64,000 nucleotides of DNA from a virus: positions 55,102 to 119,101 of the IMG/VR virus record IMGVR_UViG_3300025645_000042; one strand, 5' to 3'. The notes under the pieces are model-generated. The model made no database searches. It saw only the letters and a program-made list of their open reading frames with translations, and had not been told where the DNA came from. Made by a program: the position numbers and the translations under genes. Numbering within the stretch: position 1 is the stretch's first letter; every line of letters starts with the position of its first letter. Of the stretch, positions 1 through 64,000 are shown one piece after another.

Positions 1-1446
1 GAATCTAAAAAAGAAATAAAATTACCTAATGGTAGTAGAATTAAAGCGGTTGCAACATCTAAAGATGCGCTTAGGGGATTCACACCAACATGGTTAATAA
101 TGGATGAAGCAGCCTTTATTGATGATGGTGCTATTGTATTTGGTGCCGCATTAACTGCTTTAGGTACTGGTGGTAGAGCTACATTAATTTCTACCCCAAA
201 TGGTATGGATGCTTTATATCATAAAACATATGAACAATCTAAAAAGGGTAAAAATGATTTCCATATTATTGAGATGAAATGGTATCAAGACCCTAGATAT
301 ACAACCAATCAACAAACCAAAGTAAGAGACCTTATTTGGATTCATGAAGAGAATAATGATGATGTTATTGAAGAAATTAGATATATTAATTTCGGAGATT
401 CTGAAGAAAGTATATTGGAGGTTTATACCCATTACGAAAATATGGTGAATAAAGGTTATAAACCTAGTTCAAGTTGGTATAGAGAAATGTGTCGTGGTAT
501 GAACAACGACAAAAAAATGATTGCTCAAGAACTTGATGTATCATTTATTGGTTCTGGTGGTAATGTAATTGACGATAAATACATTATTATGCAAGAAAGA
601 CAAAATGTATCTGAACCATTATACACAGCTGGTGATAAAGACGAAATTTGGATTTGGGAAGAACCTATTGAAGGTCATGAATATATTTTATCGGCTGACG
701 TTGCTAGAGGTGATGGTGGAGATAATTCAACAATTGTTGTGATTGATTTCACAACTATGACACAAGTAATGGAATATGAAGGTCAATTACAACCCGATTT
801 ATTAGGTACATTGGTTGATGAATATGCTAGAATATATGACGCATTAGTAGTAGTTGATGTAACTGGTGGTTGGGGAGTTGGTACTATAACACAATGCCAG
901 TACTTAGGTACACCAAATTTGTATTATGATGAAACATCAACAAAACCAATGGAAAGGGCAACAAATAAAGCACCTAAAGAAAGTAACATTGGTAAATATC
1001 CTGGGTTTAATTGTACTGCGGGTAGGAGAGCACCAATAATTAGAAATTTAGAAAAGATGGTAAGGTTAAATGCAATTAAAATACGCTCTAAAAGGATGAC
1101 ATCTGAGATGAGAACATTTGTATTTAAGAATGGAAAAGCTGACCACATGGAAGGGTATCACGATGATTTACTTATGCCATTGGCGTATGCTTTATGGGTT
1201 ATGGAAACATCATTTAAAAAATTGAAAGAGGCTAAGGCTAAAACTAAAGCTATGTTGGCTGGATGGGTTAGAAATGATGGTAGAGTTGGAGTTACAGATG
1301 ACGATTTAAAGCGTAATGGATTTATATCTAAAGCTGATAGAAAAAAGAAAGTAACTGCTAAGAAACCAAACTTTAGTCCACAGGTATCTAAAAATATGCA
1401 AGACCCAAAAGGTAATTACATGTGGTTATTTAGCGGTACTAAATAA
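1..1446 (+). CDS. terL: Terminase large subunit (gp17-like), 5' end outside window
   Basis: ATPase/nuclease motor that packages DNA into the prohead. The frame is open from base 1, so the start codon and Walker A lie upstream; 481 residues are visible. Residues 32-40 read LIMDEAAFI, a Walker B motif with the catalytic Glu, followed by an STPNG coupling motif near residue 65. The C-terminal RNase H-like nuclease domain shows an acidic SADVARGDGGDN strand (about residue 233), a second acidic strand VVVDVTGG, and GYHDD near residue 385, matching the T4 gp17 arrangement. The tail after about residue 410 is Lys-rich. The portal gene follows 55 bp downstream, as expected for a T4-type head module. 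Identification is secure; only the N-terminus is missing. Confidence 0.95.
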   Translation, partial: ESKKEIKLPNGSRIKAVATSKDALRGFTPTWLIMDEAAFIDDGAIVFGAALTALGTGGRATLISTPNGMDALYHKTYEQSKKGKNDFHIIEMKWYQDPRYTTNQQTKVRDLIWIHEENNDDVIEEIRYINFGDSEESILEVYTHYENMVNKGYKPSSSWYREMCRGMNNDKKMIAQELDVSFIGSGGNVIDDKYIIMQERQNVSEPLYTAGDKDEIWIWEEPIEGHEYILSADVARGDGGDNSTIVVIDFTTMTQVMEYEGQLQPDLLGTLVDEYARIYDALVVVDVTGGWGVGTITQCQYLGTPNLYYDETSTKPMERATNKAPKESNIGKYPGFNCTAGRRAPIIRNLEKMVRLNAIKIRSKRMTSEMRTFVFKNGKADHMEGYHDDLLMPLAYALWVMETSFKKLKEAKAKTKAMLAGWVRNDGRVGVTDDDLKRNGFISKADRKKKVTAKKPNFSPQVSKNMQDPKGNYMWLFSGTK

Positions 1447-1501
1447 TAAAAATACATTGATTTATTTAAAAAATATAGTATAATTAATAAAAAGAATTAA
1501 G

Positions 1502-4500
1502 ATGGCAAAAAAACAAACAGTTTTCCAAAGATTAAGTAACACTTTTGGGAAAGAAGGTTTAAACCCAAATGTTGAAAAAAGGAGTAATAAATATTCTCTT
1601 GGTAACAGTAAAGAAATATTACGAACTCAATCTAAACAAGAGTTCGATGTAGCTAAACTACAAGCGCAACAAGATAAGTACTTAGCTGGTATGTGGTCTA
1701 GAGTTGATGGTGAGTTATATCAACAAGCTATTCATTATGAAACTACAAGAGTTGGTTCCTATTCAGATTTTGAAACAATGGAATTTTATCCAGAAATTGC
1801 TGCTACATTAGATGTATTTAGTGAAGAATCAACAACACCAAATGATAAAGGTGATGTTATTAACGTTTACTCTGGTAGTAAAAGGGTTAAAAGAATTCTT
1901 GAAGACTTATTCATAAATAGATTAGATATTCACACATCATTACAAATGTGGGCCAGAAATTTACCAATAAGGAAAGATAGTGTAATTCCATTATTAAATG
2001 GGACTAATAAAACAATTATTGAGATTTCAAAGGAATTAAAAGAAACTCCAGATAAAGAAATCTGGACTTATTCAATTCAAGATGGAACTAAAAATATTTT
2101 ACCAAGTAAAATTGTTTGGTGTGATTTGACTAGAAAAAATAGTGAGTTATATAGAATAACGTTAGATAATGGTACTCATATTGATACCACCCCAGACCAT
2201 GAATTTTTACTAAGAGATGGTTCATATTTACGTGCTGATAAATTAACTGAGGGTCTTAGTCTAATGCCATTCTATACTAAAATTAGTGAAAATGAACGTG
2301 TATCTGGTTATGAGAAAGTTTACAACCCAAATACAAACCACTATAAATTCACACATGGATTAATTGGTCGTGAAATGCATAGAGATTTGAAATATGAAAA
2401 TAGTGTTGATGAAAAGTTTGTTACCCATCACATAGATTTCAATAAATTCAATAACTCACCGTCTAATTTAGTTAGAATGAGTGTTAGTGAACATAATAAA
2501 TATCATGGTAGTTTAGCTGATTTTCACTTGAAGAGTCCTGAAGTCACTGAAAAAAGAATGATTGGTATTAATAAATGGCTTCGTTCTGATGAACGTAGAG
2601 AAATGTTATCTAATAAGATGAAGGGTACATACCCTGACCCATTTAAAAAATATAATTCAAGTTCTTTACATGAAACTCACAATGACATTAGAAGTGATGT
2701 TATGAAAAATTTATGGGGTGATGATGAATATAAATCTAACACATCAAAAAAAATGCGTTATAAATTGAGTGGTAAAGCTATCAACATGATAGAGGTACTT
2801 ATTAAAGAGACTCCAAATTATATGTCATTAGATACTTTATGTGGTAAATTAAAGAATGAACCAAAATTCACCAAAGAATTCATTACATTTAATAAACACA
2901 TTAAGCGTGATGCGATTAAAGGTATAAATAGGAGAACTATAAATGAACTTTTAAAAAGGACGTTTGAAATTGATTATTTAACTTTCGTTGAAGGTTTAAA
3001 GCCTAATATGGTAAATGATAACACTTATATTAGAGCTAAAAATATATCTGAAACTAAAAAAAATAAGACAATTCTTAATCATAAAGTAGTTAGTGTTGAA
3101 TTATTGAGTGAGGGTGATGATGTTTATTGTATGGAAGTGTTAGGACCAAATGGTGAAGGTGATAGACATAATTTCCCAGTTTGTACCAAAGATGATGAAG
3201 GTAATTTTAAACGTGATGGTGTTTTTGTATCCAACTGTAAATATGGTGATAATTTTGTACAATTAAATATTAGTTCTAAAGGTGGCGTTACTGGAGTTAG
3301 ACAATTACCTAACTTTGAGATTGAAAGAAGAGAGAATGATATCAATGGAATTATTTCACCATCTCAATTAGAAGCTATTAATCAAGATGAAACTAGAAAT
3401 AAAACAGTATTCTACTGGAAAGGTAGAGATATTAGTTTTGAATCGTGGCAAATTGCTCACTTTAGACTTTTAGGTGATGATAGAAAATTACCTTACGGTA
3501 CTTCATTTTTAGAAAAAGCAAGACGTATTTGGAAGCAATTAATTTTAGCTGAAGATGCTATGCTTGTTTATCGTGTAACAAGAGCACCAGAAAGAAGAGT
3601 TTATAAGATATTTGTTGGTAATATTGATAATGAAGATGTTGGTGCATACGTGGATGACATAGCTAATAGATTTAAACGTACTCCACTTGTTGACCCACAA
3701 ACAGGTCAAATGGATGTTAGATATAATCAATTAGGTATTGACCAAGATATTTTTATTCCAGTAAGAGATGAAAATGCACAAACACCTATTGATACTTTAC
3801 CAGGTGCGCAGAACTTAGACCAAATTGCTGATATTGAATATTTACAAAGAAAATTATTTACTGCGTTAAGAGTTCCTAAAGCTTTCTTAGGTTTTGAAGA
3901 ACCTCAAGGTGAAGGTAAAAACCTTGCATTACAAGATATTAGATTCTCAAGAACAATAAATAGAATTCAACAGGCATTATTACATGAACTTAATAAGGTT
4001 GCTATTATTCACTTACACTTATTAGGATTCGCTGATGATTTAGATAATTTTACAATTACTTTAAACAATCCTTCAACACAAGCAGAAATGCTTAAAATTG
4101 AGCAGACAGCCGCTAAAGTTTCTTTATATAAAGATGCGGTTGCTGATGCTGGTAATGGATTTGGTTCTATGTCTATGACTAGAGCTAAAAGAGAAATTTT
4201 AGGTTGGAGTGATGATGAAATCAAACAAGATTTACTTGAACAAAGAATCGAGAAAGCAGCTGCTATGGAATTAGAAAATACTGCGAATGTTATTAAAAAT
4301 ACTGGTATCTATGATAGAGTAGATAGAGTTTATGGTGATATGGATATGGCCAAAAAAGGCGGTCAAGTTCCTGAAGATGGTGAAGGTGGTGCCGCTGGAG
4401 GCGGTGGTGCTGGAGGCGGTGGAGGTTTCGGTGGAGGGTTTGATGATGCTGGTTTAGATTTAGAAGGTGACATTGAAGATGCTGAAGCTACTGAAGATAT

Positions 4501-4792
4501 AGGTGGTGACGAAGGTTTCGGTGGTGAAGATTTAGGTGGTGACGAAGGTTTCGGTGATGAAGAACCTACTGAAGAAAATAGACGTTTAAAAAATAAACCG
4601 TTATTAAAAGAAATTAAGAACGCATCAACTAAGGAGTATATGTCCATGTTAAATGGTAAAACAAGTAATGAAGAAAAACTTAGAACTGAAGCTACTAAAA
4701 TCTATGATAAATCAATAATGTTTAATAAAACCATGGATAATATGATAAATGAAATCGATGAAAAACTAGACTCTGATAATGAAACCAAATAA
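1502..4792 (+). CDS. 20: Portal vertex protein (gp20-like) interrupted by an in-frame intein
   Basis: Forms the dodecameric portal ring for packaging and tail joining. The 1096-residue product contains a 424-residue intein (residues 155-578); the spliced portal would be 672 residues, against about 524 in T4. Family signatures after the intein include KYGDNF, YRVTRAPERRV, DTLPGAQNLDQIADIEYLQ and LRVPKAFLGF, which align with T4 gp20 YRITRAPDRRV and DTLPGADN. The C-terminal 150 residues are unusual: a Gly-rich/acidic low-complexity stretch (about residues 960-1025) followed by a charged helical tail. The start at 1502 has no Shine-Dalgarno sequence and an A-rich leader. It lies between terminase and an uncharacterised head-cluster gene. 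Confidence 0.93.
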   Translation: MAKKQTVFQRLSNTFGKEGLNPNVEKRSNKYSLGNSKEILRTQSKQEFDVAKLQAQQDKYLAGMWSRVDGELYQQAIHYETTRVGSYSDFETMEFYPEIAATLDVFSEESTTPNDKGDVINVYSGSKRVKRILEDLFINRLDIHTSLQMWARNLPIRKDSVIPLLNGTNKTIIEISKELKETPDKEIWTYSIQDGTKNILPSKIVWCDLTRKNSELYRITLDNGTHIDTTPDHEFLLRDGSYLRADKLTEGLSLMPFYTKISENERVSGYEKVYNPNTNHYKFTHGLIGREMHRDLKYENSVDEKFVTHHIDFNKFNNSPSNLVRMSVSEHNKYHGSLADFHLKSPEVTEKRMIGINKWLRSDERREMLSNKMKGTYPDPFKKYNSSSLHETHNDIRSDVMKNLWGDDEYKSNTSKKMRYKLSGKAINMIEVLIKETPNYMSLDTLCGKLKNEPKFTKEFITFNKHIKRDAIKGINRRTINELLKRTFEIDYLTFVEGLKPNMVNDNTYIRAKNISETKKNKTILNHKVVSVELLSEGDDVYCMEVLGPNGEGDRHNFPVCTKDDEGNFKRDGVFVSNCKYGDNFVQLNISSKGGVTGVRQLPNFEIERRENDINGIISPSQLEAINQDETRNKTVFYWKGRDISFESWQIAHFRLLGDDRKLPYGTSFLEKARRIWKQLILAEDAMLVYRVTRAPERRVYKIFVGNIDNEDVGAYVDDIANRFKRTPLVDPQTGQMDVRYNQLGIDQDIFIPVRDENAQTPIDTLPGAQNLDQIADIEYLQRKLFTALRVPKAFLGFEEPQGEGKNLALQDIRFSRTINRIQQALLHELNKVAIIHLHLLGFADDLDNFTITLNNPSTQAEMLKIEQTAAKVSLYKDAVADAGNGFGSMSMTRAKREILGWSDDEIKQDLLEQRIEKAAAMELENTANVIKNTGIYDRVDRVYGDMDMAKKGGQVPEDGEGGAAGGGGAGGGGGFGGGFDDAGLDLEGDIEDAEATEDIGGDEGFGGEDLGGDEGFGDEEPTEENRRLKNKPLLKEIKNASTKEYMSMLNGKTSNEEKLRTEATKIYDKSIMFNKTMDNMINEIDEKLDSDNETK
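1964..3235 (+). mobile_element. Intein with embedded HNH homing endonuclease in the portal gene
   Basis: In-frame insertion between portal sequences MWARNL and CKYGDNF. Block A reads PIRKDSVI, matching C-L-x-x-D-T-x-I but with Pro instead of Cys/Ser at position 1. Block B contains TPDHEF with the conserved Thr and His. Block F reads VYCMEV, with Cys where Asp is usual (F:4). Block G ends GVFVSN before Cys+1, so the penultimate His is Ser. The middle carries an HNH nuclease signature, THHIDFNKFNNSPSNL with a following EHNKYH (about residues 308-335). Boundaries come from block alignment and the continuity of the flanking portal sequence. Self-splicing is inferred from this architecture. Confidence 0.85.
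4502..4555 (+). repeat. Direct repeat in portal C-terminal acidic tail
   Basis: A 21-bp unit encoding GGDEGFG occurs at 4502-4522 and again at 4535-4555, 33 bp apart and in frame. It lies in the Gly/Asp/Glu-rich region of the portal tail and probably arose by slippage. Confidence 0.7.
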
Positions 4793-4819
4793 TAAACGGA
4801 TTTTATAATTAAAAAGACA

Positions 4820-4826
4820 TATTTAT
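4820..4826 (+). promoter_or_regulatory. Candidate late promoter element TATTTAT
   Basis: ACATATTTATTT sits 15 nt upstream of the ATG at 4842. The same ACATATTTAT core recurs before other structural genes (7798, 57748). It resembles a late -10 element read by a gp55-type sigma factor. The 7-mer alone is common in AT-rich DNA, so position and recurrence are the support. Confidence 0.5.
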
Positions 4827-4841
4827 TTAAAAACAAGAACA

Positions 4842-5612
4842 ATGCAAAATTTTGGACAAATACATGAAACTTTCAAGGACATTCTAGCGAATGGTATCGT
4901 AGAAGGAAATAATGAATATAAAAAAATATTCAAAACATATGCTAAAGCATTGAAAGAGAATTCTACTCTTAAAAAACAATTTCAAGTGTTTGATAAACTT
5001 GAGAACAAAGTTGTTGTTGAAAATGAAGGTGAAAAGCAAAGATTTTTGGTAGACGAATGTATATCAATGTTAGCGGGATTAAAAGTTAATGAAGCTAATC
5101 AGAAATTAGTAAACTACCTTAATAAAAAAGGGTTTGAATTATTGGAAGATTACGATAATAAAGAATTATATGAACATATCCATAATTTAGCATTTACAAA
5201 AAAGACAGCAAAAAATATTGATTTAATTATTGAATCAAAATTATTTGTTACAAAACACTCTAAAGTAATTTCTGAATCAAAAGAAATAGTTGAGCCATAC
5301 ATGAATAAATTTATGGGACCAGCAATGGTTGAGAAATTTAATTCTAAGTATATGGAGAAATTATCTGAAACAGAGCAAAAAGCTTTTAAGATTATTTCTA
5401 ACGGTACTAATGAAGAAAAAGAAAATTTATATAAAGGCACGCTAATTGAGTGTATTGATTTAATTAACGGTAAATTAAATGAAGAATCAAATATAGATGA
5501 AAAGGACACATATTTAAGAGTTAAAGATAAATTGTTAAGGTATAATTTTTCTCCAGATAAATTTATATCAGAAATTAGCGAAATAGCATATTTAAAGGAT
5601 ACATTAAAATAA
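4842..5612 (+). CDS. Uncharacterised head-cluster protein, 256 aa
   Basis: Not recognised. The product is Lys/Glu-rich and predicted largely helical, with no signal peptide or membrane segment and no catalytic motif that I can name. It occupies the place between portal and prohead protease where T4 encodes small prohead core proteins (gp67, gp68), and a TATTTAT element lies 15 nt upstream of the ATG. A role in prohead core or head assembly is inferred from position only. The next gene begins 1 nt after its stop codon, so the two are probably translationally coupled. Confidence 0.75.
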   Translation: MQNFGQIHETFKDILANGIVEGNNEYKKIFKTYAKALKENSTLKKQFQVFDKLENKVVVENEGEKQRFLVDECISMLAGLKVNEANQKLVNYLNKKGFELLEDYDNKELYEHIHNLAFTKKTAKNIDLIIESKLFVTKHSKVISESKEIVEPYMNKFMGPAMVEKFNSKYMEKLSETEQKAFKIISNGTNEEKENLYKGTLIECIDLINGKLNEESNIDEKDTYLRVKDKLLRYNFSPDKFISEISEIAYLKDTLK

Positions 5613-5613
5613 T

Positions 5614-5910
5614 ATGTTTAATTTTAATATATTACAAACATCACCAAGCTTAGTTGATTGGTTGGTACAGCAAGCACCAGTGGTAGTAGTGATGGGTGCT
5701 GCTATATATTGGTTATCTAAAAAATTAAACAAAGCCGAAGGTGATAAGGATGAAATGGCTAAGGATGTTATTAAACTAACAGCACTTTGGGAAGAAAAAA
5801 GTGATAAGTTAGATGTTAAGAATGAAAAAATGGATGAGCGAAACATCAAAGTTAATGAACAAATTCTTGAATTACTTCGGGAGATAAAATTAATTGTTAG
5901 TAGAAAATAA
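5614..5910 (+). CDS. Small membrane-anchored coiled-coil protein (holin-like topology)
   Basis: 98 residues. One hydrophobic segment at about residues 22-37 (APVVVVMGAAIYWL) is followed by a charged, heptad-like tail (about 38-98) rich in Lys/Glu with repeated EKxDxxNEKMDE patterns. This one-helix-plus-coiled-coil layout resembles small phage holin or anchor proteins such as the XhlA type, but no family motif decides it. It starts 1 nt after the upstream stop, and its stop overlaps the next ATG (TAATG), implying coupling. Function as a holin or membrane anchor is inference. Confidence 0.75.
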   Translation: MFNFNILQTSPSLVDWLVQQAPVVVVMGAAIYWLSKKLNKAEGDKDEMAKDVIKLTALWEEKSDKLDVKNEKMDERNIKVNEQILELLREIKLIVSRK

Positions 5911-6410
5911 TGAAATCGATATTAGATAAATTTTTTCCTGAGAAAAATGAAAATTATAATAAAGCCAAAACTAGTTTAATGGAAATTAAAAAAAGATTTG
6001 ATAGTTTTGTAATTTCATTTCCTGATGTTACACCAAATGAAATAATAATAATTAAAGAACAGTGGGAAAAATTACCACAGAAAATTTCAAAAGGTGTCGA
6101 AGTCATGGGAATAAAAGCTGTTAAAGAATATAAATCTCTTATTTTAGCTTACAAACCAAATTCTTATATTATGCCACACGTACATAATAATTTATATGAA
6201 TATGGGAAAATATTAAAAGGTTCCATTAAAGATAAGTTAACTGGTAAAATATATAAAACTGGTGAGACTTATAAGTTCAACCCTAATCAACCACATTATT
6301 TAAACACCAACGGAAGTAGTTGTATGGTCTATTCTATATTGACCGAGGATTCGAATTTTAATATGAAACCTTTACCAAAAAAATTGAGAGAGACTCTAAA
6401 TCTGACGTAA
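5910..6410 (+). CDS. Cupin-domain protein
   Basis: 166 residues with a C-terminal single-domain cupin. Motif 1 is PHVHNNLYEYGKILKG (HxH, then Glu four residues later, then Gly); motif 2 is NPNQPHYLNTNG with the third His. These His/Glu residues would bind a metal ion. The N-terminal half is helical and unrecognised. The start overlaps the upstream stop by one base. The substrate is unknown. A cupin between portal and protease genes is not part of the T4 head module, so it may be an accessory enzyme rather than a structural protein. Confidence 0.8.
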   Translation: MKSILDKFFPEKNENYNKAKTSLMEIKKRFDSFVISFPDVTPNEIIIIKEQWEKLPQKISKGVEVMGIKAVKEYKSLILAYKPNSYIMPHVHNNLYEYGKILKGSIKDKLTGKIYKTGETYKFNPNQPHYLNTNGSSCMVYSILTEDSNFNMKPLPKKLRETLNLT

Positions 6411-6470
6411 TTAGGACCTTTCAATAATTCTAAAAATTAAAATACCAGGGTTTACGATACTTACCAGGTC

Positions 6471-6500
6471 TTGACTTTTAATATATTTTATGTATATTTT
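6471..6500 (+). promoter_or_regulatory. Candidate Bacteroidota-type promoter, leaderless
   Basis: TTG (6471-6473), 19 nt spacer, TATATTTT (6493-6500), then 4 nt to an ATG at 6505. The geometry matches promoters at 11466, 15675 and 45999. It favours the ATG at 6505 over the upstream in-frame ATG at 6490, which falls inside the element. Confidence 0.5.
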
Positions 6501-6504
6501 ATAC

Positions 6505-6975
6505 ATGGAAAAAATAAGAGGAACAGAATTTACAATAGATATTAATAATAATATTAATGTTATGTTTGGGTCAGTTGATAAGAACAACCCTAAAACCGTT
6601 TATATAAAATTTAGTGGTTGGGGGAATACTATCGACTTTGACGAAGATTTAGAATATAAAACAATAATTAGAAAAATTACTAAAGAAATTAAGAGGTATA
6701 TTTATTTTAATATAAAACCAAATTTATTCAATAGAGAAATGACCATGGTAGATATGGATATGCGGGAATCTGGAATATCTTCAGAAAAATCTAGTTTTAT
6801 GAGTTGTGAAATCACTTTATTTCAAATGAATAACTTTCTATTGGATAGTGACATCTTAAAAGATGAAATGATAAGATTAATTAAACATGTGTGTGAAGAG
6901 ATATTAAATAAAGATTTATATTTTAAATTTTATAAACATAAAAAACAAGCAAAAAAGAAATTACTAGAAGCCTAA
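6505..6975 (+). CDS. Uncharacterised protein, 156 aa
   Basis: Not recognised. The sequence alternates beta-prone and charged segments and ends in a Lys-rich tail (HKKQAKKKLLEA). An in-frame ATG exists at 6490, but 6505 is preferred because it lies 4 nt after a TTG-N19-TATATTTT promoter. The gene therefore appears to be its own early transcription unit set among late head genes, closed by an intrinsic terminator at 6968-7000 that overlaps its stop codon. The product begins MEKIRGTEF. No function can be assigned. Confidence 0.7.
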   Translation: MEKIRGTEFTIDINNNINVMFGSVDKNNPKTVYIKFSGWGNTIDFDEDLEYKTIIRKITKEIKRYIYFNIKPNLFNREMTMVDMDMRESGISSEKSSFMSCEITLFQMNNFLLDSDILKDEMIRLIKHVCEEILNKDLYFKFYKHKKQAKKKLLEA

Positions 6976-7000
6976 ACAATTAAAAAGTTTAGGCTTTTTT
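6968..7000 (+). terminator. Intrinsic terminator
   Basis: A 10-bp perfect stem, AAGCCTAAAC/GTTTAGGCTT, with a 9-nt loop and a following T run. It overlaps the stop codon of the upstream gene and precedes the gp21 promoter. Confidence 0.85.
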
Positions 7001-7013
7001 GTTTGTTTGAGCA

Positions 7014-7020
7014 TATTTAT
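7014..7020 (+). promoter_or_regulatory. Candidate late promoter element TATTTAT
   Basis: GCATATTTATT lies just after the terminator at 6968-7000 and 17 nt upstream of the gp21 ATG at 7038, so it is well placed to restart transcription for the protease gene. Confidence 0.5.
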
Positions 7021-7037
7021 TGAGAAAGACGGTAAAT

Positions 7038-7730
7038 ATGACAAATGATTTTAAAGTAATTAGAGGCGGTAAGACTGGAACTGGGTTATTAATTGAAGGT
7101 GACGCTGGTTTCATTGAACCTAGAGACCTACGAAATAAACCGTTTATTAGTGAAGCTAACAAAATAGGTTCGGGTCCAGTTATGTTTGAACCTCTTGAAC
7201 TATTCGTAGTACTACAAAAATACGGCATAGAAAATAGAAACGGTAGAATATACCCAGAAGAAATTTTAAAAAGAGAAGCTAGAAGGTATCAAGAACTTAT
7301 TGATATGAGATTAGCCATAGGTGAGTCTGACCATCCTGAGAGTAGTGTTATTTCAAACAGTAGAGTTTCGCACGAGATTAAAAAAATCTGGTGGGAAGGT
7401 CAAACATTGGTTGGAACTATTGAAATAATAATGTCACCTGGTTTTGTTAATCAAGGGATAATTTCTTGCGAAGGAGACCAAATTGCAAACATGCTTAGAA
7501 AAGGAATTAGAGTTGGTGTTTCATCAAGAGGTGTTGGTTCATTAAATGAGGTTGGTGGAAAATTATTAGTTCAAGATGATTTTGAAATTATCTGTTGGGA
7601 TATTGTAACTTCACCAAGTACACCAGGTTCTTATATGTTTAATAATATAGCTGAAGCTCAGCCATTTATGGAATCTGTTGGTAAAAAAGATAACTTGTTA
7701 ATTGATAAATTAAATAAGTTTTTACTGTAA
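7038..7730 (+). CDS. 21: Prohead core protease (gp21-like)
   Basis: Serine protease that matures the prohead by cleaving scaffold and capsid proteins. The 230-residue product shows the T4 gp21 (U9) signatures: NGRIYP near residue 68, GESDHPESS with candidate catalytic His99, and GVSSRGVGS with candidate catalytic Ser162/163. The WDIVTSPSTPGSYM block near residue 200 is also characteristic. An in-frame TTG lies 18 nt upstream, but the ATG at 7038 is chosen because the TTG falls inside the promoter element. Gene order portal-protease-scaffold-capsid agrees with T4. Identification is confident. Confidence 0.93.
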   Translation: MTNDFKVIRGGKTGTGLLIEGDAGFIEPRDLRNKPFISEANKIGSGPVMFEPLELFVVLQKYGIENRNGRIYPEEILKREARRYQELIDMRLAIGESDHPESSVISNSRVSHEIKKIWWEGQTLVGTIEIIMSPGFVNQGIISCEGDQIANMLRKGIRVGVSSRGVGSLNEVGGKLLVQDDFEIICWDIVTSPSTPGSYMFNNIAEAQPFMESVGKKDNLLIDKLNKFLL

Positions 7731-7799
7731 AAAACAAGGGTTAAAAATAAAAATCATAATTTTTTTTAATGAAATGGCGTATTTTGGTAAAATGAGACA

Positions 7800-7806
7800 T
7801 ATTTAT
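7800..7806 (+). promoter_or_regulatory. Candidate late promoter element TATTTAT
   Basis: GACATATTTATTAAG lies 59 nt upstream of the scaffold ATG. It has the same extended core as at 4818. The transcript leader would include the hairpin at 7815-7834. Confidence 0.5.
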
Positions 7807-7814
7807 TAAGTAAC

Positions 7815-7834
7815 TGTGCAACAGTAGTTGCATG
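7815..7834 (+). promoter_or_regulatory. Hairpin in the scaffold gene leader
   Basis: TGCAAC-AGTA-GTTGCA forms a perfect 6-bp stem with a tetraloop, extendable by two G-U pairs. There is no T run, so it is not a terminator. It sits between the late element and the gp22 ATG and could stabilise the mRNA. Confidence 0.4.
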
Positions 7835-7865
7835 ATAATCTAAATTACAAAAATTTACAAAACAA

Positions 7866-9539
7866 ATGAAAGACGAAAAAAAGTCTGTAATAGAAGAAGC
7901 CTTAGCGGAATTTACTCTTATTCAAGAGAATTTAAATTCGAATACTAAAGAAATACTTCGTTCGGTAGCGAAAGAAGAAATTACCAGTACGCTAAAAGAG
8001 TCCTTATATGAGGATGATTATGATATCGAAGATATCGAAGACGTTGATGCAGAACCAGAAATGGGAGCTGATGTTGACGCATTACCAGTTGATGACGCAC
8101 CTGAAGCGGGACTAGAACCAGAAATGGGGATGGAACCAGAAGGTGGTTCTGAAGAACTTGGAATTGATGACATAGGTATGGACACTGCGGATGGAGACTT
8201 AGGTCTTGGAGCAGAAGAAGGTGGCGAAGACTACGGAATGGACATGACAGGAGCATCAGACGAGGAAGTTATCTCAGTTTATAAAAAATTAAGCGGAGAA
8301 GACGAAATAGAAGTTGTATCACCTAACGAAGTAATTATTAAAGACCCAAATTCAGGGGCAGAATACAATGTAAAAATGGGTGGTGGTAGTCTTATCGACC
8401 AAGGTGAAATGTCAGCAGACGATTTAGGTTCAGAAATGGATTTAGGTATAGATGCAGAAATGGACGTTGAACCAGAGATAGGAGTAGAACCAGAAATGGA
8501 TACGGAAGTAGGTCCAGAAATGGATTCTGAAGAATCAGAAGAAGAAGTGCCAGCTCCAGCAATGGGTGGTGAAGAATCAGAAGAATCTGAAGGTGAATCT
8601 GAAGAAGAAGAAGAAGAAGAAATGGAAGAGTCTGTAGTTTATGAGATTGAATTATCGGAAGATGAGGCGATTGAAGAAGGAATTGAAAATGACCTTAAAA
8701 TAAACAAGGATAGTAAAATTGGTGCAACCGCTGACGGTAAGCCAAGAACAGCTACAAGTGACGTTACATCAAAAGGTGGTTCATTACCAACTGGAGATAT
8801 AGAAGGTCAAAACGCTCCAAACGATTCTGATTCAGGGGATAACCTTGATGGTGGTTTCACAGAAGACCACAATGGTAGCGGTGATGCACATGCACCACAC
8901 GTTATGGAAAGTGAAGAAGTTGTTGAAACTGAAACAATTGAAGAAACTGACGAAGTAACTGAAGAAGTTGTTGAGGAAGAAGATACAATTGAAGAACACA
9001 TTCCAAAAGGACAAGGTGAAGCGCACAGAATGCCAGCTAAAGCTGACATCGGACAACCAGTTGCACCAGGTGCAAAAGGAGTTAAGGGCGTGAAAGGTGA
9101 GAATGTTGAGTCTAAGAAATTAGTGGAAGCTATTTCTAAGTACAATACATTATTATCTGAAGCTAAAGAACTAAAGAAAGAAAATGACATGTTCAGAAAC
9201 TCTCTTAAAGACTTTAGAAAATCAATTACTGAGACTGCTGTATTCAATACTAATTTAACACACGCTACTAAGTTATTTTTAGAGCACTCTACTACATCAG
9301 TAGAAAAGCAAAATATCTTAAGTAGATTCGATGAAGAAGTTAGTACTATTGAAGAGTCTAAAAAACTGTATAAAGCAATTAGTTCTGAATTAGGAAATAA
9401 AACTCCTATCACAGAAGGAATTGAAAATAAACTCGTGTCTGATAAAACTTCAAGTCAGTCTGCTCAATTAAATGAGACGACAGCTTACGTTGACCCAGCA
9501 CAAAAAAGGGTTCTTGATTTAATTAGAAGAACTAGATAA
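7866..9539 (+). CDS. 22: Prohead scaffold / core protein (gp22-like)
   Basis: Major internal scaffold around which the capsid assembles, later degraded by the gp21 protease. It is assigned from its place between protease and capsid genes and from its composition: strongly acidic, mostly disordered or helical, and ending in a basic segment (QKRVLDLIRRTR). At 557 residues it is about twice T4 gp22. The extra length is a low-complexity domain (about residues 45-390) with recurring EPEMG units and a run of eight or more Glu near residue 250. A helical coiled-coil-like region follows (about 415-510). No sequence motif proves the family, so the call rests on context. Confidence 0.8.
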   Translation: MKDEKKSVIEEALAEFTLIQENLNSNTKEILRSVAKEEITSTLKESLYEDDYDIEDIEDVDAEPEMGADVDALPVDDAPEAGLEPEMGMEPEGGSEELGIDDIGMDTADGDLGLGAEEGGEDYGMDMTGASDEEVISVYKKLSGEDEIEVVSPNEVIIKDPNSGAEYNVKMGGGSLIDQGEMSADDLGSEMDLGIDAEMDVEPEIGVEPEMDTEVGPEMDSEESEEEVPAPAMGGEESEESEGESEEEEEEEMEESVVYEIELSEDEAIEEGIENDLKINKDSKIGATADGKPRTATSDVTSKGGSLPTGDIEGQNAPNDSDSGDNLDGGFTEDHNGSGDAHAPHVMESEEVVETETIEETDEVTEEVVEEEDTIEEHIPKGQGEAHRMPAKADIGQPVAPGAKGVKGVKGENVESKKLVEAISKYNTLLSEAKELKKENDMFRNSLKDFRKSITETAVFNTNLTHATKLFLEHSTTSVEKQNILSRFDEEVSTIEESKKLYKAISSELGNKTPITEGIENKLVSDKTSSQSAQLNETTAYVDPAQKRVLDLIRRTR

Positions 9540-9569
9540 TAAAACAAATAAATTTTAAATAAACAAATT

Positions 9570-11366
9570 ATGTCAAATTTTTTAAATTCAGGTAAAGTTG
9601 GTAATATCGGCTTAAACCACATGAAAACAATACGTGAGAACACTATCAACAAATGGGATTCATTAGGATTCTTAGATGGTCTTAAAGGTCACGTAAAAGA
9701 GAACATCGCTCAATTATATGAAAACGAAGCTTCTCACTTATTAAACGAATCAACTGATGCTTCTAGCTCAGGTTCTTTCGAAACCGTAGTATTCCCTATT
9801 GTTAGGAGAGTATTCTCAAAATTATTAGCTAATGACATTGTGTCTGTACAAGCTATGAATATGCCAATTGGTAAATTATTCTTCTTTGTACCACAAACGT
9901 CATCTAGATATGATGCTACTGGTGATGCTTATGGTGACCCTCATAAAGATGGTCCTCAATATTCTGCACACACTTCAATGGGTTCAGATGGTTTACCAAT
10001 CGTAAGAGGTGTAGACCCTTCATATGCTCCTACTCAGTACTTGAGTAAGAACTTATATGATATTTACTATAATGATGGATTATTTGATGCATCAAAAGGT
10101 GAAATATCAATTATTACTGGTACTGGTACGTTAAAAACGTTAGGTGCGGGTGGTACTTTCACTACAGCTGCTGATTTTGCTGCTCTTCCAACTGCTACTG
10201 ATGGTTCTTTAAGAACTGCAATTTTAGCTGTATCTGGATTTAGCTCAATCAATAAAGGTAGATTAAGTGGACCAGATGGTAATCCAATGGATACTGAATC
10301 TTTCTTAGCGTCTTTAAAAGTTGTTACTAATGGTATCGCTTTAACTGACCAAGATAGTAATGTAATTGTTGCTGATGCAACTGAAGTTCCATTTAGATTG
10401 GTAACTCAAAAATACGGTAAAGGTATCGTATCATACGATGATATTTGTGATGATGCTGGTGTTATTTACTTAGAATTAGATATGACTCACCCTGTAGATG
10501 CTGCTGGTACTTCAACATACGATGGTTACATCGGTGCTGACTTAACATTAGCTTCAGGATTCACATCTTCAGATTTCTCAGTATCTTGGGCAGAATATGC
10601 TACATTAGAACTTGAGACTGAAATGGGAGAAGTATCTTTCAAATTAGACGAAGTAGTTGTTTCTGTAGAAGAAAGAAAATTAAGGGCTACATGGTCTCCA
10701 GAATTAGCGCAAGATGTTAGTGCATTCCACAACATTGATGCTGAAGCTGAATTGACTGCTATGTTATCTGAGCAAGTTGCTGCTGAAATCGATAGAGAAA
10801 TCTTAAGAGATATCAGAAAAGCTGCTGCATGGCAATTGAGATGGGATTGGAACGGATGGAGAAAAGCTTCATTAGCTGCTAATGCTTATACTCAAAAAGA
10901 CTGGAATCAAACTTTAATTACTAAAGTTAACCAAATTTCAGCACAAATCCATAAGTCTACTCTTAGAGGTGGTGCTAACTTTGTTGTTGTATCTTCAGAA
11001 ATTTCTGCTGTATTCGATGATTTAGAGTACTTCCACGTATCTGACGCAAGTCCAGAGCAAGACCAATATAATATGGGTATCGAGAAAATCGGTTCATTAA
11101 GTGGACGTTACCAAGTGTACCGTGACCCTTATGCTCCATCTTGGTCACTTATTATGGGACACAAAGGTAAGTCTTTATTAGACACAGGTTACATCTACGC
11201 ACCTTACGTGCCAATGCAACTTACGCCTACAATGTATAACCCATTCAACTTTGCACCAGTGAAAGGTATAATGACACGTTATGCTAAAAAGGTCGTGAAC
11301 AATAGGTTCTACGGAGCTATTAGAGTTGACGGATTACAAACATTCAACGTAAACGAATTAAGATAA
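9570..11366 (+). CDS. 23: Major capsid protein (gp23-like)
   Basis: HK97-fold shell protein, 598 residues. Landmarks shared with T4 gp23 include VVFPIVRRVFSKLLANDIV near residue 75, LRATWSPELAQDVSAFHNID followed by a block rich in E(L/I) near residues 370-410, and GRYQVYRDPYAP then GYIYAPYVP near residues 510-555. An N-terminal propeptide removed by gp21 is expected; the DASSSGSFE segment (about 65-73) marks the start of the mature-like region. The last 22 codons lie in a 69-bp sequence repeated downstream at 12512-12580, marking insertion of an endonuclease cassette. No promoter is obvious in the 30-nt gap after the scaffold gene. Confidence 0.95.
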   Translation: MSNFLNSGKVGNIGLNHMKTIRENTINKWDSLGFLDGLKGHVKENIAQLYENEASHLLNESTDASSSGSFETVVFPIVRRVFSKLLANDIVSVQAMNMPIGKLFFFVPQTSSRYDATGDAYGDPHKDGPQYSAHTSMGSDGLPIVRGVDPSYAPTQYLSKNLYDIYYNDGLFDASKGEISIITGTGTLKTLGAGGTFTTAADFAALPTATDGSLRTAILAVSGFSSINKGRLSGPDGNPMDTESFLASLKVVTNGIALTDQDSNVIVADATEVPFRLVTQKYGKGIVSYDDICDDAGVIYLELDMTHPVDAAGTSTYDGYIGADLTLASGFTSSDFSVSWAEYATLELETEMGEVSFKLDEVVVSVEERKLRATWSPELAQDVSAFHNIDAEAELTAMLSEQVAAEIDREILRDIRKAAAWQLRWDWNGWRKASLAANAYTQKDWNQTLITKVNQISAQIHKSTLRGGANFVVVSSEISAVFDDLEYFHVSDASPEQDQYNMGIEKIGSLSGRYQVYRDPYAPSWSLIMGHKGKSLLDTGYIYAPYVPMQLTPTMYNPFNFAPVKGIMTRYAKKVVNNRFYGAIRVDGLQTFNVNELR

Positions 11367-11369
11367 TAT
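11301..11369 (+). repeat. gp23 3'-end copy 1 (in the intact gene)
   Basis: 69 bp covering the last codons and stop of gp23, repeated in the same orientation at 12512-12580. The differences are two synonymous third-base changes and one Val-to-Ile codon change. Both copies would encode an almost identical C-terminus. Confidence 0.9.
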
Positions 11370-11400
11370 AACTTCTTACTCGTTTCGAGATAATAACCAA

Positions 11401-11433
11401 AAAGGTCTAGATTTTTCTAGACCTTTTTTTTAT
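11401..11433 (+). terminator. Intrinsic terminator after gp23
   Basis: AAAGGTCTAG/CTAGACCTTT stem with a short AT loop and a run of eight T, 34 bp after the gp23 stop codon. Confidence 0.88.
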
Positions 11434-11465
11434 TTATATAAAGAACCATAAATTCTATTATTTAC

Positions 11466-11496
11466 TTGTATTTTACAATATTTATTAGTATACTTG
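11466..11496 (+). promoter_or_regulatory. Candidate Bacteroidota-type promoter, leaderless
   Basis: TTG (11466-11468), 20 nt spacer, TATACTTG (11489-11496), 4 nt, ATG at 11501. One mismatch to TAnnTTTG. It would let the endonuclease be expressed independently of capsid transcription. A TATTTAT string inside the spacer may be coincidental. Confidence 0.5.
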
Positions 11497-11500
11497 CATT

Positions 11501-12178
11501 ATGAAAAAAATAGAATTTATAAAAGAAGATATTAAAGAAATTATTAGGTTGTATAACGAAGAAATGTTAGGTACTCCATCAATTGGTGAAATATTTAATG
11601 TTGGTAAGAAGGTTATTAATCGAACCCTTAAAGAAAATGGTGTTGTAATGGGACCATCTGGTAGGAAATTTACTGGCGGTAAAAGTGTGGCCGATAAACG
11701 TTACAGCGAAAAAAATAAAGAAAAATTAACTGAATACCACAAAGTTTGGTCTAAAAATAATAGAAGTAAATTAAGAGATTATCATTCAGAGTGGCGTGAA
11801 GAAAATAAAGAACATATAAATGAATATAAACGCAATTATGAGCGAATGAAGTGTGCGGCTGACCCAAGGTATAAAATATCTAAAAGAACTCGCACAGCGG
11901 TTTATACATGTCTTAAAGAAGCTAACATATCAAAGTATCGTTCTACGTTTAGTATAATAGGTTATGGTATTGATGAATTAATGGAACATTTGGAGAAACA
12001 ATTTGTTGATGGAATGACTTGGGATAATTATGGTGAGTGGCATGTTGACCATATAAAACCAATGTCATCATTCTCATTTAAGAGCGTTGATGACATTGAG
12101 TTTAAGGAGTGTTGGAAATTGGATAATCTTCAACCGCTTTGGGGTGAGGATAATTTATTAAAAGGGTCATTTTATTAA
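11501..12178 (+). CDS. Free-standing HNH homing endonuclease
   Basis: 225 residues. The N-terminus carries an HTH-like segment (IKEIIRLYNEEMLGTPSIG and following, about residues 12-45) that may contact DNA. A helical charged spacer follows (about 60-110). The C-terminal HNH nuclease shows WHVDHIKPMSSF with the His-Asp-His core near residue 178, then a CWKLDNLQPLW segment and a final DNLLKG. This is a standard phage HNH layout. It sits directly behind gp23 and between duplicated gp23 ends, so the target is probably the gp23 3' region of endonuclease-free relatives. It is unrelated in sequence to the endonuclease in the portal intein beyond the HNH core. Confidence 0.9.
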   Translation: MKKIEFIKEDIKEIIRLYNEEMLGTPSIGEIFNVGKKVINRTLKENGVVMGPSGRKFTGGKSVADKRYSEKNKEKLTEYHKVWSKNNRSKLRDYHSEWREENKEHINEYKRNYERMKCAADPRYKISKRTRTAVYTCLKEANISKYRSTFSIIGYGIDELMEHLEKQFVDGMTWDNYGEWHVDHIKPMSSFSFKSVDDIEFKECWKLDNLQPLWGEDNLLKGSFY

Positions 12179-12320
12179 GAATTCAATAAAAATTTAAAAA
12201 TAATCATATTTTTATTAAAACTTTTTAAAATTTGGGACTATTCTATATATGTAGACTTTATAAAAAGTCATGATGTATTACATACTTTGTAATATAAATA
12301 ACAATTAATAATTTTTTTAT
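12179..12320 (+). other. Structured gap inside the endonuclease cassette
   Basis: 142 bp without a gene. Two small hairpins are adjacent: GACTTT/AAAGTC (12254-12269) and ATTACA/TGTAAT (12277-12293). Neither has a T run. They may be a leader structure for the 63-aa gene. No group I intron core was recognised. Confidence 0.4.
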
Positions 12321-12512
12321 ATGAAACAATTTTATGAAGGTGATTTATGTAAACATAAATCACAAAATATACTATTTGTTGTTGAAATTGAAGACCATCC
12401 TGATTATACCATAAGTCATGTTAACAAATATGGTGACCTACATCGATTCACAACAAAATTTCATTGTTTGGAACCTGTTAATAAGGGTAATGGGTTGAAG
12501 TTACATACTTAA
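12321..12512 (+). CDS. Small cassette protein, 63 aa
   Basis: Not recognised. The predicted beta-rich product begins MKQFYEGDLCKHKSQN and contains FVVEIEDHPDYTISHV. The layout suggests a small barrel of the kind found in SH3/KOW-like domains, but this is only a resemblance. The gene lies within the endonuclease cassette, and its TAA stop ends exactly where the second gp23-tail copy begins. Carriage as a passenger of the mobile unit is the natural reading. Confidence 0.6.
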   Translation: MKQFYEGDLCKHKSQNILFVVEIEDHPDYTISHVNKYGDLHRFTTKFHCLEPVNKGNGLKLHT

Positions 12513-12580
12513 ATAGGTTCTACGGAGCAATTAGAGTTGACGGATTACAAACATTCAACATTAACGAGTTAAGATAATAT
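12512..12580 (+). repeat. gp23 3'-end copy 2 (stranded remnant)
   Basis: Direct copy of 11301-11369, still translatable as the gp23 C-terminus ending NELR-stop, but with no start codon or upstream gene body. Differences from copy 1 are mainly silent, which indicates divergence while under coding selection. Confidence 0.9.
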
Positions 12581-12603
12581 CTTAATATCGTAGAGATAGA
12601 TAA

Positions 12604-12630
12604 AAGCCTAGCTAATGCTAGGCTTTTTTA
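12604..12630 (+). terminator. Intrinsic terminator beyond the gp23 remnant
   Basis: AAGCCTAGC-TAAT-GCTAGGCTT stem with TTTTTTA. It also overlaps the stop codon of the convergent recombinase gene, so it may serve both strands. Confidence 0.85.
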
Positions 12631-13196
12631 TTTAATTTTTTTACTTTTTGAACCGTCCCTGAAGATTTATTTGTTAATGACATCACTTTTCTTATTGAAT
12701 ATCCCATATTTAAAAAGGCTGTAACTTTTTCATTTTCTTTTAAAAAATGCAAATCACTTTTTTTGGACCCTCTTTTACGACCTAATTTACCACCTTTTTT
12801 TATATAAAGTTCTCTACCAGCGTTTAACCTTTTTTTAATTCTTTCTGTTTCTAAAGCAGAATCTTCTATTTGCTTTTTTAAGCTATCGTTTTTATCATTG
12901 AAAGCACAAATTATTTTCACATCTAAAATCTTACAATTATCAATAAAATATTTCAAATATCTTTCTTTTCTAGAAACCCTATTTAATTCAGTTACCAAAA
13001 CAATTTTGATGTTTTTCGTATCTAAAAAATCAATATACTTTTCTACATCAATAAAATTTTTAAAACCACTACAATAAGATTCAAATATTTTGACTATATT
13101 ATATTCAGAATATTTATCAACCAAATGATTTATTTGATAATTTGTATCTTGTTTAACTGTACTACATCTAGCAATTATTATTGCGTTATTTATCAT
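12618..13196 (-). CDS. Serine recombinase (resolvase/invertase family)
   Basis: 192 residues, the usual length for small serine recombinases. The catalytic domain shows ARCSTVKQ with nucleophile Ser12 and Arg10, and LNRVSRKERY with Arg73 and Arg76. A long helix (about 110-130) leads to a basic linker KLGRKRGSKKS (about 134-146). A C-terminal HTH (SIRKVMSLTNKSSGTVQKVKK, about 166-188) binds DNA. Relatives invert tail-fibre segments (Gin, Cin) or resolve cointegrates. No pair of long inverted crossover sites was found near it, so its substrate is unknown. It is the last gene of the minus-strand operon that starts at 15670. Confidence 0.88.
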   Translation of the reverse strand: MINNAIIIARCSTVKQDTNYQINHLVDKYSEYNIVKIFESYCSGFKNFIDVEKYIDFLDTKNIKIVLVTELNRVSRKERYLKYFIDNCKILDVKIICAFNDKNDSLKKQIEDSALETERIKKRLNAGRELYIKKGGKLGRKRGSKKSDLHFLKENEKVTAFLNMGYSIRKVMSLTNKSSGTVQKVKKLNKKA

Positions 13197-13502
13197 TTAG
13201 CCAAATTTTATTTCAGCTTGTTCATCTGTTAATTTATTATCCTCATAAAAAATGGTGTAAAAAGTTTGACCATTTTCTTGAACCCAATATAATTCATAAC
13301 CATCAACGATTTCAACTAATTGAGCTGATTCATAACCGTATAAATCATCATCCTCATATGATGAATATTCTAAACTTCCATCAGAATCATAGGGATAATA
13401 CTCGTCATTTAATTTAAATTCGAAGTATTCAGCTTCATCAATCCCAAAAGCGTCTACAAGGGCCTCTCTAGCTTCTTTATAAGCGTCTATAATATCTTTC
13501 AT
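13197..13502 (-). CDS. Small acidic protein, 101 aa
   Basis: Not recognised. Very acidic, with clusters such as YYPYDSDGSLEYSSYEDDD in the centre and a beta-prone second half (ELYWVQENGQTFYTIFYED). Its stop abuts the recombinase start and its start overlaps the stop of the HTH gene, so it belongs to the same operon. The charge pattern would fit a DNA mimic or an inhibitor, but nothing in the sequence proves this. Confidence 0.72.
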   Translation of the reverse strand: MKDIIDAYKEAREALVDAFGIDEAEYFEFKLNDEYYPYDSDGSLEYSSYEDDDLYGYESAQLVEIVDGYELYWVQENGQTFYTIFYEDNKLTDEQAEIKFG

Positions 13503-13729
13503 TATTGTGGCTTTTCTACTAAAACATATTTAGCATATGAAATTTCATCACCAAATTTATTGGTTCCATTTTCAATTTTGGTGTCAATCTTATAACCTTT
13601 TTGCTTTAACTTATGAATTGTTGCAGCTAATCTAGTTTCACCTAAATGATTGAATGCATAGAATGGACTGATTGAACCATGATTCACTAATGCATCCACT
13701 ACCCTTTGTTTTTTCGTTACTTTACTCAT
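13502..13729 (-). CDS. Small helix-turn-helix DNA-binding protein
   Basis: 75 residues matching the phage winged HTH type annotated as HTH_39: QRVVDALVNHGSISPFYAF, then GETRLAATIHKLKQKGYKI, then a short beta wing ending KYVLVEKP. The product is probably a transcriptional regulator or an accessory DNA-binding factor. It lies in an operon of very small genes, overlapping the upstream gene by 8 bp. A candidate target is the 14-bp inverted repeat at 16502-16515 and 17527-17540, but no direct link is visible. Confidence 0.8.
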   Translation of the reverse strand: MSKVTKKQRVVDALVNHGSISPFYAFNHLGETRLAATIHKLKQKGYKIDTKIENGTNKFGDEISYAKYVLVEKPQ

Positions 13730-13928
13730 CTTTTTTAAATTTATGTTTATTTATTCTTCGATTAAGGATGTTAAATAATTTATCATCCAATAATTTTTCT
13801 TCTTTTAAGTTTAATGTCATGTACCAGTCATTAAACCCTTCACTTTCCTTATATAAAAAGTCTGTTATTTCATGTACACATTTTCTTAACTCTCGCCCAC
13901 TAACTTTATCTAAATCTGAAATACACAT
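13722..13928 (-). CDS. Small uncharacterised protein, 68 aa
   Basis: Not recognised. Helical and charged, with a basic C-terminus (NRRINKHKFKKDE). Its ATG shares one base with the stop of the 50-aa gene upstream (TAATG), and its stop overlaps the next gene start by 8 bp. Tight packing supports it as a real operon member. Confidence 0.65.
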   Translation of the reverse strand: MCISDLDKVSGRELRKCVHEITDFLYKESEGFNDWYMTLNLKEEKLLDDKLFNILNRRINKHKFKKDE

Positions 13929-14080
13929 TATTTTAAATTTTTATTAATTAATTCTAATTTTCTATTTTCCATTTTATTAATCAAATCTAATGACTTTCGT
14001 ATTGGATTCGTTTCAACCCAGAATTTAGCCCTCTTTAATTCAAGGGTTACTTCTTCCAATGACATTTCATTAATTTTCAT
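13928..14080 (-). CDS. Very small protein, 50 aa
   Basis: Reads from an ATG at 14080 to a TAA at 13928. It begins MKINEMSLEEVTLELKRAK and continues as one charged helix ending KLELINKNLK. It fills an otherwise empty 141-bp gap, overlaps the upstream gene by 11 bp and shares a base with the downstream start (TAATG). These overlaps are the main support. Function unknown. Confidence 0.6.
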   Translation of the reverse strand: MKINEMSLEEVTLELKRAKFWVETNPIRKSLDLINKMENRKLELINKNLK

Positions 14081-14288
14081 TTAAAAATTTTTTAATAAAT
14101 TCATCTTTAAAACTATCTACATATAATGAAACAAACTCACCCTTTAAATCAGTTGTTAAATAATGTTTCATTTCATCACTTATATAAAATCTAAAATCGA
14201 AAACTTCTAAAATTTCAAAAATATCACCATCATTTACTGTTATTTTATCTAATTCCGTTATTTTTGGTCTAAATTTCTTTGTTCCCAT
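14070..14288 (-). CDS. Small uncharacterised protein, 72 aa
   Basis: Not recognised. Predicted mixed alpha/beta, beginning MGTKKFRPKITELDKI, with an aromatic FDFRFYISDEMKHY segment in the middle. It starts 4 nt after the stop of rmlB in the same operon and overlaps the following 50-aa gene. Confidence 0.65.
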   Translation of the reverse strand: MGTKKFRPKITELDKITVNDGDIFEILEVFDFRFYISDEMKHYLTTDLKGEFVSLYVDSFKDEFIKKFLNEN

Positions 14289-14292
14289 TTAT

Positions 14293-15354
14293 TTATTTTT
14301 TGTAATTCTTAATATTTCCTTTATACTTTATTACGTAATATTTTATTGTTTCTAATATACCTTCCTCAAAATTCTTTTCTGGTTTCCAATTAAGGTTTGT
14401 TTGTAGGTAATTAGAATTGACGGCATATCTTAAATCATGACCCTTTCTATCAGTAACATATTGAATAGGGAATGGTGGTAAATGTGTGATTGGTGATTCT
14501 GCGTAAGTATACGTATTATAAAATAATTCACATATTTTATGAATTATATCAATATTGGTCATTTCATTATCACCACCAACATTGTAAGTGTGACCTTTTT
14601 TACCATTATGAAATATTTCGTCAATGGCTTTTACATGGTCACCAACCCATAACCAATCTCTTACATTTTCACCAGTACCATAAACTGGTATCTTTTCACC
14701 ATTAACAAGTTTTCTAATAACCGTAGGGATTAGTTTTTCATCGTGCTGATGTGGCCCATAATTGTTAGAACAGTTAGATATTACACAATTCATCCCGTAT
14801 GTACGTGCGTATGCCCTCACAAAATGGTCTGAGGCTGCTTTAGAGGCACTATAAGGTGAAGAAGGGTTGTAGGGAGTCTGTTCTGTAAATGGTGCGTCTC
14901 CGAGCTTTAAATCACCATAAACTTCATCGGTTGAAATATGGTAGAATCTATTGGGTGAATTCTCACCCCAAACGTTCTTTGCAACATTTAATAAGTTAAG
15001 AGTCCCAAGTACATTTGTTTGAGCAAATATATTAGGGTTATTAATTGAATTATCTACATGGGATTCAGCTGCTAAGTGAATTATATCGGTTATTTTAAAA
15101 TAATTAAAAACTTCATTAATTAAATTTTCTTTTCTAATATCAACTTTAACAAACTCTACTCGTTCATTAAACCAGAAGCGAGGTCCACCATGAACACCCA
15201 TTTCCAAACCGTTCACGTTGTCATAATTTGATGCATAGGTTAATGAATCCATTACAACTATTCTATAGTTAGGGTATTTATCCATAAAATGATTCACAAC
15301 GTGTGAACCTATAAATCCAGCACCACCAGTAATCAATATATTATTCTCTTTCAT
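14293..15354 (-). CDS. rmlB: dTDP-glucose 4,6-dehydratase (RmlB-like)
   Basis: Makes dTDP-4-keto-6-deoxyglucose, the precursor of rhamnose and many amino-deoxy sugars. The 353-residue extended SDR has the NAD-binding GGAGFIGS at residues 10-17, HLAAESHVD (about 93-101), the catalytic Thr-Asp-Glu of STDEVYGDL (142-144) and the YSASK Tyr168/Lys172 pair. YGPHQHDEKLIP and GENVRDWLWV are also family signatures. It lies 13 kb from the main sugar cluster in a separate operon with a host-type promoter, yet supplies the same pathway. Length is normal, and no missing residue is seen. Confidence 0.95.
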   Translation of the reverse strand: MKENNILITGGAGFIGSHVVNHFMDKYPNYRIVVMDSLTYASNYDNVNGLEMGVHGGPRFWFNERVEFVKVDIRKENLINEVFNYFKITDIIHLAAESHVDNSINNPNIFAQTNVLGTLNLLNVAKNVWGENSPNRFYHISTDEVYGDLKLGDAPFTEQTPYNPSSPYSASKAASDHFVRAYARTYGMNCVISNCSNNYGPHQHDEKLIPTVIRKLVNGEKIPVYGTGENVRDWLWVGDHVKAIDEIFHNGKKGHTYNVGGDNEMTNIDIIHKICELFYNTYTYAESPITHLPPFPIQYVTDRKGHDLRYAVNSNYLQTNLNWKPEKNFEEGILETIKYYVIKYKGNIKNYKK

Positions 15355-15670
15355 ATTTCATTTTGATAATTAAACCCCTCCTAAAAGTACTATTAGGGAT
15401 TTCAGGTGTTAAAATTAAATTAGATACAATTAATTTAAGAATATTCCTTTCTGTTCTTTCTTTAGCACGATGTAATAACCATTGTAATTCAAAAAGAATT
15501 TCAGCTATTGAATATTCCTCAGTACCTACATCTATAGAACATCTCAACTTATGTGTTGTACCAGAAATATCATCATTGATTTCCACAAAGGGAATAGCCT
15601 TAATGAAATAATTAAAATTTTCATTTATTTTATCAATAAATTTTTCTTCTTCAGATGTTATTTTATCCAT
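15341..15670 (-). CDS. Uncharacterised protein, 109 aa, first gene of the rmlB operon
   Basis: Not recognised. It contains an IDVGTEEYSIAEILFELQW segment followed by a basic helix (LLHRAKERTERN). An ATG exists at 15715, but that start would run through the terminator hairpin at 15684-15717. The ATG at 15670 lies 4 nt after a TACATTTG promoter box and is preferred. It overlaps the rmlB start by 14 bp. Confidence 0.7.
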   Translation of the reverse strand: MDKITSEEEKFIDKINENFNYFIKAIPFVEINDDISGTTHKLRCSIDVGTEEYSIAEILFELQWLLHRAKERTERNILKLIVSNLILTPEIPNSTFRRGLIIKMKYERE

Positions 15671-15674
15671 GTAG

Positions 15675-15705
15675 CAAATGTACAAAAAAAAATGGGAAAA
15701 AACAA
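15675..15705 (-). promoter_or_regulatory. Bacteroidota-type promoter, leaderless, for the rmlB operon
   Basis: On the minus strand, TTG (15705-15703), 20 nt, TACATTTG (15682-15675), 4 nt, ATG at 15670. The -7 box matches TAnnTTTG exactly. The TTG lies in the loop of the terminator for the preceding gene. Confidence 0.65.
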
Positions 15706-15717
15706 ATTTTCCCATTT
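15684..15717 (-). terminator. Intrinsic terminator after the vWA gene
   Basis: An 11-bp stem, AAATGGGAAAA/TTTTCCCATTT, with a 6-nt loop and a minus-strand run of nine T. It closes the vWA transcription unit. Confidence 0.88.
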
Positions 15718-15742
15718 AAATTTCTAATAATTAATTAATTAA

Positions 15743-16414
15743 TTAGATATTATCATCTACTTCCACATCTTCTTCAACAGAATCTGAAACTAATCCACGA
15801 GTTTTCGCCTCCCCTTCCATTACACTTGAAAAGTACATTTGTTTGGAAAAATTTCTACTTACATTTGCAATTTCAGTTCCTTCGGCTGAATCGGTATAGG
15901 TTAAAGTGTTTGATGCTGCAACACCCCAAGATTGGGCAGCTTTAACGGCCTCTTCTGTTGTGCCCATAAAAGTAACACCCCATTTTTTCTTATCGACTTT
16001 CTTTAGTAATTTTTTAATATCTTTTTGAGTAAACTCTTTAGAAGAATTTTCCTCACCATCAGTTAAGATACTAACAAATACCCCATCTTGTTTTTTACCT
16101 ACCATTGCAAAAGATTTACCGATAGCATCAAATAATGCCGTACCACCATTTGCTTTATAACTTTCAACACAATCAAGAGTTACATTTTTTCTTTTCTTAG
16201 TATCTAATAATACTTCAAACCAACCTTCGTTTATTGACCAACCTTGGCTAGAGAATTGGACTAGAATTGTTCTTATTTTAGCTTCATCTTTATTCTCTTT
16301 CATATCCTTACGAATATCTTGAAGAATTTCAGTTAAACCATCTTTAACTTGTTTTGTTTTTGAATGCATACTTCCTGATGCATCTACAATAATTACATTT
16401 GTGATTTTTTTCAT
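15743..16414 (-). CDS. von Willebrand factor A-domain protein (TerY-like)
   Basis: 223 residues forming a single vWA domain. The metal-ion-dependent adhesion site is complete: DASGS at 11-15, a Thr in NGGTALFDAIG (about 90) and Asp in SILTDGEENS (about 117). Such stand-alone cytoplasmic vWA proteins resemble TerY and act as Mg-dependent protein-binding modules. The tail (about 190-223) is acidic. It has its own promoter and terminator, so it is a one-gene transcription unit. The adjacent zinc-ribbon gene could encode a partner, since TerY-type proteins occur beside metal-binding modules; that is inference. Confidence 0.87.
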   Translation of the reverse strand: MKKITNVIIVDASGSMHSKTKQVKDGLTEILQDIRKDMKENKDEAKIRTILVQFSSQGWSINEGWFEVLLDTKKRKNVTLDCVESYKANGGTALFDAIGKSFAMVGKKQDGVFVSILTDGEENSSKEFTQKDIKKLLKKVDKKKWGVTFMGTTEEAVKAAQSWGVAASNTLTYTDSAEGTEIANVSRNFSKQMYFSSVMEGEAKTRGLVSDSVEEDVEVDDNI

Positions 16415-16446
16415 TTTATAAAATTTTTAAGGTTTAATATTCCCTG

Positions 16447-16476
16447 TTAATATACTATTTTTTTTTAATTAAACAA
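16447..16476 (-). promoter_or_regulatory. Candidate promoter for the vWA gene
   Basis: On the minus strand, TTG (16476-16474), 19 nt, TATATTAA (16454-16447), with a 32-nt leader to the ATG at 16414. It also reads as TTGTTT-N16-TATATT. One copy of a 14-bp repeat lies about 26 nt upstream. Confidence 0.42.
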
Positions 16477-16501
16477 GACAATATTGAATTAGTTATTAAA
16501 T

Positions 16502-16515
16502 ACGTGATTAAACTA
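16502..16515 (+). repeat. 14-bp inverted repeat, copy 1
   Basis: ACGTGATTAAACTA; its exact reverse complement is at 17527-17540. The two copies bracket the zinc-ribbon gene. They could be operators for a shared regulator or crossover half-sites. Confidence 0.6.
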
Positions 16516-16523
16516 ATAGTTAT

Positions 16524-17435
16524 TTATTGCTTTGCTCCACAGTATGAACAAAACTTTGTTTTACATTTAGCACCACAACCACCACAATACTTTGTGTAGT
16601 AATCTTTAGCACTTAATTGTTGTTCCGATTTAGGAAATAATTTATACCTTAATACATGAAATGATGTTAATTCAAATTCACCTGTACCTTCACATAATTT
16701 TTGGTCTGATTTTGAACCTTTCTCAACCCTACCAGTTTCGATAGTTGTCGGAGTTTTAGATTTACTCTTTAAGGATTTATTTAATTTACCTTGCAATTTA
16801 GATTCATCTAATTTTGCACCCCTAAGTGATTGACTTGTATTTGTTGTTCCTATCCCAACACCCCCCGTTGTTGTAAGTGTTGTTTCACTTCTAGACGGAA
16901 TAAACATATCTTCATTAATATTTAAATTCGAGTAGGCATTATAGTTACCCGTTGATGAATCAACAAAATTAGCGTTAGTTGTTGTTAAATTGCCATTAAT
17001 ATTATAATCCCCCGATGTCCAATCTAAAGTCACAGTTCCTGAACCACCCATTAAAAAATCTGGTTCTGGTATTACTATTTCTTTAAAGAATGCGATTTCC
17101 ACATCACCGTTAGGTTCAATAGCTTTCTTAGCAGACTTGGTATTATCTACTTTATAGGTATCGAATAGAAACTTTTTATTTGAATCTAAGAACCTATCAA
17201 GGAATACACGTTCACCTGGTCTTAAAATTAAGCCACCTGAAATTGGTTTATTATTTAATTTGATTGTTGTAAGTACTTTATCCTGAGTTGGATTGTACAA
17301 TTCGATTTGGAATTCACTCCCTTTTTCTAGATAGTATGAAGGAATACTCTTGTTCTTCCCATACTTTTTAATCCTACTTTTATTAATAGCAAGATTAGCT
17401 GTCGGATTTTTATCCGAAGTTTTTTTAATTGTCAT
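16524..17435 (-). CDS. Protein with C-terminal double zinc ribbon, 303 aa
   Basis: The last 30 residues hold four Cys pairs arranged as CGGCGAKC and CSYCGAK, a zinc-ribbon knuckle pair. The N-terminal 130 residues are beta-rich (LEKGSEFQIELYNP, ILRPGERVFLDRFLD) and resemble a virion-type beta sandwich. The middle (about 130-230) is Ser/Thr/Gly-rich and low in complexity, followed by a basic Lys/Ser linker. No enzymatic motif is visible. It is transcribed alone from a promoter at 17546-17575 and is bracketed by a 14-bp inverted repeat. It could be a structural protein or a partner of the neighbouring vWA protein; function unknown. Confidence 0.75.
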   Translation of the reverse strand: MTIKKTSDKNPTANLAINKSRIKKYGKNKSIPSYYLEKGSEFQIELYNPTQDKVLTTIKLNNKPISGGLILRPGERVFLDRFLDSNKKFLFDTYKVDNTKSAKKAIEPNGDVEIAFFKEIVIPEPDFLMGGSGTVTLDWTSGDYNINGNLTTTNANFVDSSTGNYNAYSNLNINEDMFIPSRSETTLTTTGGVGIGTTNTSQSLRGAKLDESKLQGKLNKSLKSKSKTPTTIETGRVEKGSKSDQKLCEGTGEFELTSFHVLRYKLFPKSEQQLSAKDYYTKYCGGCGAKCKTKFCSYCGAKQ

Positions 17436-17526
17436 TACTTTTTAATTTTAATAATTAATGTGCTAATATTTTTGTTACCATCTGATAACTCAAAAGTCGT
17501 AAATCGACTCAAGACTAACACGTAAA

Positions 17527-17540
17527 TAGTTTAATCACGT
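17527..17540 (-). repeat. 14-bp inverted repeat, copy 2
   Basis: Reverse complement of 16502-16515. It lies immediately downstream of the -7 box of the promoter at 17546-17575, the position of a repressor operator. Confidence 0.6.
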
Positions 17541-17545
17541 TAATA

Positions 17546-17575
17546 TAAATATACGGAAAATATAAAAAATGTCAA
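17546..17575 (-). promoter_or_regulatory. Candidate promoter for the zinc-ribbon gene
   Basis: On the minus strand, TTG (17575-17573), 19 nt, TATATTTA (17553-17546). It also fits TTGACA-N16-TATATT. The leader would be about 105 nt and carries an AGTCG/CGACT hairpin near 17495-17509. Confidence 0.48.
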
Positions 17576-17596
17576 GTTTTTTAAAAGAAATAACTA

Positions 17597-17603
17597 TATT
17601 TAT
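17597..17603 (+). promoter_or_regulatory. TATTTAT element before the frameshifted gene
   Basis: CTATATTTATAG lies 6 nt upstream of the ATG at 17610. It could be a late element or a degenerate TAnnTTTG box; no TTG is placed at the right distance. Confidence 0.3.
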
Positions 17604-17609
17604 AGTATA

Positions 17610-17996
17610 ATGAAGAATATAGTAAAAAAATTATTAAGGGAAAGTTTAATGAATGAGAAGTCTATTTTAGATGTTTCATTGATGGATTTTAATATCAAAG
17701 AAATTATAGATTCTTGGTTAATGAGTTCAAGTGAAACCCCAGTTATGATGTTTAAATATGAAATGCAAGATGAGTATAATTTAAGTCCTGAAGAAAAAGA
17801 ACATATTATGGATATGGATGAAGATGAAATTCTTGAAAGTGATAGATTTAAAAAATGGTTAAAATATGAAGCTGAATACAAAATAGAAAATTTTATTAGT
17901 GAAATTCAAGATTATTTTAATGGAGATACTATTACTATTTGGCGTGAAATGACGGTTCCAATGGATTGGGTTAAAGGTTTATCTAAAGGGGGGTAA
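17610..17996 (+). CDS. N-terminal part of a frameshifted gene, 128 aa
   Basis: Not recognised by family. It begins MKNIVKKLLRESLMNEKSI, is acidic in the middle (DMDEDEILESD), and ends WVKGLSKGG at a run of six G (17988-17993). Skipping one base there continues the reading into a further 90 codons with matching composition (see the next entry), so the full product would be about 217 residues. It is the only plus-strand gene in a long minus-strand region and converges on the 473-aa structural gene. The start is supported by the ATG and the A/T-rich leader. Confidence 0.7.
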   Translation: MKNIVKKLLRESLMNEKSILDVSLMDFNIKEIIDSWLMSSSETPVMMFKYEMQDEYNLSPEEKEHIMDMDEDEILESDRFKKWLKYEAEYKIENFISEIQDYFNGDTITIWREMTVPMDWVKGLSKGG

Positions 17997-18264
17997 ACGA
18001 TTAGGTAAATTTTGGTCATTTGAGGAAGATGCAGCGGAAGCTCATTGGGGTGGTAAAGGTGAAAAAATTAAAATACAAACATCTATCAGAGAAGAATATA
18101 TAGATTGGAATCAAACTATTGAAGCTAATATAAATCCACAAATAGGAGAAGATGAAAAAGAAATTACCCTATTCAAGAATACTCCATTAAAAATTGAGCG
18201 GTTGGTTGTTAATGATAAAGATATTGATATATTACCAATTAAAGATAAGGTTTTTAAAGCTTAA
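17992..18264 (+). pseudogene. C-terminal part of the frameshifted gene (+1 frame)
   Basis: Open frame of 90 codons with no credible start of its own. It continues GKRLGKFWSFEEDAAEAHW and so on to ILPIKDKVFKA-stop. Deleting one G from the G6 run joins it to the upstream frame as SKGGKRLGKFWS. The possibilities are a disabling mutation, a phase-variable tract, a programmed +1 shift or a sequencing error. The FWSFEEDAAEAHWG segment looks like a conserved enzyme motif; an ADP-ribosyltransferase-like fold is only a guess. Confidence 0.6.
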
Positions 18265-19682
18265 CCTTTTCTTTCATCTACCTGAGAAGTGATAGAAAAA
18301 CTAATCACATTTTTGGTAGTTTTAACTTCCGAATTTGAAGTTGCTTTAATATCTAAAAAGTATTCAGAAGGTAATAAACTTTCTGTATCTAAAAGAAAAT
18401 AATTATAATTGAATGCTTTATTAACTGGTTGATAATCAACAACTGAATATTCAGCTTGACCTTCTTTAACATATAATCTATATTCTAAAGAATTAAGAAC
18501 TTCTTGGTCATTAGTTGTGTAAGGTACTTTTGCATTTATTCTAATTTTCCTAACATCACCACGTTTAATTCTTTCACCATTTTTAATTCCAGACACATTA
18601 AATTTATAATCTTTTGGTGTTGAAGCATCGGCACCAATGTTGTAGTATTCGTTTGAATCTTTCAATTCAAATTCTAATTCAATATCTGGACGAGTTACAC
18701 CCTTAATTACTATACCAGACCAAACGTCTTCGTATAATACACAACCCACATCAGTTGTTGGCACTAATAATTCTATTGAATATACACCAGAAGCCTCATG
18801 GGTAATATCTGAAGATGTATAGGCTGAGAATGTTTCACCTAAATTATCTAATATATTTACACTCATACCTGAAAATGTATCAACATCACAAGGTACACCA
18901 CCCACGTTTATATATAAATAAAGTTTATTTAATTTATCTAAATAGAAATCAGCCCTATCATCTTGAATTGAACTTTCATAAACACTTTCAACGTATGGTT
19001 CGTAGAATGTTTGTGTATGTCTAGTAAAAAACCCAACATACTTTAAATTATCTTTGATTGAATCTTCAAGGGTTTCATCAAATGCCAATCCTAAGCCATA
19101 ATTTGTATCACCAGTTAAGTAACCATTAACGATATCAGTAATGTTCATTTCAAGATTTTCAGTTCCATCTTCAAAACTTTGAGTTTTAAGAATTGTTGTT
19201 CCAGTCCATGCGCTAAATATACCAGCACCTTCACTCCAACTATCACCAGTTCTAGCTTCTAACCAGTTTGATGGGTTAGTACTAATTACGGTTGCATCAC
19301 TAGATGAAAAGAATTTTTGACCAGCGAAGTCGTAACCAATACCTTCATCCCAATCTTGGTTAACTGGGAATAAATTTAAATCAAATGATGAAGTTCTATC
19401 TTTACCATCACCAGTTTGTTGCCCTAACAATGATGCATCGAATGTACCAGTATTGGTCATTCTTAAAGTATGTTTTAATTTACTTAAATCAGGGTACATA
19501 CCCTTAGCTCTTAAATCGATTATTCTTTGTACATCGAATTGAAATATATATCTTGTGAATAAAGGTGTATTAGCCTCATAACTACCACCATAGAATAATT
19601 CAGCAACAGGGTTTTTACCCGTGTTTTCGGCTCTATTATAGACAATAGTGTTATTTCGGTCAAAGTAGGTTCTGATTACCAT
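18261..19682 (-). CDS. Virion structural protein, 473 aa (DNRLRE-like N-terminus)
   Basis: Beta-rich product. The N-terminal half resembles DNRLRE-type carbohydrate-binding or adhesin modules: TYFDRNNTIVYN, FTRYIFQFDVQRI, Trp-rich WDEGIGYDF and SNWLEARTGDSWSEG, then MNITDIVNGYLTGDTNYGLG. The C-terminal half looks like tandem Ig/FN3-like sandwiches. A TATTTAT element lies 17 nt upstream of its start, so it is expressed late. It is the last gene of the structural minus-strand block and overlaps the convergent frameshifted gene by 4 bp. A collar, baseplate or whisker position is possible; the exact virion location is unknown. Confidence 0.72.
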   Translation of the reverse strand: MVIRTYFDRNNTIVYNRAENTGKNPVAELFYGGSYEANTPLFTRYIFQFDVQRIIDLRAKGMYPDLSKLKHTLRMTNTGTFDASLLGQQTGDGKDRTSSFDLNLFPVNQDWDEGIGYDFAGQKFFSSSDATVISTNPSNWLEARTGDSWSEGAGIFSAWTGTTILKTQSFEDGTENLEMNITDIVNGYLTGDTNYGLGLAFDETLEDSIKDNLKYVGFFTRHTQTFYEPYVESVYESSIQDDRADFYLDKLNKLYLYINVGGVPCDVDTFSGMSVNILDNLGETFSAYTSSDITHEASGVYSIELLVPTTDVGCVLYEDVWSGIVIKGVTRPDIELEFELKDSNEYYNIGADASTPKDYKFNVSGIKNGERIKRGDVRKIRINAKVPYTTNDQEVLNSLEYRLYVKEGQAEYSVVDYQPVNKAFNYNYFLLDTESLLPSEYFLDIKATSNSEVKTTKNVISFSITSQVDERKG

Positions 19683-19698
19683 GGTATTTGTTTTATTT

Positions 19699-19705
19699 AT
19701 AAATA
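19699..19705 (-). promoter_or_regulatory. Candidate late promoter element (minus strand)
   Basis: TATTTAT on the minus strand, 16 nt upstream of the ATG at 19682, within the palindromic string TATTTATAAATA. Confidence 0.45.
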
Positions 19706-19714
19706 TCTATTTTT

Positions 19715-20656
19715 TTAGTTAATTTTGATATTTTTAGATAAGAATGATTGTAAATCATATTCTAATAATCTATCAATATCATTGGCACCAGAAGCGTCTT
19801 GTGGTTTAAGACCTGGATAAGCATGTATGTGATTTATAAATGCTTCAATTAAAACTTGTAAGAATTCTATTAATTCATCACCAAACACCAAAGGGTGAGC
19901 ATCTTTAACTATCTTTTGAATTTCTGTATCTGTTATCGTATCATTTTGATTATTCAATACGAATCTAGGACTACCGTTTTTATGTGTTAGTAAATTAATT
20001 TTATTACTAACAAGATTAATTACACCACCGATTTCAGCACTTGTAGATTCGGTTGCTGGTTTTAAAGTAACATCATGTTTTATTTGAATATATGATGGAT
20101 TAACCTTATTAAATTTAGGAATTTCACCTTTTGATACACTACTATCAAATTGACCAGCTCTAATTAGAACTTGTTTTTCTTTAAGAATGATATCAGAATT
20201 ATCTCTACCTTGTAACGCAATATCTTCAATATTAGGGTATACACCTTTATTTTCAGGTATTGTAAATGGAGATGGTTGTGCTTCTCTAATACCACTACCT
20301 AATGTTGATTTGGCAGAAAATATTTCACTATCTTTATATATAAATTGTGGTTGTGAAATAATAGGACCCATATACATTCTATCAATGTTAGGGTTTTTAA
20401 CGTCAGGAAGGAATATTAATACTGTTTCATTAACCTTTGGTATAACATGTAATAGTTTTTGAACCATTGGGAATGCGTATGGAAGGTCATTTAAAGCCAC
20501 GGCATCATCAACACCAATAATTCTAACTTTAATCCTACTAGCACCTAATTCATCTTGATTAGATACAACCTTAGCATAATAAAATACTGTGGTTTCTAAC
20601 CTACGGCCAGCACCTCTATTATATATACTTGTTCCACCAAATGCGTATTTACTCAT
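19715..20656 (-). CDS. Baseplate hub / tail-spike OB-fold protein (gp5/VgrG-like)
   Basis: 313 residues. The N-terminal OB-fold has the gp5/VgrG pattern: VVSNQDELGASRIKVRIIGV, then LPYAFPMVQKL, then NETVLIFLPDVKNPNIDRMYMGPI (about residues 29-120). Downstream, short beta repeats (DIILKEKQVLIRAG, YIQIKHDVTL, GGVINLVSNKINLLTHKNG) may form the start of a spike. The C-terminus contains ALEAFINHIHAYPG-like helices. The lysozyme domain of T4 gp5 is absent. It would sit at the tail tip and help penetrate the envelope. It overlaps the following 64-aa coiled-coil gene by one base in a late operon starting at 23078. Confidence 0.82.
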   Translation of the reverse strand: MSKYAFGGTSIYNRGAGRRLETTVFYYAKVVSNQDELGASRIKVRIIGVDDAVALNDLPYAFPMVQKLLHVIPKVNETVLIFLPDVKNPNIDRMYMGPIISQPQFIYKDSEIFSAKSTLGSGIREAQPSPFTIPENKGVYPNIEDIALQGRDNSDIILKEKQVLIRAGQFDSSVSKGEIPKFNKVNPSYIQIKHDVTLKPATESTSAEIGGVINLVSNKINLLTHKNGSPRFVLNNQNDTITDTEIQKIVKDAHPLVFGDELIEFLQVLIEAFINHIHAYPGLKPQDASGANDIDRLLEYDLQSFLSKNIKIN

Positions 20657-20850
20657 TACCTATAGCTTAATCTTGCGTTTAATACTTTTTTAGATTCAAG
20701 ATATTGAATATCCATTTCATCTAATTCTTTCATTAACTTTTCAATTCTAGTTGAAAGTGCAGCGATTTCATTTTTGGTTGCTTCATACTTTTCATTCATT
20801 TCGATTTGAGCGTTAATGATTTCGTTATTTGTTTTTTCTTCCCAATTCAT
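20656..20850 (-). CDS. Small coiled-coil protein, 64 aa
   Basis: A single charged heptad-repeat helix (NEIAALSTRIEKLMKELDEMD and flanks). It is one base from the gp5-like gene and 2 nt after the next upstream gene. Coupling with baseplate genes suggests a small structural or chaperone role; no family was recognised. Confidence 0.68.
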   Translation of the reverse strand: MNWEEKTNNEIINAQIEMNEKYEATKNEIAALSTRIEKLMKELDEMDIQYLESKKVLNARLSYR

Positions 20851-20852
20851 AA

Positions 20853-21257
20853 TTATCTTATTACTCCATTACCAGATGCAATATTACTTGTCACACCTTG
20901 ACTTATAATAGGCCCACCTAAATTACCAACCCCAGTTGTTATTACCTGAACACCAGGTGGAATTGCTATTTCTATTTTAGCTTCTAATTGTAATGCACTT
21001 ATAATTTCTTCAGCCATGATAACCATCATTGATTCCATAATATTACTATTTTCAGAAAAAATGTCACCCGCTGGTGCACCAGCTTCAGTTTGTCTAGCAA
21101 TAACCCTAGATGCTATATTCCTAGCACTTAAACCAGGTCTTAAATTAGCACCAACCACTAATAATTGTGGTGGTAATTGAGTAATTGGAGTTCTAGGAAC
21201 ATTAAAAGCCGCTTTAAGGCTATTAATTACTTTTGTCATTGAACTTACATTTGCCAT
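20853..21257 (-). CDS. Uncharacterised structural protein, 134 aa
   Basis: Not recognised. An N-terminal basic helix is followed by PRTPITQLPPQLLVVGANLRPGLSA, a helical middle (MMVIMAEEIISAL) and a Gly-rich beta C-terminus (IPPGVQVITTGVGNLGG). No signal peptide or membrane helix. Its place between the gp5-like protein and a 480-aa late protein makes a baseplate component likely. Confidence 0.7.
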   Translation of the reverse strand: MANVSSMTKVINSLKAAFNVPRTPITQLPPQLLVVGANLRPGLSARNIASRVIARQTEAGAPAGDIFSENSNIMESMMVIMAEEIISALQLEAKIEIAIPPGVQVITTGVGNLGGPIISQGVTSNIASGNGVIR

Positions 21258-21263
21258 ATTATT

Positions 21264-22706
21264 TTATATTAATCCAGATACACCTCTTAATATATCTGTT
21301 GATGAACCAACAAGACTCGCTAATTGAGCTTTCTGACCTTTCACCCTTTCTATTTGAGTTTTTATTATATTTTCAGAAACTAATGTTCTAACTTCTCTTA
21401 AAACTCTTTCTAAAATTATTGATACCACCGCTTCACGGACACTTTTTAAGACTGTTGTTAACAATATCTTATTCTTTTTCATAAAGTCTTCAACATTATC
21501 AAATGTTGACCCATAAATAATGGTATGATTTAATGCTAAAATAGCAATCAATTTTGGTGATAAAATAACACCTACGATTGCATTCATAATAGTCTTCAAC
21601 ATACTTTCAATAAAGTTTAATTGAATACTAAATTTATCACCATTACTAACGTTATTGGCTGATTCATTAGATAATGAATCTAGAGCGTTCCTAACTATTG
21701 TTGTTTTTTGCTCAATTAATTCTGGTGTATTTATTTGGTCATTGAATGAATTTAAATTTTCATCAACTTCCGCTAACGATTCAAATGAAATACTTGACTC
21801 TATATTATCACATGTAGTCACAATCATTATACCTTTTCTTCTCATTTCACTTTTAAATTCTATCTCAGAAATTTCTTGATTACTAAATCGGAAATAACTG
21901 TCATCTAAAATTATATCATCATCAGCATTAATTATTCTATCAATTATTTCTTGTATTTTAATTTCGTTTTCAATGGTGCGCTTATTTTTATTTACTTTTA
22001 AAGAAATTGTACCAAATATTGATTCAATGATAGAGTTTATTAATTTATTAGTGTTTAATAGTTTAATACTATCAATATAATCATTGTTGAAGTCTGTTAA
22101 TTTATTAGAAGCATAAGCTGAATTAGGTTTTAGATTAACGATGTTATTTGGTAAATTAACATCGGTAGCTTCTTGATTAAATTTAACATCTAATATACTT
22201 GTACTTAAAGTTTGGGTACCCCAAGAACTAGTTCCACCATTATCTTGAATGACTTCAAATAAAAATGTATTAAAATCTGTACTGTTTGTACCTGTGTTAA
22301 CATCATTATAAAGAAGTTTACCAGCATCCGATATTGGATTAACTTTAAACATATCAAGTAAATCTATTTTACTTAATTCTAAATCAATACCATCATCTAT
22401 AAATGATTGAGGTAGAGATGGGTTAATACCACAACTCACGAGCTGTTTTAAGGCCAATTTAAGAGCTTTTTTAATCTCAAGCTCTATATCATCCAGATTA
22501 TGGGTTAAAACGTCTACAAGCGTCTCTTTTAACGATTCAAATCCAATAAGAGCTTTAGCCAAATCCACTAAAAAATTTAGACTATTTGGTGATTGAGATA
22601 TTGAAGGTAACGAATTAGAAATAGAAAATTTAGGGAATCCTTCTGAAGAAACCCTTAAAGCGGCTATTTGACCAAATACTTCAGATTTTTCTTTAGTAAT
22701 ATCCAT
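21264..22706 (-). CDS. Uncharacterised structural protein, 480 aa
   Basis: Not recognised. Mostly helical, with hydrophobic stretches (LNFLVDLAKALIGF, MLKTIMNAIVGVILSPKLIAIL) that look amphipathic rather than transmembrane. The C-terminal 120 residues are basic and helical (REAVVSIILERVLREVRTL). It sits in the late structural operon between a 134-aa protein and a 121-aa charged protein. The length would suit a baseplate hub or wedge component. No motif allows a firmer call. Confidence 0.7.
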   Translation of the reverse strand: MDITKEKSEVFGQIAALRVSSEGFPKFSISNSLPSISQSPNSLNFLVDLAKALIGFESLKETLVDVLTHNLDDIELEIKKALKLALKQLVSCGINPSLPQSFIDDGIDLELSKIDLLDMFKVNPISDAGKLLYNDVNTGTNSTDFNTFLFEVIQDNGGTSSWGTQTLSTSILDVKFNQEATDVNLPNNIVNLKPNSAYASNKLTDFNNDYIDSIKLLNTNKLINSIIESIFGTISLKVNKNKRTIENEIKIQEIIDRIINADDDIILDDSYFRFSNQEISEIEFKSEMRRKGIMIVTTCDNIESSISFESLAEVDENLNSFNDQINTPELIEQKTTIVRNALDSLSNESANNVSNGDKFSIQLNFIESMLKTIMNAIVGVILSPKLIAILALNHTIIYGSTFDNVEDFMKKNKILLTTVLKSVREAVVSIILERVLREVRTLVSENIIKTQIERVKGQKAQLASLVGSSTDILRGVSGLI

Positions 22707-22712
22707 TTATTT

Positions 22713-23078
22713 TTATTTATTGTCTCTTTCTTTTAACAATTCTCTAATTTTAGCAAAGCTTTGGTTATTAACAACTTCTGGATTTTCTTTAATCGCTGAA
22801 GATATACTACCATTATGTTTTATAATTTCATTTTGTAGTTTACCAATATCTAATTTGGTTTTGATTGCAGAATCTTTAAGTTTTAGCGCATCAGTTTTAG
22901 CTTTTGCTACTTTTACCCAATCATCAATATCTTCTGGGTCTGAACCAGCAGATACTTCATTAACTACTTTTTGAGCGTCATTAATTTGAGTGCACGTATT
23001 ATTATAAACTTCTTGTAATAACCCTTGTAAAGAATCATTACTATTAATTTCTATTGATTGTTTTTTTTTCCTTGGCAT
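22713..23078 (-). CDS. Charged helical protein, 121 aa, first gene of a late operon
   Basis: Begins with a basic MPRKKKQS segment, then a long coiled-coil-like region (DDWVKVAKAKTDALKLKD through DIGKLQNEI). The layout recalls small terminase subunits (gp16-type coiled coils), but the gene lies 22 kb from terL and among baseplate genes, so that identity is weak. A TATTTAT element lies 15 nt upstream, directly behind the terminator of the sigma gene. Confidence 0.68.
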   Translation of the reverse strand: MPRKKKQSIEINSNDSLQGLLQEVYNNTCTQINDAQKVVNEVSAGSDPEDIDDWVKVAKAKTDALKLKDSAIKTKLDIGKLQNEIIKHNGSISSAIKENPEVVNNQSFAKIRELLKERDNK

Positions 23079-23093
23079 AACTTATGTTTTATA

Positions 23094-23100
23094 ATAAATA
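23094..23100 (-). promoter_or_regulatory. Candidate late promoter element (minus strand)
   Basis: TATTTAT on the minus strand, between the sigma-gene terminator (23130-23168) and the ATG at 23078. This placement implies a new transcription start for five late genes. Confidence 0.52.
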
Positions 23101-23129
23101 GGTAAAAATAGAGTTTTAGTTATAATAAG

Positions 23130-23168
23130 AAAATTGATAAGGGTTTATAAGTAGCCCTTATCAATTTT
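23130..23168 (-). terminator. Terminator hairpin at the end of the sigma gene
   Basis: A 14-bp perfect stem, AAAATTGATAAGGG/CCCTTATCAATTTT, with an 11-nt loop. It includes the last codons and stop of the sigma gene. The minus-strand 3' side ends TTTTCTT, a moderate U tract. Confidence 0.7.
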
Positions 23169-23885
23169 ATCTGTTTTGGTTAGTTCATATATGGTTTTAT
23201 ACCTTCTCATAGCAATTCTAATATCTTTAGTTACTAATCCAGTATATTCTCTAATGGTACCAAGAATACTATTCTTGTTAAATTTGGAACTCTTATTAAG
23301 AGTTGCAAATAAAGTTTCCCAATCACCTAAGATATATAATAACGCTTCACCAACTTTACGTTCATTTTCTGTCATCTTCTTTTTCTCTATACCTTCTAAC
23401 TCTAATTCGTTTTGAATTTCCCCACACATAGTATCAATTAAATCGCTTAAACCATAATCGGTTTCTGATAAATGGTATACATACTCATCTTTTTCATGTA
23501 CCTTACCTAAAGATTTTTGGAAATCTACAGTTTGGTTAATGTATTTATCATCTTTGATTAATAAACCTAAAATGTAATGTTTACATATAGTCCCATAATA
23601 AGAAAACGCTCTTTTACCTTTTTCTGGTTTGAATTTATCTGCTTTAAGGATAAGATAAGAGAGAGTATCGCTGTGTAAATTCTCAAAAGAGTAGTCTTTT
23701 CTATATAATTTATAACGTCTAATAATAGACTCAATCATTATATTAAAGGCATGTCTAAGATGTTTATTATAAATTCGATTTCTTTCTATTTCATCACCTT
23801 CATTTAAAAATCTAACCACAGCTGCTTCTTGTTCGGGGCCGAAATATAAACCATTTGTTCTTTTTCGTCCTCTTTTTTTAGTCAT
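23145..23885 (-). CDS. 55: Late-transcription sigma factor (gp55-like)
   Basis: Directs host RNA polymerase to late phage promoters. The 246-residue product shows a sigma-70 region 2-like block: YSFENLHSDTLSYLILKADK then FKPEKGKRAFSYYGTICKHYI (about 66-106), like T4 gp55 around its YTQSWKQEMIADGIEA and NPHAYITQACFNAF segments. The basic N-terminus (MTKKRGRKRT) and C-terminal helices (TKDIRIAMRRYKTIYELTK) could contact DNA or polymerase. It is the last gene of the PhoH operon, closed by a hairpin. Its presence accounts for the recurrent TATTTAT element before structural genes. Confidence 0.82.
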   Translation of the reverse strand: MTKKRGRKRTNGLYFGPEQEAAVVRFLNEGDEIERNRIYNKHLRHAFNIMIESIIRRYKLYRKDYSFENLHSDTLSYLILKADKFKPEKGKRAFSYYGTICKHYILGLLIKDDKYINQTVDFQKSLGKVHEKDEYVYHLSETDYGLSDLIDTMCGEIQNELELEGIEKKKMTENERKVGEALLYILGDWETLFATLNKSSKFNKNSILGTIREYTGLVTKDIRIAMRRYKTIYELTKTDKIDKGYL

Positions 23886-24688
23886 TAAGATTTGTCTATT
23901 TTTTCATAAGAAATATTTCTATCATTTACATGAAAATATTCTTTTTTTGCTAAAGATAACCACCATCTAGATTCATCTATTGATAATTCTTTTTTGTATT
24001 GGTCAAATAGGCTACCTTCCCTGTTATTAATATGTTTATACCCTAATTTAGGAATAACCATAACTTTACATGATTTAAATGTGAATCTTAATAAGAATTC
24101 ATTTATGAAACTTAGTTTTATACTTTCTTTCATACCACCATATTCCTTATAAGCATCTTTTAACATTGCCATACCATCAATATTAAAATTTTGATATCTT
24201 AATAATGCAGCATTATCTAGAACCCCCATTTCATCTGAGAATTGTGAAGCCCATACAGCTTCATTAGTAAACCCTAAAAAATTACCAACTGGGTCAACAT
24301 CTAGAATCATAGGTAAGAAAATTTGAACATTTGGATAGGCTTCTTTATACTTAATAACATTACTAATCCAAATATCACCCAATTCATCATCTTGTTCTAA
24401 GAAAACAAACCATTTGGTTTTACAATTTTTAACTCCAATGTTTAATTGTGATGCAAAATCGGTTGAAGACTTATGAGTGACAATATCAAAGATTAACCCA
24501 TCTTCTTGATTTATTATTTTAGTTAATAAATCTTGGTCATCTTTTCTATCTCCAACCACAAACATTACTGAATCTGGTTTTACTCGTTGTCTAGCTATTG
24601 ATTTTATGGCGTTTATTAATAATCCCTCATCTATATCATAAATAGGGATTATTACCGTAATATCTGTTTTTTCTTTTTTATTGCTCAT
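23885..24688 (-). CDS. Glycosyltransferase, family 2 (GT-A)
   Basis: 267 residues. Nucleotide-binding N-terminus ITVIIPIYDIDEGLLINAIK, then QRVKPDSVMFVVGD, and an acidic metal/sugar motif in FVFLEQDDELGD (about residue 100). It transfers a sugar from a nucleotide-sugar donor to an unknown acceptor. It overlaps the next gene upstream by 11 bp, and its stop shares a base with the sigma gene start. It is soluble, with no membrane helix, unlike many polysaccharide GT2 enzymes. Confidence 0.87.
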   Translation of the reverse strand: MSNKKEKTDITVIIPIYDIDEGLLINAIKSIARQRVKPDSVMFVVGDRKDDQDLLTKIINQEDGLIFDIVTHKSSTDFASQLNIGVKNCKTKWFVFLEQDDELGDIWISNVIKYKEAYPNVQIFLPMILDVDPVGNFLGFTNEAVWASQFSDEMGVLDNAALLRYQNFNIDGMAMLKDAYKEYGGMKESIKLSFINEFLLRFTFKSCKVMVIPKLGYKHINNREGSLFDQYKKELSIDESRWWLSLAKKEYFHVNDRNISYEKIDKS

Positions 24689-25787
24689 TTTTAATTTCTT
24701 TTTCTTCTTTTATTTTTAACAATGCTTCAAATTCTGACCTTCTATTAGCAATTAATTGAGTATAAACATCTTCAATTACTTTATTTTGCTTTTCTTCAGT
24801 GTATTGGCCCTTAGAAGAATTTGCACCATCGATTAATCCTTGTGGTACATTATCTTCCAACCATACTCTCATAAATTCTGAGATTAAATTAGGGATTGCT
24901 AATTCATTATTTGTCCAAACACCATTATCTTTTAATTGAATTTGTTGTTGGGTTGAATTTTCAGATTCCATCCATTCAGGAATCATAGTTGGAATTTTAC
25001 CAATTACTGGTGTTTCACATTGAATAGCTTCTAATGGGAAAGTACCGAAACTTGATTCATCATCAACCCAAACTGCTAAACATGATTCACCTAACGTTTC
25101 TGCAAACGTCTTTCTTGGTAAACCCCTAAGCTCTCTAAATGTAATCCATTTATACATTGGGAATTGTAAATAAAAAGACTTAACAATTTTAAGTGCCGTC
25201 TTTTGGTCTCTAGTTAAAATAGAAATAATTGGTTTTTTTATTTTAGTAGTTGGTTTAAAATAATCTGGGATTGATATTGGCACTATGTGTGTATCAATAT
25301 TTGGGAATAAATCTTTAATATAATCCACTTGTTTTTGTGATGTGGTGATAACATCCCTAAAACCAAAACTTAAATCCCATCTATTGCCAATTCCTAATAA
25401 TTCTAAAATATAACTATATGATTGGCACATGACAATTTTCTTAGAATTGAATTCTTTAACTTGTTCCATAACATTAGCAAAAATCTCAGGAATTATAATA
25501 TAATCAATTGCAGTGAGATTTAGGTTTTGTGCCTCAATTGAAACGTGGGGTAGTTTTGTATATTCCTCCCCTAACCATTCACCAACACCGTGATAATCAT
25601 TTTTCTCATGCATGATATACGCTTTAAATCCTAAATCATTTAAGACCTTAACGTGTTGGTATATGTTTGCTACACCAGCGGTTGCATTACCTTTAGTATC
25701 TAGTACAAAAAAGTATAGCCCAAAATCTTTATTATCAATTTTCTCTATAAACTCTACTACTTTAACTTGTTTTTCTTTATTTTCCAT
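24678..25787 (-). CDS. Glycosyltransferase, GT-B fold (family 4-like)
   Basis: 369 residues. The N-terminal Rossmann half includes TAGVANIYQHVKVLNDLGFKA and the C-terminal half carries the donor-binding signature SFGTFPLEAIQCETPVIGK (about 265-283), with the catalytic-region Glu of the E-x7-E type partly retained. No membrane segment. It sits in the PhoH operon next to a GT2 enzyme rather than in the main sugar cluster. A Lys/Glu-rich tail (IKEEKEIKNEQ) closes it. Confidence 0.87.
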   Translation of the reverse strand: MENKEKQVKVVEFIEKIDNKDFGLYFFVLDTKGNATAGVANIYQHVKVLNDLGFKAYIMHEKNDYHGVGEWLGEEYTKLPHVSIEAQNLNLTAIDYIIIPEIFANVMEQVKEFNSKKIVMCQSYSYILELLGIGNRWDLSFGFRDVITTSQKQVDYIKDLFPNIDTHIVPISIPDYFKPTTKIKKPIISILTRDQKTALKIVKSFYLQFPMYKWITFRELRGLPRKTFAETLGESCLAVWVDDESSFGTFPLEAIQCETPVIGKIPTMIPEWMESENSTQQQIQLKDNGVWTNNELAIPNLISEFMRVWLEDNVPQGLIDGANSSKGQYTEEKQNKVIEDVYTQLIANRRSEFEALLKIKEEKEIKNEQ

Positions 25788-25789
25788 TT

Positions 25790-26158
25790 TTAATCAACTT
25801 TTCTTAATATATTATAAAAAACTAACGTGTTGAATGCTAGTTTAAATCTTAGTGACATTTTTTTTAAATTCCTAGAACCTAATGCACTATCAAAATCCTC
25901 TGAATTAAGTTCAGATGCCTGTCCTAAATCCTCAATAAAATTCCTGATGATTTCAAACTTAACACCGTTAACTTCTAGTTGTTTGATATTATCACTTGTA
26001 ATAATTTCTGTTGAAATTACTTTACCTTTAGCGTCTAATGTTTCAGTAACACTTTTTAACTTTTCAATTTTATCTTTACCAATTTTTTTATCTATGATTA
26101 AAAAGTCATCTAATACTTCAAAATCAATATAATATAAATCACCGAATATTTCAATCAT
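25790..26158 (-). CDS. Uncharacterised protein, 122 aa
   Basis: Not recognised. The beta-rich N-terminus MIEIFGDLYYIDFEVLDDFL is followed by KGKVISTEIITSDNIKQLEV and a basic helical C-terminus. It lies 2 nt from the downstream glycosyltransferase and overlaps the upstream nucleotidase-like gene by 8 bp. No motif suggests an enzyme. Confidence 0.68.
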   Translation of the reverse strand: MIEIFGDLYYIDFEVLDDFLIIDKKIGKDKIEKLKSVTETLDAKGKVISTEIITSDNIKQLEVNGVKFEIIRNFIEDLGQASELNSEDFDSALGSRNLKKMSLRFKLAFNTLVFYNILRKVD

Positions 26159-26729
26159 GCTTTATTATTTCATTAAATTTATTTTCGTCTTCTATAAATT
26201 CCAAGATTGTATCTAATTCAAAATCAGCCTCAATCTTTTTATTATAACTGGCGTTTATTTTAACTGAAATTTTACCTTCAGGTTTACTTTCCAATGCTAT
26301 TGGATTTGCCGTTACCAATAAATCTACATTATCCCACATCTTAGTGGTATCACTCAAGAATTTAATTGAATCACCTGTGAACCCTAACTTTGAAAGAAAG
26401 AATAATGTTGATGGTCTACTCTTATGCGCATCTCGACTTAAAATAATAATCTCATGTTCTTCATAATCATTAATATCTGAAATAAAACGATTAAGTTTCG
26501 GGATAATATTATTGTGTAATTGGTCTGCGTGTGCGAAAATCTCCATAGGAGATTCGCTGTATAAAAATTCATTTAGTTTTTTTTCACTATCGAATTTAAA
26601 GTACTTAACTAAATCAAAATCTTCTATATCTACACCTTCCATGTTCTCACCATAGTATTTTGTGTAGACATATTTTAATTGCCCAATAAAGTCTCTTATC
26701 ACTTCATCTAATGTTATTCCTATTCTCAT
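26151..26729 (-). CDS. HAD / 5'(3')-deoxyribonucleotidase-like protein lacking the nucleophile Asp
   Basis: 192 residues. The start MRIGITLDEVIRDF aligns with the HAD motif I of phage nucleotidases (DxDGVxxD), but the first Asp is Thr6 while Asp8 remains. Motif II-like ILSRDAHKS (about 97-105) and a late WDNVDLLVTANP segment agree with the fold. Without the nucleophile it is probably not a phosphatase and may act as a binding or regulatory pseudoenzyme. It lies 48 bp after PhoH in the same operon. Confidence 0.72.
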   Translation of the reverse strand: MRIGITLDEVIRDFIGQLKYVYTKYYGENMEGVDIEDFDLVKYFKFDSEKKLNEFLYSESPMEIFAHADQLHNNIIPKLNRFISDINDYEEHEIIILSRDAHKSRPSTLFFLSKLGFTGDSIKFLSDTTKMWDNVDLLVTANPIALESKPEGKISVKINASYNKKIEADFELDTILEFIEDENKFNEIIKHD

Positions 26730-26777
26730 AATATAATTTTACATAAATTAAATTTAAAGTAAATAAAAAAGTGAAGA

Positions 26778-27518
26778 TTATTCCTTTTCATTTAAATCAT
26801 CACCTCTTTTATAGTTATTAACGATTTTTGTAATCAAAGGATTACGAACAATATCATTCTCATCAAATTCAAAGAAGCCTATTTCGGAAATATTATTATG
26901 TCTATTCATAGCATCATATAAACCACTTTGTCGGCTATCACGATATTTATCAGATTGGTCCATATCACCAGAAACAACATACTTAGAATTATACCCAATT
27001 CTAGTTAATAGCGTTTTCATTTGAGAAGGTGACATGTTTTGTGCCTCTTCCATTAGTAATACTGAATTGTCGATTGATTTCCCTCTTATGAAACCTAAAG
27101 GTTCCACCATTAATTCTTCTGACTCTTCTAATTGAAGTCTATTCTCTTTACCGATAATTTTATCCACTATATCAATAGATGATGCCATATAAGGTGCCAT
27201 CTTTTCTTTTAAATCACCTGGTAAAAATCCTAGATTCTCTTCAGCCTCAATGGCTGGTTTCACGATTAAGATTTTATTATAAGAATTATTTGAGTCTTGT
27301 AGTAATTGTAAAGCTACCGCAATAGCTACATAAGATTTTCCAACGCCAGCTGGACCAGCACAAAAAGTGATTTCTTTTTTTCTAATTAAGTTAGCAAATT
27401 CTTTTTGTTTAGGGTTTTTACATTTTAAGGATACTTTTCTAGGTAGTATTTGATTTACTGACCTAGTTTTAATCGCAACACTTTTAGTCGTAGTTGCTTT
27501 TTGTTGTCTTTTTGCCAT
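26778..27518 (-). CDS. phoH: PhoH-family P-loop ATPase
   Basis: 246 residues. Walker A GPAGVGKS at 55-62, KILIVKPAIEAEENLGFLPG at about 86-105, Walker B-like VLLMEEAQNMSPSQMK near 147 and a VVSGDMDQSD sensor segment near 175 are all classic PhoH features. PhoH is widespread in marine T4-like phages, where it is used as a marker gene; the biochemical role is probably RNA helicase-like or related to stress metabolism. The N-terminus is basic and disordered. It follows directly on a strong terminator and heads the operon leading to the sigma factor; no promoter was recognised. Confidence 0.94.
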   Translation of the reverse strand: MAKRQQKATTTKSVAIKTRSVNQILPRKVSLKCKNPKQKEFANLIRKKEITFCAGPAGVGKSYVAIAVALQLLQDSNNSYNKILIVKPAIEAEENLGFLPGDLKEKMAPYMASSIDIVDKIIGKENRLQLEESEELMVEPLGFIRGKSIDNSVLLMEEAQNMSPSQMKTLLTRIGYNSKYVVSGDMDQSDKYRDSRQSGLYDAMNRHNNISEIGFFEFDENDIVRNPLITKIVNNYKRGDDLNEKE

Positions 27519-27553
27519 AAAAAAATGTGAGCCTGTTTGATAAGCTCACATTT
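27519..27553 (-). terminator. Intrinsic terminator ending the 18-kb glycan operon
   Basis: A 10-bp stem, AAATGTGAGC/GCTCACATTT, with an 11-nt loop and a minus-strand run of seven T. It lies between the 344-aa gene and phoH. Confidence 0.87.
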
Positions 27554-27581
27554 AATATAATCACAAAAAATAAAAATTAAA

Positions 27582-28616
27582 CTATTTAATCAAATTTTTA
27601 GGTGCTTTATTTTTATATTTTTTTTCTAAATCTTCTAAGCGATAATCTTCCATCATAAATTTACCATTTATAATTGGTGTCGCCATAAATTTTAAAACGT
27701 AGTGTCCATTGAATTCCACCACTTTATGGAAATTTTTAACTTCATAAATATATTCCATTCCATTTGCAGCACCAATTGTTTTATTGGTTATAAACCCCAC
27801 TTTTTCGATGTCTAAAATATCAGATGCCCTAGGATTTTTATTAATTTTCTTAATTTCACTAATTAATAACCTACTTTTCCGATTGAATTCATCTGGGTAC
27901 ATCGTGATATAGAACTCTAGTAATTTAGTTTCACCATCTACATCTCTAACAACTAATTTATTACAGTATTGTTCGATTTCAAATTTAGGCCTTATACTTC
28001 TATGTATCATGATATTTTTATCATTCTTCATACTAGCTACCATATCATCAAAACTAAGTTTAGCTAACGTTCTACCATCTTCTTTTCCTATTTCCACTTC
28101 AATATCTTCTCCAAATTCATTAGTTTCATATCTTACATTAATTAAATCAAACATTTCATTAGTTTCATCGAAAGTTTCAATTTCTTCATCGGTATGAACT
28201 TTTAATTTTTCATTACCAAAAGCCTCTGAAGTTGATTTAACGACCTCATTATTACTAACCACAAGTTCAACTGGATGTGGGTCACCTTTATCAACATTTA
28301 CCTTCCTAAGAATTTGTTTCTCATGTTCAGTAGTTTCAGTTATTGGTAAGTTATCCTCATCATATCCAATGATTTTGGTTTTAAGACTATCCGCAGCATT
28401 CAATACCTTATACATCCTCCATCTCATTTCCTTAACTTCCATTGTGAGAACACCCTTTAACATGTTATCAGCCATAGAACCTTGTTCCATTGTTTCATTT
28501 GAAGCACCTTCTTTACCTAAAGCGTCTGAGGCTTGATTTAATGATGATTTCTCAACTCTTGATAATGCTAATGAAAGCATTGCCATTTTTCTTTTTAGAT
28601 AAGTTGTTATATCCAT
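27582..28616 (-). CDS. Uncharacterised protein, 344 aa
   Basis: Not recognised. A helical N-terminus (about 1-85, MDITTYLKRKMAMLSLALSR) is followed by acidic mixed alpha/beta domains (DVDGETKLLEFYITMYPDEF near 228). No signal peptide, membrane helix or catalytic motif. It is the final gene of the glycan operon, overlapping rmlD-like by 10 bp and followed by a strong terminator. Its sequence does not resemble sugar enzymes, so it may be a phage structural or assembly protein co-transcribed with them. Confidence 0.7.
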   Translation of the reverse strand: MDITTYLKRKMAMLSLALSRVEKSSLNQASDALGKEGASNETMEQGSMADNMLKGVLTMEVKEMRWRMYKVLNAADSLKTKIIGYDEDNLPITETTEHEKQILRKVNVDKGDPHPVELVVSNNEVVKSTSEAFGNEKLKVHTDEEIETFDETNEMFDLINVRYETNEFGEDIEVEIGKEDGRTLAKLSFDDMVASMKNDKNIMIHRSIRPKFEIEQYCNKLVVRDVDGETKLLEFYITMYPDEFNRKSRLLISEIKKINKNPRASDILDIEKVGFITNKTIGAANGMEYIYEVKNFHKVVEFNGHYVLKFMATPIINGKFMMEDYRLEDLEKKYKNKAPKNLIK

Positions 28617-29284
28617 TTTTCTAATTTATTTAAATCCATTGTAACATTTTCTGGTACATATGGTGGTCTTAACGTTCCTAATATATTAGGTTTAGTTTCT
28701 TTAGCTAAATTCAACATGGTTTTAGCCTTCGTACCAACATTTATTATTCCTATGGCACCTTTATTGATTAATTTAATAATTAACTCAGAAATGACATCCA
28801 CGTAATCTGCATTCGTATAATAATTGCCCCACGCTTTTTCATAGGGAAATGGTTTTGCTTTATGACTACATCTACATATTAAATAATCATTAGAATTTAA
28901 CATAATTAATTCATCTGCCAATACTTTTGAATATGCATACCATGAATTATCACACCTAGGAATATCTTCTTCCTTCGCAAAAAAGTTATTATTAGCATAT
29001 ACAAAATCACTTGATATGTGAATCAATTTAATATTGTGTTTATTACAATATTTTATTAAATCTCTAACAAAACGAACATTAACATCCATATGAGTGTCAC
29101 GTTCTTTTGAATAAGAGTCTGTATGTGCGATACAGTTTACTATTACATTATAACCTTTAGAAATTAAATGTAAATTATTTATATCAAAATTACCCCACTT
29201 ACGTGAGACAAAATCCCAATCAGTTTGTTTAACCAATTCGGAACCTAATAAACCATCACCTAAAACTAAAACTTTATAATTCAT
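28607..29284 (-). CDS. dTDP-4-dehydrorhamnose reductase-like SDR (RmlD-like), short
   Basis: 225 residues, shorter than the usual 290. The NAD(P)-binding motif is GDGLLGSELV (9-18). CIAHTDSYSKERD matches the RmlD CxAYTxVDxAE region, IHISSDFVYANNNF matches the STDYVFDG region, and YAYSKVLADE carries the Tyr/Lys pair. The C-terminal substrate region is reduced. In the standard pathway RmlD makes dTDP-rhamnose after RmlC; no RmlC is seen here, so it may reduce another 4-keto sugar. It overlaps the epimerase gene by 11 bp. Confidence 0.82.
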   Translation of the reverse strand: MNYKVLVLGDGLLGSELVKQTDWDFVSRKWGNFDINNLHLISKGYNVIVNCIAHTDSYSKERDTHMDVNVRFVRDLIKYCNKHNIKLIHISSDFVYANNNFFAKEEDIPRCDNSWYAYSKVLADELIMLNSNDYLICRCSHKAKPFPYEKAWGNYYTNADYVDVISELIIKLINKGAIGIINVGTKAKTMLNLAKETKPNILGTLRPPYVPENVTMDLNKLEKWI

Positions 29285-30287
29285 TATTAAGTAAAATATT
29301 ACAAATGTATTTAGAAGCTAATCCATCACCATATGGGCAAATACCTTCTTCTATCTCATAATTTTTAATGTGTTCATTGAATGCATCTTTTAATGATGAA
29401 TAATGTGAAATTAAAAAACTGGATAAACCTAAAGCTTCTGGCCTTTCAGTTGTTTCTCTACAAACTAAACATTTTTTATTAAAAAAAGAACACTCTTCTT
29501 GGAGTCCTCCACTATCAGTAATAACTAATTTAGATTTAATTAACAACTTCATTAAATTATCGTGTGGTAAAGGGTTAGTTACCGTTAGATTTGTTAATAA
29601 ATGTCTATATTTTTGAACCTTTGGATTTGGGTGAATTGGAATTATAAAACTTAATTCTGGATGTTCCCCAGCTAAGTCATTAATTTCTCTAAACCAATTC
29701 GCAATATTATGATGATTCTCACGCCTATGCATTGTAACTAAAACAATGTTTTCATATTGACATATTTCTTTATAATGTATTAGATTATCTAAAACAGTAT
29801 TACCAACTACAAACACTTTTTTATGTATATTTTCTTTGGCTAAATTAATTTTACTTTGTTCTGTTGGACAAAAATGAATATCAGTTATAGTTGAGACCAT
29901 TCTCCTATTATTTTCTTCAGGAAATGGATTTAACTTATCATAAGTTCTTAAACCAGCTTCTAAATGTATAATTTTAATCTGTCTATTCATTGCTGAAATT
30001 GCTAACCCAAGAACTGAAGTTGTGTCTCCTTGAACTAGAATGTGAGTTACACCATCAAACACATATTCAGGAATTGATAAACAATTCTTTAAAATAGCAT
30101 TTAATCTATTTTCATCTTCAGATTCAAGCATTCTCCAAACATAATTAGCATTTTTAGGTGCTATATCTTCATGTTGACCAGTGAATAATATTTTATGTGG
30201 AATTAAATTCATTTTCATTTCCTCAATCAATGGTTTAATTTTTATATATTCGGGTCTGGTTCCGTATGTGACTAATATATTCATCAT
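29274..30287 (-). CDS. wecB: UDP-N-acetylglucosamine 2-epimerase (WecB-like)
   Basis: GT-B-fold epimerase making UDP-ManNAc or an analogous 2-epimer. Signatures in order: TYGTRPEYIKIKPLI (8-22), VQGDTTSVLG (about 95), HLEAGLRTYDKLNPFPEENN (about 120), VTMHRRENHHN (about 185), DNLMKLLIKSKLVITDSGGLQEE (about 250) and a short RETTERPEAL. All catalytic-region residues appear present. Length 337 is slightly shorter than the usual 370. Two adjacent ATG codons open the gene. It overlaps the genes on both sides in the sugar operon. Confidence 0.93.
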   Translation of the reverse strand: MMNILVTYGTRPEYIKIKPLIEEMKMNLIPHKILFTGQHEDIAPKNANYVWRMLESEDENRLNAILKNCLSIPEYVFDGVTHILVQGDTTSVLGLAISAMNRQIKIIHLEAGLRTYDKLNPFPEENNRRMVSTITDIHFCPTEQSKINLAKENIHKKVFVVGNTVLDNLIHYKEICQYENIVLVTMHRRENHHNIANWFREINDLAGEHPELSFIIPIHPNPKVQKYRHLLTNLTVTNPLPHDNLMKLLIKSKLVITDSGGLQEECSFFNKKCLVCRETTERPEALGLSSFLISHYSSLKDAFNEHIKNYEIEEGICPYGDGLASKYICNILLNNEL

Positions 30288-30967
30288 TCCACAAATTTTC
30301 TTAAATATTCTACATCCTCATTTGATAATCTTTTCCCTGTGATTTCGGATATGTACCATGTTGGTCTTAATTTACCCCCCACTCTATATAAGTGACCCAA
30401 ATCCATCACATGTTTATGTTTTGTCCCAAGTATTATCTTACCATCATTTTTCGCCACATCCCTTAATTCCCATTGCCAAGGACTTAAACCTAATTCAAAA
30501 TGTTTCATAAAATATGATGTTCTCCACATACCATACGAAATAGATAATCTGTAATCGGCATCTTGCCTTGTTTTAATCAAATTATCAGTATAATGACCAC
30601 CTTTATAATAATCTTTACAGTATGGTGTCATTTTAATATTAACCACATCTTTATTTTCATCCATTACTGTTTTAAATTCTTCTATCAAATCTAAATTAAT
30701 CTCATCCAACGTTACTACGTCATCACTACCATATATAAAATATTCATCTTTGAAGTCTTTAAAAAATTTATATATGTCATTGGTAAAAGATTGCGGTCCT
30801 GTATCAACCCCTAAGCTTATAAATTTCCAAGAACCCATATCAAATGTTGGTTGTTTAAAACCGAGTACTGTTACGTCTAAATCTTTACCACCGAATTTAT
30901 CCATGGTAAATTTATTTGCTTGAATTAATTTAAGATATTTATCACAAGTAGGGATTATTATTCTCAT
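30284..30967 (-). CDS. Glycosyltransferase-like protein (GT-A type)
   Basis: 227 residues. MRIIIPTCDKYLKLIQAN at the N-terminus and YFIYGSDDVVTLDEI (about 75, with a DD motif for metal/donor binding) support a GT-A enzyme. TPYCKDYYKGGHYTDNL and a late SPWQWELRDVA segment may shape the acceptor site; acidic and aromatic residues there resemble phage and capsule GTs. No membrane helix. It is one base from gmd and overlaps the epimerase gene by 4 bp. Donor and acceptor unknown. Confidence 0.75.
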   Translation of the reverse strand: MRIIIPTCDKYLKLIQANKFTMDKFGGKDLDVTVLGFKQPTFDMGSWKFISLGVDTGPQSFTNDIYKFFKDFKDEYFIYGSDDVVTLDEINLDLIEEFKTVMDENKDVVNIKMTPYCKDYYKGGHYTDNLIKTRQDADYRLSISYGMWRTSYFMKHFELGLSPWQWELRDVAKNDGKIILGTKHKHVMDLGHLYRVGGKLRPTWYISEITGKRLSNEDVEYLRKFVE

Positions 30968-31962
30968 TATCTAAGTGATTCTTTTTTATTTAAAATATCC
31001 ATCCAATGGTCTACCATTTCATGTAACATCGATTCAAATGTGTATGTCGGTTTCCATCCCAGATTTTCTCTAATTTTTGTAGAATCTCCCTTTAAATAAG
31101 GTAATTCTTCTGGTCTTAAAAATTTAGGGTTTTGAACTACGTAATTTTTATAATCCATATCTAAATAAGAAAAAACAATATCACACATCTCTCTAACCGA
31201 ATGGGTTTCCATTGTAGAAACTACATAATCATCTGGTTTTTCAGCATTCATAATCATATGCATTGCCCTAACATAATCTTTAGAATGACCCCAATCCCTA
31301 TATGAATCCATATTACCTAATTCTAATTTGTCTTGTAAACCTAATTTTATTTTACAGGCAGCTTTAACAACTTTATTTGTTACGAAATTACTACCTCTTC
31401 TAGGGGATTCATGATTAAATAGGATACCATTAACTGCATGTAATCCATACGCTCTTCTATAATGTCTAACTATATTATAGCCAAATATTTTAGAGCATCC
31501 ATATGGGGATACTGGATTCATTATAGTATTTTCTCTTTGGAACCCGTCATCCTCAACGGTTAAACCAAACATTTCCGAAGATGATGCTTGATAAAATTTA
31601 GCATTAGGGCAAATTCTTTTATAAGCCTCTAATATATTTATAACTCCAACTGCGTTTGTTTGTACAGTAAATTGTGGGATATCAAAACTAACTCTAACAT
31701 GACTTTGAGCAGCAATATTATAAATTTCATCTGGCATAATTTCAGTTAGTAACCTTTCTATAGATGTCTGGTCTAATAAGTCTCCATAATGAGTTTCAAT
31801 TCTAGGGATTGATTCAAACGCCTTAACCAACCTAGCTGATTGATTCTCTGATGTAGAATTTCTTCTAACCATTCCATGAACTTTATAACCCAAAGATAGT
31901 AAGTATTCGCTAAGATAAGAACCATCTTGCCCATTAATGCCTGTTATAAATGCTGTTTTCAT
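30967..31962 (-). CDS. gmd: GDP-mannose 4,6-dehydratase (Gmd)
   Basis: Converts GDP-mannose to GDP-4-keto-6-deoxymannose, precursor of fucose, perosamine and related sugars. The 331-residue protein has TGINGQDGSYLSEYLL (8-23), VRRNSTSENQSARL, QSHVRVSFDIP, ASSSEMFG with the catalytic Ser/Glu, and SPYGCSKIFGYN with the Tyr/Lys pair. LFNHESPRRGSNFVTNKV and a late DSYRDWGHSKDYV complete the family pattern. No GDP-fucose synthase (Fcl) is seen in the window. A 4-amino product through the neighbouring DegT-like gene, as in GDP-perosamine synthesis, is therefore plausible. Confidence 0.95.
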   Translation of the reverse strand: MKTAFITGINGQDGSYLSEYLLSLGYKVHGMVRRNSTSENQSARLVKAFESIPRIETHYGDLLDQTSIERLLTEIMPDEIYNIAAQSHVRVSFDIPQFTVQTNAVGVINILEAYKRICPNAKFYQASSSEMFGLTVEDDGFQRENTIMNPVSPYGCSKIFGYNIVRHYRRAYGLHAVNGILFNHESPRRGSNFVTNKVVKAACKIKLGLQDKLELGNMDSYRDWGHSKDYVRAMHMIMNAEKPDDYVVSTMETHSVREMCDIVFSYLDMDYKNYVVQNPKFLRPEELPYLKGDSTKIRENLGWKPTYTFESMLHEMVDHWMDILNKKESLR

Positions 31963-32549
31963 TTTTTAAAAATTTTCATTTCTGTTAAATCTGGCCAATC
32001 ATTAATAACCCATTTTTTGGGTGATGTTCTAATTGCTTCATCTAATTTATTTAATCCATTTTGTGCAGTTTCTGGTGTCATATAATAATGATAACCCATA
32101 ATGTCAATATTTTGCTCCCTCCAAGGAACATCAGGTAATCTACCATCATATGACATTTTTTTAAGAGTTTCGGCAGCTCTTTTATCGTTGGTTAAAATTA
32201 TCCCACCCCTACCTAAACTTAAATGTTTTCTAAATTGAAAGCTTACACACATAAATGTAGAGTCAATATATGAATCTTTTTTCCAAAGTACAGCGGCATC
32301 AATTATATTTTTAGTTAAATAATAATAATCTTCCCAATTTTCATCTTTCCACGCTAAATCAATATTTAATTTGTTGGCCAAAAAAGGTATCGATATATAT
32401 GTACGTTTTGGTACTTCAATTTTTTCAATTTTTTCATATCTTAAACATAATTCAATTCCATGAGTACAACAATCAACAGCTATAGCATATTTAGAACCGA
32501 AAAATTTAGCTATTTTATTCTCAAAATTTTCAATTACATTAAAACTCAT
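31959..32549 (-). CDS. Half-length DegT/DnrJ/EryC1-like aminotransferase, copy A
   Basis: 196 residues against about 370-400 for the family. It keeps the N-terminal FENKIAKFFGSKYAIAVD, an Asp in NIIDAAVLWK (Asp83, pyridine N contact), and the Schiff-base Lys108 in SFQFRKHLSLGRGG. It also keeps the MGYHYYMTPETAQNGL stretch that resembles the end of the large domain. The small C-terminal domain is missing. It could be a minimal active PLP enzyme or a degenerate one. A paralogue lies at 37358-37999. Its place beside gmd suggests amination of a 4-keto sugar. Confidence 0.78.
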   Translation of the reverse strand: MSFNVIENFENKIAKFFGSKYAIAVDCCTHGIELCLRYEKIEKIEVPKRTYISIPFLANKLNIDLAWKDENWEDYYYLTKNIIDAAVLWKKDSYIDSTFMCVSFQFRKHLSLGRGGIILTNDKRAAETLKKMSYDGRLPDVPWREQNIDIMGYHYYMTPETAQNGLNKLDEAIRTSPKKWVINDWPDLTEMKIFKK

Positions 32550-33075
32550 AACCTAATTTTTTAGCATTTTCAAGTATAATATCTTTTTCTCTTAATTTTA
32601 CTGGTTTAGCTGGGCTACCCACATAAATTGTCCAAGGTTCAGTATCTTTAGTTAATAAAGAATTTGCTCCTAATACGGAACCTTCAGCCATTCTGACACC
32701 TGGCATAATAGTACAATTAACTCCACAACCAGCAAATCTTTCTATTGTTATAGTTGAATAGGTGATAACTCTAAGTTCTTTAGGTATTGTTGGTCCAATT
32801 AATCCTTTGCCAGTAAAATCTTCACTACCACATACTATTTTACTTCCAGCCCCTATAAAACTAAAATCTTCAAGAATTAAGAATGATTCAACACCACCTA
32901 TTATAGTTACATTTGGTGCTATATGGATATAATCTTTCATTTTCATTGAGGTTGAAATTGTTACCCAATTATCAATGGCATTGTGGGACCCTATATCACA
33001 TTTATGTGGGCGTTTAATTATCGCTGTGTCGTGGATAAAAACATCTTCCCCAATACTTTTATAATCTTTATTCAT
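32539..33075 (-). CDS. Left-handed beta-helix acyl/acetyltransferase (WbbJ/LbH type)
   Basis: 178 residues with hexapeptide repeats: IGSHNAIDNWVTIS, IHIAPNVTIIGG, FSFIGAGSKIVCG, GCGVNCTIMPGVRMAEGSVL then GANSLLTKDTEPW and VGSPAKPVK. This is the trimeric LbH fold of O- and N-acyltransferases using CoA or ACP donors. The final xPAKPV segment is typical for sugar acetyltransferases. A catalytic His is possible near IHIAPN. It lies between the DegT-like and carbamoyltransferase genes, overlapping the former by 11 bp. It may acylate the amino sugar; the acyl group is unknown. Confidence 0.88.
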   Translation of the reverse strand: MNKDYKSIGEDVFIHDTAIIKRPHKCDIGSHNAIDNWVTISTSMKMKDYIHIAPNVTIIGGVESFLILEDFSFIGAGSKIVCGSEDFTGKGLIGPTIPKELRVITYSTITIERFAGCGVNCTIMPGVRMAEGSVLGANSLLTKDTEPWTIYVGSPAKPVKLREKDIILENAKKLGYEF

Positions 33076-34628
33076 TATTTATTTTTTTTAATTAATATCC
33101 CATAATCATAGAAATATAGATAATCGATATTCGTGCCGAGAAAACAATTTATTGCATTTTCAGGTGTTTCAACTATAGGTTCTCTATCATTAAAACTAGT
33201 GTTAAGTAATATTGGAACGTTAGTTTTATTATACCATAGTTTTATAAAATTATAATACCATTTATTATTGTTTTCAGTAACAGTTTGTAATCTACCCGTA
33301 CCATCATAATGACATACTGCGGCAACCTTAGATTTCATCTCATCTTTAAATTTTATTACAAATGACATGTAAGGACTATCAACATCTCTAACAAACCAAT
33401 CCTTAACATATTCTTTAAGAATTGACGGAGCAAATGGTCTAAACCACTGTCTATGCTTAACTTTTTCATTAATGATATCTTTCATAGTTTCACTTCTAGG
33501 GTCTGCCAATATACTTCGATTACCTAAAGCTCTTCTACCAGATTCAGAACCACCACCAAAAACAGAAATTATTTTTTGTTCATTTAAATATTCTATTACA
33601 TCAGCGTCATTAACATATGATACTTCACACTCATCTTTATGATTATTAATGGCTTCTAATACATCATTTTTACTATATATTTTACCTAAATAGGAACTTG
33701 ATTGGTCCTCCCATTTTATTCTAGGGTTATCTAAAATATGATGCCAGACATATCTAGCACTCCCTAAAGATAATCCACCATCATAAGGTACTGGGTCACA
33801 ATATATGTCTTCTATTTCTGGAAACCAATCGAATACTTTACCCATCATAACACAATTAAGGGAAACCCCACCAGAAAAACATAATTTTTTAGGTTTATAT
33901 TTTTCAATAAATGGTATTAAAGTACTACGAACAATATCTTCAGTATATTTTTGTAAAGAAGCTGCAACGTTAAATCTTTCTTGTTCAGATTTATTAGCTA
34001 TATCTCTTAATTTGCTATAATTTTTAGTTTTTATATCTGTAACATATTTTGGTTCACCTAAAGTGGCCATCCCCATCACAGTACCAGCTTGATTACCAAT
34101 AGGGTGTCCTATTGATAACTCAAATATTTTTTCAGTACACTCAACCCATAAACAACCTAAACAAAGACTATACGGTAAAAGTTCTATTGAGGTTACTTTA
34201 TTATCTTTCCCTTCCCAAATAGTAAAAGCTGAAGGTCTAGAATAATCGTCCCATCCACCACCATCTATAGTGATAATTAAAGCTTCGTCAAAATTACTAG
34301 AAAAAAAAGCGTTAGATGCGTGTGATTGATGATGTCCGATTTCATAATATTTTCCACCATTTTTTGCCGCCATAACATTCATTTTATCTTGATATTTTTG
34401 AATACCACAAATACTTTTCCATCTACCGCCACTTCCACCAAAATTACCTAATGTGAAATACTTAATATCACCCATATCTGGATTTTGGTCAAAAAACATT
34501 TTTAGACCATCACCTAAAGGTTCTTTTAATCTTATAATTCGTTCTAACTCTTCATGTATTAAAGGTACACCATTTTCCAATATTGTATAAGAAACGTCAT
34601 GACCTGATTGAAACCCTACTATTTTCAT
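33075..34628 (-). CDS. NodU/CmcH-family carbamoyltransferase
   Basis: Transfers a carbamoyl group from carbamoyl phosphate, through a carbamoyl-adenylate, to a hydroxyl. The 517-residue protein has the TsaD-like N-terminal domain with HHQSHASNAFFSS (metal-binding His), IITIDGGGWDD, CFSGGVSLNCV and PVPYDGGLSLG. The C-terminal YrdC-like part has GGGSESGRRALGNRS, ILADPR, WFRPFAPS and LLNTSFNDREP. Family length is normally about 540-600, so it is slightly short but carries all motifs. Carbamoyl sugars occur in Nod factors and O-antigens. It shares a base with the LbH gene and overlaps the cupin gene by 4 bp. Confidence 0.93.
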   Translation of the reverse strand: MKIVGFQSGHDVSYTILENGVPLIHEELERIIRLKEPLGDGLKMFFDQNPDMGDIKYFTLGNFGGSGGRWKSICGIQKYQDKMNVMAAKNGGKYYEIGHHQSHASNAFFSSNFDEALIITIDGGGWDDYSRPSAFTIWEGKDNKVTSIELLPYSLCLGCLWVECTEKIFELSIGHPIGNQAGTVMGMATLGEPKYVTDIKTKNYSKLRDIANKSEQERFNVAASLQKYTEDIVRSTLIPFIEKYKPKKLCFSGGVSLNCVMMGKVFDWFPEIEDIYCDPVPYDGGLSLGSARYVWHHILDNPRIKWEDQSSSYLGKIYSKNDVLEAINNHKDECEVSYVNDADVIEYLNEQKIISVFGGGSESGRRALGNRSILADPRSETMKDIINEKVKHRQWFRPFAPSILKEYVKDWFVRDVDSPYMSFVIKFKDEMKSKVAAVCHYDGTGRLQTVTENNNKWYYNFIKLWYNKTNVPILLNTSFNDREPIVETPENAINCFLGTNIDYLYFYDYGILIKKNK

Positions 34629-35038
34629 TCTATAAATTTTTTATCTAAGTTTTGACCTTCATATGGCCCAGTTTTATATTCATACACAATTGTATCATCT
34701 TCCAATATTTCATAAGTATGACCACCATATAAAGTGAAACTAGCATCTCCCTCACCCAATATAGGGGTTGCTATTATTGTATCGTCAATATCATAAAATA
34801 TACATTTCACCCTACCTTTAATTACTACCCATGATTCTTGAGCTATTTGTTCTTTATATGTCCTTTCTTTCTTTATATGTTTATGGGGTTTAAATGTAGT
34901 TCCCTTTTCCATTCTAAGTGTTGCACATTGAATGAATTCTTTATCATCTACAATATTAGTTCTACCCTCTATTTCAGGTTTACGAACTACCATATGTAAT
35001 AATAATTCTGGTTTTATTTTAGAATATATTTTCTCCAT
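34625..35038 (-). CDS. Cupin-fold protein (WbuC-like)
   Basis: 137 residues. Cupin motif 1 is FKPHKHIKKERTYKEQIAQE, with two His and a Glu further on. Motif 2 is TLYGGHTYEILEDDTIVYEY, with the third His. WbuC-type cupins accompany O-antigen clusters and end with similar YEYKTGPY strings, as here. The enzymatic step is not established for the family. It overlaps the carbamoyltransferase by 4 bp. It is distinct in sequence from the head-cluster cupin at 5910-6410. Confidence 0.78.
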   Translation of the reverse strand: MEKIYSKIKPELLLHMVVRKPEIEGRTNIVDDKEFIQCATLRMEKGTTFKPHKHIKKERTYKEQIAQESWVVIKGRVKCIFYDIDDTIIATPILGEGDASFTLYGGHTYEILEDDTIVYEYKTGPYEGQNLDKKFIE

Positions 35039-35041
35039 TTT

Positions 35042-35764
35042 TTATAATCCCCCATCTATTTTTAAATTAGTACCAGCCACGTACTCATTATCAATAATAT
35101 AATTTATTGTATTATATAATTCTTCGGCAGTACCAAACCTCTTTAATCCTACTTTATCTTTAGCCATTTGAATATATTTTTCATCTACTCTATATGCCAT
35201 TCCACCATCCCAATAACCTAATTGTATTGTATTACATGTAATGCCGAATCTTACATTTTCTTTATTAGCAGTCCCCATCAATCTATCTACGAATGCCTTT
35301 GACGCACAGTATATTGAATTCTTAGGTACGTTCATTTTAGAAAAAACAGATGAAATTGCAATCACTCTACCATACTTATTTTCAATCATTCTTGGTAAAC
35401 ATCCAGCTAATATATTAACATTACCCATCATATTTACATTCATCATTTCAGAAATACTCTCCACATCACTTTCACTAATTTTACTTAAAAAGGTATCATA
35501 TTTCTTTCCACTCATATTAAGTACGATGTCTATCTCATTATCCTTAAAATATTGTTTCATTTGTACCAAATTGGTAATATCTACATCTGAACTACTTAGG
35601 GAAATTACATTATATTTTTCTTTTAATAAGGGAGTAAGTTTTTGTCCTAATCCACCACTTCCACCAAATACTACGATTGTTTTCATATCCTTTATTTTTG
35701 ACCATCCTTTACCAATATCTTCTTGAGTTAAAATAACTCTATTATCTACTATTGATTTTGCCAT
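35042..35764 (-). CDS. Short-chain dehydrogenase/reductase (FabG-like)
   Basis: 240 residues. NAD(P)-binding GGSGGLGQKL near 35-44, NMSGKK in place of NNAG, VIAISSVFS with the catalytic Ser, YCASKAFVDRLM with Tyr and Lys, and a C-terminal VAGTNLKIDGGL, which is the FabG ending. Immediately next to a FabH-like gene, it probably reduces a 3-ketoacyl thioester to the 3-hydroxy form. An alternative is reduction of a keto sugar. The extra 28 N-terminal residues before the fold (KSIVDNRVILTQEDIGKGW) are unusual. Confidence 0.9.
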   Translation of the reverse strand: MAKSIVDNRVILTQEDIGKGWSKIKDMKTIVVFGGSGGLGQKLTPLLKEKYNVISLSSSDVDITNLVQMKQYFKDNEIDIVLNMSGKKYDTFLSKISESDVESISEMMNVNMMGNVNILAGCLPRMIENKYGRVIAISSVFSKMNVPKNSIYCASKAFVDRLMGTANKENVRFGITCNTIQLGYWDGGMAYRVDEKYIQMAKDKVGLKRFGTAEELYNTINYIIDNEYVAGTNLKIDGGL

Positions 35765-36709
35765 TTAATCTTCATAATTTATTATCATAGACCCCCAAGC
35801 CCATCCAGAACCAACTGCCGAAAATAGTATTTTATCACCTTTCTTAATTTCATTATTTTCAAATGCATCATGTAGAGCTATTGGTATCGATGCGCCAGCA
35901 ATATTTCCATATTTGTGTTGCACTGCTTTTACATTATCCATTGACATTCCAAGTTTTTTGGCAACATATTTTAATATATTGATACTTGGTTGATGAGGGA
36001 CTAGCATTTTAATATCTGATACCTCAAGACCACTTTCTTCCATTACTATTTTAATAGATTCTGGTAATACTTTAATTGCTTGGTCCCAAACTTCTCTTCC
36101 AATCATTGTAAATGGTTCTGATAATGGCATTCTGAAACCAGTCATTCCAGAGCCGTTACCATTTGACGCTATATTACTTATCGCCCAACCTTTTTTAGAT
36201 GTACCTAAAACTAACCCACCAGCACCATCACCGAAAAATACACAATTTCTATCATTTATATGGGTATGCTTTGAATATGTTTCACTAGCAACAATTAATA
36301 TTTTTTTATAAATACCACTACTAATTAATGTTGATGCGAATGACATTGCATAAACAAACCCAGCACAAACTGCATTGATATCAAATGAAGGGACATCTCT
36401 TTTAATATCTAACATAGCGTGTAGTGTACATGCGGTTGATGGTGATATTTGGTCAGGACTTGATGTTACAACCATGATTAAATCTAATTCCTCTTTATCT
36501 ACCTTAGCATTGGCTAATATTTTTATCGCAGCTTTATATGCTAAATCACCTGTAGTTTCATCTACGGTGATTCTACGTTCTAATATACCTAACTTATCTT
36601 CAACCCATTCTGGAGTTGTATCTATGTGTTTACATAATTCTTCGTTACTTACCACGTTACTTGGTAGATAAGACCCAGTACCTAATATTGTTACATTATT
36701 ATTTCTCAC
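35765..36709 (-). CDS. 3-oxoacyl-ACP synthase III (FabH-like)
   Basis: Condenses an acyl-CoA with malonyl-ACP to start an acyl chain. The 314-residue thiolase-fold protein has the full catalytic triad: Cys115 in DINAVCAGF, His239 in LVPHQPS and Asn269 in KYGNIAGAS. GSYLPSNVVSN, WVEDKLGILERR, FGDGAGGLVLG and AVGSGWAWGS are also family signatures. It abuts the FabG-like gene and overlaps FkbM by 4 bp, within a sugar cluster, so a dedicated short acyl group for an amino sugar is the likely product. No acyl carrier protein is encoded nearby; the host ACP would be needed. Unusual in a phage. Confidence 0.93.
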   Translation of the reverse strand: MRNNNVTILGTGSYLPSNVVSNEELCKHIDTTPEWVEDKLGILERRITVDETTGDLAYKAAIKILANAKVDKEELDLIMVVTSSPDQISPSTACTLHAMLDIKRDVPSFDINAVCAGFVYAMSFASTLISSGIYKKILIVASETYSKHTHINDRNCVFFGDGAGGLVLGTSKKGWAISNIASNGNGSGMTGFRMPLSEPFTMIGREVWDQAIKVLPESIKIVMEESGLEVSDIKMLVPHQPSINILKYVAKKLGMSMDNVKAVQHKYGNIAGASIPIALHDAFENNEIKKGDKILFSAVGSGWAWGSMIINYED

Positions 36710-37353
36710 AATTTTTTATTTTTATATGTTATTTCAAAATGTGTTTTAATACCATTCCCTATTGAATTAATTTCATTATGAGTTTTCTCTATTAACCTTC
36801 TTAATTCTTTCATTTTATCATCACCTAAATGTAAGTGAATTTCAATTGCAATATAATCAATATTACTCAAATCACAATTAATTAAAAAACCATATTCCCC
36901 ACCTTCACAATCTATTTTTAAATAATTTATTTTATCAATATTAAACGTCTTATAAATATCTTCTAAAGATATCGTTTCAACTTCTTCGTAGGTATCAAAA
37001 TCATAATGTTTAGCTGTAATATCACCCTTTAAGGTTGTTGCATTTCCAGAAACATTTCCATTTATAAATGGAAACAATTTAATTATTTCACCACTTTTAT
37101 TTGATACCGCATATCTATATACTGAAACATTTTCAAAATCACTTGTATTTTTAACGCATTTATCATACGTTTCTTTAGCTGGTTCTATAGATATAATTTT
37201 ATCAAATACTTTATGATTTACGTATGAAAATGCTCCAACATTAGCACCTATATCTACCGCAATCCCACCAACTCCTTTTGGAATTATGTATGCTCTTCTA
37301 ACGCCATTAATACGCTCATTAAACCAATTATTACCATCTTCAAATTTTAACAT
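36706..37353 (-). CDS. FkbM-family methyltransferase
   Basis: 215 residues, SAM-dependent. Motif I is AVDIGANVGAFSY (about 32-44), followed by IISIEPAKETYDKC, then NYLKIDCEGGEYGFL (about 141-155) and YIAIEIHLHLGDD, the standard FkbM series. These enzymes O-methylate sugars or small molecules, and in surface glycans they can cap a chain. It overlaps fabH-like by 4 bp. No C-terminal extension. Substrate unknown. Confidence 0.9.
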   Translation of the reverse strand: MLKFEDGNNWFNERINGVRRAYIIPKGVGGIAVDIGANVGAFSYVNHKVFDKIISIEPAKETYDKCVKNTSDFENVSVYRYAVSNKSGEIIKLFPFINGNVSGNATTLKGDITAKHYDFDTYEEVETISLEDIYKTFNIDKINYLKIDCEGGEYGFLINCDLSNIDYIAIEIHLHLGDDKMKELRRLIEKTHNEINSIGNGIKTHFEITYKNKKL

Positions 37354-37357
37354 ATTT

Positions 37358-37999
37358 TTATATTTTTTTATATTTTTTAAACACTGTAAATTCAGTCAAA
37401 TCTCTATATCCGTTTTCTTCGTGTAAATCAGAAACGTGATTAGGATAATTTTGCATTAATGCTATACCATGAGCTGCTATTTGTGGGGTCATATACATAT
37501 TCCACCCTAACATTGTTATATCATCTTCATGATATAATTTTTCGTTTCTACCCTCATATCTAGCTTGTTTAAACCATTTAACAGCTTCTTCATCATCACA
37601 AAGAATCATACCACCTTTACCAAGTTGTAAATGTTTTTTTATATGAAATGATAAACACATGAAACTACCCTTTATATACATGTTAGATGTAAATCTTTTA
37701 GCTGCATCATAAATAGGTAAAGGTTCTAATTGATATATGCCATTCCAAATATCTTTACTAGAATCAAATACTGGTTGAAAACCAGCATGTATTATTGATT
37801 GAGGCACAGATAAATAAGTTTTACATGGTACTTTTATTTCTTTTATGTCTTTATTTTTTTCATTAAAATATTTTAAACATAAAAATAATGCGTTTGTACA
37901 ATTATCAACTGATACTGCGTATTTAGCCCCAGTATATTCAGCAACTGTTTCTTCAAATGAACGAACAATGCTATATGCGTTTTTTCTATTATTTCTCAT
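37358..37999 (-). CDS. Half-length DegT/DnrJ/EryC1-like aminotransferase, copy B
   Basis: 213 residues. Paralogue of 31959-32549, with the same architecture: FEETVAEYTGAKYAVSVDN, Asp98 in PIYDAAKRF, Lys122 in SFHIKKHLQLGKGG, and MLGWNMYMTPQIAAHGI. Both copies end in a similar RDLTEFTVFKK or PDLTEMKIFKK string and both lack the usual C-terminal domain. Conserved truncation in two diverged copies argues for a stable short family rather than decay. It may aminate a keto sugar, or bind PLP-sugar without turnover. Confidence 0.78.
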   Translation of the reverse strand: MRNNRKNAYSIVRSFEETVAEYTGAKYAVSVDNCTNALFLCLKYFNEKNKDIKEIKVPCKTYLSVPQSIIHAGFQPVFDSSKDIWNGIYQLEPLPIYDAAKRFTSNMYIKGSFMCLSFHIKKHLQLGKGGMILCDDEEAVKWFKQARYEGRNEKLYHEDDITMLGWNMYMTPQIAAHGIALMQNYPNHVSDLHEENGYRDLTEFTVFKKYKKI

Positions 38000-38004
38000 T
38001 TTTT

Positions 38005-38766
38005 TTAATTTATTTCATCTAACCAACCATGTAATGTTACCATAAATTTTTGTGGCCTAAACCCTACACTCATATGAGATTTAGTTACCGAAAAATTATC
38101 CATTAAAACATTATGTTCCTCCCAATCAAAATTATTGGCTATGCCCCATTCTAAGGCAATAATATCTATATCAGGGAATAAACCTTTTCTTCTGTGATTT
38201 GGGCTTACAGCACCTATTACTCCAGCGGCATATGTTTTATCTTCTTCAATAAATTTTTTATATGCTATATAACCAGCAACTTCATCATCTTTAGAAGCAA
38301 CAAATATTTTACTTGCCACATTATCATTAATACATGAATTATAAGCCCAATCCACATATGCATTTAAACTATCTTTAGAATCTAATCTTTTATCTGCACC
38401 GTAGTGACCATAATTTTTAAATGATTGTTTTGTTATATCAACAATCATATCAGTATCAGAATCTTTAAATTCTCTTAAAATATAACCATCATTCCTTTCA
38501 ACTTTTTTAAATACGTAATTACCATCTCTATCTGTAAAGGTATTACGAAGTGTACATTGAGTGTCTTTAATTGTGAAACCACGTTTCTCAAGAGAATTTA
38601 TTATATCTAATCGTGAGAAATCTATTCTTGCGAATATTAATTCATAATTAAATTGTTTGAAATACTCTATTGAATCTTCAACACTGATATCATCAAAGAA
38701 GTTATCATCTATTTTACCAATTTTAAATCCAAATCTATTACTATTTATTTCACTATATATACTCAT
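38005..38766 (-). CDS. GNAT acetyltransferase (WecD-like)
   Basis: 253 residues from the ATG at 38766. An ATG at 38799 would overlap the upstream gene by 29 bp, so the later one, 4 nt after that stop, is chosen. The acetyl-CoA loop is GAVSPNHRRKGLF (about 190-202), preceded by beta strand KIFVASKDDEVAGYIAYKKF and followed by a C-terminal VTKSHMSVGFRPQKF, the end pattern of WecD and related amino-sugar acetyltransferases. The N-terminal 110 residues form the second, degenerate GNAT-like half. It probably N-acetylates a 4-amino-6-deoxy sugar made by the DegT-like enzymes. Confidence 0.87.
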   Translation of the reverse strand: MSIYSEINSNRFGFKIGKIDDNFFDDISVEDSIEYFKQFNYELIFARIDFSRLDIINSLEKRGFTIKDTQCTLRNTFTDRDGNYVFKKVERNDGYILREFKDSDTDMIVDITKQSFKNYGHYGADKRLDSKDSLNAYVDWAYNSCINDNVASKIFVASKDDEVAGYIAYKKFIEEDKTYAAGVIGAVSPNHRRKGLFPDIDIIALEWGIANNFDWEEHNVLMDNFSVTKSHMSVGFRPQKFMVTLHGWLDEIN

Positions 38767-38770
38767 ATAA

Positions 38771-39523
38771 TTACCAAATACAAATTTTATGATTACCATG
38801 TTTTAAATAACCCCTATTAGTGTCAACTCCTAAGAATAAATTTAACCCAGTTCCTATATCAAAATATGTGTTTTCTTTTTCTTCTAAAAATAGTTTATGG
38901 ATTAAAACTTCACTTAATGATGAGGCTGAAAATAAAAATACATGGTCTTTAATATTATTATCTTTTACCCATTTAATGATTTCATCAGATATGTCAAAAT
39001 TGTTAATCATACAATTATTACCAACTCTAAAATCTTTTTCAACTTTAAAAGGTAATTTTTCCAAATTTAAAGTCTCGTTACCAATAAAAACAATTTTTTT
39101 ATCATTAAATAATGGAACTATTTCATTTGTAAACCTATTAAAATTACCATTTATAAAAAGGTTGGCCCAAGTTAAATGTTCATCGTCACCACCTCTAAGA
39201 TTTACTTGCCAATCAAAAGCCTCTTGACCTACACAACACCTACAACTAAGCCCCACAAAATAATTCTCATCTTTATATTTAAACGCATCTTTTAAAGCAT
39301 CATAAAAAAAATGATGTTTACTAGAATCAACTTCTTTATAATTTATTGGGTCATAAGAACCACTATTTCTTACCCCATCAATCTCATACCATCCATTCCC
39401 CAATTTAGTGGTTTTATCCATAAGGAGATACATTTCCCCATCAGAAAATCTACCATATGCGAAATTTTCATTAGCTTTTAATTTTTCTAAAAATAAATTG
39501 AAATGTCCTTCAAATGTTTTCAT
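38771..39523 (-). CDS. Glycosyltransferase, GT-D fold (DUF1792-like)
   Basis: 250 residues. FAYGRFSDGEMYLLM (about 21-35) matches the RxGDGE motif of DUF1792/GT-D enzymes, whose DxE coordinates metal and UDP-sugar. Downstream FVGLSCRCCVGQEAF, then KKIVFIGNETLN and a final FSASSLSEVLIHKLF plus TYFDIGTGLNLF are consistent with that fold, where the last motif lies close to the sugar nucleotide. It overlaps the GT2-like gene by 4 bp. No membrane segment. Confidence 0.8.
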   Translation of the reverse strand: MKTFEGHFNLFLEKLKANENFAYGRFSDGEMYLLMDKTTKLGNGWYEIDGVRNSGSYDPINYKEVDSSKHHFFYDALKDAFKYKDENYFVGLSCRCCVGQEAFDWQVNLRGGDDEHLTWANLFINGNFNRFTNEIVPLFNDKKIVFIGNETLNLEKLPFKVEKDFRVGNNCMINNFDISDEIIKWVKDNNIKDHVFLFSASSLSEVLIHKLFLEEKENTYFDIGTGLNLFLGVDTNRGYLKHGNHKICIW

Positions 39524-40287
39524 TTTCTTACTTTTTTAACTGTTTGCCAATCTTTATCTATTAATTGAGAAACGATACTATTTCTTAATCCAATATGATT
39601 TGAATGAGTTAAAGAATGTGCGTTTTTATCGTAACCCCAATTATTATCCCTTGCTGGTACGTTTGACCAACTTTCAATATCATTTGGATTATGTGCTGGT
39701 ACATAAGTTTTTAACCCCATATACTTTTGAGCCGCATAAGAGAAAAACATATCTTCACCATTATCCCAACTAGGTGGTTTTTCCATCCACATTACCTTAG
39801 CTGTTTCTTGTTTGAAGAACCAAGCATGACCCACTAAATCTACATATGTCTTTCCATCGTTATGTTGACCATTCCAACCGACTACTGTATTTGGTCTATA
39901 TGCTTTATTATGAACTATAATTCCACTACCACCTAAAATTCCATCTTCTTCATTAATACAATTCATACAGTTTCTTAACCAATCTTTACCACATACCACA
40001 TCATCATCAAACATCGCTATATATGGTGTTTTACATAAAAGAGGTAATGTAAATCTACCCCAGAATTTTGTATTATGACTGCAATGATAAAATTTAACAC
40101 CTTTACTCATATATTCAGCAATGACTTTCATCAAAGTTAATGAGTCTTCCATATCACTTTCACCTTCAACTTTATTAACCCAAATATGGATATCTTCAGG
40201 TAATACCAACCCTGTAGCTAATACAGCTTCAATTTGGGATTCCAATGTGTAAGGTCTTTTATAAACGTTTAAAATTACTGATATCAT
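39520..40287 (-). CDS. Glycosyltransferase, family 2-like (GT-A)
   Basis: 255 residues. MISVILNVYKRPYTLESQIEA at the start, TPYIAMFDDDVVCGKDWLRN with a DDD donor/metal motif (about 92), and WMEKPPSWDNGEDMFFSYAA (about 172) with a candidate catalytic acid. Soluble. It overlaps both neighbours by 4 bp in the sugar operon. Donor and acceptor unknown. Confidence 0.88.
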   Translation of the reverse strand: MISVILNVYKRPYTLESQIEAVLATGLVLPEDIHIWVNKVEGESDMEDSLTLMKVIAEYMSKGVKFYHCSHNTKFWGRFTLPLLCKTPYIAMFDDDVVCGKDWLRNCMNCINEEDGILGGSGIIVHNKAYRPNTVVGWNGQHNDGKTYVDLVGHAWFFKQETAKVMWMEKPPSWDNGEDMFFSYAAQKYMGLKTYVPAHNPNDIESWSNVPARDNNWGYDKNAHSLTHSNHIGLRNSIVSQLIDKDWQTVKKVRK

Positions 40288-41141
40288 TCTGGTATATATT
40301 TTCTCATTTTTTTAATATTCATCTTATTTCCAGCTCTTAAGAAGTTAATCATCTCCTTACCTTTCAAACCAAAATAATCTTCAGCTGCCGCACCATAGTT
40401 ATTAAGGTTATTATTCACACTACTTGGTCCAACATAAGTTGTCAAAACATCTAATCCTAAACATTTAGCTTCAACAATAATTCTACAATACGTTTCTCTG
40501 GCCGCTGGAAAGAACACCAATTTAGAATACTTAGACATATCAGTTAAAAAACCTTCACGACCAGTACCATTTTGAATAAACCCGTAAGGGATTTCATTCT
40601 TCGTACAGTAATCAATAGCACCTTGAGAATTCTTAATCCAGTTGTTGGTGTTGTAAATACAAGCTTTACCATTCTTTTCCAAATTCTCATCATATAACCT
40701 TTCCATAAGTTTAAGGTCATCTTCAGACCATATGTTGGTCCTCATATTAATGAAATTTGCTTCAACCCCATTTTTCTTATAAACGTTTAAATGGTCGGCT
40801 GATTTAACAAAAACAGCTTTAGCATTTTTATATAAATCATAATTTTGTCTTAATTCCTTTGGGATGATATCATTTGGGTATCTCCATGGATGTCTTGATT
40901 GGAGGATTTTATAATCACACTCAAAAATTATATAATTAAATTTATATATTTGTGATACTAAATCTGGATGCATAAGTGATATGTTCGAAATAATATAGAA
41001 ATCATCATAACTAAAACCCGTAACTTCTCTTGATTTCCAAAATTTTAAATCAAAATGTTCAATAAGCATTTGATTACCAACTTCTGAACCACCATGTGGC
41101 ATTTCTGCATAACTAAAATCTGATATTAATATATTAGCCAT
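40284..41141 (-). CDS. Glycosyltransferase, GT-B type
   Basis: 285 residues. The N-terminus ISDFSYAEMPHGGSEVGNQML has the acceptor-side GGSE loop of GT4 enzymes. The C-terminal SKLVFFPAARETYCRIIVEA then CLGLDVLTTYVG corresponds to the donor-binding E-x-E region. Shorter than a typical GT4 (about 370), so the C-terminal Rossmann domain is reduced. It overlaps the 49-aa gene upstream by 8 bp. Confidence 0.8.
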   Translation of the reverse strand: MANILISDFSYAEMPHGGSEVGNQMLIEHFDLKFWKSREVTGFSYDDFYIISNISLMHPDLVSQIYKFNYIIFECDYKILQSRHPWRYPNDIIPKELRQNYDLYKNAKAVFVKSADHLNVYKKNGVEANFINMRTNIWSEDDLKLMERLYDENLEKNGKACIYNTNNWIKNSQGAIDYCTKNEIPYGFIQNGTGREGFLTDMSKYSKLVFFPAARETYCRIIVEAKCLGLDVLTTYVGPSSVNNNLNNYGAAAEDYFGLKGKEMINFLRAGNKMNIKKMRKYIPE

Positions 41142-41283
41142 TTATTACAATTTTAAATTCATTGTATAATTCTTCAGCAGAATAATACTTATTTTCTTTG
41201 ACCCAAACATATTTATTATATTCAAACCCATTTTCTTTAGCCCAATGTAATATGTTAACCGCCAACGCTGTTTCTTTTTCCAT
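41134..41283 (-). CDS. Very small protein, 49 aa
   Basis: Reads from an ATG at 41283 to a TAA at 41134, beginning MEKETALAVNILHWAKENGF and ending with YYSAEELYNEFKIVING. The W-A-x-x-N-G, WVKENK and EELYNEF pattern is common in small uncharacterised proteins of phages of Bacteroidota. It starts 1 nt after the upstream stop and overlaps the downstream start by 8 bp, filling an otherwise empty gap. Function unknown. Confidence 0.65.
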   Translation of the reverse strand: MEKETALAVNILHWAKENGFEYNKYVWVKENKYYSAEELYNEFKIVING

Positions 41284-41284
41284 A

Positions 41285-42007
41285 TTAAATGACTTTAAAT
41301 TGTTTTTTTTTCATTTCATCCATATACTTCATTGGTGGTCTAGTCCAGTGACCCGATAACCCAGTCTTTTGCATTTGCTCATTTCTCCTTTTAGCTAACA
41401 TATCATATCTCCATAGAACATACTCCTTACCTAAAAACTTGTAATGAAGTAACTTGAATTCTGGTCTTTCTGAAAACTTACCATTCTGTGCTTTGAAAGA
41501 GTGAGAACCGATACCGAATTTAATATCCAGTTTTGGGTCAAAAATAATATTTTTACTCATTACCTCATAAACATCAGAACCATATTTAACTTTATTGGTT
41601 AATAACTCACCATCATATTCAGGAAATTCATCAGAATACATATCATGACCATCAATTTTGGGTACTGTTACACCGCTTTTTTTATACTCTTCCAATTTCT
41701 TTAATAGATTTGGGTGATATAAAAATTCATCACAATCACATACAATTACCCAATCAACACCTTTGGTCCTACTTTGTTTATATGCACTATTCCTAATATT
41801 TACTTGCTGAAATTCATCATACTTACCATCAGCATTTTGCCATTTTTTTACAACAACATTATCATATTCTTTATAAATTTCATCAGAATCGTCATCCGAC
41901 ATATTATCATAAACGTATATTTTTTCACAAAACAGTGAATAATGGTCTAAAGTGTATCTTAATATTTTAGCTTCATTCCAAGCTATTATATGTGCGTGTA
42001 TTATCAT
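41285..42007 (-). CDS. Glycosyltransferase, family 2/92-like
   Basis: 240 residues. MIIHAHIIAWNEAKILRYTL (a WNE start typical for these enzymes), IYVYDNMSDDDSDEI, and VDWVIVCDCDEFLYHP with the DxD motif (about 85-100). The C-terminal LLHYKFLGKEYVLWRYD matches GT92/GT2 relatives. Soluble. It overlaps the GT-B gene upstream by 4 bp. The same domain type is found in cyanophage and algal-virus glycan clusters. Confidence 0.88.
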   Translation of the reverse strand: MIIHAHIIAWNEAKILRYTLDHYSLFCEKIYVYDNMSDDDSDEIYKEYDNVVVKKWQNADGKYDEFQQVNIRNSAYKQSRTKGVDWVIVCDCDEFLYHPNLLKKLEEYKKSGVTVPKIDGHDMYSDEFPEYDGELLTNKVKYGSDVYEVMSKNIIFDPKLDIKFGIGSHSFKAQNGKFSERPEFKLLHYKFLGKEYVLWRYDMLAKRRNEQMQKTGLSGHWTRPPMKYMDEMKKKQFKVI

Positions 42008-42822
42008 ACTTCTATAGGTATTTCTAATTTATTTAACCACATATTAAGAATTTGCTCATTCGTAAATGGTGATACTTCATGTTCGGTTTCTTCATTACCG
42101 AAAAATTTAGTTCCAGTTGACCAACATTCGTCTTTAACAAGACATGCCACTTCACCAATTGATGAGTGATAAACCCTACCAATCATATCATACATTTCTT
42201 GTTTACTTTCGGTATAACCATATTCAATTATTTTTGGCGACATTAATAATGGTTTAACTTCTTTATTATAATAATGGTCATTACCTACTTTACCAAAAAG
42301 ATATATTTTAGTACACTTATCTTTTAATGCTCGTTGAATTGAAATATGTGTTTGTTTTCTACTTTCAATACTACCAACAATTCCAGCAACTTTATCAAGT
42401 TCTGGTTTATCTTTTTTCTCTAAGATATTTTTTAAATTCGGTATTATTGAATGTGGTCCAGAATATTTACTTAGATTATTTATGTGATAATTAGCATGTT
42501 CTTGGTGAAGAAAAATCACTTCATCCCAATATGGATTAACACCACCAACATCAAACCACCACTTTTCATGACAAGCCAATACAACTTTTTTAGCGTTAGG
42601 TCTTTCACCTAGTTTAATGAAATGTGTAATTACACTATCTTCTGGGGTTATATTTTTTAAAGCATCAACTGTATATAAAGCACCATTACATTTATTCAAA
42701 TGATATTGATGTGGTCCAAATAAAATTGTTTCATAGCCCATTTCATTTAATTTATTAGTTAAATTAATTAAAACAACGGTTGAGCCACCTCTTTCGCTAT
42801 ATCCAGTTATTATTTTTATCAT
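42004..42822 (-). CDS. Glycosyltransferase, GT-B type
   Basis: 272 residues. IITGYSERGGSTVVLINLTN is a GG-loop N-terminus of GT4 enzymes. KVAGIVGSIESRKQTHISIQ, then CTKIYLFGKVGNDHYY and YGYTESKQEMYDMIGRVYHS follow the donor-domain layout (about 145-225). The usual E-x7-E is partly seen as SSIGEVACLVKDE. One base overlap with the large GT gene upstream. No membrane helix. Confidence 0.84.
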   Translation of the reverse strand: MIKIITGYSERGGSTVVLINLTNKLNEMGYETILFGPHQYHLNKCNGALYTVDALKNITPEDSVITHFIKLGERPNAKKVVLACHEKWWFDVGGVNPYWDEVIFLHQEHANYHINNLSKYSGPHSIIPNLKNILEKKDKPELDKVAGIVGSIESRKQTHISIQRALKDKCTKIYLFGKVGNDHYYNKEVKPLLMSPKIIEYGYTESKQEMYDMIGRVYHSSIGEVACLVKDECWSTGTKFFGNEETEHEVSPFTNEQILNMWLNKLEIPIEV

Positions 42823-44336
42823 TATTTTTGTTTTTGTAATGTATTAGATGGCACATACATTTTTTGCATATAATTAATACTATTAGGCATTTCTTTGAAT
42901 GCGCTAACTAATTTATTAAAGTCTTTATTAAGAATATCTAAAAAAGCTTTATCTTTAGAAAAAACATGTGATAATTGAATAACCGAATCATTATCAACAT
43001 ATACATTTTTATTGGCCAAAGAACATTTAGTAGCAAAGTCTGATTCATATAAGAATTCTTCATAATCCAACCTAAACCAACCTTGTTTAAGCAAATTATC
43101 ATAAGTGGTCATAAAACAGAACCCTAAATTACCCAACGGTTCTTTCATAAGACCTTGGGTATATAAATAATAACTATTCATACCTTTTAGGTGATATTTA
43201 ATTTGAGTTTCATTTTTCTCATTACCAATAAGGGTTACGTGAATACCAGTAGATAAAATAGTTTCATCTCTGTTTAAAACTCTTGGAAATATACATCCAA
43301 AATTTTTATCTTTTAGGTAAACAGAAACGAATTTTTTAATTACATTGGTTTTTATGGAAACATCATCTGATAAAAACATAATTAATTCATCATTATCATT
43401 TATGAATTCATCATCCCACCTTAATACTGACAAGTTTTTATGTAATGTTTGAAATGAACCTTCGAATATTTTAACATTATCACTTTCCAATTCTTTAATA
43501 TTTTCAACTTCATCTTCATTAGCAATAATATTAACACTGTAATTATTATAACCACATTGTTTTATTTCCTCTAATCTTTCATTAATTAACCTCTTCTCAC
43601 CTGAACTTGATATAAAAATCTTTAAGTTAGGTGTTTTCTTTAATTGAATATCCTCTAATATATATTCAGGGGTAACTTTAATTTTATTAGGTAAGTTTGA
43701 AGCGAATTTTTCAGCAAATAACTTTCTATTAGAATCCCATTCATCATTTGTTTGACCAATTGATTTATGTGTAACCTTAACTTCAAAAGTAACACCTATT
43801 TTAACACCAGCTAAATGATTTCTGAAACAAAAATCAACTTCATAAAAATGGAATCCTTCAACGGTCTCATCAAAATCTTCTTTAATTCTACCCTTGTGTA
43901 CTGCAAAGAATAAACCATCAACCATTACGGTTTCAATTATTTCCCCAGCAAAGTTTCCAGAATATTTAGATTCTAATGTTTTACCTTGGTAAGAATGTTT
44001 AACAATACCAACCATTTTACTTTTATCGGCCCACCATTGACCACTAATATCTAAATCTGTAGTCCCAGCGATACCTAAAATACCATAATCAGTAGTTTCA
44101 AAACTCTTTAAAAGTTTTCTACCCCAACCATTCTTATTAAAGATAATATCATCATGACAAAAAACTACAATATCATTTGTAGCTTGTTTTAATCCTCTAT
44201 TATATGCTTTGGTTAAAGATTCGCCATTATTTATAATTTCGATTACTTCAATCTTATTTGCAAGACCTGAAGTCTTTCTTATGTGGTCGTAATGTTCTCT
44301 ATTCGACTTTCTTGTACAATATATTACTGTTATCAT
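42822..44336 (-). CDS. Large glycosyltransferase with two GT-A-like domains
   Basis: 504 residues. The first half (1-235) is a Glyco_tranf_2_5-like domain: MITVIYCTRKSNREHYDHI, GESLTKAYNRGLKQATND, VVFCHDDIIF (DD motif, about 60), then GFHFYEVDFCFRNHLAG with acidic catalytic residues. The second half begins LKIFISSSGEKRLINERLEE and includes ELIMFLSDDVSIKTNVIKKF (about 325), which looks like a second GT-A domain. Such bifunctional enzymes can add two different sugars. It is separated from the next upstream gene by 14 nt. Confidence 0.85.
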   Translation of the reverse strand: MITVIYCTRKSNREHYDHIRKTSGLANKIEVIEIINNGESLTKAYNRGLKQATNDIVVFCHDDIIFNKNGWGRKLLKSFETTDYGILGIAGTTDLDISGQWWADKSKMVGIVKHSYQGKTLESKYSGNFAGEIIETVMVDGLFFAVHKGRIKEDFDETVEGFHFYEVDFCFRNHLAGVKIGVTFEVKVTHKSIGQTNDEWDSNRKLFAEKFASNLPNKIKVTPEYILEDIQLKKTPNLKIFISSSGEKRLINERLEEIKQCGYNNYSVNIIANEDEVENIKELESDNVKIFEGSFQTLHKNLSVLRWDDEFINDNDELIMFLSDDVSIKTNVIKKFVSVYLKDKNFGCIFPRVLNRDETILSTGIHVTLIGNEKNETQIKYHLKGMNSYYLYTQGLMKEPLGNLGFCFMTTYDNLLKQGWFRLDYEEFLYESDFATKCSLANKNVYVDNDSVIQLSHVFSKDKAFLDILNKDFNKLVSAFKEMPNSINYMQKMYVPSNTLQKQK

Positions 44337-44350
44337 TTATTTATATCTTA

Positions 44351-44608
44351 TTAATTTCTATTAATTCTTAATAGTAAGTTAAATCTCTTAAAATTTTCCA
44401 AATCTTCCATATCCCTAATTAAATCTTCATGGAAGATTTTACGTATCCTTTTGAAAGCTTCAGCGTCATAATCATTAATGAGTTTATCATTTAATTTTTC
44501 ATCAATTTCAATTAAACGAGTTTTATTAGATTTGATTGAGTCATTAATGAGTTTGATGATTTTTAAATTTTGTTGTAAATGAAATTCATCACTTTCTAAC
44601 GCATCCAT
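44351..44608 (-). CDS. Small helical protein, 85 aa
   Basis: Not recognised. A charged coiled-coil-like helix pair (NLKIIKLINDSIKSNKTRLI, then FHEDLIRDMEDLENFKRF). Starts 1 nt after the MazG-like gene in the operon. No motif. Confidence 0.68.
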   Translation of the reverse strand: MDALESDEFHLQQNLKIIKLINDSIKSNKTRLIEIDEKLNDKLINDYDAEAFKRIRKIFHEDLIRDMEDLENFKRFNLLLRINRN

Positions 44609-44609
44609 T

Positions 44610-44960
44610 TTATTTATCTTTTACAAAAATCCCATCAACCATTTTACCAGTTCTTTTTGAGATTACGTTATACGCTGATTCTAAACACTCTTCAATTGTT
44701 AATCCTTGCATCTTGGCTTGAATAATAAGAGTTACTAGAATATCACCAATGGCATCTTTTATTTCAAATTTAGTGTTTTTTAACTCACCATTTTCATCAA
44801 TGAATTCTTCTTCACCAGCATATTGAGCTGTGATGGCATCTGATAATTCTTCAATTTCTTCAACAGTTTTACTATGTTGAGAAAACGGAGTCGCTTTACT
44901 CATAATACCCTTATCTTTAGCCCACTTTAATACTTTAATACTTAATTGTTTAAATGTCAT
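44610..44960 (-). CDS. MazG-like nucleotide pyrophosphohydrolase
   Basis: 116 residues, all-alpha NTP-PPase. The metal-binding signature is KTVEEIEELSDAI (about 31-43) and FEIKDAIGDILVTLIIQA (about 65-82), matching EExxE...ExxD of the MazG/dUTPase superfamily. It may hydrolyse non-canonical or stress nucleotides (dUTP, ppGpp-related) during infection; MazG homologues are frequent in T4-like phages. It lies between an HD-like protein and a small helical protein at the promoter-proximal end of the glycan operon. Confidence 0.9.
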   Translation of the reverse strand: MTFKQLSIKVLKWAKDKGIMSKATPFSQHSKTVEEIEELSDAITAQYAGEEEFIDENGELKNTKFEIKDAIGDILVTLIIQAKMQGLTIEECLESAYNVISKRTGKMVDGIFVKDK

Positions 44961-44961
44961 A

Positions 44962-45525
44962 TTATTTACCCAATTCCTTTTCTTCTAGAATAGAAATTCT
45001 AATAGCTAATTTTAATAGGTCACCAACTGTTGTGTTGTGCCATTCAGCTTTACTATCATCTAATTTATCATAATTAACGATAGCTGAACATTCTTCATCA
45101 GTTAATTGAATACCATTTGATAGTGCGTAATAAACTGAACGCTCACCAATATCCATAGATGCTAATTCATTATTGAATGTGTACATTCTACCTTTATTTG
45201 TTTTCCACCAATCATTAGTTTCTGGAAGATATAATTTAGCTTTACCTATTCCATGTAATAACCCTACTCTGAATAGAGAAGCTTCACTAACTTTTAGATT
45301 ATCTGAAAAGTTATTCTTATTGATTAAGAACATATGTTTTGTTACACGCAGCATATGGTCAATTAACCCACCTTCAAAACAATTATGTAAATGTAAGAAT
45401 GTTGATGCTGGTGCTTTTATAAAATCTTCACCTAAGAATGTTTGTAATTCTGGTGTCGTTGCACCGTATTTTTCTGCTGTTTCTAAATACTTTTTAGTAT
45501 TTGAGATAATTTTGTCTTTTGTCAT
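44962..45525 (-). CDS. HD-domain-like protein with altered HD motif
   Basis: 187 residues with the layout of YhaM-like HD phosphohydrolases: HLHNCFEGGLIDHMLRV (about 45-61), then FRVGLLHGIGKAKLYLPE (about 86-102). The second motif normally reads LLHDIGK; here Asp is Gly92, so the metal-binding HD doublet is broken, although His45, His47, His57 and His91 remain. It may be inactive, or bind one metal in a different way. It overlaps nothing and is 1 nt from the MazG-like gene. The family acts on nucleotides or RNA 3' ends. Confidence 0.78.
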   Translation of the reverse strand: MTKDKIISNTKKYLETAEKYGATTPELQTFLGEDFIKAPASTFLHLHNCFEGGLIDHMLRVTKHMFLINKNNFSDNLKVSEASLFRVGLLHGIGKAKLYLPETNDWWKTNKGRMYTFNNELASMDIGERSVYYALSNGIQLTDEECSAIVNYDKLDDSKAEWHNTTVGDLLKLAIRISILEEKELGK

Positions 45526-45526
45526 T

Positions 45527-45994
45527 TTATTTATTTTTGCTATTTATTTGTTTATTATTAAAAATCATTTCTTTAAGTCTTTCCAATTCACTTTCTAATG
45601 TAACCCCTTTTGGTAATGATTCTCTAAAACTAATTTCATGATTATCCCAACTTTTTTTAATTTCATTTAGATAAAATTTAGTTTCTGGTGATAAACTATC
45701 ACCTTCTTTGTATTTATAAATTTTATTAGGCTTTGAATTAAAGCGTTTAACTTCATTGAGGGTTTTTATCAATATGAAATTACCATTACCAGCCAAATCA
45801 ACGTATTCTTCCTTTGTACAATAATTAATATTACCTTTAATTACATGATTAAATAAATCATTAAATCTATCTTTATTTACTTCTAAAAAAGCATATAAAG
45901 ACTCTTCTTTAGTTAATTTTTCTTTAGTTAATTTTTCTTTAGTAGAAATTTGATAGGTTAACCAATCTTTTATTTTTTTAAAAAAATTCTTCAT
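45527..45994 (-). CDS. Uncharacterised protein, 155 aa, first gene of the glycan operon
   Basis: Not recognised. The N-terminus FKKIKDWLTYQISTKEKLTK is basic and carries a KEKLT repeat from a 15-bp tandem DNA repeat. The rest is mixed alpha/beta with no catalytic motif. Its ATG lies 4 nt after a TATATTTG promoter box, so it should be leaderless and opens the 25-gene operon that runs to 27582. Confidence 0.72.
   Translation of the reverse strand: MKNFFKKIKDWLTYQISTKEKLTKEKLTKEESLYAFLEVNKDRFNDLFNHVIKGNINYCTKEEYVDLAGNGNFILIKTLNEVKRFNSKPNKIYKYKEGDSLSPETKFYLNEIKKSWDNHEISFRESLPKGVTLESELERLKEMIFNNKQINSKNK
45906..45943 (-). repeat. 15-bp tandem repeat, about 2.5 copies
   Basis: Two full units of TCTTTAGTTAATTTT (45906-45920, 45921-45935) and a partial third, in frame, encoding KEKLT units of the 155-aa protein. 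Confidence 0.8.
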
Positions 45995-45998
45995 AATA

Positions 45999-46029
45999 CA
46001 AATATACTATTTTTTCTTGTTAAAAACAA
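45999..46029 (-). promoter_or_regulatory. Bacteroidota-type promoter of the 18-kb glycan operon, leaderless
   Basis: On the minus strand, TTG (46029-46027), 20 nt, TATATTTG (46006-45999, exact TAnnTTTG), 4 nt, ATG at 45994. It overlaps the last codons of the upstream glycosyltransferase gene. Confidence 0.65.
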
Positions 46030-47245
46030 GTGTTTTATAATATTCAGCTCTTTCTTTTGTAACTACATCCATGGAGTATTTATCCTTAACGCTATTATAA
46101 AGATTTTCACCAAATACTGATATTAATTCTGGGTTTTGAATTAACTTTTTTAAATATTGATACCATTGTTTGTGGTTTCTATGTGAATCGACTAAGAATC
46201 CATTTTTAGTTGTGTCTAATTCACCACCTTTCATATAAGCATTTTCGATATCTATAGTATAAGGTCCATAGTTTTGAGCTATTAAAGCTTTTTTATGGAA
46301 ACCACTCTCAATTACTTTTAATTGACTCTTAACCAAGTTGAATGTGTGTTCGGCCAATGGTGCTAAAGAAATATCAAATAAATTATAATTATTCGCATAA
46401 CTACTAATTGGTTTAGTCCAAACTCTTCTATAAGGTTCATTCTCAATCCCATCGAATTCTTGTTCAACATATCTTTGTAAATGTTCTTTATATTCTGGAC
46501 TGATTATTTTATAATCACTGGTAAATATTTTTTCATAATCTACCCAAACAGTCTCATGTGGTTCAATATCCCTTTGTGTTTGTTCACCAGTATCTTTGTT
46601 AATCATATTAACCTTACCTCTAATATCAAAACCACATACCACAAATTGCACTTTATCTAATAAATTATCAGATTTTAATTTATCCGCAAGATTATTAAGA
46701 AGTTTTAAATCATGTAAATGTGAACTACCCCCAAGCCAACCAATTCTGATTTTATCAGATGGTTCTGGGTTTGAGATAAATTGTGTTTCTGTTGGGTCAA
46801 TTGCATTAGGTAATACAATTACATTTTTATTAACCTTTGAAATTTCCTTTGCGAAAATTGCTGTAGTGGTTATAATGTTTTGTGCTATTTTTAAATTATT
46901 TTTAATTTTAACATCTAACGCATTATTTTTAACAATATGATAAGCTGGATGTTTCATATCAGGTAACCAATAATCATCTAAATCCATTACAGTTATAATA
47001 CCTAATGAATGTATATGATTTAATAAAGTTTCCATTTGGTCATAATCACCTAAAGTTCTATGATAATGAATAATATCATATTGTTTTAACCATTCATTGT
47101 CATTTAACTTTGGTTCGTAATCTATATCTATATGAAATTCATCTGGGAAAAGATTTTCCAAATGTATGTGAGGTTTGGTTGACCTATAATAACTTACTCC
47201 AGTTCGGTCACTAGGCACTACTAAAACTTTAATTTTCTTACTCAT
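46007..47245 (-). CDS. Glycosyltransferase, GT-B fold (family 1/4)
   Basis: 412 residues, full length for the fold. The N-terminal half has VVPSDRTGVSYYRSTKPHIH and IIHYHRTLGDYDQMETLLNH; then VMDLDDYWLP and IITTTAIFAKEISKVNKN at the interdomain region. The C-terminal domain includes IRIGWLGGSSHLHDLKLLNN and FDISLAPLAEHTFNLVKSQ with LKVIESGFHKKALIAQ (donor-binding Glu, about 335). Similar enzymes occur in phages and in lipopolysaccharide clusters. It lies upstream of the glycan-operon promoter, so it may be transcribed separately; its own promoter was not recognised. Confidence 0.88.
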   Translation of the reverse strand: MSKKIKVLVVPSDRTGVSYYRSTKPHIHLENLFPDEFHIDIDYEPKLNDNEWLKQYDIIHYHRTLGDYDQMETLLNHIHSLGIITVMDLDDYWLPDMKHPAYHIVKNNALDVKIKNNLKIAQNIITTTAIFAKEISKVNKNVIVLPNAIDPTETQFISNPEPSDKIRIGWLGGSSHLHDLKLLNNLADKLKSDNLLDKVQFVVCGFDIRGKVNMINKDTGEQTQRDIEPHETVWVDYEKIFTSDYKIISPEYKEHLQRYVEQEFDGIENEPYRRVWTKPISSYANNYNLFDISLAPLAEHTFNLVKSQLKVIESGFHKKALIAQNYGPYTIDIENAYMKGGELDTTKNGFLVDSHRNHKQWYQYLKKLIQNPELISVFGENLYNSVKDKYSMDVVTKERAEYYKTLVFNKKK

Positions 47246-47293
47246 TTAATTTTTAATTATAAGTAAGTATAATAAATTTTTAAATATAAGTAA

Positions 47294-47323
47294 ATAAAAA
47301 ATCCCACATTTTTGTGGGATTTT
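47294..47323 (-). terminator. Intrinsic terminator of the 49.7-47.3 kb operon
   Basis: A 9-bp stem, AAATCCCAC/GTGGGATTT, with a 6-nt loop and a minus-strand T run, directly after the stop at 47328. Confidence 0.88.
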
Positions 47324-47327
47324 GATA

Positions 47328-47915
47328 TTAATTAGCTGTTTTTGCCTTAACTTTGATTTTTCCTTCTCTTATTAGAGTTGTAATTGTTTTCTTAATTGTA
47401 TTCTCTGTTAAATTTTTTGTAAATGTCTTTGTCATAAAATCCATTAATGCATCATTAATTTTTTTATCTAATTCAGCTTCAGTTAATGTTATTAACATTT
47501 TTCCTTGTGAATTTGTTACAACTGTTTCATTCATTTGTTGCGGAATTTGTTGTTGTGGAATAGCCTGTTGTGGGGTAGATTGTACCATACCTCTAACATC
47601 ATCCATTGAGAAAGTTGGTCCACCACCACTACCCATTTCCATTTGAGGGATAGGTTGCTCAATCATCAATTTTTTAATTGAATCTGGTAATCTTGAACTT
47701 TTAATTTTATCAACACTTGGAGTTCCCATAGGTCTAGCCGCATTTCTTTGTGATACAGCACCATCAGGTAAATTTTCAAGTAATGGTGTTTCACCACTAC
47801 CCATTCTTGATTGAACTGTTGCGTGGTCCACTTTATAATTTCCACTTTCTACTTTAGCCATGGTTTGTTTTGCCCTCATTAGGTTCGCCATGAAATCTGC
47901 TTTCTTATCTGACAT
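47328..47915 (-). CDS. Uncharacterised structural-type protein, 195 aa
   Basis: Not recognised. Disordered, Gln/Pro-rich middle (PQQAIPQQQIPQQMNETVV, about 115-133) between a charged N-terminus and a C-terminal helical segment (LTEAELDKKINDALMDFMTK). Last gene of a late operon beginning at 49734, closed by a strong terminator. A minor virion or assembly protein is likely from context only. Confidence 0.68.
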   Translation of the reverse strand: MSDKKADFMANLMRAKQTMAKVESGNYKVDHATVQSRMGSGETPLLENLPDGAVSQRNAARPMGTPSVDKIKSSRLPDSIKKLMIEQPIPQMEMGSGGGPTFSMDDVRGMVQSTPQQAIPQQQIPQQMNETVVTNSQGKMLITLTEAELDKKINDALMDFMTKTFTKNLTENTIKKTITTLIREGKIKVKAKTAN

Positions 47916-47924
47916 ATTTACTTT

Positions 47925-48320
47925 TTATTTATTAAAATTTGATATAGTAACACTACCACCATGACTTAATGTTTTATCATGGGGTTTAAAATCTTCAGCA
48001 TCACTACCCGCTCTATCTGAAATTGGATTATAGAATTTATATTCTGTTTTTTCAAAATCTGTTATTCTATCTAATCTAAATGTTTTCCAACCACGTCCAT
48101 TAGGTCCAGATAATTGATACACTCTAATTGCATCATTATTACCGTATGTAGTTCCAAAGTTATAAACTTCACAATATCTTTTCATATTAGCACTACCATC
48201 ATTCTTACCGTTATCATATGTAATGTTAACAGTATAATGTTTTTCAATGGCATCCATAACCATCTCAATCTCGGTTGCTTCTAATATAACCTTTTTATAT
48301 AAATTGTAAAGTTTTAACAT
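47925..48320 (-). CDS. WYL-like domain protein, 131 aa
   Basis: The central region matches the WYL fold: AIEKHYTVNITYDNGKN, RYCEVYNFGTTYGNNDAIRV, then YQLSGPNGRGWKTFRLDRIT, which ends in the characteristic RxFRLDRI. WYL domains bind nucleic acid or nucleotides and usually act as regulators fused to an HTH. Here the domain stands alone, without a visible HTH, in an operon of late genes. Either a ligand-sensing protein or a virion component is possible. Confidence 0.75.
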   Translation of the reverse strand: MLKLYNLYKKVILEATEIEMVMDAIEKHYTVNITYDNGKNDGSANMKRYCEVYNFGTTYGNNDAIRVYQLSGPNGRGWKTFRLDRITDFEKTEYKFYNPISDRAGSDAEDFKPHDKTLSHGGSVTISNFNK

Positions 48321-48325
48321 AAAAA

Positions 48326-48652
48326 TTAATCAATTGTTACTTGACCAATATTTCCACTAGTATCAGGATGAGTATAACCATTTTGGTCATCATATTGATT
48401 TGTTGCTAAATTAGCGATTCTACCAGAACCAGCCGCATTAGGAACTCCGTAGATATCGTTGTATCCACCACCATTATAACTGTCAAAGTTTACACCAGTA
48501 CCTTTACCATTAACTGGAGTTATATCGTCACTCTTAGCTCTTGTATGAATTGCTGAGTAATTATTACTTGCATCCGCACCATTGTAAATGTTTCTTGGTA
48601 TTAATGATGCTCTTGCTGCAATTGCAGCTTCTTCTAATTTTGATTGTGCCAT
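48326..48652 (-). CDS. Uncharacterised structural-type protein, 108 aa
   Basis: Not recognised. Rich in Gly, Asn, Asp and Tyr (NFDSYNGGGYNDIYGVPNAA), predicted disordered, with a helical N-terminus (KLEEAAIAARASLI). No catalytic motif. In the late operon; a virion component is likely by context. Confidence 0.65.
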   Translation of the reverse strand: MAQSKLEEAAIAARASLIPRNIYNGADASNNYSAIHTRAKSDDITPVNGKGTGVNFDSYNGGGYNDIYGVPNAAGSGRIANLATNQYDDQNGYTHPDTSGNIGQVTID

Positions 48653-48659
48653 AATTTAT

Positions 48660-49202
48660 TTATTTATTTTTATTCATATATTCTATTAAATATTTAATAG
48701 ATTGAATTTCTTTATTATAAGCCTCGTTTTTTCTTTCACTTGACTTATATACTTGCTTACCCGTCATTATATTATCCATAGTACTTCCTTTGGAAAAATC
48801 TACCAAACCACCATTAGGGTCTGTTGGGTCTGCGTTATCATTATCTTTTGTATGTGCTTTAATAAATTGGTTTTGCATTCCACCATCCATCTTAGCTTTC
48901 TTTTGTTTTTTAATACTTTCAGTATCTTGACTTAATGAATCATCAACCCATTTTCTAGTCATTTTACCACCAATCAGTTTAAACTCATTATCGCTACCAT
49001 CACCTTTATAATTATCGAAATAATTTTTAAGTCTATTCATTTGAGAATAAGAAACTTGTCTATCAGCTACAATATCTTTGGCTCTTTGAAACCCTTTAGC
49101 TTGGTCATCAGATACTTTAATTTGTTTTAGCATTTGATTAATCCTATTAAAGACTTTATCTGGTACCGAATAAGTTTTATATTGTAATTGATTATTTGGC
49201 AT
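48660..49202 (-). CDS. Uncharacterised structural-type protein, 180 aa
   Basis: Not recognised. Helical and basic with Asp/Asn-rich loops; NQMLKQIKVSDDQAKGFQRA near the start and a DNDNADPTDPNGGLVDF loop in the middle. Overlaps the next upstream gene by 11 bp in the late operon. No motif beyond composition. Confidence 0.65.
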   Translation of the reverse strand: MPNNQLQYKTYSVPDKVFNRINQMLKQIKVSDDQAKGFQRAKDIVADRQVSYSQMNRLKNYFDNYKGDGSDNEFKLIGGKMTRKWVDDSLSQDTESIKKQKKAKMDGGMQNQFIKAHTKDNDNADPTDPNGGLVDFSKGSTMDNIMTGKQVYKSSERKNEAYNKEIQSIKYLIEYMNKNK

Positions 49203-49734
49203 TTAATTTAGTATTTATGTATTTTACTACAATTTGTGTTTTCTCACTATTTAAGTTGTTATTCACTACTGAATCAACTAAATCAGTTAATTTTCTAGCA
49301 ACATTAGATGGTAACTCATTAATATCAACAACATCGTTATTATTAAAATCAGTTATTGTTTTATCTGAACTAAGTTGTGGTCCAGTAACATCTTCTAATA
49401 AATCTAACATTTTCTTTTTAGCAATATCATAACCAGCGGCAATGTTTATAGAGCCATTTGCGGCACCCGCACGCCCAACACCACCGATATTATATAAATA
49501 TCTATTAGGTTGAATAGCGGCAGCGGCATGGTCAGCTGAAGTAGCTTGTGGAGCAGTTTCTATCTCACTATTATTTACATTCTTTTCATCACCTGAAATT
49601 CCAGCACCCATTCCGTTAACGAATTCTTCTAACTCTTCAACTTCTTCTAACTCTTCTATTTCATTATCAATCTCATCATTAACCTTAACCTTTGATTCAT
49701 ATTTTGAAATATCTTTTTTCTTTAATGTTTGCAT
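49192..49734 (-). CDS. Uncharacterised structural-type protein, 180 aa, first gene of a late operon
   Basis: Not recognised. An acidic N-terminal stretch (EIDNEIEELEEVEELEEFV) precedes a Gly/Ala-rich region (GGVGRAGAANGSINIAAGYD) and a helical C-terminus (VARKLTDLVDSVVNNNLNSE). A TATTTAT element lies 14 nt upstream, divergent from the tail-fibre gene. Late virion or assembly protein by context. Confidence 0.68.
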   Translation of the reverse strand: MQTLKKKDISKYESKVKVNDEIDNEIEELEEVEELEEFVNGMGAGISGDEKNVNNSEIETAPQATSADHAAAAIQPNRYLYNIGGVGRAGAANGSINIAAGYDIAKKKMLDLLEDVTGPQLSSDKTITDFNNNDVVDINELPSNVARKLTDLVDSVVNNNLNSEKTQIVVKYINTKLNAK

Positions 49735-49748
49735 AAGTAGCTTTTTAT

Positions 49749-49755
49749 ATAAATA
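49749..49755 (-). promoter_or_regulatory. Candidate late promoter element (minus strand)
   Basis: TATTTAT on the minus strand, in TTATATTTATAT, 14 nt upstream of the ATG at 49734. Paired with a divergent element at 49772-49778. Confidence 0.5.
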
Positions 49756-49771
49756 TAAGTGAAAACATTAA

Positions 49772-49778
49772 TATTTAT
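49772..49778 (+). promoter_or_regulatory. Candidate late promoter element for the giant fibre
   Basis: TAATATTTATAT, 16 nt upstream of the ATG at 49795. A second TATTTAT at 49790-49796 overlaps the ATG itself and so is unlikely to be the functional one. Confidence 0.48.
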
Positions 49779-49794
49779 ATAAAAACATATATTT

Positions 49795-52700
49795 ATGCCT
49801 TTTGTTACAAAAGTAGATTATTCTGATAATAGACAAATAAAACAATTTCAATTAACCAACACTAACCTTTCTGGTACAACAGTATTTGGAATGGACTATA
49901 GTGGCTTAACTGGTGGGGTTAACGCAAGTAGTGTTGTAGTAACAGGTACATACGCTAATATTATATCAACATTTTCAGGGAATTCAACTACTACCACCTT
50001 CTTTTTTGGACAACCAGAAATGGTTCCAGGTGTTATAACATTAGAACCTATAACTAGTGCTAATAGTGGTGACACCCAAGTTGGTATAGGATATGAAGGT
50101 ATTAACCCTACAATTATTGATGGAAATACTGTTTATGGTGCTTACACTGGCTCCACGTTTGATTTAACAGTTACTTCAATTGAAGAAATTGGTGTTGACG
50201 AATGGACTGGGATAACAAATTCAATAACCGTAACATTATTAAGTGGCTCGTCATCTGATTTTATTGATAGAACAATATGGGTTGATGTAAAAGGTATAAC
50301 TAGAACAAAACGTTTAATATTAACAGATGAATTAGATAATGGTGACGGTAATTCAACTGTTTTAGGTAGAGATTTAGAAGGTAATGTCGTAGGAATACAA
50401 TTAAGTGGATTGACTGGTACAACTGGTGTAAGTAGCGATGATTATACAACTGGTGCTACATTTAATAATACAACAGGAATTATTGGATTTACTAGATTAT
50501 CAGGTGGTACATATAATGTTGATATTGGAATCACTTCAGGAGATACAACCAATTGGAATTCAGCTTACGGTGATACTATAACTGGAATGACTGTCACTGG
50601 GTCAGCAACCAAAACTATTACCCTTTTTCAAACTGATGGTGGTACGATAACTGCAAACTTTACTGATAATATAGGTGGAGTAGGTGGTTCTGGTGATGTG
50701 GTAACTGGTATGACATTTAATACGGGTAATGGTATACTAACTCTCACAACATTATCTGGTGATACAATTACGGAAGATTTGGATGGAAGATATTTAACTG
50801 GTAGTACCGAAGATTCTGGTACAACTATATTATCTTTAGATAATCCAATTGGGACATATTATGATATGGCAAGTGCAAATTCTGCAACTGGTTATACATT
50901 AAGTAATCAAGTATTAGGTGGTTGGGCTAAAGTATTAATCAACGCACCAAGTGAACCATCCGTAACTGGTGCAACACAAGAAGTTGGAAGTACCTTTATT
51001 GATAATACAGATATGTATCTAGTTGCATATCATGATGGGGTTATTGATAAATATTATTTTATTTTAAAGACTGGTGCAACGAGTGGTACAACAGATACAG
51101 ATGATTATGTAACTGGTGGTACATTTAATACATTAACTGGTGATTTAACTTTAACAAGATTATCAGGCGGTACAGTTATAACTAATTTAGATGATAGATA
51201 TTCATTAACTGGTCATACTCACCCTGAATATCTTACTGGATTCACTCAAACTGATGATTATGTAACTGGTGCAACATTTAACACTGGTGATGGTATATTA
51301 GAGTTTACAAGATTATCAGGTGGTACATTCAACGTAGATTTAGATGATAGATATAGCCTTACTGGACATACTCATTCTGAATATCTTACTGGATTCACTC
51401 AAACTGATGATTACCTAACGGGACATACATTTAATACAACAACTGGACTATTCGAATCAACGTTACAATCAGGTTCAACTGTTTCGGTTAATCTTGATGG
51501 TAGATATTCATTAACTGGTCACACTCATTCTGAATATCTTACTGGTTATACTGATACATTTGTTACTGGAAGTACATTTAATACTGGTGATGGTATTCTT
51601 GAGTTCACCAACACATCAGGTGGTACATTCAATGTAGATTTAGATGGTAGGTATCTTACAGGCTTCACCGAAACACCAAATACAGACGATTATCTTACAG
51701 GTCATACATTTAATACAACAACAGGGTTATTTGAGAGTACTCTACAATCAGGTTCAACAGTTTCAGTTAATTTAGATGGTAGGTATTTAGAAATATCGGC
51801 TTATACTGATAATTATGTAACTGGATTTACATATTCTTCAACTGGAAATACATTCACTATTCAGAGAAATAACGCTTTGAATGATTTGGATGTTGAAGTT
51901 AATACCTTTAGTGGTCTTACTATAACTAACGAATTATCTGCTTATAATGTTTCAGCAACAACAATCAATCCAGTTGATTTTATACAATTTAATACTGGTT
52001 ATACTGGAAATACCGTTGTCGAAGGGCGAATGTATTGGAGTGAAGATGACCAAACGATTGTTCTGGGCATGCACACCGCCAATGGAGATGTCTTACAACA
52101 AATAGGTCAAGAATTATATTATCTTATTAAAAATCAAAGTGGTTCTACAATAAATGATGGTAGGGTTGTTAGAGCTGCTGGCACATTGGGTTCTAGTGGT
52201 AGAATTTTAGGTGAGTATATGATTGCTGACGGTAGTATTGAAGAAAAGTATACGTTAGGGGTTGCAACACAAGATATACCAAATGGAGAAGATGGTTATG
52301 TTACTGAATTTGGTGTTGTTAGAGGTATTGATACGACTGGTTCACCTTATGGTGAAACTTGGAATGACGGAGATGTATTATGGGTTTCCGCAACAATTGC
52401 TGGTGGTTTGACTAATGTTGAACCTATAGGACCTAATTTAAAAATAGAAATTGCTATAGTTGTTCATAGTGACGCTAACGGTAGTATTTTTGTTAGACCA
52501 AATAGATACCCACATTTTCACGATTTACAAGAAGCGACTTGGAGTGGTGGTACTGAAAGTAATTTAGATATTATACAATGGAATGATAACCTTTCAGGTT
52601 GGACTATCACAAGTAACCCTACTTTTAATTCTATTTCAGCAACAACAATTAGTGGTGATACAATATATAGCGGTGGTACTAACTTAATAGAAATAATAAA

Positions 52701-55700
52701 TAATTCTAATACAGATGATTTTACAACTGGCGCAACTTGGAGTTCGGGAACTGAAATAATAGAATTTACTAGACTATCAGGTGGAACATATAATGTAGAC
52801 CTTTCAAATACATATTCATTAACTGGTCATACTCACCCTGAATATCTTACTGGATTCACTCAAACTGATGATTATTTAACTGGTCATACATTTAATACAT
52901 CAACTGGATTATTTGAAAGTACATTACAGAGTGGTTCAACAGTTTCAGTTAATTTAGATGGAAGATATTCATTAACTGGTCATACTCACCCTGAATATCT
53001 TACTGGATTCACTCAAACTGATGATTATGTAACTGGAAGTACATTTAATACTGGTAATGGTATATTAGAGTTTACAAGAATAAGTGGTGGTACGTTTAAT
53101 GTTGATTTGGATGGAAGATATTTAACTGGAAGTACCGAAGATTCAGGTACAACTGTCTTATCACTACATAATCCAGTTGGTACATATTATGATATGGTAA
53201 GTGCGAATTCTGCAACTGGATATACAATCAGTAATGAAGTGTTGGGTGGTTGGGCTAAAGTATTAATTAATGCTAGTGCTGAACCTACGGTTTCTGGTGC
53301 TACCAAAGAATCAAGTATTGAATTTGTATCAGGTGATGATATGTATTTAATTGCATATAATAACGGTGTTGGTAATAAATTTTATATTTTACCTACCACT
53401 GGAACCACAAGTGGTGGTACGGGTGGGTCGTTTGATGATGATTATGTTACTGGAAGTACATTTAATACTGGTGATGGTATTCTAGAATTCACAAGAATAT
53501 CAGGTGGTACATTCAATGTTGATTTGGATGGGAGATATTCATTAACTGGCCATACTCACCCACAATATCTTACTGGATTCACTCAAACTGATGATTATGT
53601 AACTGGAAGTACATTTAACACTGGGACAGGTGATTTAACTCTAATAAGATTATCAGGTGGGACAATTGTCACTAATTTAGATGATAGGTATTCATTAACT
53701 GGCCATACTCATGACATATCTGAAATAAGTGGTTATACTGATACATTTGTAACTGGAAGTACATTTAATACAACTAATGGAATTCTTGAGTTCACCAACA
53801 CATCAGGTGGTACATTCAATGTTGATTTAGATAATAGATATAGTCTCACAGGTCATACTCACGATTTAATTAGTAGAACTGTTGTGGTTGATGCCTCTAA
53901 TTTAGGTAATAGTGGGACTACTAAATCAAAAGTAATTAATTATATTAATTCTTTAGGATATAATAAACAAACAGATAATCCAGACTTATGGTTTAAAGTA
54001 AATCCAAATTATCTAATAAATGCTAATTTAACATTTGATGTTTCTGGTGAACCTTTAGGTTTAACTGTTTCTAGTGGTGGTACAATTTTATATATTAGTA
54101 GACATAACTCATCATTGGTTCAATATAATTTAAGTACACCTTGGGATGTGTCAACCGCAGTTCAGAACACTACCAATGCTACTTTAGGTCAAGGTGGTGG
54201 GTTACATATAACTTCAGATGGTATGCATATAGTATTTTCCAATGGTGATATTACCAGTGGTGATACTACAGTATATTTAATGACTTCTCCACATGATTTA
54301 ACTACTTTATCTGCTATAAGTACAACAGCACTTAGTGCATTTACTGGTGGGGCCCTTAAAGAATTATATATCACTGATGATGGTTTAGAATTTTATGCTA
54401 AAGCAAATACAGAGCTTATACATTATACATTATCAACTCCGTGGGATATTACTACCGCAACTGAAACTGATTCATGGACTAAATCTATAAATCATGGATT
54501 TACTTTTAATTCAGATTTAACTAAAGTTTATATAACTCAAAATGGGGATATTTTAGAAGTATATCCATTATCAAGTGCTGGTGATTTATCTACAGTTGGT
54601 TCACTTGAAAAGTCTATTGATTTGACTTCAGTTATCTCTGGCAATTTTAAAAAAATATTTTTATCACCAAATAATAAAAAACTTATTATCACAAGTTATT
54701 TAGAATCTCCAGATGTTATTACCCTTACATTAAATGTTGCAGATGAAATTGGCTCAATTTATGAAACTGATAATCCTGATTTAGTTATTGGTGACTCTTA
54801 TTATAGATTAATTAATTTTAGTGATGGTATAGTTTCTGGAGTAACAAATGATGACCTTGAAGAAATTGTAAATGGATTATCCACAAGTTTCTATGATTTA
54901 GATAATATCCCAGCATTATCCGATAATTATTTAACTGGTCATACATTTAATACAGCCACTGGTTTATTTGAATCAACTTTACAAAGTGGTGGAACTGTTT
55001 CAGTTAATCTTGATGGTAGATATTTACAAATTACTGGTAGTACTGGGGATGATTACCTTACAGGTGGTACATTTAATACATTAACAGGTGATTTAGATTT
55101 AACACTTCAAAGTGGTTCAACTGTTACGATTAATCTAGATGATAGATATTCATTAACTGGTCATACACACCCTGAATATATTACTGGAAGTACCACAGGA
55201 ACTGATGATTACCTAACTGGTCATACATTTAATACATCAACTGGATTATTTGAAAGTACATTACAGAGTGGTTCAACAGTTTCGGTTAATTTAGATGGAA
55301 GATACTTACTTTTATCCGCAACAACTGGTCAAGCTGCCTTAATATTCTCACCAACTGGAAATACAACAGGTATAATAAAAAGTGGAAGGACTGAAGCTAA
55401 TTATGGTGATATTGGGTTAGAGGCTGTAGATTTAAGTAATTCTATAACTCTTTCAGGGGTTTATGGTGCCACTGGGGACTATTCATTGGCAAGTGGGGAC
55501 CGCTCAACAGCTTCTGGGTTTGCTTCAGTTGCTTTAGGAAATGGTCCAACATCTACTGGAACATCAGCAACATCATTTGGGTTTTTAACTAATTCTTGGG
55601 GAAATGCTTCATTTGTAGGTGGATATTATTCATCTGCAAAAGGTGATTATTCAACTGCTTTTGGTTCTTTCAATAATGCGTTAGGGACTAATTCCACAGC

Positions 55701-56880
55701 TTTTGGTAATGCCACAACTGCGAATGGTTTATCTTCAATGGCATGGGGTAGTGCCACTAGTGCAAACGCTAGTTATTCAACTGCTTTTGGTGGTGATTCT
55801 GTTATTGCAAATGGTCAGTATTCAACAGCTAGTGGTAGGCATAATATAGCACCATCATATGGTGAAACAAATATTGGTTTATTTTCAACAACTGGAAATA
55901 CGATTGGAAATCCTAGTTCATGGGTTGGTGCAGATAGAATATTTAATGTGGGTAATGGCATAAATACTGGGTTACGTAGTGATGCTCTAACTATATTAAA
56001 ATATGGTGATGTAATTGCTCCTAGTTTAAGTATTGGTATAATAAATTCAGCTGACACAAGGGTATTAATTACAAAGGAATATGCTGATGCAAATTATTCA
56101 GGTGGAACTGGTGGTAGTAGTGACGATGATTATCTAACTGGTGGGACATTTAATGATTTAACTGGTGATTTAACTCTTAGTAGACTTTCAGGTGGAACAG
56201 TTGTCACTAATTTAGATAATAGATATCACCCTATTCATTTACCTATAACCCAAGCATCACATGGATTTAATATTGCAGATGCTGTTAGACTTGATGGTTC
56301 AACTTGGGTTTTGGCTATCGCTGATTCACCAGAAAATTCTGGAACATTAGGGTTAGTATCTGCTAGTGCTGATACCAATAACTTTACAATACAAACAAGT
56401 GGTGTATTTAGTGGTGGAACGTGGACTAGTGGCACTGATTATTTTTTAAGTAATACTGTAAGTGGTTCTGTTGTAACTGAACCAACTTATTTACTTAATG
56501 AAGTTAGACAATATATTGGTACTGCATTAAGTACTACTGAATTATTATTAGAGGTCGATTTAGGTGATGAGATTGTTGAGGATTTAGATAATTATATAGA
56601 AAATTTAAATGTGGTTAGTCCCCATAATATTAATTGGTATTATGAAACACATCGAATATCGTTGAGTGGAAATACTACGTTGACTGATTCTAATTTACCA
56701 ACTTCAGGTGTCTATAGTAAAGCAATTACTCTATACGTTGATGGTGATTTTACTTTAACATTACCAGCGGCTTGGCAAACTTATGTGACTGGAACATATG
56801 ATGGTACAACAATAAATCAAATTGTGGTAGAATATATAAAATCAGGTTTATACTGGGTTGATATTAATAGAGCAGACTAA
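49795..56880 (+). CDS. Giant modular tail fibre / adhesin, 2361 aa
   Basis: Receptor-binding or distal tail fibre built from repeats. Units of the form DDYVTGSTFNTGDGILEF, followed by a short LSGGTFNVDLDGRY, recur throughout, with nine SLTGHTH (HxH) motifs like the metal-binding sites of T4 gp37. Inserted domains: a globular module starting STEDSGTT twice (about residues 340-430 and 1112-1200), a conserved phage-fibre domain (about 735-908), a beta-propeller-like region with two STPWDxxTA repeats (about 1358-1655), a YadA-like head with SxAxG repeats (about 1895-2022), and a C-terminal block found in many phage fibres (about 2145-2270). The stop overlaps the next start. Late element upstream. 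Confidence 0.9.
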   Translation: MPFVTKVDYSDNRQIKQFQLTNTNLSGTTVFGMDYSGLTGGVNASSVVVTGTYANIISTFSGNSTTTTFFFGQPEMVPGVITLEPITSANSGDTQVGIGYEGINPTIIDGNTVYGAYTGSTFDLTVTSIEEIGVDEWTGITNSITVTLLSGSSSDFIDRTIWVDVKGITRTKRLILTDELDNGDGNSTVLGRDLEGNVVGIQLSGLTGTTGVSSDDYTTGATFNNTTGIIGFTRLSGGTYNVDIGITSGDTTNWNSAYGDTITGMTVTGSATKTITLFQTDGGTITANFTDNIGGVGGSGDVVTGMTFNTGNGILTLTTLSGDTITEDLDGRYLTGSTEDSGTTILSLDNPIGTYYDMASANSATGYTLSNQVLGGWAKVLINAPSEPSVTGATQEVGSTFIDNTDMYLVAYHDGVIDKYYFILKTGATSGTTDTDDYVTGGTFNTLTGDLTLTRLSGGTVITNLDDRYSLTGHTHPEYLTGFTQTDDYVTGATFNTGDGILEFTRLSGGTFNVDLDDRYSLTGHTHSEYLTGFTQTDDYLTGHTFNTTTGLFESTLQSGSTVSVNLDGRYSLTGHTHSEYLTGYTDTFVTGSTFNTGDGILEFTNTSGGTFNVDLDGRYLTGFTETPNTDDYLTGHTFNTTTGLFESTLQSGSTVSVNLDGRYLEISAYTDNYVTGFTYSSTGNTFTIQRNNALNDLDVEVNTFSGLTITNELSAYNVSATTINPVDFIQFNTGYTGNTVVEGRMYWSEDDQTIVLGMHTANGDVLQQIGQELYYLIKNQSGSTINDGRVVRAAGTLGSSGRILGEYMIADGSIEEKYTLGVATQDIPNGEDGYVTEFGVVRGIDTTGSPYGETWNDGDVLWVSATIAGGLTNVEPIGPNLKIEIAIVVHSDANGSIFVRPNRYPHFHDLQEATWSGGTESNLDIIQWNDNLSGWTITSNPTFNSISATTISGDTIYSGGTNLIEIINNSNTDDFTTGATWSSGTEIIEFTRLSGGTYNVDLSNTYSLTGHTHPEYLTGFTQTDDYLTGHTFNTSTGLFESTLQSGSTVSVNLDGRYSLTGHTHPEYLTGFTQTDDYVTGSTFNTGNGILEFTRISGGTFNVDLDGRYLTGSTEDSGTTVLSLHNPVGTYYDMVSANSATGYTISNEVLGGWAKVLINASAEPTVSGATKESSIEFVSGDDMYLIAYNNGVGNKFYILPTTGTTSGGTGGSFDDDYVTGSTFNTGDGILEFTRISGGTFNVDLDGRYSLTGHTHPQYLTGFTQTDDYVTGSTFNTGTGDLTLIRLSGGTIVTNLDDRYSLTGHTHDISEISGYTDTFVTGSTFNTTNGILEFTNTSGGTFNVDLDNRYSLTGHTHDLISRTVVVDASNLGNSGTTKSKVINYINSLGYNKQTDNPDLWFKVNPNYLINANLTFDVSGEPLGLTVSSGGTILYISRHNSSLVQYNLSTPWDVSTAVQNTTNATLGQGGGLHITSDGMHIVFSNGDITSGDTTVYLMTSPHDLTTLSAISTTALSAFTGGALKELYITDDGLEFYAKANTELIHYTLSTPWDITTATETDSWTKSINHGFTFNSDLTKVYITQNGDILEVYPLSSAGDLSTVGSLEKSIDLTSVISGNFKKIFLSPNNKKLIITSYLESPDVITLTLNVADEIGSIYETDNPDLVIGDSYYRLINFSDGIVSGVTNDDLEEIVNGLSTSFYDLDNIPALSDNYLTGHTFNTATGLFESTLQSGGTVSVNLDGRYLQITGSTGDDYLTGGTFNTLTGDLDLTLQSGSTVTINLDDRYSLTGHTHPEYITGSTTGTDDYLTGHTFNTSTGLFESTLQSGSTVSVNLDGRYLLLSATTGQAALIFSPTGNTTGIIKSGRTEANYGDIGLEAVDLSNSITLSGVYGATGDYSLASGDRSTASGFASVALGNGPTSTGTSATSFGFLTNSWGNASFVGGYYSSAKGDYSTAFGSFNNALGTNSTAFGNATTANGLSSMAWGSATSANASYSTAFGGDSVIANGQYSTASGRHNIAPSYGETNIGLFSTTGNTIGNPSSWVGADRIFNVGNGINTGLRSDALTILKYGDVIAPSLSIGIINSADTRVLITKEYADANYSGGTGGSSDDDYLTGGTFNDLTGDLTLSRLSGGTVVTNLDNRYHPIHLPITQASHGFNIADAVRLDGSTWVLAIADSPENSGTLGLVSASADTNNFTIQTSGVFSGGTWTSGTDYFLSNTVSGSVVTEPTYLLNEVRQYIGTALSTTELLLEVDLGDEIVEDLDNYIENLNVVSPHNINWYYETHRISLSGNTTLTDSNLPTSGVYSKAITLYVDGDFTLTLPAAWQTYVTGTYDGTTINQIVVEYIKSGLYWVDINRAD
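53561..53756 (+). repeat. 196-bp block shared with the second fibre (59194-59389)
   Basis: Near-identical direct repeat, 194 of 196 positions alike by eye. It ends at AACTGG, which is also the start of the next shared block in the second fibre. Confidence 0.85.
54933..55055 (+). repeat. 123-bp block shared with the second fibre (59384-59506)
   Basis: Identical over 123 bp by eye. In the second fibre it directly follows the 53561-type block, whereas here 1182 bp, including the propeller-like domain, lie between. Confidence 0.85.
55921..56116 (+). repeat. 196-bp block shared with the second fibre (60000-60195)
   Basis: 195 of 196 positions alike by eye. Encodes the DRIFNVGNG to KEYADANYSGGTGG region after the YadA-like head. 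Confidence 0.85.
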
Positions 56881-57734
56881 TGAGAAAGAAACCCTTTTTT
56901 AATGGAAATCCACTACCTAATACATTTATTGGGGGTGTTGGTGCGTCATCTGTTACAAGTACAACAGCTTTGGCTAGTAAATTATCAATATTATCACATC
57001 AAATAAAAAATTTTAAAATTGATAATAATAATAATGTTTCTTGCTACATAAACAGAAATTATTCAATCAATAGCACTGCATGGTCAACAGATTCTATCAT
57101 AACATATTATATAGATATAGGTGGGAATTGCACATATTTAAACACATTTGCATTTCAAAATGCTTTTAACCCAGCCACACGTAAAACATTGATATTTCCA
57201 AATGTAACTGGATGTGATGTTAGAATTGTTTCAGGTGGTGGGGCTGGAACAAGAAATAAATTAGGTATTATATGTCTACCACAATTAGAACCAATAGGTG
57301 GTTCTGGGACAACAAATGATAATAATTTTAGTTGGGCAGATTTCTTCTATAACGTATATGTTCATTCGGGAAATACAATAAATAATGCTGGTGGTGTTGA
57401 CGCTGATATTAGTAGTCCAATATCTTCTAATATTGGGACTTATATTAAGTATTCAGATAATCTCGATAAACCAAGTGGTGCAACAGGGCTATATACTGTA
57501 AGCGCAACCACAAGTTCTATAGAATTAGCGTGGAATTCCGTTACACATACTAATATTATTGATTATTATGTGGTATTTGGTGATGGAGTGATAAAAGGGA
57601 CCCCAAATTCATCAACATCACTTAATGTAACTGGATTATCATCAGGTACAACGTATGAGTTTAAAATATTGGTTATAGATGAAATGGGTAATAATAGTAA
57701 TTTTAGTAATGTTTATAGTGGAAGTACGTTATAA
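56880..57734 (+). CDS. Tail-fibre-associated protein with C-terminal fibronectin III domain
   Basis: 284 residues. The N-terminal 190 residues are not recognised; a beta-rich stretch contains SCYINRNYSINSTAWSTD and Asn/Gly-rich loops (FPNVTGCDVRIVSGGGAG). The C-terminal 90 residues form an FN3 domain (SGATGLYTVSATTSSIELAW, then a TNIIDYYVVFGDG strand, then GLSSGTTYEFKILVIDEMGN). FN3 and Ig-like domains on phage virions bind host surface sugars weakly. Its ATG overlaps the stop of the giant fibre. It is probably a fibre adaptor or adhesin. Confidence 0.8.
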   Translation: MRKKPFFNGNPLPNTFIGGVGASSVTSTTALASKLSILSHQIKNFKIDNNNNVSCYINRNYSINSTAWSTDSIITYYIDIGGNCTYLNTFAFQNAFNPATRKTLIFPNVTGCDVRIVSGGGAGTRNKLGIICLPQLEPIGGSGTTNDNNFSWADFFYNVYVHSGNTINNAGGVDADISSPISSNIGTYIKYSDNLDKPSGATGLYTVSATTSSIELAWNSVTHTNIIDYYVVFGDGVIKGTPNSSTSLNVTGLSSGTTYEFKILVIDEMGNNSNFSNVYSGSTL

Positions 57735-57749
57735 TAAAATTTAAAAACA

Positions 57750-57756
57750 TATTTAT
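57750..57756 (+). promoter_or_regulatory. Candidate late promoter element for the second fibre
   Basis: AACATATTTATAG, only 5 nt upstream of the ATG at 57762, implying a leaderless or nearly leaderless transcript. Confidence 0.48.
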
Positions 57757-57761
57757 AGTTA

Positions 57762-60518
57762 ATGAGAGCTAATAATAGAAATATATTTGTTGAGATTGAT
57801 AGTGCTGGTGGTGATTATGTAACTTCTGGTGATTTTAATACAGCTACTGGTGACGTAACCTTAACAAGATTATCAGGTGGAACTGTAGTTTATAACTTGG
57901 ATAATAGATATAGTCTTACGGGACATACACATGATATATCTGAAATAACTGGGTTTACTCAAACTGATGATTATTTAACTGGTCATACATTTAATACATC
58001 AACTGGACTATTTGAATCAGCATTGCAATCAGGTTCAACTATTTCAGTTAATTTAGATGGAAGATACTTACATTTATCCGCAACAACTGCTCAAGCTGCA
58101 TTAATATACTCACCAACTGGAAATACAACAGGTATAATAAAAAGTGGAAGGACTGAAGCTAATTATGGTCCTGTAGGGTCTGGTGCATTTGATTTATCTA
58201 ATTCTTTTTTACCATCATCTACTGTAGGTGCAACAGGTAGTAATTCATTTGCATTAAATTTTCAGACAACTGCAAGTGGTCAAGGTTCAACTGCAAGTGG
58301 TTTTAAAGCAATTGCTTCAGGTTCTTATTCAACTGCTAGTGGTTATGAAACAATTGCTTCAGGAGATTATTCAACTGCTTTTGGTAGAAGTACAACTGCA
58401 AACGTTAATGATTCAACTGCTTGGGGTGTTGGCACAACTGCATCAGGGCTCTACTCAACTGCATGGGGTCAAAACACAACTGCAAGTGGGGACCGCTCAA
58501 CAGCATGGGGTAGAGATGCAACTGCAACTATTGGATATGCAACTGCTTGGGGTAGAAATACGACTGCAAGTGCTGGTGCTGCAACTGCATGGGGTAGATT
58601 TACAACTGCATCAGGTTCTTATTCAACTGCATGGGGTTATAATAACACAGCACCTTCATATGGTGAAACAAATATTGGTTTATTTTCAACAACTGGAAAT
58701 ACCGTTGGACAACAATTTTCTTGGGATGGTGCTGATAGAATATTCAATGTAGGTAACGGAACAGGAGTTGGCTCACGTAGTGATGCTTTAACTATATTAA
58801 AATTTGGTGATGTAATTGCACCATCATTATCAATTGGTATAATAAATTCATCTGACGCAAGGGTATTAATTACGAAGGAATATGCTGATGCAAATTATTC
58901 AGGTGGAACTAATACAGATGATTATGTAACTGGTCATACATTTAATACAAGTACTGGTTTATTTGAATCGACATTACAATCAGGTTCAACTGTTTCAGTT
59001 AATTTAGATGGTAGGTATAGTCTCACGGGGCATACACATGTAGAATATCTTACTGGTTATACTGATACTAACGATTATGTAACTGGTGGCACATTTAACA
59101 CTGGGACAGGTAATTTAACTCTAACAAGATTATCTGGTGGAACTGTTGTGACCAATTTAGACAATAGGTATAGTGTTACAGGTCATACTCACTCACAATA
59201 TCTTACTGGATTCACTCAAACTGATGATTATGTAACTGGAAGTACATTTAACACTGGGACAGGTGATTTAACTCTAATAAGATTATCAGGTGGAACAATT
59301 GTCACTAATTTAGATGATAGGTATTCATTAACTGGCCACACTCATGACATATCTGAAATAAGTGGTTATACTGATACATTTGTAACTGGTCATACATTTA
59401 ATACAGCCACTGGTTTATTTGAATCAACTTTACAAAGTGGTGGAACTGTTTCAGTTAATCTTGATGGTAGATATTTACAAATTACTGGTAGTACTGGGGA
59501 TGATTATCTTACTGGTGGGACATTTAATGATTTAACTGGTGATTTAACCCTTGATTTATTATCAGGGAATACAGTAAATGTCAACCTAGATGGAAGATAT
59601 TTAACTGGATTTACCGAATCACCAAGTCAAGCTGCCTTAATATTCTCACCAACTGGAAATACAACAGGTATAATAAAAAGTGGAAGGACTGAAGCTAATT
59701 ATGGTCCTGTAGGGATAAGGGCTATAGATTTAACTAATTCATTGACAGCATCAGCCACAAGAGGCGCAACAGGTCAAGAATCAATGGCTTGGGGTAGAAA
59801 TACGACTGCAAGTGGTGACTATTCAACCACTTGGGGTTCTAACACAACTGCTAGTGGTGATACAACAACCGCTTGGGGTAGAAGTAATTTAGCTGGAGGT
59901 GATTGGTCAACCGCTTGGGGTCAAGGAAATAGAGTTTTATCCATTGGTGAAACGGCATTAGGTTTATATGGAAGTGAAGTCTCTGGTAATGGAACTACTT
60001 GGGTTGGTGCAGATAGAATATTTAATGTGGGTAATGGCATAAATACTGGGTTACGTAGTGATGCTCTAACTATATTAAAATATGGTGATGTAATTGCTCC
60101 TAGTTTAAGTATTGGTATAATAAATTCAGCTGACACAAGGGTATTGATTACAAAGGAATATGCTGATGCAAATTATTCAGGTGGAACTGGTGGTACTGGT
60201 TCAGGAATTACTTGGACTGCTGTAACTTCAAATACAACTTGTTCTTTTGATACTGGTTACATTGCTAATTCAGGTTCGTTAATAACATTCACATTACCAG
60301 TAAGCAATAATTTAAAAACAATTAGAGTTACTGGTAAAGGTACTGGTGGTTGGCAAGTCGATGTACCTTCTGGGTGGACTATAAACTTTGCTAGTATAGC
60401 TGTAACTGATAATTTACAATCTAACGATTCATCTGATTCCATAGAACTATTAGGTTTAGGAGATGATGAATATCAAGTAATATCGTCAATTGGTAATATT
60501 ACTTTTAATAATCTTTAA
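57762..60518 (+). CDS. Second modular tail fibre with YadA-like heads, 918 aa
   Basis: Paralogue of the giant fibre. It has four GHTH (HxH) motifs and the DGRYLxLSA unit. The main YadA-like head (about residues 158-303) is a run of ASGxYSTAxG repeats, with the Trp variant STAWGxxTTASG dominating. A second short head lies at about 662-723. A fibre C-terminal beta domain (about 816-918) carries a WQVDVPSGWTINFASIAV segment. Blocks at 59194-59506 and 60000-60195 are nearly identical to the giant fibre at DNA level, indicating recent exchange. The protein probably forms a trimeric spike with collagen-like head stacking. Confidence 0.88.
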   Translation: MRANNRNIFVEIDSAGGDYVTSGDFNTATGDVTLTRLSGGTVVYNLDNRYSLTGHTHDISEITGFTQTDDYLTGHTFNTSTGLFESALQSGSTISVNLDGRYLHLSATTAQAALIYSPTGNTTGIIKSGRTEANYGPVGSGAFDLSNSFLPSSTVGATGSNSFALNFQTTASGQGSTASGFKAIASGSYSTASGYETIASGDYSTAFGRSTTANVNDSTAWGVGTTASGLYSTAWGQNTTASGDRSTAWGRDATATIGYATAWGRNTTASAGAATAWGRFTTASGSYSTAWGYNNTAPSYGETNIGLFSTTGNTVGQQFSWDGADRIFNVGNGTGVGSRSDALTILKFGDVIAPSLSIGIINSSDARVLITKEYADANYSGGTNTDDYVTGHTFNTSTGLFESTLQSGSTVSVNLDGRYSLTGHTHVEYLTGYTDTNDYVTGGTFNTGTGNLTLTRLSGGTVVTNLDNRYSVTGHTHSQYLTGFTQTDDYVTGSTFNTGTGDLTLIRLSGGTIVTNLDDRYSLTGHTHDISEISGYTDTFVTGHTFNTATGLFESTLQSGGTVSVNLDGRYLQITGSTGDDYLTGGTFNDLTGDLTLDLLSGNTVNVNLDGRYLTGFTESPSQAALIFSPTGNTTGIIKSGRTEANYGPVGIRAIDLTNSLTASATRGATGQESMAWGRNTTASGDYSTTWGSNTTASGDTTTAWGRSNLAGGDWSTAWGQGNRVLSIGETALGLYGSEVSGNGTTWVGADRIFNVGNGINTGLRSDALTILKYGDVIAPSLSIGIINSADTRVLITKEYADANYSGGTGGTGSGITWTAVTSNTTCSFDTGYIANSGSLITFTLPVSNNLKTIRVTGKGTGGWQVDVPSGWTINFASIAVTDNLQSNDSSDSIELLGLGDDEYQVISSIGNITFNNL
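59194..59506 (+). repeat. Fused shared blocks (mosaic junction near 59384-59389)
   Basis: 59194-59389 matches 53561-53756 and 59384-59506 matches 54933-55055 of the giant fibre. The junction is a 6-bp AACTGG present at both ends of the extra 1182 bp in the giant fibre. Confidence 0.85.
60000..60195 (+). repeat. 196-bp block shared with the giant fibre (55921-56116)
   Basis: Differs at one position by eye; same reading frame. Confidence 0.85.
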
Positions 60519-60537
60519 TTAAATAACTAATAAGTTA

Positions 60538-60544
60538 TATTTAT
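60538..60544 (+). promoter_or_regulatory. Candidate late promoter element
   Basis: GTTATATTTATAAA, 14 nt upstream of the ATG at 60559. Confidence 0.45.
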
Positions 60545-60558
60545 AAATAAATAATAAA

Positions 60559-61053
60559 ATGGAACACACAATTAACATAAATCAAAGGTATAAAGTAGAA
60601 TGCTTTGATAAAGATGGAAATGAAAAATGGGAGGAAACTTTCGATAATTTAGTTGTAACTGCTGGTAGAAACCAATATTTAGACGCAACGCTTAAAACGG
60701 GTGACGCATCTCCAGCATGGTATGTTGGTTTAAAAGGAACTGGTGCACCTGTAGCTGGAGATACTATGGCATCTCATGGCGGTTGGACGACACTAACACC
60801 ATACTCAAATGCAACAAACCCAGTCTATACACCAGGTACAATAGCTTCTGGTAGTGTTGATAATGACGCTTCTAAAGCTGTATTTAATATTAACGCAACA
60901 TCAACGATATTTGGTGCGTTTTTAAGTGATAATAGTACTAAAGGTGGGGCTACTGGTATCTTATTAGGTGCTGGAGATTTTGCATCATCAAGAGCTGTTT
61001 TAGATGGAGATACTTTAAATGTAACTGTAACCTGTTCAATAACATCATCTTAA
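60559..61053 (+). CDS. Virion structural protein, 164 aa
   Basis: The pattern is common in phage tail or fibre regions: a beta N-terminus MEHTININQRYKVECFDKDG, AGRNQYLDATLKTGDASPAW, then YVGLKGTGAPVAGDTMASH and a final KAVFNINATSTIFGAFLSD segment. Proteins of this type are annotated as phage tail fibre or head accessory proteins; the exact location is unknown. It precedes a 346-aa structural gene and follows the second fibre. Late element upstream. Confidence 0.75.
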   Translation: MEHTININQRYKVECFDKDGNEKWEETFDNLVVTAGRNQYLDATLKTGDASPAWYVGLKGTGAPVAGDTMASHGGWTTLTPYSNATNPVYTPGTIASGSVDNDASKAVFNINATSTIFGAFLSDNSTKGGATGILLGAGDFASSRAVLDGDTLNVTVTCSITSS

Positions 61054-61067
61054 TAAAATAACGCTTT

Positions 61068-62108
61068 ATGGCCCAGTTTGGTAGACCTATATCTGATTTA
61101 CAGAATACTAGCATAACTGGTGGATTTGGTGCAATTGATGAAACTAGTGCTAGTGATGCTGACTTTTTATACAGTGCTGATAATACGGATACTGTATACG
61201 AGTGTGGGTTAACTTCAACGTTAGCTGACCCAGTAACTGGTGCAAGCCACACATTTAGATATAGAATTGCTGAAAGTGACGGTGGAGTTTTAGGTGATGG
61301 GGCTGGAAATGGAACTATAACTGTAGCAGTTTCATTACGTCAAGGTGCAACTGTTATTGCAACAGATACAACTAGAAATTGTACCAATGCTTGGACCACA
61401 CATACATTAACAATAACCACAGGTGAGGCTGATAATATAACTGATTATACCGACTTACGTTTGTATTTTGATATAGTAGGTTCAATGGGTGGTTCTCCAG
61501 GTGGTAGGCGTGGTGCTGGGATATCTTGGGGTGAATTAGAAATACCTGACAGACCAGAAATATTTGAAACTGTTACATTATCAGCTGGTAGTGATACTAC
61601 AACTGCGGCTATTTTAACAGCAAACACTTCGACAACTTTAACTTCAGATAATACAATAGATGATACAGGTGGTAAAGATGTAAGTGATTTAACTACATTA
61701 AGTGGTGATTCAACATTAACAACATCATACTTATTAACAGTTGATAGGTCTGTTACGTTAAGTACAGATAATACAATAAGTGATTCTGCAATTCATGAAA
61801 TGCTAGATAGTGTATCGTTAAATTCAGATAATTCAGTTTCTGACAGTAATTTAACTCTATTTAATAATATTACCACAGAAACTATTGATATTTCAGATGA
61901 TTTTCAAGGTAGTCAAAATTTTGATAGAAGTATTATATTAACTTCCGACCATTTATTGGATTCTGAAGCAATTATTAGTAGTACATATAATGAAAGTATA
62001 GAATTAAATTCAGAACACATATTACAATCATTAATTAGAAAAACAGATAAATTAACTATTATTAATATAGGTAAAATAACAGGAATAGGTAAAATAACAG
62101 GGTTATAA
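61068..62108 (+). CDS. Virion structural protein with N-terminal beta-sandwich, 346 aa
   Basis: Not assigned to a family. Residues about 1-170 look like a jelly-roll (HTFRYRIAESDGGVLGDGAG, then TDLRLYFDIVGSMGGSPGGR). The rest contains seven or so imperfect units such as SVTLSTDNTISDSAIHEML and SVSLNSDNSVSDSNL, suggesting a repetitive shaft. It ends KLTIINIGKITGIGKITGL with an 8-residue duplication. Its stop overlaps the next start (ATAATG). Confidence 0.75.
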   Translation: MAQFGRPISDLQNTSITGGFGAIDETSASDADFLYSADNTDTVYECGLTSTLADPVTGASHTFRYRIAESDGGVLGDGAGNGTITVAVSLRQGATVIATDTTRNCTNAWTTHTLTITTGEADNITDYTDLRLYFDIVGSMGGSPGGRRGAGISWGELEIPDRPEIFETVTLSAGSDTTTAAILTANTSTTLTSDNTIDDTGGKDVSDLTTLSGDSTLTTSYLLTVDRSVTLSTDNTISDSAIHEMLDSVSLNSDNSVSDSNLTLFNNITTETIDISDDFQGSQNFDRSIILTSDHLLDSEAIISSTYNESIELNSEHILQSLIRKTDKLTIINIGKITGIGKITGL

Positions 62109-64000
62109 TGAGAATAAATTCAATAGGGTCGCATTTTGAAAATATATTAAGTGGTTTTACATTTGGTACTCAAACAGAACAATTAACTGTTACTGGTGGA
62201 GATATTGATTTTGAAGCGGCAGCAATACCTGGTTTTGAATATACATTCCCTGAAAAATCTGGCGAAGTTGCTTTAACATCTGATATCAATTATTTAACTG
62301 GCACCACATTTAATACTGGTACAGGTGTATTGAGTTTGAGTATGTTAACTGGTAACACCTTTAATGTTGATTTAGATGGAAGATACCTTGAAGAATCCAT
62401 TTTTAACACATATACTGGTTCGACAACTGGTACTGATGATTATACAACTGGTGCCACATTTAACGACATTAATGGGGTTATTGAATTCACTAGATTATCT
62501 GGTGGAACATTTAATGTTGATATCGATGGTAGATACTTACCTACATCAGCTTATACAGATAGTAACGTGTTTGTTACTGGAAGTACATTTAATACGGGTA
62601 ATGGTATATTAGAATTCACCAATACATCAGGTGGTACATTCAATGTTGATTTAGATGGAAGGTACCTTGAATCTCACCCAATTATAACTGCCGCATCAAG
62701 TAGTGATAACTCAGGTAGAACTTATATTCAAGATTTATTAGTTGATGAATTTGGTCACGTAACTGGAATAACTACTTCTACAGAAACAGTTGTTGATACA
62801 AATACCACATATACTACTAGTGCTGTTGATTCTGGTGCTAACGCTATTATTAGGTTAACTGGTAGTGATGCATCAACAGATGATATCACATTGGTTGCTG
62901 GTTCTAATATGACAATTACACCATCTGGTGATAATATTACCTTAGCGGCAACTAATACAACTTATGGTACGGCAACGTCCACTGTTCAAGGTCTTATTGA
63001 GTTATTTAGTGATACTGTTCAAACCGTTGCATCTAATTCAGTTACCACAACTGCTAGTAGAACATATGGATTACAATTAAATTCTTCAGGACAAGCAGTT
63101 ATTAATGTACCTTGGACAGATACTCAAAATACTTATACTGCTACACTTACTGCTGGTACTGGATTAGCTGGTACGACATATAATCCTAGTACGAGTACCA
63201 CATTTAGTTTAGATTTTTCAGAATTAACTGTTGGTGGAACTTTAATTGCTACTGATTATTTAATAGCCGAAAATGGTGGGGTTGAAAATAGGCAATTAAT
63301 AAGTTCAATTCCATTATCTATTTTTAATAATGATTCTGCTTGGACTAGTAACGCTGGTACTGTAACATCTGTTACTGCTGGTGCTGGTATGACACAAACT
63401 GGTACATCAACTATTAACCCAACATTAAATGTAATTGGTGGCACTGGAATAACAGCAAATGCAAATGACATACAATTAGATTATACTGGCACTGATAACT
63501 TTATTGATAGCGCAACGAATTTAGAAGGTACTCCAATAGCTTCTAGTGATACAATTATTTACCATGATGCTACTGATAATAATATAAAAAAAGGATTTGT
63601 TAGTGATTTACCATTTACCACACCTACTGACTTGAACAGTTATTTACTTAATACAACCGATACACTTACAGGTGTATTAACAGTTACTAGTGATATAGAA
63701 ACTGGTGGTGATGTAAAATTAAATAGTAATAATAGGATAATACTTGATGGTGAATCAGATGAATTTGCATTTATAGTAAATGATTTAGCTAACACTTACG
63801 GTAAAGGTGCATCAGAAATAATAATTGCATCTACTGGTAATGGATTCCACTTTGTAGAAGGTGAAACCCTAGCTTACCAAGATGTAACTGCATCAGCTTT
63901 CATAACAGATGCTGGTACTGCCTCACAATTTGTTAAAGGTAATGGTACTTTAGATTCTAATACCTATTTAACATCATTTGATATAACAACTCAAACAGAC
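62108..64000 (+). CDS. Third large tail fibre, 3' end outside window
   Basis: Open from the ATG at 62108 to the last base (631 codons visible, no stop). It begins MRINSIGSHFENILSGFTF, then shares the fibre repeat unit (LTGTTFNTGTGVLSLSMLTG, DGRYLEESIF, FVTGSTFNTGNGILEFTNTS). A different shaft follows (from about residue 190) with recurring TGTGLAG/TYxAxT-type strands and GASEIIIAST near 590. No HxH motif is seen in the visible part. Together with the preceding two genes it forms the fibre operon. Confidence 0.85.
   Translation, partial: MRINSIGSHFENILSGFTFGTQTEQLTVTGGDIDFEAAAIPGFEYTFPEKSGEVALTSDINYLTGTTFNTGTGVLSLSMLTGNTFNVDLDGRYLEESIFNTYTGSTTGTDDYTTGATFNDINGVIEFTRLSGGTFNVDIDGRYLPTSAYTDSNVFVTGSTFNTGNGILEFTNTSGGTFNVDLDGRYLESHPIITAASSSDNSGRTYIQDLLVDEFGHVTGITTSTETVVDTNTTYTTSAVDSGANAIIRLTGSDASTDDITLVAGSNMTITPSGDNITLAATNTTYGTATSTVQGLIELFSDTVQTVASNSVTTTASRTYGLQLNSSGQAVINVPWTDTQNTYTATLTAGTGLAGTTYNPSTSTTFSLDFSELTVGGTLIATDYLIAENGGVENRQLISSIPLSIFNNDSAWTSNAGTVTSVTAGAGMTQTGTSTINPTLNVIGGTGITANANDIQLDYTGTDNFIDSATNLEGTPIASSDTIIYHDATDNNIKKGFVSDLPFTTPTDLNSYLLNTTDTLTGVLTVTSDIETGGDVKLNSNNRIILDGESDEFAFIVNDLANTYGKGASEIIIASTGNGFHFVEGETLAYQDVTASAFITDAGTASQFVKGNGTLDSNTYLTSFDITTQTD

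What the first reader, a model, noticed from the sequence alone, without database searches (positions are those of the whole stretch)
11301..12580. Endonuclease cassette that carries its own gp23 tail, leaving a stranded, coding-conserved duplicate
The last 69 bp of the capsid gene occur twice as direct repeats (11301-11369 and 12512-12580) around a terminator, an HNH endonuclease with its own promoter, and a 63-aa gene. The repeats differ only by silent changes and one Val/Ile codon. They therefore diverged while both were under capsid coding selection, in different phages. This points to entry of a unit that replaces the 3' end of the target gene and pushes the old end downstream. Homing endonucleases normally insert between genes or within introns or inteins; an intron-free, tail-rebuilding unit is a distinct way to make insertion harmless to an essential gene and to change the cut site.
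Basis: partly seen in the sequence, partly recalled or inferred. Interest (0 to 1): 0.8.

Follow-up and report, generated by a model that had tools for sequence, protein, structure and literature searches.

The report
Capsid-gene homing endonuclease with tail replacement
In this uncultured T4-like phage a DNA-cutting selfish gene sits behind the capsid gene and seems to have entered by cutting the capsid gene near its end, replacing that end with its own recoded version and leaving the old end stranded downstream, a trick known from fungal mitochondria but not found described for a phage here.

Summary
In detail: 11301-11369 and 12512-12580 are 65/69 identical, flanking a terminator, an HNH endonuclease gene and a 63-aa ORF. 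Related loci largely support the reading. A 99.9%-identical phage (L001) has one tail and no cassette. All HNH relatives retrieved lie directly behind gp23. Five phages carry a stranded second tail, which begins at the same codons (gp23 577/578, NNRFYG); pooled differences between copies are 47 of 56 at third positions. Two further signals point to the same place: among 220 C-terminal gp23 codons, synonymous usage linked to HNH presence peaks at 573-582; and of 265 gp23 six-codon windows, 577-582 best matches the spacer upstream of the HNH gene, like an operator copying half the target. Best explanation: a gp23-specific free-standing homing endonuclease cuts at codons 577/578; repair copies the donor's recoded tail plus downstream genes; lacking right-hand homology, the old tail is end-joined and stranded. 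L001's chimeric tail suggests excision by tail-tail recombination. Precedents: C-terminal-replacing mORFs of fungal mitochondria, T-even intronless homing, I-TevI autorepression. New variant of a known kind. Cleavage, binding and immunity are inferred, not assayed.

The parts
9570..11366 (+). gp23 major capsid protein gene, 598 codons, hybrid 3' end
   Evidence: PF07068 E=1.1e-70; ORF list
11286..11315 (+). Inferred homing target, gp23 codons 573-582 (KKVVNNRFYG); here in the form typical of HNH-bearing phages (AAA..GTG AAC AAT AGG)
   Evidence: Peak of HNH-linked synonymous recoding; breakpoint of stranded copies at 577/578
11301..11369 (+). Tail copy 1: functional, in frame, with foreign-type end (GTA..GAA) and 3'UTR resembling L006
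11399..11428 (+). Intrinsic terminator after copy 1
   Evidence: 13-bp stem plus T run
11446..11462 (-). Operator-like 17-mer AATAATAGAATTTATGG matching the right part of the gp23 target, inverted, upstream of the endonuclease gene
   Evidence: PWM scan of gp23 windows
11466..11496 (+). Possible Bacteroidota-type promoter TTG-N20-TATACTTG next to the operator (read by eye; not scored by a tool)
   Evidence: sequence; consensus from general knowledge
11501..12178 (+). HNH endonuclease, 225 aa: predicted N-terminal helix-turn-helix, helical linker, C-terminal HNH (WHVDHI...NLQPLW...N..KG)
   Evidence: (phrog_1035)
12321..12512 (+). 63-aa ORF of unknown function, cargo; no convincing relative found
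12511..12512 (.). Non-homologous junction between cargo and stranded tail
12512..12580 (+). Tail copy 2: stranded old gp23 end starting at codon 578, not translated as part of gp23
12581..12630 (+). Old gp23 3'UTR and terminator (12602-12627), shared with the empty phage L001 except for an inverted hairpin loop

Best explanation
A free-standing homing endonuclease specific for the major capsid gene. The HNH protein binds a site of about 30 bp spanning gp23 codons 573-582 in phages lacking it and cuts at the 577/578 boundary (inferred). The left end invades a co-infecting HNH-bearing genome; repair copies the donor's synonymously recoded tail, terminator, HNH gene and any adjacent cargo (inferred). 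Where the two phages share no sequence right of the cargo, the recipient's right end is joined without homology, so the old tail with its terminator is stranded downstream (junctions shown, mechanism inferred). gp23 stays intact, and the full target is lost: copy 1 has the donor's recoded form and copy 2 only the right half. The enzyme probably limits its own expression by binding a copy of the right half-site in its promoter region. The direct repeats allow later excision, the likely origin of L001.
For: Empty, 99.9% identical phage L001. All retrieved HNH relatives immediately downstream of gp23, none elsewhere. Five two-tail phages with stranded copies starting at codon 577 (L012, L083, L099, L250) or 578 (window), joined to unrelated cargo. 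Copy differences by codon position, pooled: 7/2/47, 43 silent versus 4 non-silent codons. Second copy closer to body relatives, or continuous with the native 3' region, in window, L012 and L099. HNH-linked synonymous recoding peaks at 573-582 among 220 codons; holds in distance-matched pairs (0.54 in +/- against 0.38 in -/-, about equal in the rest of the gene) and under within-cluster label permutation (0 of 300, top window of the region). Operator: window 577-582 is the best of 265 gp23 windows, 16.5 bits above shuffles, absent from HNH-minus spacers (MWU p=2e-18); left half of the target not repeated there. Literature parallels.
Against: No cleavage, binding or cross has been tested. Two two-tail loci (L012, L250) hold no HNH gene. 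In L250 copy 1, not copy 2, matches the nearest capsid relatives; L083 is ambiguous. In the window the copies differ at only four sites, and L001's tail is a chimera of both, so the order of events there is not read off directly. Some HNH-minus phages (L001, L006) have the recoded form. Association tests correct for relatedness only by clusters and matched pairs.
Confidence: 0.82

Rival explanations
1. The HNH gene is a passenger: gp23's conserved 3' end is a general recombination hot spot, and homology-based or illegitimate exchange there duplicates tails without any endonuclease.
For: Two of five two-tail loci have no HNH gene; cargo differs in every case.
Against: Right junctions are non-homologous yet start within 3 bp of each other in five phages. 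HNH-linked recoding and the spacer motif converge on the same codons, which a passenger would not produce.
Confidence: 0.08
2. In the window the two copies came from a local duplication of one tail followed by drift, not from two phages.
For: Only four differences.
Against: The two copies are followed by unrelated 3'UTRs, one like L006 and one identical to L001 apart from the hairpin loop; L012, L083, L099 and L250 copies differ by 11-17 changes, mostly silent.
Confidence: 0.05
3. For the window only: a donor that already had two tails transferred the whole unit into an L001-like phage, with both crossovers inside the 30-bp identical block of the tail, so L001 is the true pre-insertion state.
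For: Predicts exactly the chimeric pattern of L001 against copies 1 and 2.
Against: L001 carries HNH-type codons at the target though it lacks HNH; excision by recombination between the repeats predicts the same pattern without needing a two-tail donor.
Confidence: 0.3
4. The operator-like 17-mer is a decayed stub of an older stranded tail, not a binding site.
For: In L081 and L023 the similarity to gp23 seems to extend past the 17-mer.
Against: In most loci it ends at GG and runs into promoter-like sequence; it keeps a limited range of distances to the HNH start; in the window it is inverted.
Confidence: 0.2

Closest known systems
C-terminal-replacing mobile ORFs (mORFs) of fungal mitochondrial genes (atp6 of Allomyces; atp6, atp9, cox2, nad3 of Glomus; PMC3630166)
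   Same: Foreign 3' end fused in frame to the host gene, endonuclease gene behind it, native 3' end stranded downstream; mostly silent differences.
   Different: Phage capsid gene, HNH enzyme instead of LAGLIDADG or GIY-YIG; a terminator separates tail and endonuclease; same breakpoint recurs in five phages; target inferred from recoding.
Intronless homing of T-even free-standing endonucleases (SegF, SegG, MobE; PMC2988022)
   Same: Free-standing gene beside an essential gene that it cuts; co-conversion of flanking sequence; resection must reach shared flanks for inheritance.
   Different: Those need homology on both sides; here the right side is joined without homology and a tail fragment stays. 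T4 segD also lies next to gene 23, but is GIY-YIG, antisense and of unknown target.
I-TevI autorepression (PMC2988022)
   Same: A sequence resembling the homing site overlaps the promoter region of the endonuclease and lacks the cleavage part.
   Different: Found here for a free-standing HNH enzyme, by sequence only, in either orientation.
Phage nuclease genes at boundaries of genetic exchange, HEG-islands (PMC10448857)
   Same: HNH and other HEGs near capsid and other essential genes marking recombination edges.
   Different: No stranded 3' ends or mapped target reported in the passages read.

Membership tests
Free-standing homing endonuclease (intronless homing) | Free-standing ORF with a homing-type nuclease motif next to its target gene | tested here: met
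   HNH residues invariant in 35 relatives; always directly behind gp23
Free-standing homing endonuclease (intronless homing) | Site-specific double-strand break in endonuclease-minus alleles | not testable with these tools
   Indirect only: common breakpoint
Free-standing homing endonuclease (intronless homing) | Endonuclease-plus alleles differ at the target and resist cleavage | tested here: inconclusive
   Recoding at codons 573-582 shown; resistance not assayed
Free-standing homing endonuclease (intronless homing) | Presence/absence polymorphism between close relatives | tested here: met
   L001 empty, window occupied, 99.9% identical; L002 keeps an HNH remnant
C-terminal-replacing mORF (fungal mitochondria) | Second copy of the host gene's 3' end downstream of the ORF | tested here: met
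C-terminal-replacing mORF (fungal mitochondria) | Inserted tail foreign, stranded tail native by comparison with relatives | tested here: inconclusive
   Yes for window (3'UTR), L012, L099; ambiguous L083; reversed L250
C-terminal-replacing mORF (fungal mitochondria) | Mitochondrial location with LAGLIDADG or GIY-YIG enzyme | tested here: not met
   Phage genome, HNH enzyme; works like an mORF, not a member
Group I intron or intein | Splicing element interrupting the gene | tested here: not met
   gp23 has its own stop and terminator before the HNH gene; no intron family hit in Rfam
I-TevI-type autorepressor | Homing-site-like sequence upstream of the endonuclease gene at its promoter | tested here: met
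   Sequence level only
I-TevI-type autorepressor | Protein binds the operator and represses without cutting it | not testable with these tools
   needs gel shift and reporter assay

The most novel reading that the evidence does not exclude
Cutting at the 3' end of the capsid gene is a general gene-delivery port in these phages: one-ended homing brings not only the endonuclease but arbitrary neighbouring genes (acetyltransferase-like and other proteins, several sharing an MKxLIKKLLRE start, and second endonucleases) to the position behind gp23, and the duplicated tail lets the load be removed cleanly again by tail-tail recombination.
Probability: 0.4. Interest if true: 0.8.

Novelty: new variant of a known kind. 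Interest (0 to 1): 0.68.

Why it matters
It gives a target site, breakpoint and probable immunity coding for a widespread capsid-specific endonuclease family without an experiment, from three independent sequence signals that agree to within a few codons. It shows a route by which phages can gain and lose genes next to an essential gene when the partner genomes share homology on one side only, previously described for fungal mitochondria. It also explains odd stranded gene ends in phage genomes and makes direct cutting, binding and cross tests possible.

Tried and rejected
Exact search for copy 1's tail/3'UTR in viral contigs: nothing, so no direct donor; L006 is the nearest type. Relatives of the 63-aa ORF: one weak partial hit. 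Pfam and PDB profile searches do not name the HNH protein; fold search gives only weak matches of the N-terminal part to DeoR, SorC and sigma-4 HTH domains, none with E<0.001. Group I intron: no Rfam support. Sigma-70 promoter scan found fewer sites than shuffles. Assembly artefact considered: the cargo/tail junction has no homology, the identical block is only 30 bp, and five contigs agree, so unlikely. Random origin of the operator motif rejected by HNH-minus spacers, shuffles and all other gp23 windows.

Full report
OBSERVATION. The window is part of a 119-kb uncultured virus record whose gp23 (9570-11366) is a T4-type major capsid protein (PF07068, E=1e-70); no phage in the annotated collection matches it over 80% of its length or at 60% identity or more, the nearest being uncultured, Microcystis and Flavobacterium phages at about 40%. 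The two 69-bp repeats are as described: four differences, two silent codons and one Val/Ile. Copy 1 is the functional end of gp23; copy 2 begins at codon 578 directly after the 63-aa ORF.

EMPTY SITE. A search with gp23 brought L001, identical to the window over about 21 kb apart from single-base changes, short indels and two large gaps. One gap is the cassette: L001 has one tail. That tail has copy 1's base at position 11318 and copy 2's bases at the three later differences, then copy 2's 3'UTR. Thus copy 2 with its terminator is the old 3' end, and copy 1's 3'UTR, which resembles L006, is foreign. The chimeric tail is just what recombination between the repeats inside their shared 30-bp block would leave, so L001 may be an excision product; it also carries HNH-type codons without an HNH gene. 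With only a handful of other substitutions in the flanks, a chance mutation in these 69 bp is improbable (about 2%, my estimate). A two-tail donor is the alternative. I do not claim that L001 is the ancestor.

THE ENDONUCLEASE FAMILY. Every HNH relative found (79 new loci, 48-66% identity; more) lies directly behind gp23, in the same orientation; none lies elsewhere. The protein has a predicted N-terminal HTH, a helical middle and a C-terminal HNH motif. L002 keeps only a 3' fragment of the gene and L004/L005 only the spacer: gain and loss are ongoing.

FIVE STRANDED TAILS. A translated scan of all gp23 loci found four further two-tail phages: L083 and L099 (with HNH), L012 and L250 (other cargo): 3 of 96 distinct HNH-plus and 2 of 145 HNH-minus ends. 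In each, similarity of the second copy to gp23 starts at codon 577 or 578, preceded by unrelated sequence. Pooled differences between copies fall 7/2/47 on codon positions 1/2/3, with 43 silent and 4 non-silent codons, so the copies diverged as coding sequence in separate phages. By comparison with capsid relatives the second copy is native in L012 and L099, ambiguous in L083, reversed in L250.

TARGET FROM RECODING. Codon choice was compared between HNH-plus and HNH-minus phages. Of 220 testable C-terminal codons the association peaks at 573, 576, 580, 579; HNH-minus phages favour AAG..GTT AAC AAC AGA TTC, HNH-plus ones AAA, GTG/GTA, AAT, AGG/CGC, TTT. Pairs matched for distance show silent divergence of 0.54 (+/-) against 0.38 (-/-) at 573-582 and little difference elsewhere in the gene; permuting labels within clusters never reaches the observed value (0 of 300), and the site is the top window of the region. 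This is the expected trace of a protein-neutral immunity allele.

OPERATOR. Spacers between gp23 and HNH contain AAYAAYMGRTTTTATGG, i.e. NNRFYG written as DNA. In an unbiased scan of 265 six-codon windows of gp23, 577-582 fits these spacers best by far; spacers of HNH-minus phages do not. It lies mostly 15-60 bp before the HNH start and lacks the left part of the target. In the window it is inverted (11446-11462; one search used a pattern loosened after seeing it, the stricter pattern gives one mismatch). This resembles the I-TevI operator (PMC2988022).

MECHANISM. Shown: empty and filled states, common breakpoint, coding-type divergence, recoding at the breakpoint, motif in the spacer. Inferred: cleavage at 577/578, one-sided strand invasion and copying, end-joining on the right, autorepression, excision. 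The T4 review states that resection must reach homology flanking the endonuclease for inheritance (PMC2988022); when this is missing, a stranded tail is the expected by-product.

KNOWN OR NEW. Fungal mitochondrial mORFs show the same anatomy (PMC3630166), so the principle is not new. I found no report of it for phages in the searches made, which cover open-access papers only. Hence: new variant of a known kind.

Noticed in passing
window 12606-12623 versus L001 about 7826-7843: The loop of the old gp23 terminator is inverted between the two near-identical phages (GCCTAGC-TAAT-GCTAGGC against GCCTAGC-ATTA-GCTAGGC).
   Followed up: no
window 17578-18260 (ORF 17610-17996): A gene starting MKNIVKKLLRESL is present in the window phage and absent from L001 at an otherwise near-identical site; its frame appears to end early after a G run.
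   Followed up: partly
L099 5687 and 7320, L250 12489, L026 9244, window 17610: Accessory genes, several next to gp23, share an N-terminus like MKxLIKKLLRE, which could be a capsid-targeting sequence with an LxE protease site, as in T4 internal proteins (idea from general knowledge).
   Followed up: partly
L083 5652-6968 (minus strand): The inserted block also holds a second putative endonuclease pair with DUF723/DUF4379 zinc-finger domains.
   Followed up: partly
L012 7860-8633: The cargo between the two tails is a protein with a GNAT acetyltransferase domain, not an endonuclease.
   Followed up: partly
window 12618-13196 (minus strand): A resolvase/invertase-like gene lies directly behind the stranded tail and is shared with L001, so it is not part of the cassette.
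   Followed up: partly
L081 4922-4960, L023 7812-7845: The spacer motif seems to extend beyond the 17-mer into more of the gp23 tail, possibly decayed stubs of older stranded tails.
   Followed up: no

Follow-up and report, generated by a model that had tools for sequence, protein, structure and literature searches.

A KASIII and ketoreductase pair in the sugar operon of a T4-like phage: a probable route to an N-(3-hydroxyacyl) amino sugar

Why would a phage carry a fatty-acid-type condensing enzyme among its genes for sugar synthesis? The window, by which we mean the whole 64,000-nucleotide stretch of viral DNA that was analysed, encodes a terminase, a portal protein and a T4-type major head protein. 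Its source is thus a T4-like phage, and a mis-binned bacterial contig is ruled out by the same three genes. We consider it probable, at odds of about two in three, that the operon described below makes an N-(3-hydroxyacyl) amino-sugar nucleotide for the phage's own glycosyltransferases, because the genes present and the linkage conserved among loci, the catalytic residues, the folds and the phylogeny all point to such a pathway. The acyl chain is probably 3-hydroxybutyryl and the sugar probably a 4-amino-4,6-dideoxyhexose; the substrates, chain length, thioester carrier and acceptor are all features that we infer.

The condensing enzyme, a KASIII of the FabH superfamily and of the polysaccharide-cluster type, is encoded at 35765-36709 on the minus strand (314 aa, GTG start). 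It surpasses the cut-offs of both the NCBIfam fabH model TIGR00747 (310.1 bits against 292.1) and PRK09352 (318 against 249), and it retains the Cys115/His239/Asn269 triad, which does not vary among its phage homologues. A preliminary description of this DNA had recognized a FabH-like condensing enzyme with this triad, and the curated model and residue check bear it out. That description also named an abutting FabG-like reductase. An SDR ketoreductase (KR; 35042-35764, minus strand, 240 aa) does adjoin, its ATG abutting the KASIII stop codon, and it has the SDR fold with an invariant N111/S139/Y152/K156 tetrad; however, it falls below every FabG equivalog cut-off (95 against 298 bits for TIGR01830), and so can be assigned only to the SDR family with its catalytic tetrad. 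In relatives the start is the ATG at 35686, and residues 1-26 may therefore be untranslated. Further, the interval 34625-36709, which had been read as a pair, includes, besides KASIII and KR, a gene for a WbuC-family cupin (34625-35038, minus strand; TIGR04366, 45.6 against a cut-off of 42), for which no solved relative was found at a useful E-value. KASIII and KR are both intact. Their dN/dS against relatives is 0.09-0.27, counting only pairs with unsaturated dS, and by this sequence measure they are evolving under purifying selection.

One reading of the pair is that it boosts host fatty-acid synthesis, with KASIII and KR raising FASII initiation. The score of KASIII above the FabH family cut-off is consistent with this idea, as is the report of phage-borne acpP, fabF and fabG in roseophages (PMC8224337). 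The enzyme shares fold family, triad and size with the FabH of fatty-acid synthesis, but it differs from it at R36K, T37L, F87S, K214D, R249N and F304V, which alters both pocket and docking residues. In our tree the phage KASIIIs form one clade (98/95) that is sister to bacterial polysaccharide-cluster KASIIIs (99/96) and is separate from the FabH of E. coli and from rpmF-linked FabH. The phage gene is outside any fab cluster, with neither ACP nor FabD nor any other fab gene next to it, and its location in a sugar operon is a conserved one. Given its setting, its phylogeny and its residues, we have dropped the fatty-acid role as highly improbable.

The surroundings point instead to sugar chemistry. 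KASIII and KR stand at one end of a co-oriented operon in which the genes for KASIII, KR, cupin, carbamoyltransferase, LbH, DegT and GMD abut or overlap in that order. The carbamoyltransferase (33075-34628, minus strand) is of the NodU/CmcH type and, among the annotated loci, occupies this place in this phage only. It is followed on the same strand by an AntD-like LbH N-acyltransferase (32539-33075), a half-size, perosamine-synthase-like DegT aminotransferase (31959-32549) and a GDP-mannose 4,6-dehydratase-like protein (GMD; 30967-31962), which scores 384 with TIGR01472, just under the cut-off of 415. Also on the minus strand are an FkbM-family methyltransferase (36706-37353) that could O-methylate a sugar, a second half-size DegT (37358-37999, 213 aa), a GNAT acetyltransferase-like protein (38005-38799) that may be a second N-acyltransferase, the UDP-GlcNAc 2-epimerase WecB (29274-30287; TIGR00236, 238, above the cut-off of 210) and a short RmlD-like NDP-sugar reductase (28607-29284). 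A minus-strand block at 39520-44336 encodes cytosolic-type glycosyltransferases, with Pfam matches at 39520-40287, 41285-42007 and 42822-44336; 40284-41141 and 42004-42822 have no family match. The acyltransferase (LbH, GNAT) and aminotransferase candidates that had been noted near the pair are thus present, the LbH being AntD-like and both DegT proteins half-size. As in the VioS/VioR-type pathway, KAS, KR, N-acyltransferase and aminotransferase lie in one cluster; the dedicated ACP of that pathway does not.

The LbH protein is our proposed link between acyl chain and sugar. Its profile search reached AntD chains at E 1.5e-49, and its predicted model (pLDDT 93.7) aligned over 175 residues to AntD at Z 26.9, with the next family at Z 21.0; the VIA comparison was a re-ranking of Foldseek matches only. 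In fold and sequence alike, its best full-length match is therefore AntD, the Bacillus cereus anthrose N-acyltransferase, whose structures contain 3-hydroxybutyryl-CoA (3vbj) and dTDP-4-amino-4,6-dideoxyglucose (3vbi). Two residues, S84 and D94, have been probed in AntD. The position of AntD D94 is acidic in 25/25 phage LbH rows (E85 in the window). In contrast, identity over the structural alignment is 28-29%, the position of AntD S84 is G in 18 rows, S in 4 and A in 3 (G75 in the window), and the phage nucleotide is probably GDP. Bacterial polysaccharide clusters carry the same DegT-LbH-KASIII-KR set, some of them beside Wzx/GT genes; a profile of close phage KASIIIs alone found no match in genome contigs, whereas a broader alignment did. 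These sets, together with the AntD-like LbH, suggest that the natural partner of KASIII and KR is an N-acyltransferase. The proposal that an acyl chain is made and attached to an amino sugar accordingly receives partial support.

The aminotransferase beside it is unusually small. At 196 aa, against about 360-390 aa for a full-length DegT, it lacks one segment from the middle of the protein and much the greater share of the C-terminal region. Nevertheless, its PLP lysine K108, its DAA aspartate D84 and its A86 are invariant, its model has a pLDDT of 94.8, and 183-195 of its residues align at Z 17-19 to sugar aminotransferases; by residues and fold it is a DegT/DnrJ/EryC1/StrS protein, with GDP-perosamine synthase as its best profile match. 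A pseudogene is ruled out by the frames kept across loci, a dN/dS of 0.07-0.25 and the confident fold. It is a candidate for the smallest sugar aminotransferase.

We propose that KASIII would join a malonyl thioester to a primer, a short acyl-CoA of which acetyl-CoA is the simplest choice, and that the SDR would turn the 3-oxoacyl product into a 3-hydroxyacyl thioester; an acetyl primer would give 3-hydroxybutyryl. GMD and the half-size DegT would convert GDP-mannose to a perosamine-like GDP-4-amino-4,6-dideoxyhexose, to whose amino group the AntD-like left-handed beta-helix enzyme would move the hydroxyacyl chain. The product would then go to the phage glycosyltransferases, which may add it as a cap, most likely to proteins of the phage. 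A primer other than acetyl-CoA is possible, given that the acyl-pocket residues F87 and F304 of FabH are S89 and V299 in the window.

The sugar could instead be a viosamine- or thomosamine-like dTDP-4-amino-4,6-dideoxyhexose derived from the product of RmlB, with GMD serving another sugar and KASIII, KR and LbH acting as for P. syringae mVio or Bacillus anthrose. The phage has an RmlB (dTDP-glucose 4,6-dehydratase; 14293-15354, 409 against a cut-off of 365), AntD and VioB act on dTDP sugars, and two DegT proteins with two candidate N-acyltransferases are enough for two amino sugars. Yet RmlB is 16 kb distant, whereas the GMD gene overlaps that of the DegT and the two are conserved together in 20/39 loci, and the short DegT is nearest to GDP-perosamine synthase; we find the dTDP route doubtful. 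FucNAc synthesis was rejected: WecB- and RmlD-like genes are there, yet the phage record has no clear FnlA-type dehydratase. Nor does it have a clear PglF-type one, the best PF02719 match at 14293-15354 being RmlB itself. These facts bear on the suggestion that the phage imitates the O-antigen of Flavobacterium psychrophilum, whose dihydroxyhexanoyl-bearing structure had been given correctly (PMC6519341). The imitation of its Qui2NAc4N(dihydroxyhexanoyl) is not borne out: the sugar genes here are GMD and a perosamine-synthase-like DegT, a single KASIII stands against two KAS in wfp, and there is no ACP.

Which thioester carries the chain? Host ACP had been assumed, and is now doubtful. The K214 and R249 of FabH, which we take to be its ACP-docking residues, are replaced in the window by D209 and N244. 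Among phage KASIIIs, position 214 is mostly acidic and 249 is N in 27/37, whereas 8/8 FabH paralogues retain K and R. This loss makes a CoA route likely: KASIII would be an NphT7-like acetoacetyl-CoA synthase, the SDR a PhaB-like acetoacetyl-CoA reductase, and the LbH a user of 3-hydroxybutyryl-CoA, the compound in the AntD structure. The ACP domain PF00550 was absent from 15 phage records, possibly incomplete, while the control was positive in 11/14 genomes, and the FabD domain was absent from 7. Against this, the bacterial precedents and one relative locus from Flavobacteriales have cluster ACPs, R249 is kept in 22/24 bacterial polysaccharide KASIIIs, and altered docking on host ACP is possible. 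On balance we lean slightly toward CoA, which refines the N-(3-hydroxyacyl) pathway and conflicts only with the host ACP of the preliminary description.

The acceptor is most likely a phage protein, because no initiating transferase, flippase or polymerase was detectable: WbaP, Wzx-type and Wzy_C domains are absent from 7 phage records. The same result weighs against transfer of the acylated sugar to host lipopolysaccharide, rather than the virion, during infection, in superinfection exclusion or receptor masking. Many phages do modify host O-antigen, and the related bacterial genes are located in O-antigen clusters; still, we regard this acceptor as unlikely.

Dozens of large, divergent, uncultured phages retain the module. 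This KASIII occurs in 49 IMG/VR contigs; in a non-redundant set of 39 loci that includes the window, LbH is present in 33, DegT in 33, KR in 25, the cupin beside KASIII in 21 and GMD in 20. Where the adjacent KR is missing (14/39, some contigs being truncated), a 3-oxo acid or host FabG may serve. Mis-binning of these relatives is unlikely, since phrog_138 occurs in 10/15 records. KASIII matches in INPHARED 'phage' records of Listeria, Staphylococcus, Enterococcus and Helicobacter, all below 60% identity and mostly short unannotated contigs resembling host DNA, were left out as precedents. The nearest cultured relative by terminase, Flavobacterium phage vB_FspM_immuto, also ranks in the top group when head proteins are compared; it encodes a short DegT next to a PglD-like protein and a weakly similar LbH (60 bits), and neither KASIII nor KR was found in it.

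Phage-encoded fatty-acid-type initiation for glycans had been thought new. Its residence in a phage is, there being no phage KASIII glycan pathway in the literature searched, which left out most subscription journals; the pathway type is not. The P. syringae viosamine island (vioA, vioM, vioT, vioS, vioB, vioR, acp) was proposed to make an N-(3-hydroxybutyryl) 4-amino-4,6-dideoxyhexose, and vioR and vioM mutants were analysed by mass spectrometry (PMC3927599). It shares KASIII, KR, N-acyltransferase, aminotransferase and methyltransferase with the phage, but is bacterial and dTDP-based, has its own ACP and decorates flagellin, whereas the phage has no ACP and adds a GDP-mannose dehydratase, a WbuC cupin and a half-size aminotransferase. 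The F. psychrophilum O-antigen cluster likewise has its own KAS, ACP, KR and acyltransferase genes, and the KAS, KR and acyltransferase of its R-group, wfpC-wfpG, are proposed to make a hydroxyacyl group and attach it to a 4-amino sugar (PMC6519341); its two KAS, ACP, 3,5-dihydroxyhexanoyl chain and UDP-Qui2NAc4N via pglF/pglE are unmatched in the phage. A search of flavobacterial O-antigen clusters for the pair had been suggested. In polysaccharide clusters of Bacteroidota, DegT/LbH/KR neighbours accompany sister-clade KASIIIs, for example in Chryseobacterium, Ignavibacteriales and Saprospiraceae, the last with a WbuC cupin too. Unlike the phage loci, these are bacterial, with full-length DegT and mostly R249, and are Wzx-linked in the first two. 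Hydroxyacyl amino-sugar chemistry is thus already known from bacterial O-antigens and flagella; the new features are a KASIII lineage resident in phages, the absence of an ACP, the lost ACP-docking residues and the mini aminotransferase.

We add a long shot. An old virus-resident KASIII lineage, with a carrier-protein-free, CoA-based hydroxyacyl pathway and a stripped-down aminotransferase, might through its opened pocket (F87S, F304V) act twice, taking 3-hydroxybutyryl-CoA as primer to give 3,5-dihydroxyhexanoyl as on the F. psychrophilum O-antigen, so that the virion would wear a host-like acylated sugar.

Sugar clusters in phages are as a rule taken to supply glycosyltransferases and nucleotide-sugar enzymes; in this one, the acyl group is apparently phage-made too. 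If so, virions or infected hosts should bear a specific sugar that chemistry can detect, and the module would be a naturally occurring version of a bacterial antigen pathway that runs without ACP. Should the sugar be a copy of a host surface antigen, it would be relevant to the ways in which Bacteroidota phages evade or exploit host surfaces.

The gene at 35765-36709 (minus strand) encodes a ketoacyl synthase III (KASIII; FabH superfamily) that passes the curated models for this enzyme (TIGR00747, 310 bits against a cut-off of 292), and its Cys115, His239 and Asn269 lie at the positions named in the preliminary description. The pattern used to scan IMG/VR requires FDINAVC, which by itself accounts for part of the invariance of Cys115 in the scanned set; the scan made no selection for His239 or Asn269. 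The dN/dS of KASIII is 0.09-0.27. The reductase previously called FabG-like (35042-35764, minus strand) is a real gene, encoding an SDR with the N-S-Y-K tetrad, but it scores well under the FabG equivalog cut-offs; “ketoreductase-like” (KR) is thus the safer label. Its ATG directly abuts the KASIII stop codon. Relatives start 26 codons further in, equivalent to the ATG at 35686, and residues 1-26 may therefore be untranslated. A WbuC-family cupin (34625-35038, minus strand) fills the rest of the interval first assigned to the pair.

The minus-strand order is KASIII, KR, cupin, carbamoyltransferase, LbH, DegT and GMD, with gene ends that abut or overlap. The NodU-type carbamoyltransferase (33075-34628), found within the module in this phage only among the annotated loci, possibly O-carbamoylates the sugar. 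The most informative partner of KASIII is LbH, a predicted left-handed beta-helix N-acyltransferase (32539-33075, minus strand). A 25-row LbH profile matches, at E 1.5e-49, chains of AntD, the N-acyltransferase that acts in anthrose synthesis, and 175 residues of the AlphaFold2 model (pLDDT 93.7) align with AntD at Z 26.9, the next family reaching 21.0. PDB entry 3vbj contains AntD with dTDP and 3-hydroxybutyryl-CoA. The position of AntD D94 is acidic in 25/25 phage LbH rows, and that of S84 is mostly Gly.

The DegT protein, a putative aminotransferase (31959-32549, minus strand), has only 196 residues and lacks a central stretch of the family along with most of its C-terminal region. Its model is nonetheless confident (pLDDT 94.8), with 183-195 residues aligning with sugar aminotransferases (Z 17-19); the top profile match is GDP-perosamine synthase, and the PLP lysine and the aspartate are invariant across 25 sequences. 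With a second half-size DegT protein (37358-37999, 213 aa), it is a candidate for the smallest member of the family. Other copies occur in LR756502, a 642-kb uncultured phage (72% identical), and in Synechococcus phage S-SCSM2R (51%). In the latter (L132, 8315-12671), the gene sits amid radical SAM, inosamine amidinotransferase, 2OG-dioxygenase and glycosyltransferase genes, and KASIII is absent from the locus annotation. The GDP-mannose 4,6-dehydratase-like gene GMD (30967-31962, minus strand; 384 bits against a cut-off of 415) overlaps DegT.

In the best-supported route, KASIII would condense an acyl primer with a malonyl thioester, KR would reduce the product, GMD and DegT would furnish an aminated sugar, and the AntD-like LbH would N-acylate it for use by the phage's own glycosyltransferases. 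A C4 chain is the simplest case, but the phage enzyme carries F87S and F304V relative to FabH, changes that would open the primer pocket to which both residues belong. Host ACP had been the proposed carrier. Searches turned up no ACP in 15 phage records and no FabD domain in 7, and D and N replace the two FabH docking residues, K214 and R249; CoA thioesters are therefore at least as likely as host ACP. Seven phage records yielded neither an initiating transferase nor a flippase or Wzy_C protein, which tentatively favors cytosolic acceptors such as virion proteins. Because RmlB (dTDP-glucose 4,6-dehydratase) is encoded at 14293-15354, about 16 kb from the operon, a dTDP sugar is possible.

The window (55102-119101 of a 119-kb virus record) is marked as T4-like myovirus DNA by genes for a terminase, a portal protein, a T4-type major head protein and a gp5-like baseplate protein. 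By terminase, its nearest cultured relatives are Flavobacterium phages “immuto”, and a comparison of head proteins also places these in the top group. In the portal ORF (1502-4792, 1096 aa), HNH-endonuclease matches at about residues 265-348 precede the portal match at 633-923, possibly reflecting an intein or homing insertion. Glycosyltransferases surround the KASIII operon, with tail genes on one side and a fiber-like ORF on the other. This repetitive 2361-aa ORF (49795-56880), with YadA-head repeats, adjoins the glycosylation cluster on the opposite strand and is a possible acceptor of the sugar.

Scans of IMG/VR gave 13 loci with a single sequence and 49 with an alignment. Among 39 loci (near-duplicates removed, the window included), LbH and DegT each occur in 33, KR in 25, the cupin in 21 and GMD in 20, several contigs ending nearby; 10/15 records tested have the T4-type head protein. 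Several related loci (L005, 3266-4198; L007, 7268-8170; L008, 12125-13027) carry, between LbH and DegT, genes for mutually similar proteins of some 300 aa. Pfam identifies that of L008 as a PhyH-type dioxygenase, which might add a further hydroxyl to the acyl chain or sugar.

In a tree that included E. coli FabH and paralogs from seven genomes, all sampled KASIIIs of phages group in a single clade (98/95). Its sister group comprises KASIIIs from polysaccharide clusters of Bacteroidota and related bacteria (99/96); the joint branch has support of 97/93, and rpmF-linked and E. coli FabH fall apart from it. A wider, quick tree places 37/39 phage rows in a single clade, with two long-branched rows outside. 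This topology suggests a virus-resident lineage rather than a recent capture from a host.

Bacterial counterparts exist. DegT-LbH-KASIII-KR sets occur at four loci (L053, L062, L108 and L116), a cupin-LbH-KR-KASIII set occurs in Saprospiraceae (L087), and a Chryseobacterium KASIII-KR pair (L051) lies close to Wzx and glycosyltransferases. In phages and in some bacteria, the WbuC-family cupin (34625-35038; L087, 355-753) is tightly linked to KASIII and to the AntD-like acyltransferase, which gives a clue to what the cupin does. A strong AntD-like LbH was present in only 3/296 Flavobacteriales genomes. One adjoins a WbuC cupin and Wzx; another lies in a DegT, AntD-like LbH, ACP, AMP-ligase and KR set (L170, 5585-9436), a putative alternative means of acyl-chain loading without KASIII.

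Phage-encoded fatty-acid-type initiation for glycans had been put forward as new. In Pseudomonas syringae, vioS, vioR, vioB and acp are the proposed makers of the flagellin sugar N-(3-hydroxy-1-oxobutyl)-2-O-methylviosamine, and vioR and vioM mutants were analyzed by mass spectrometry (PMC3927599); wfpC-G are the proposed source of the dihydroxyhexanoyl group of the Flavobacterium psychrophilum O-antigen (PMC6519341). The idea of KAS/KR-made glycan acyl groups is thus already established in bacteria. No phage-borne version was found in PHROGs, credible INPHARED records or the literature searched; roseophages are reported to carry acpP, fabF and fabG, expressly without fabH (PMC8224337). The idea of a hydroxyacyl amino-sugar pathway is supported, whereas the specific mimicry of an F. 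psychrophilum-type sugar is not. The phage module is real and conserved, and it is a phage variant of a pathway type known in bacteria.
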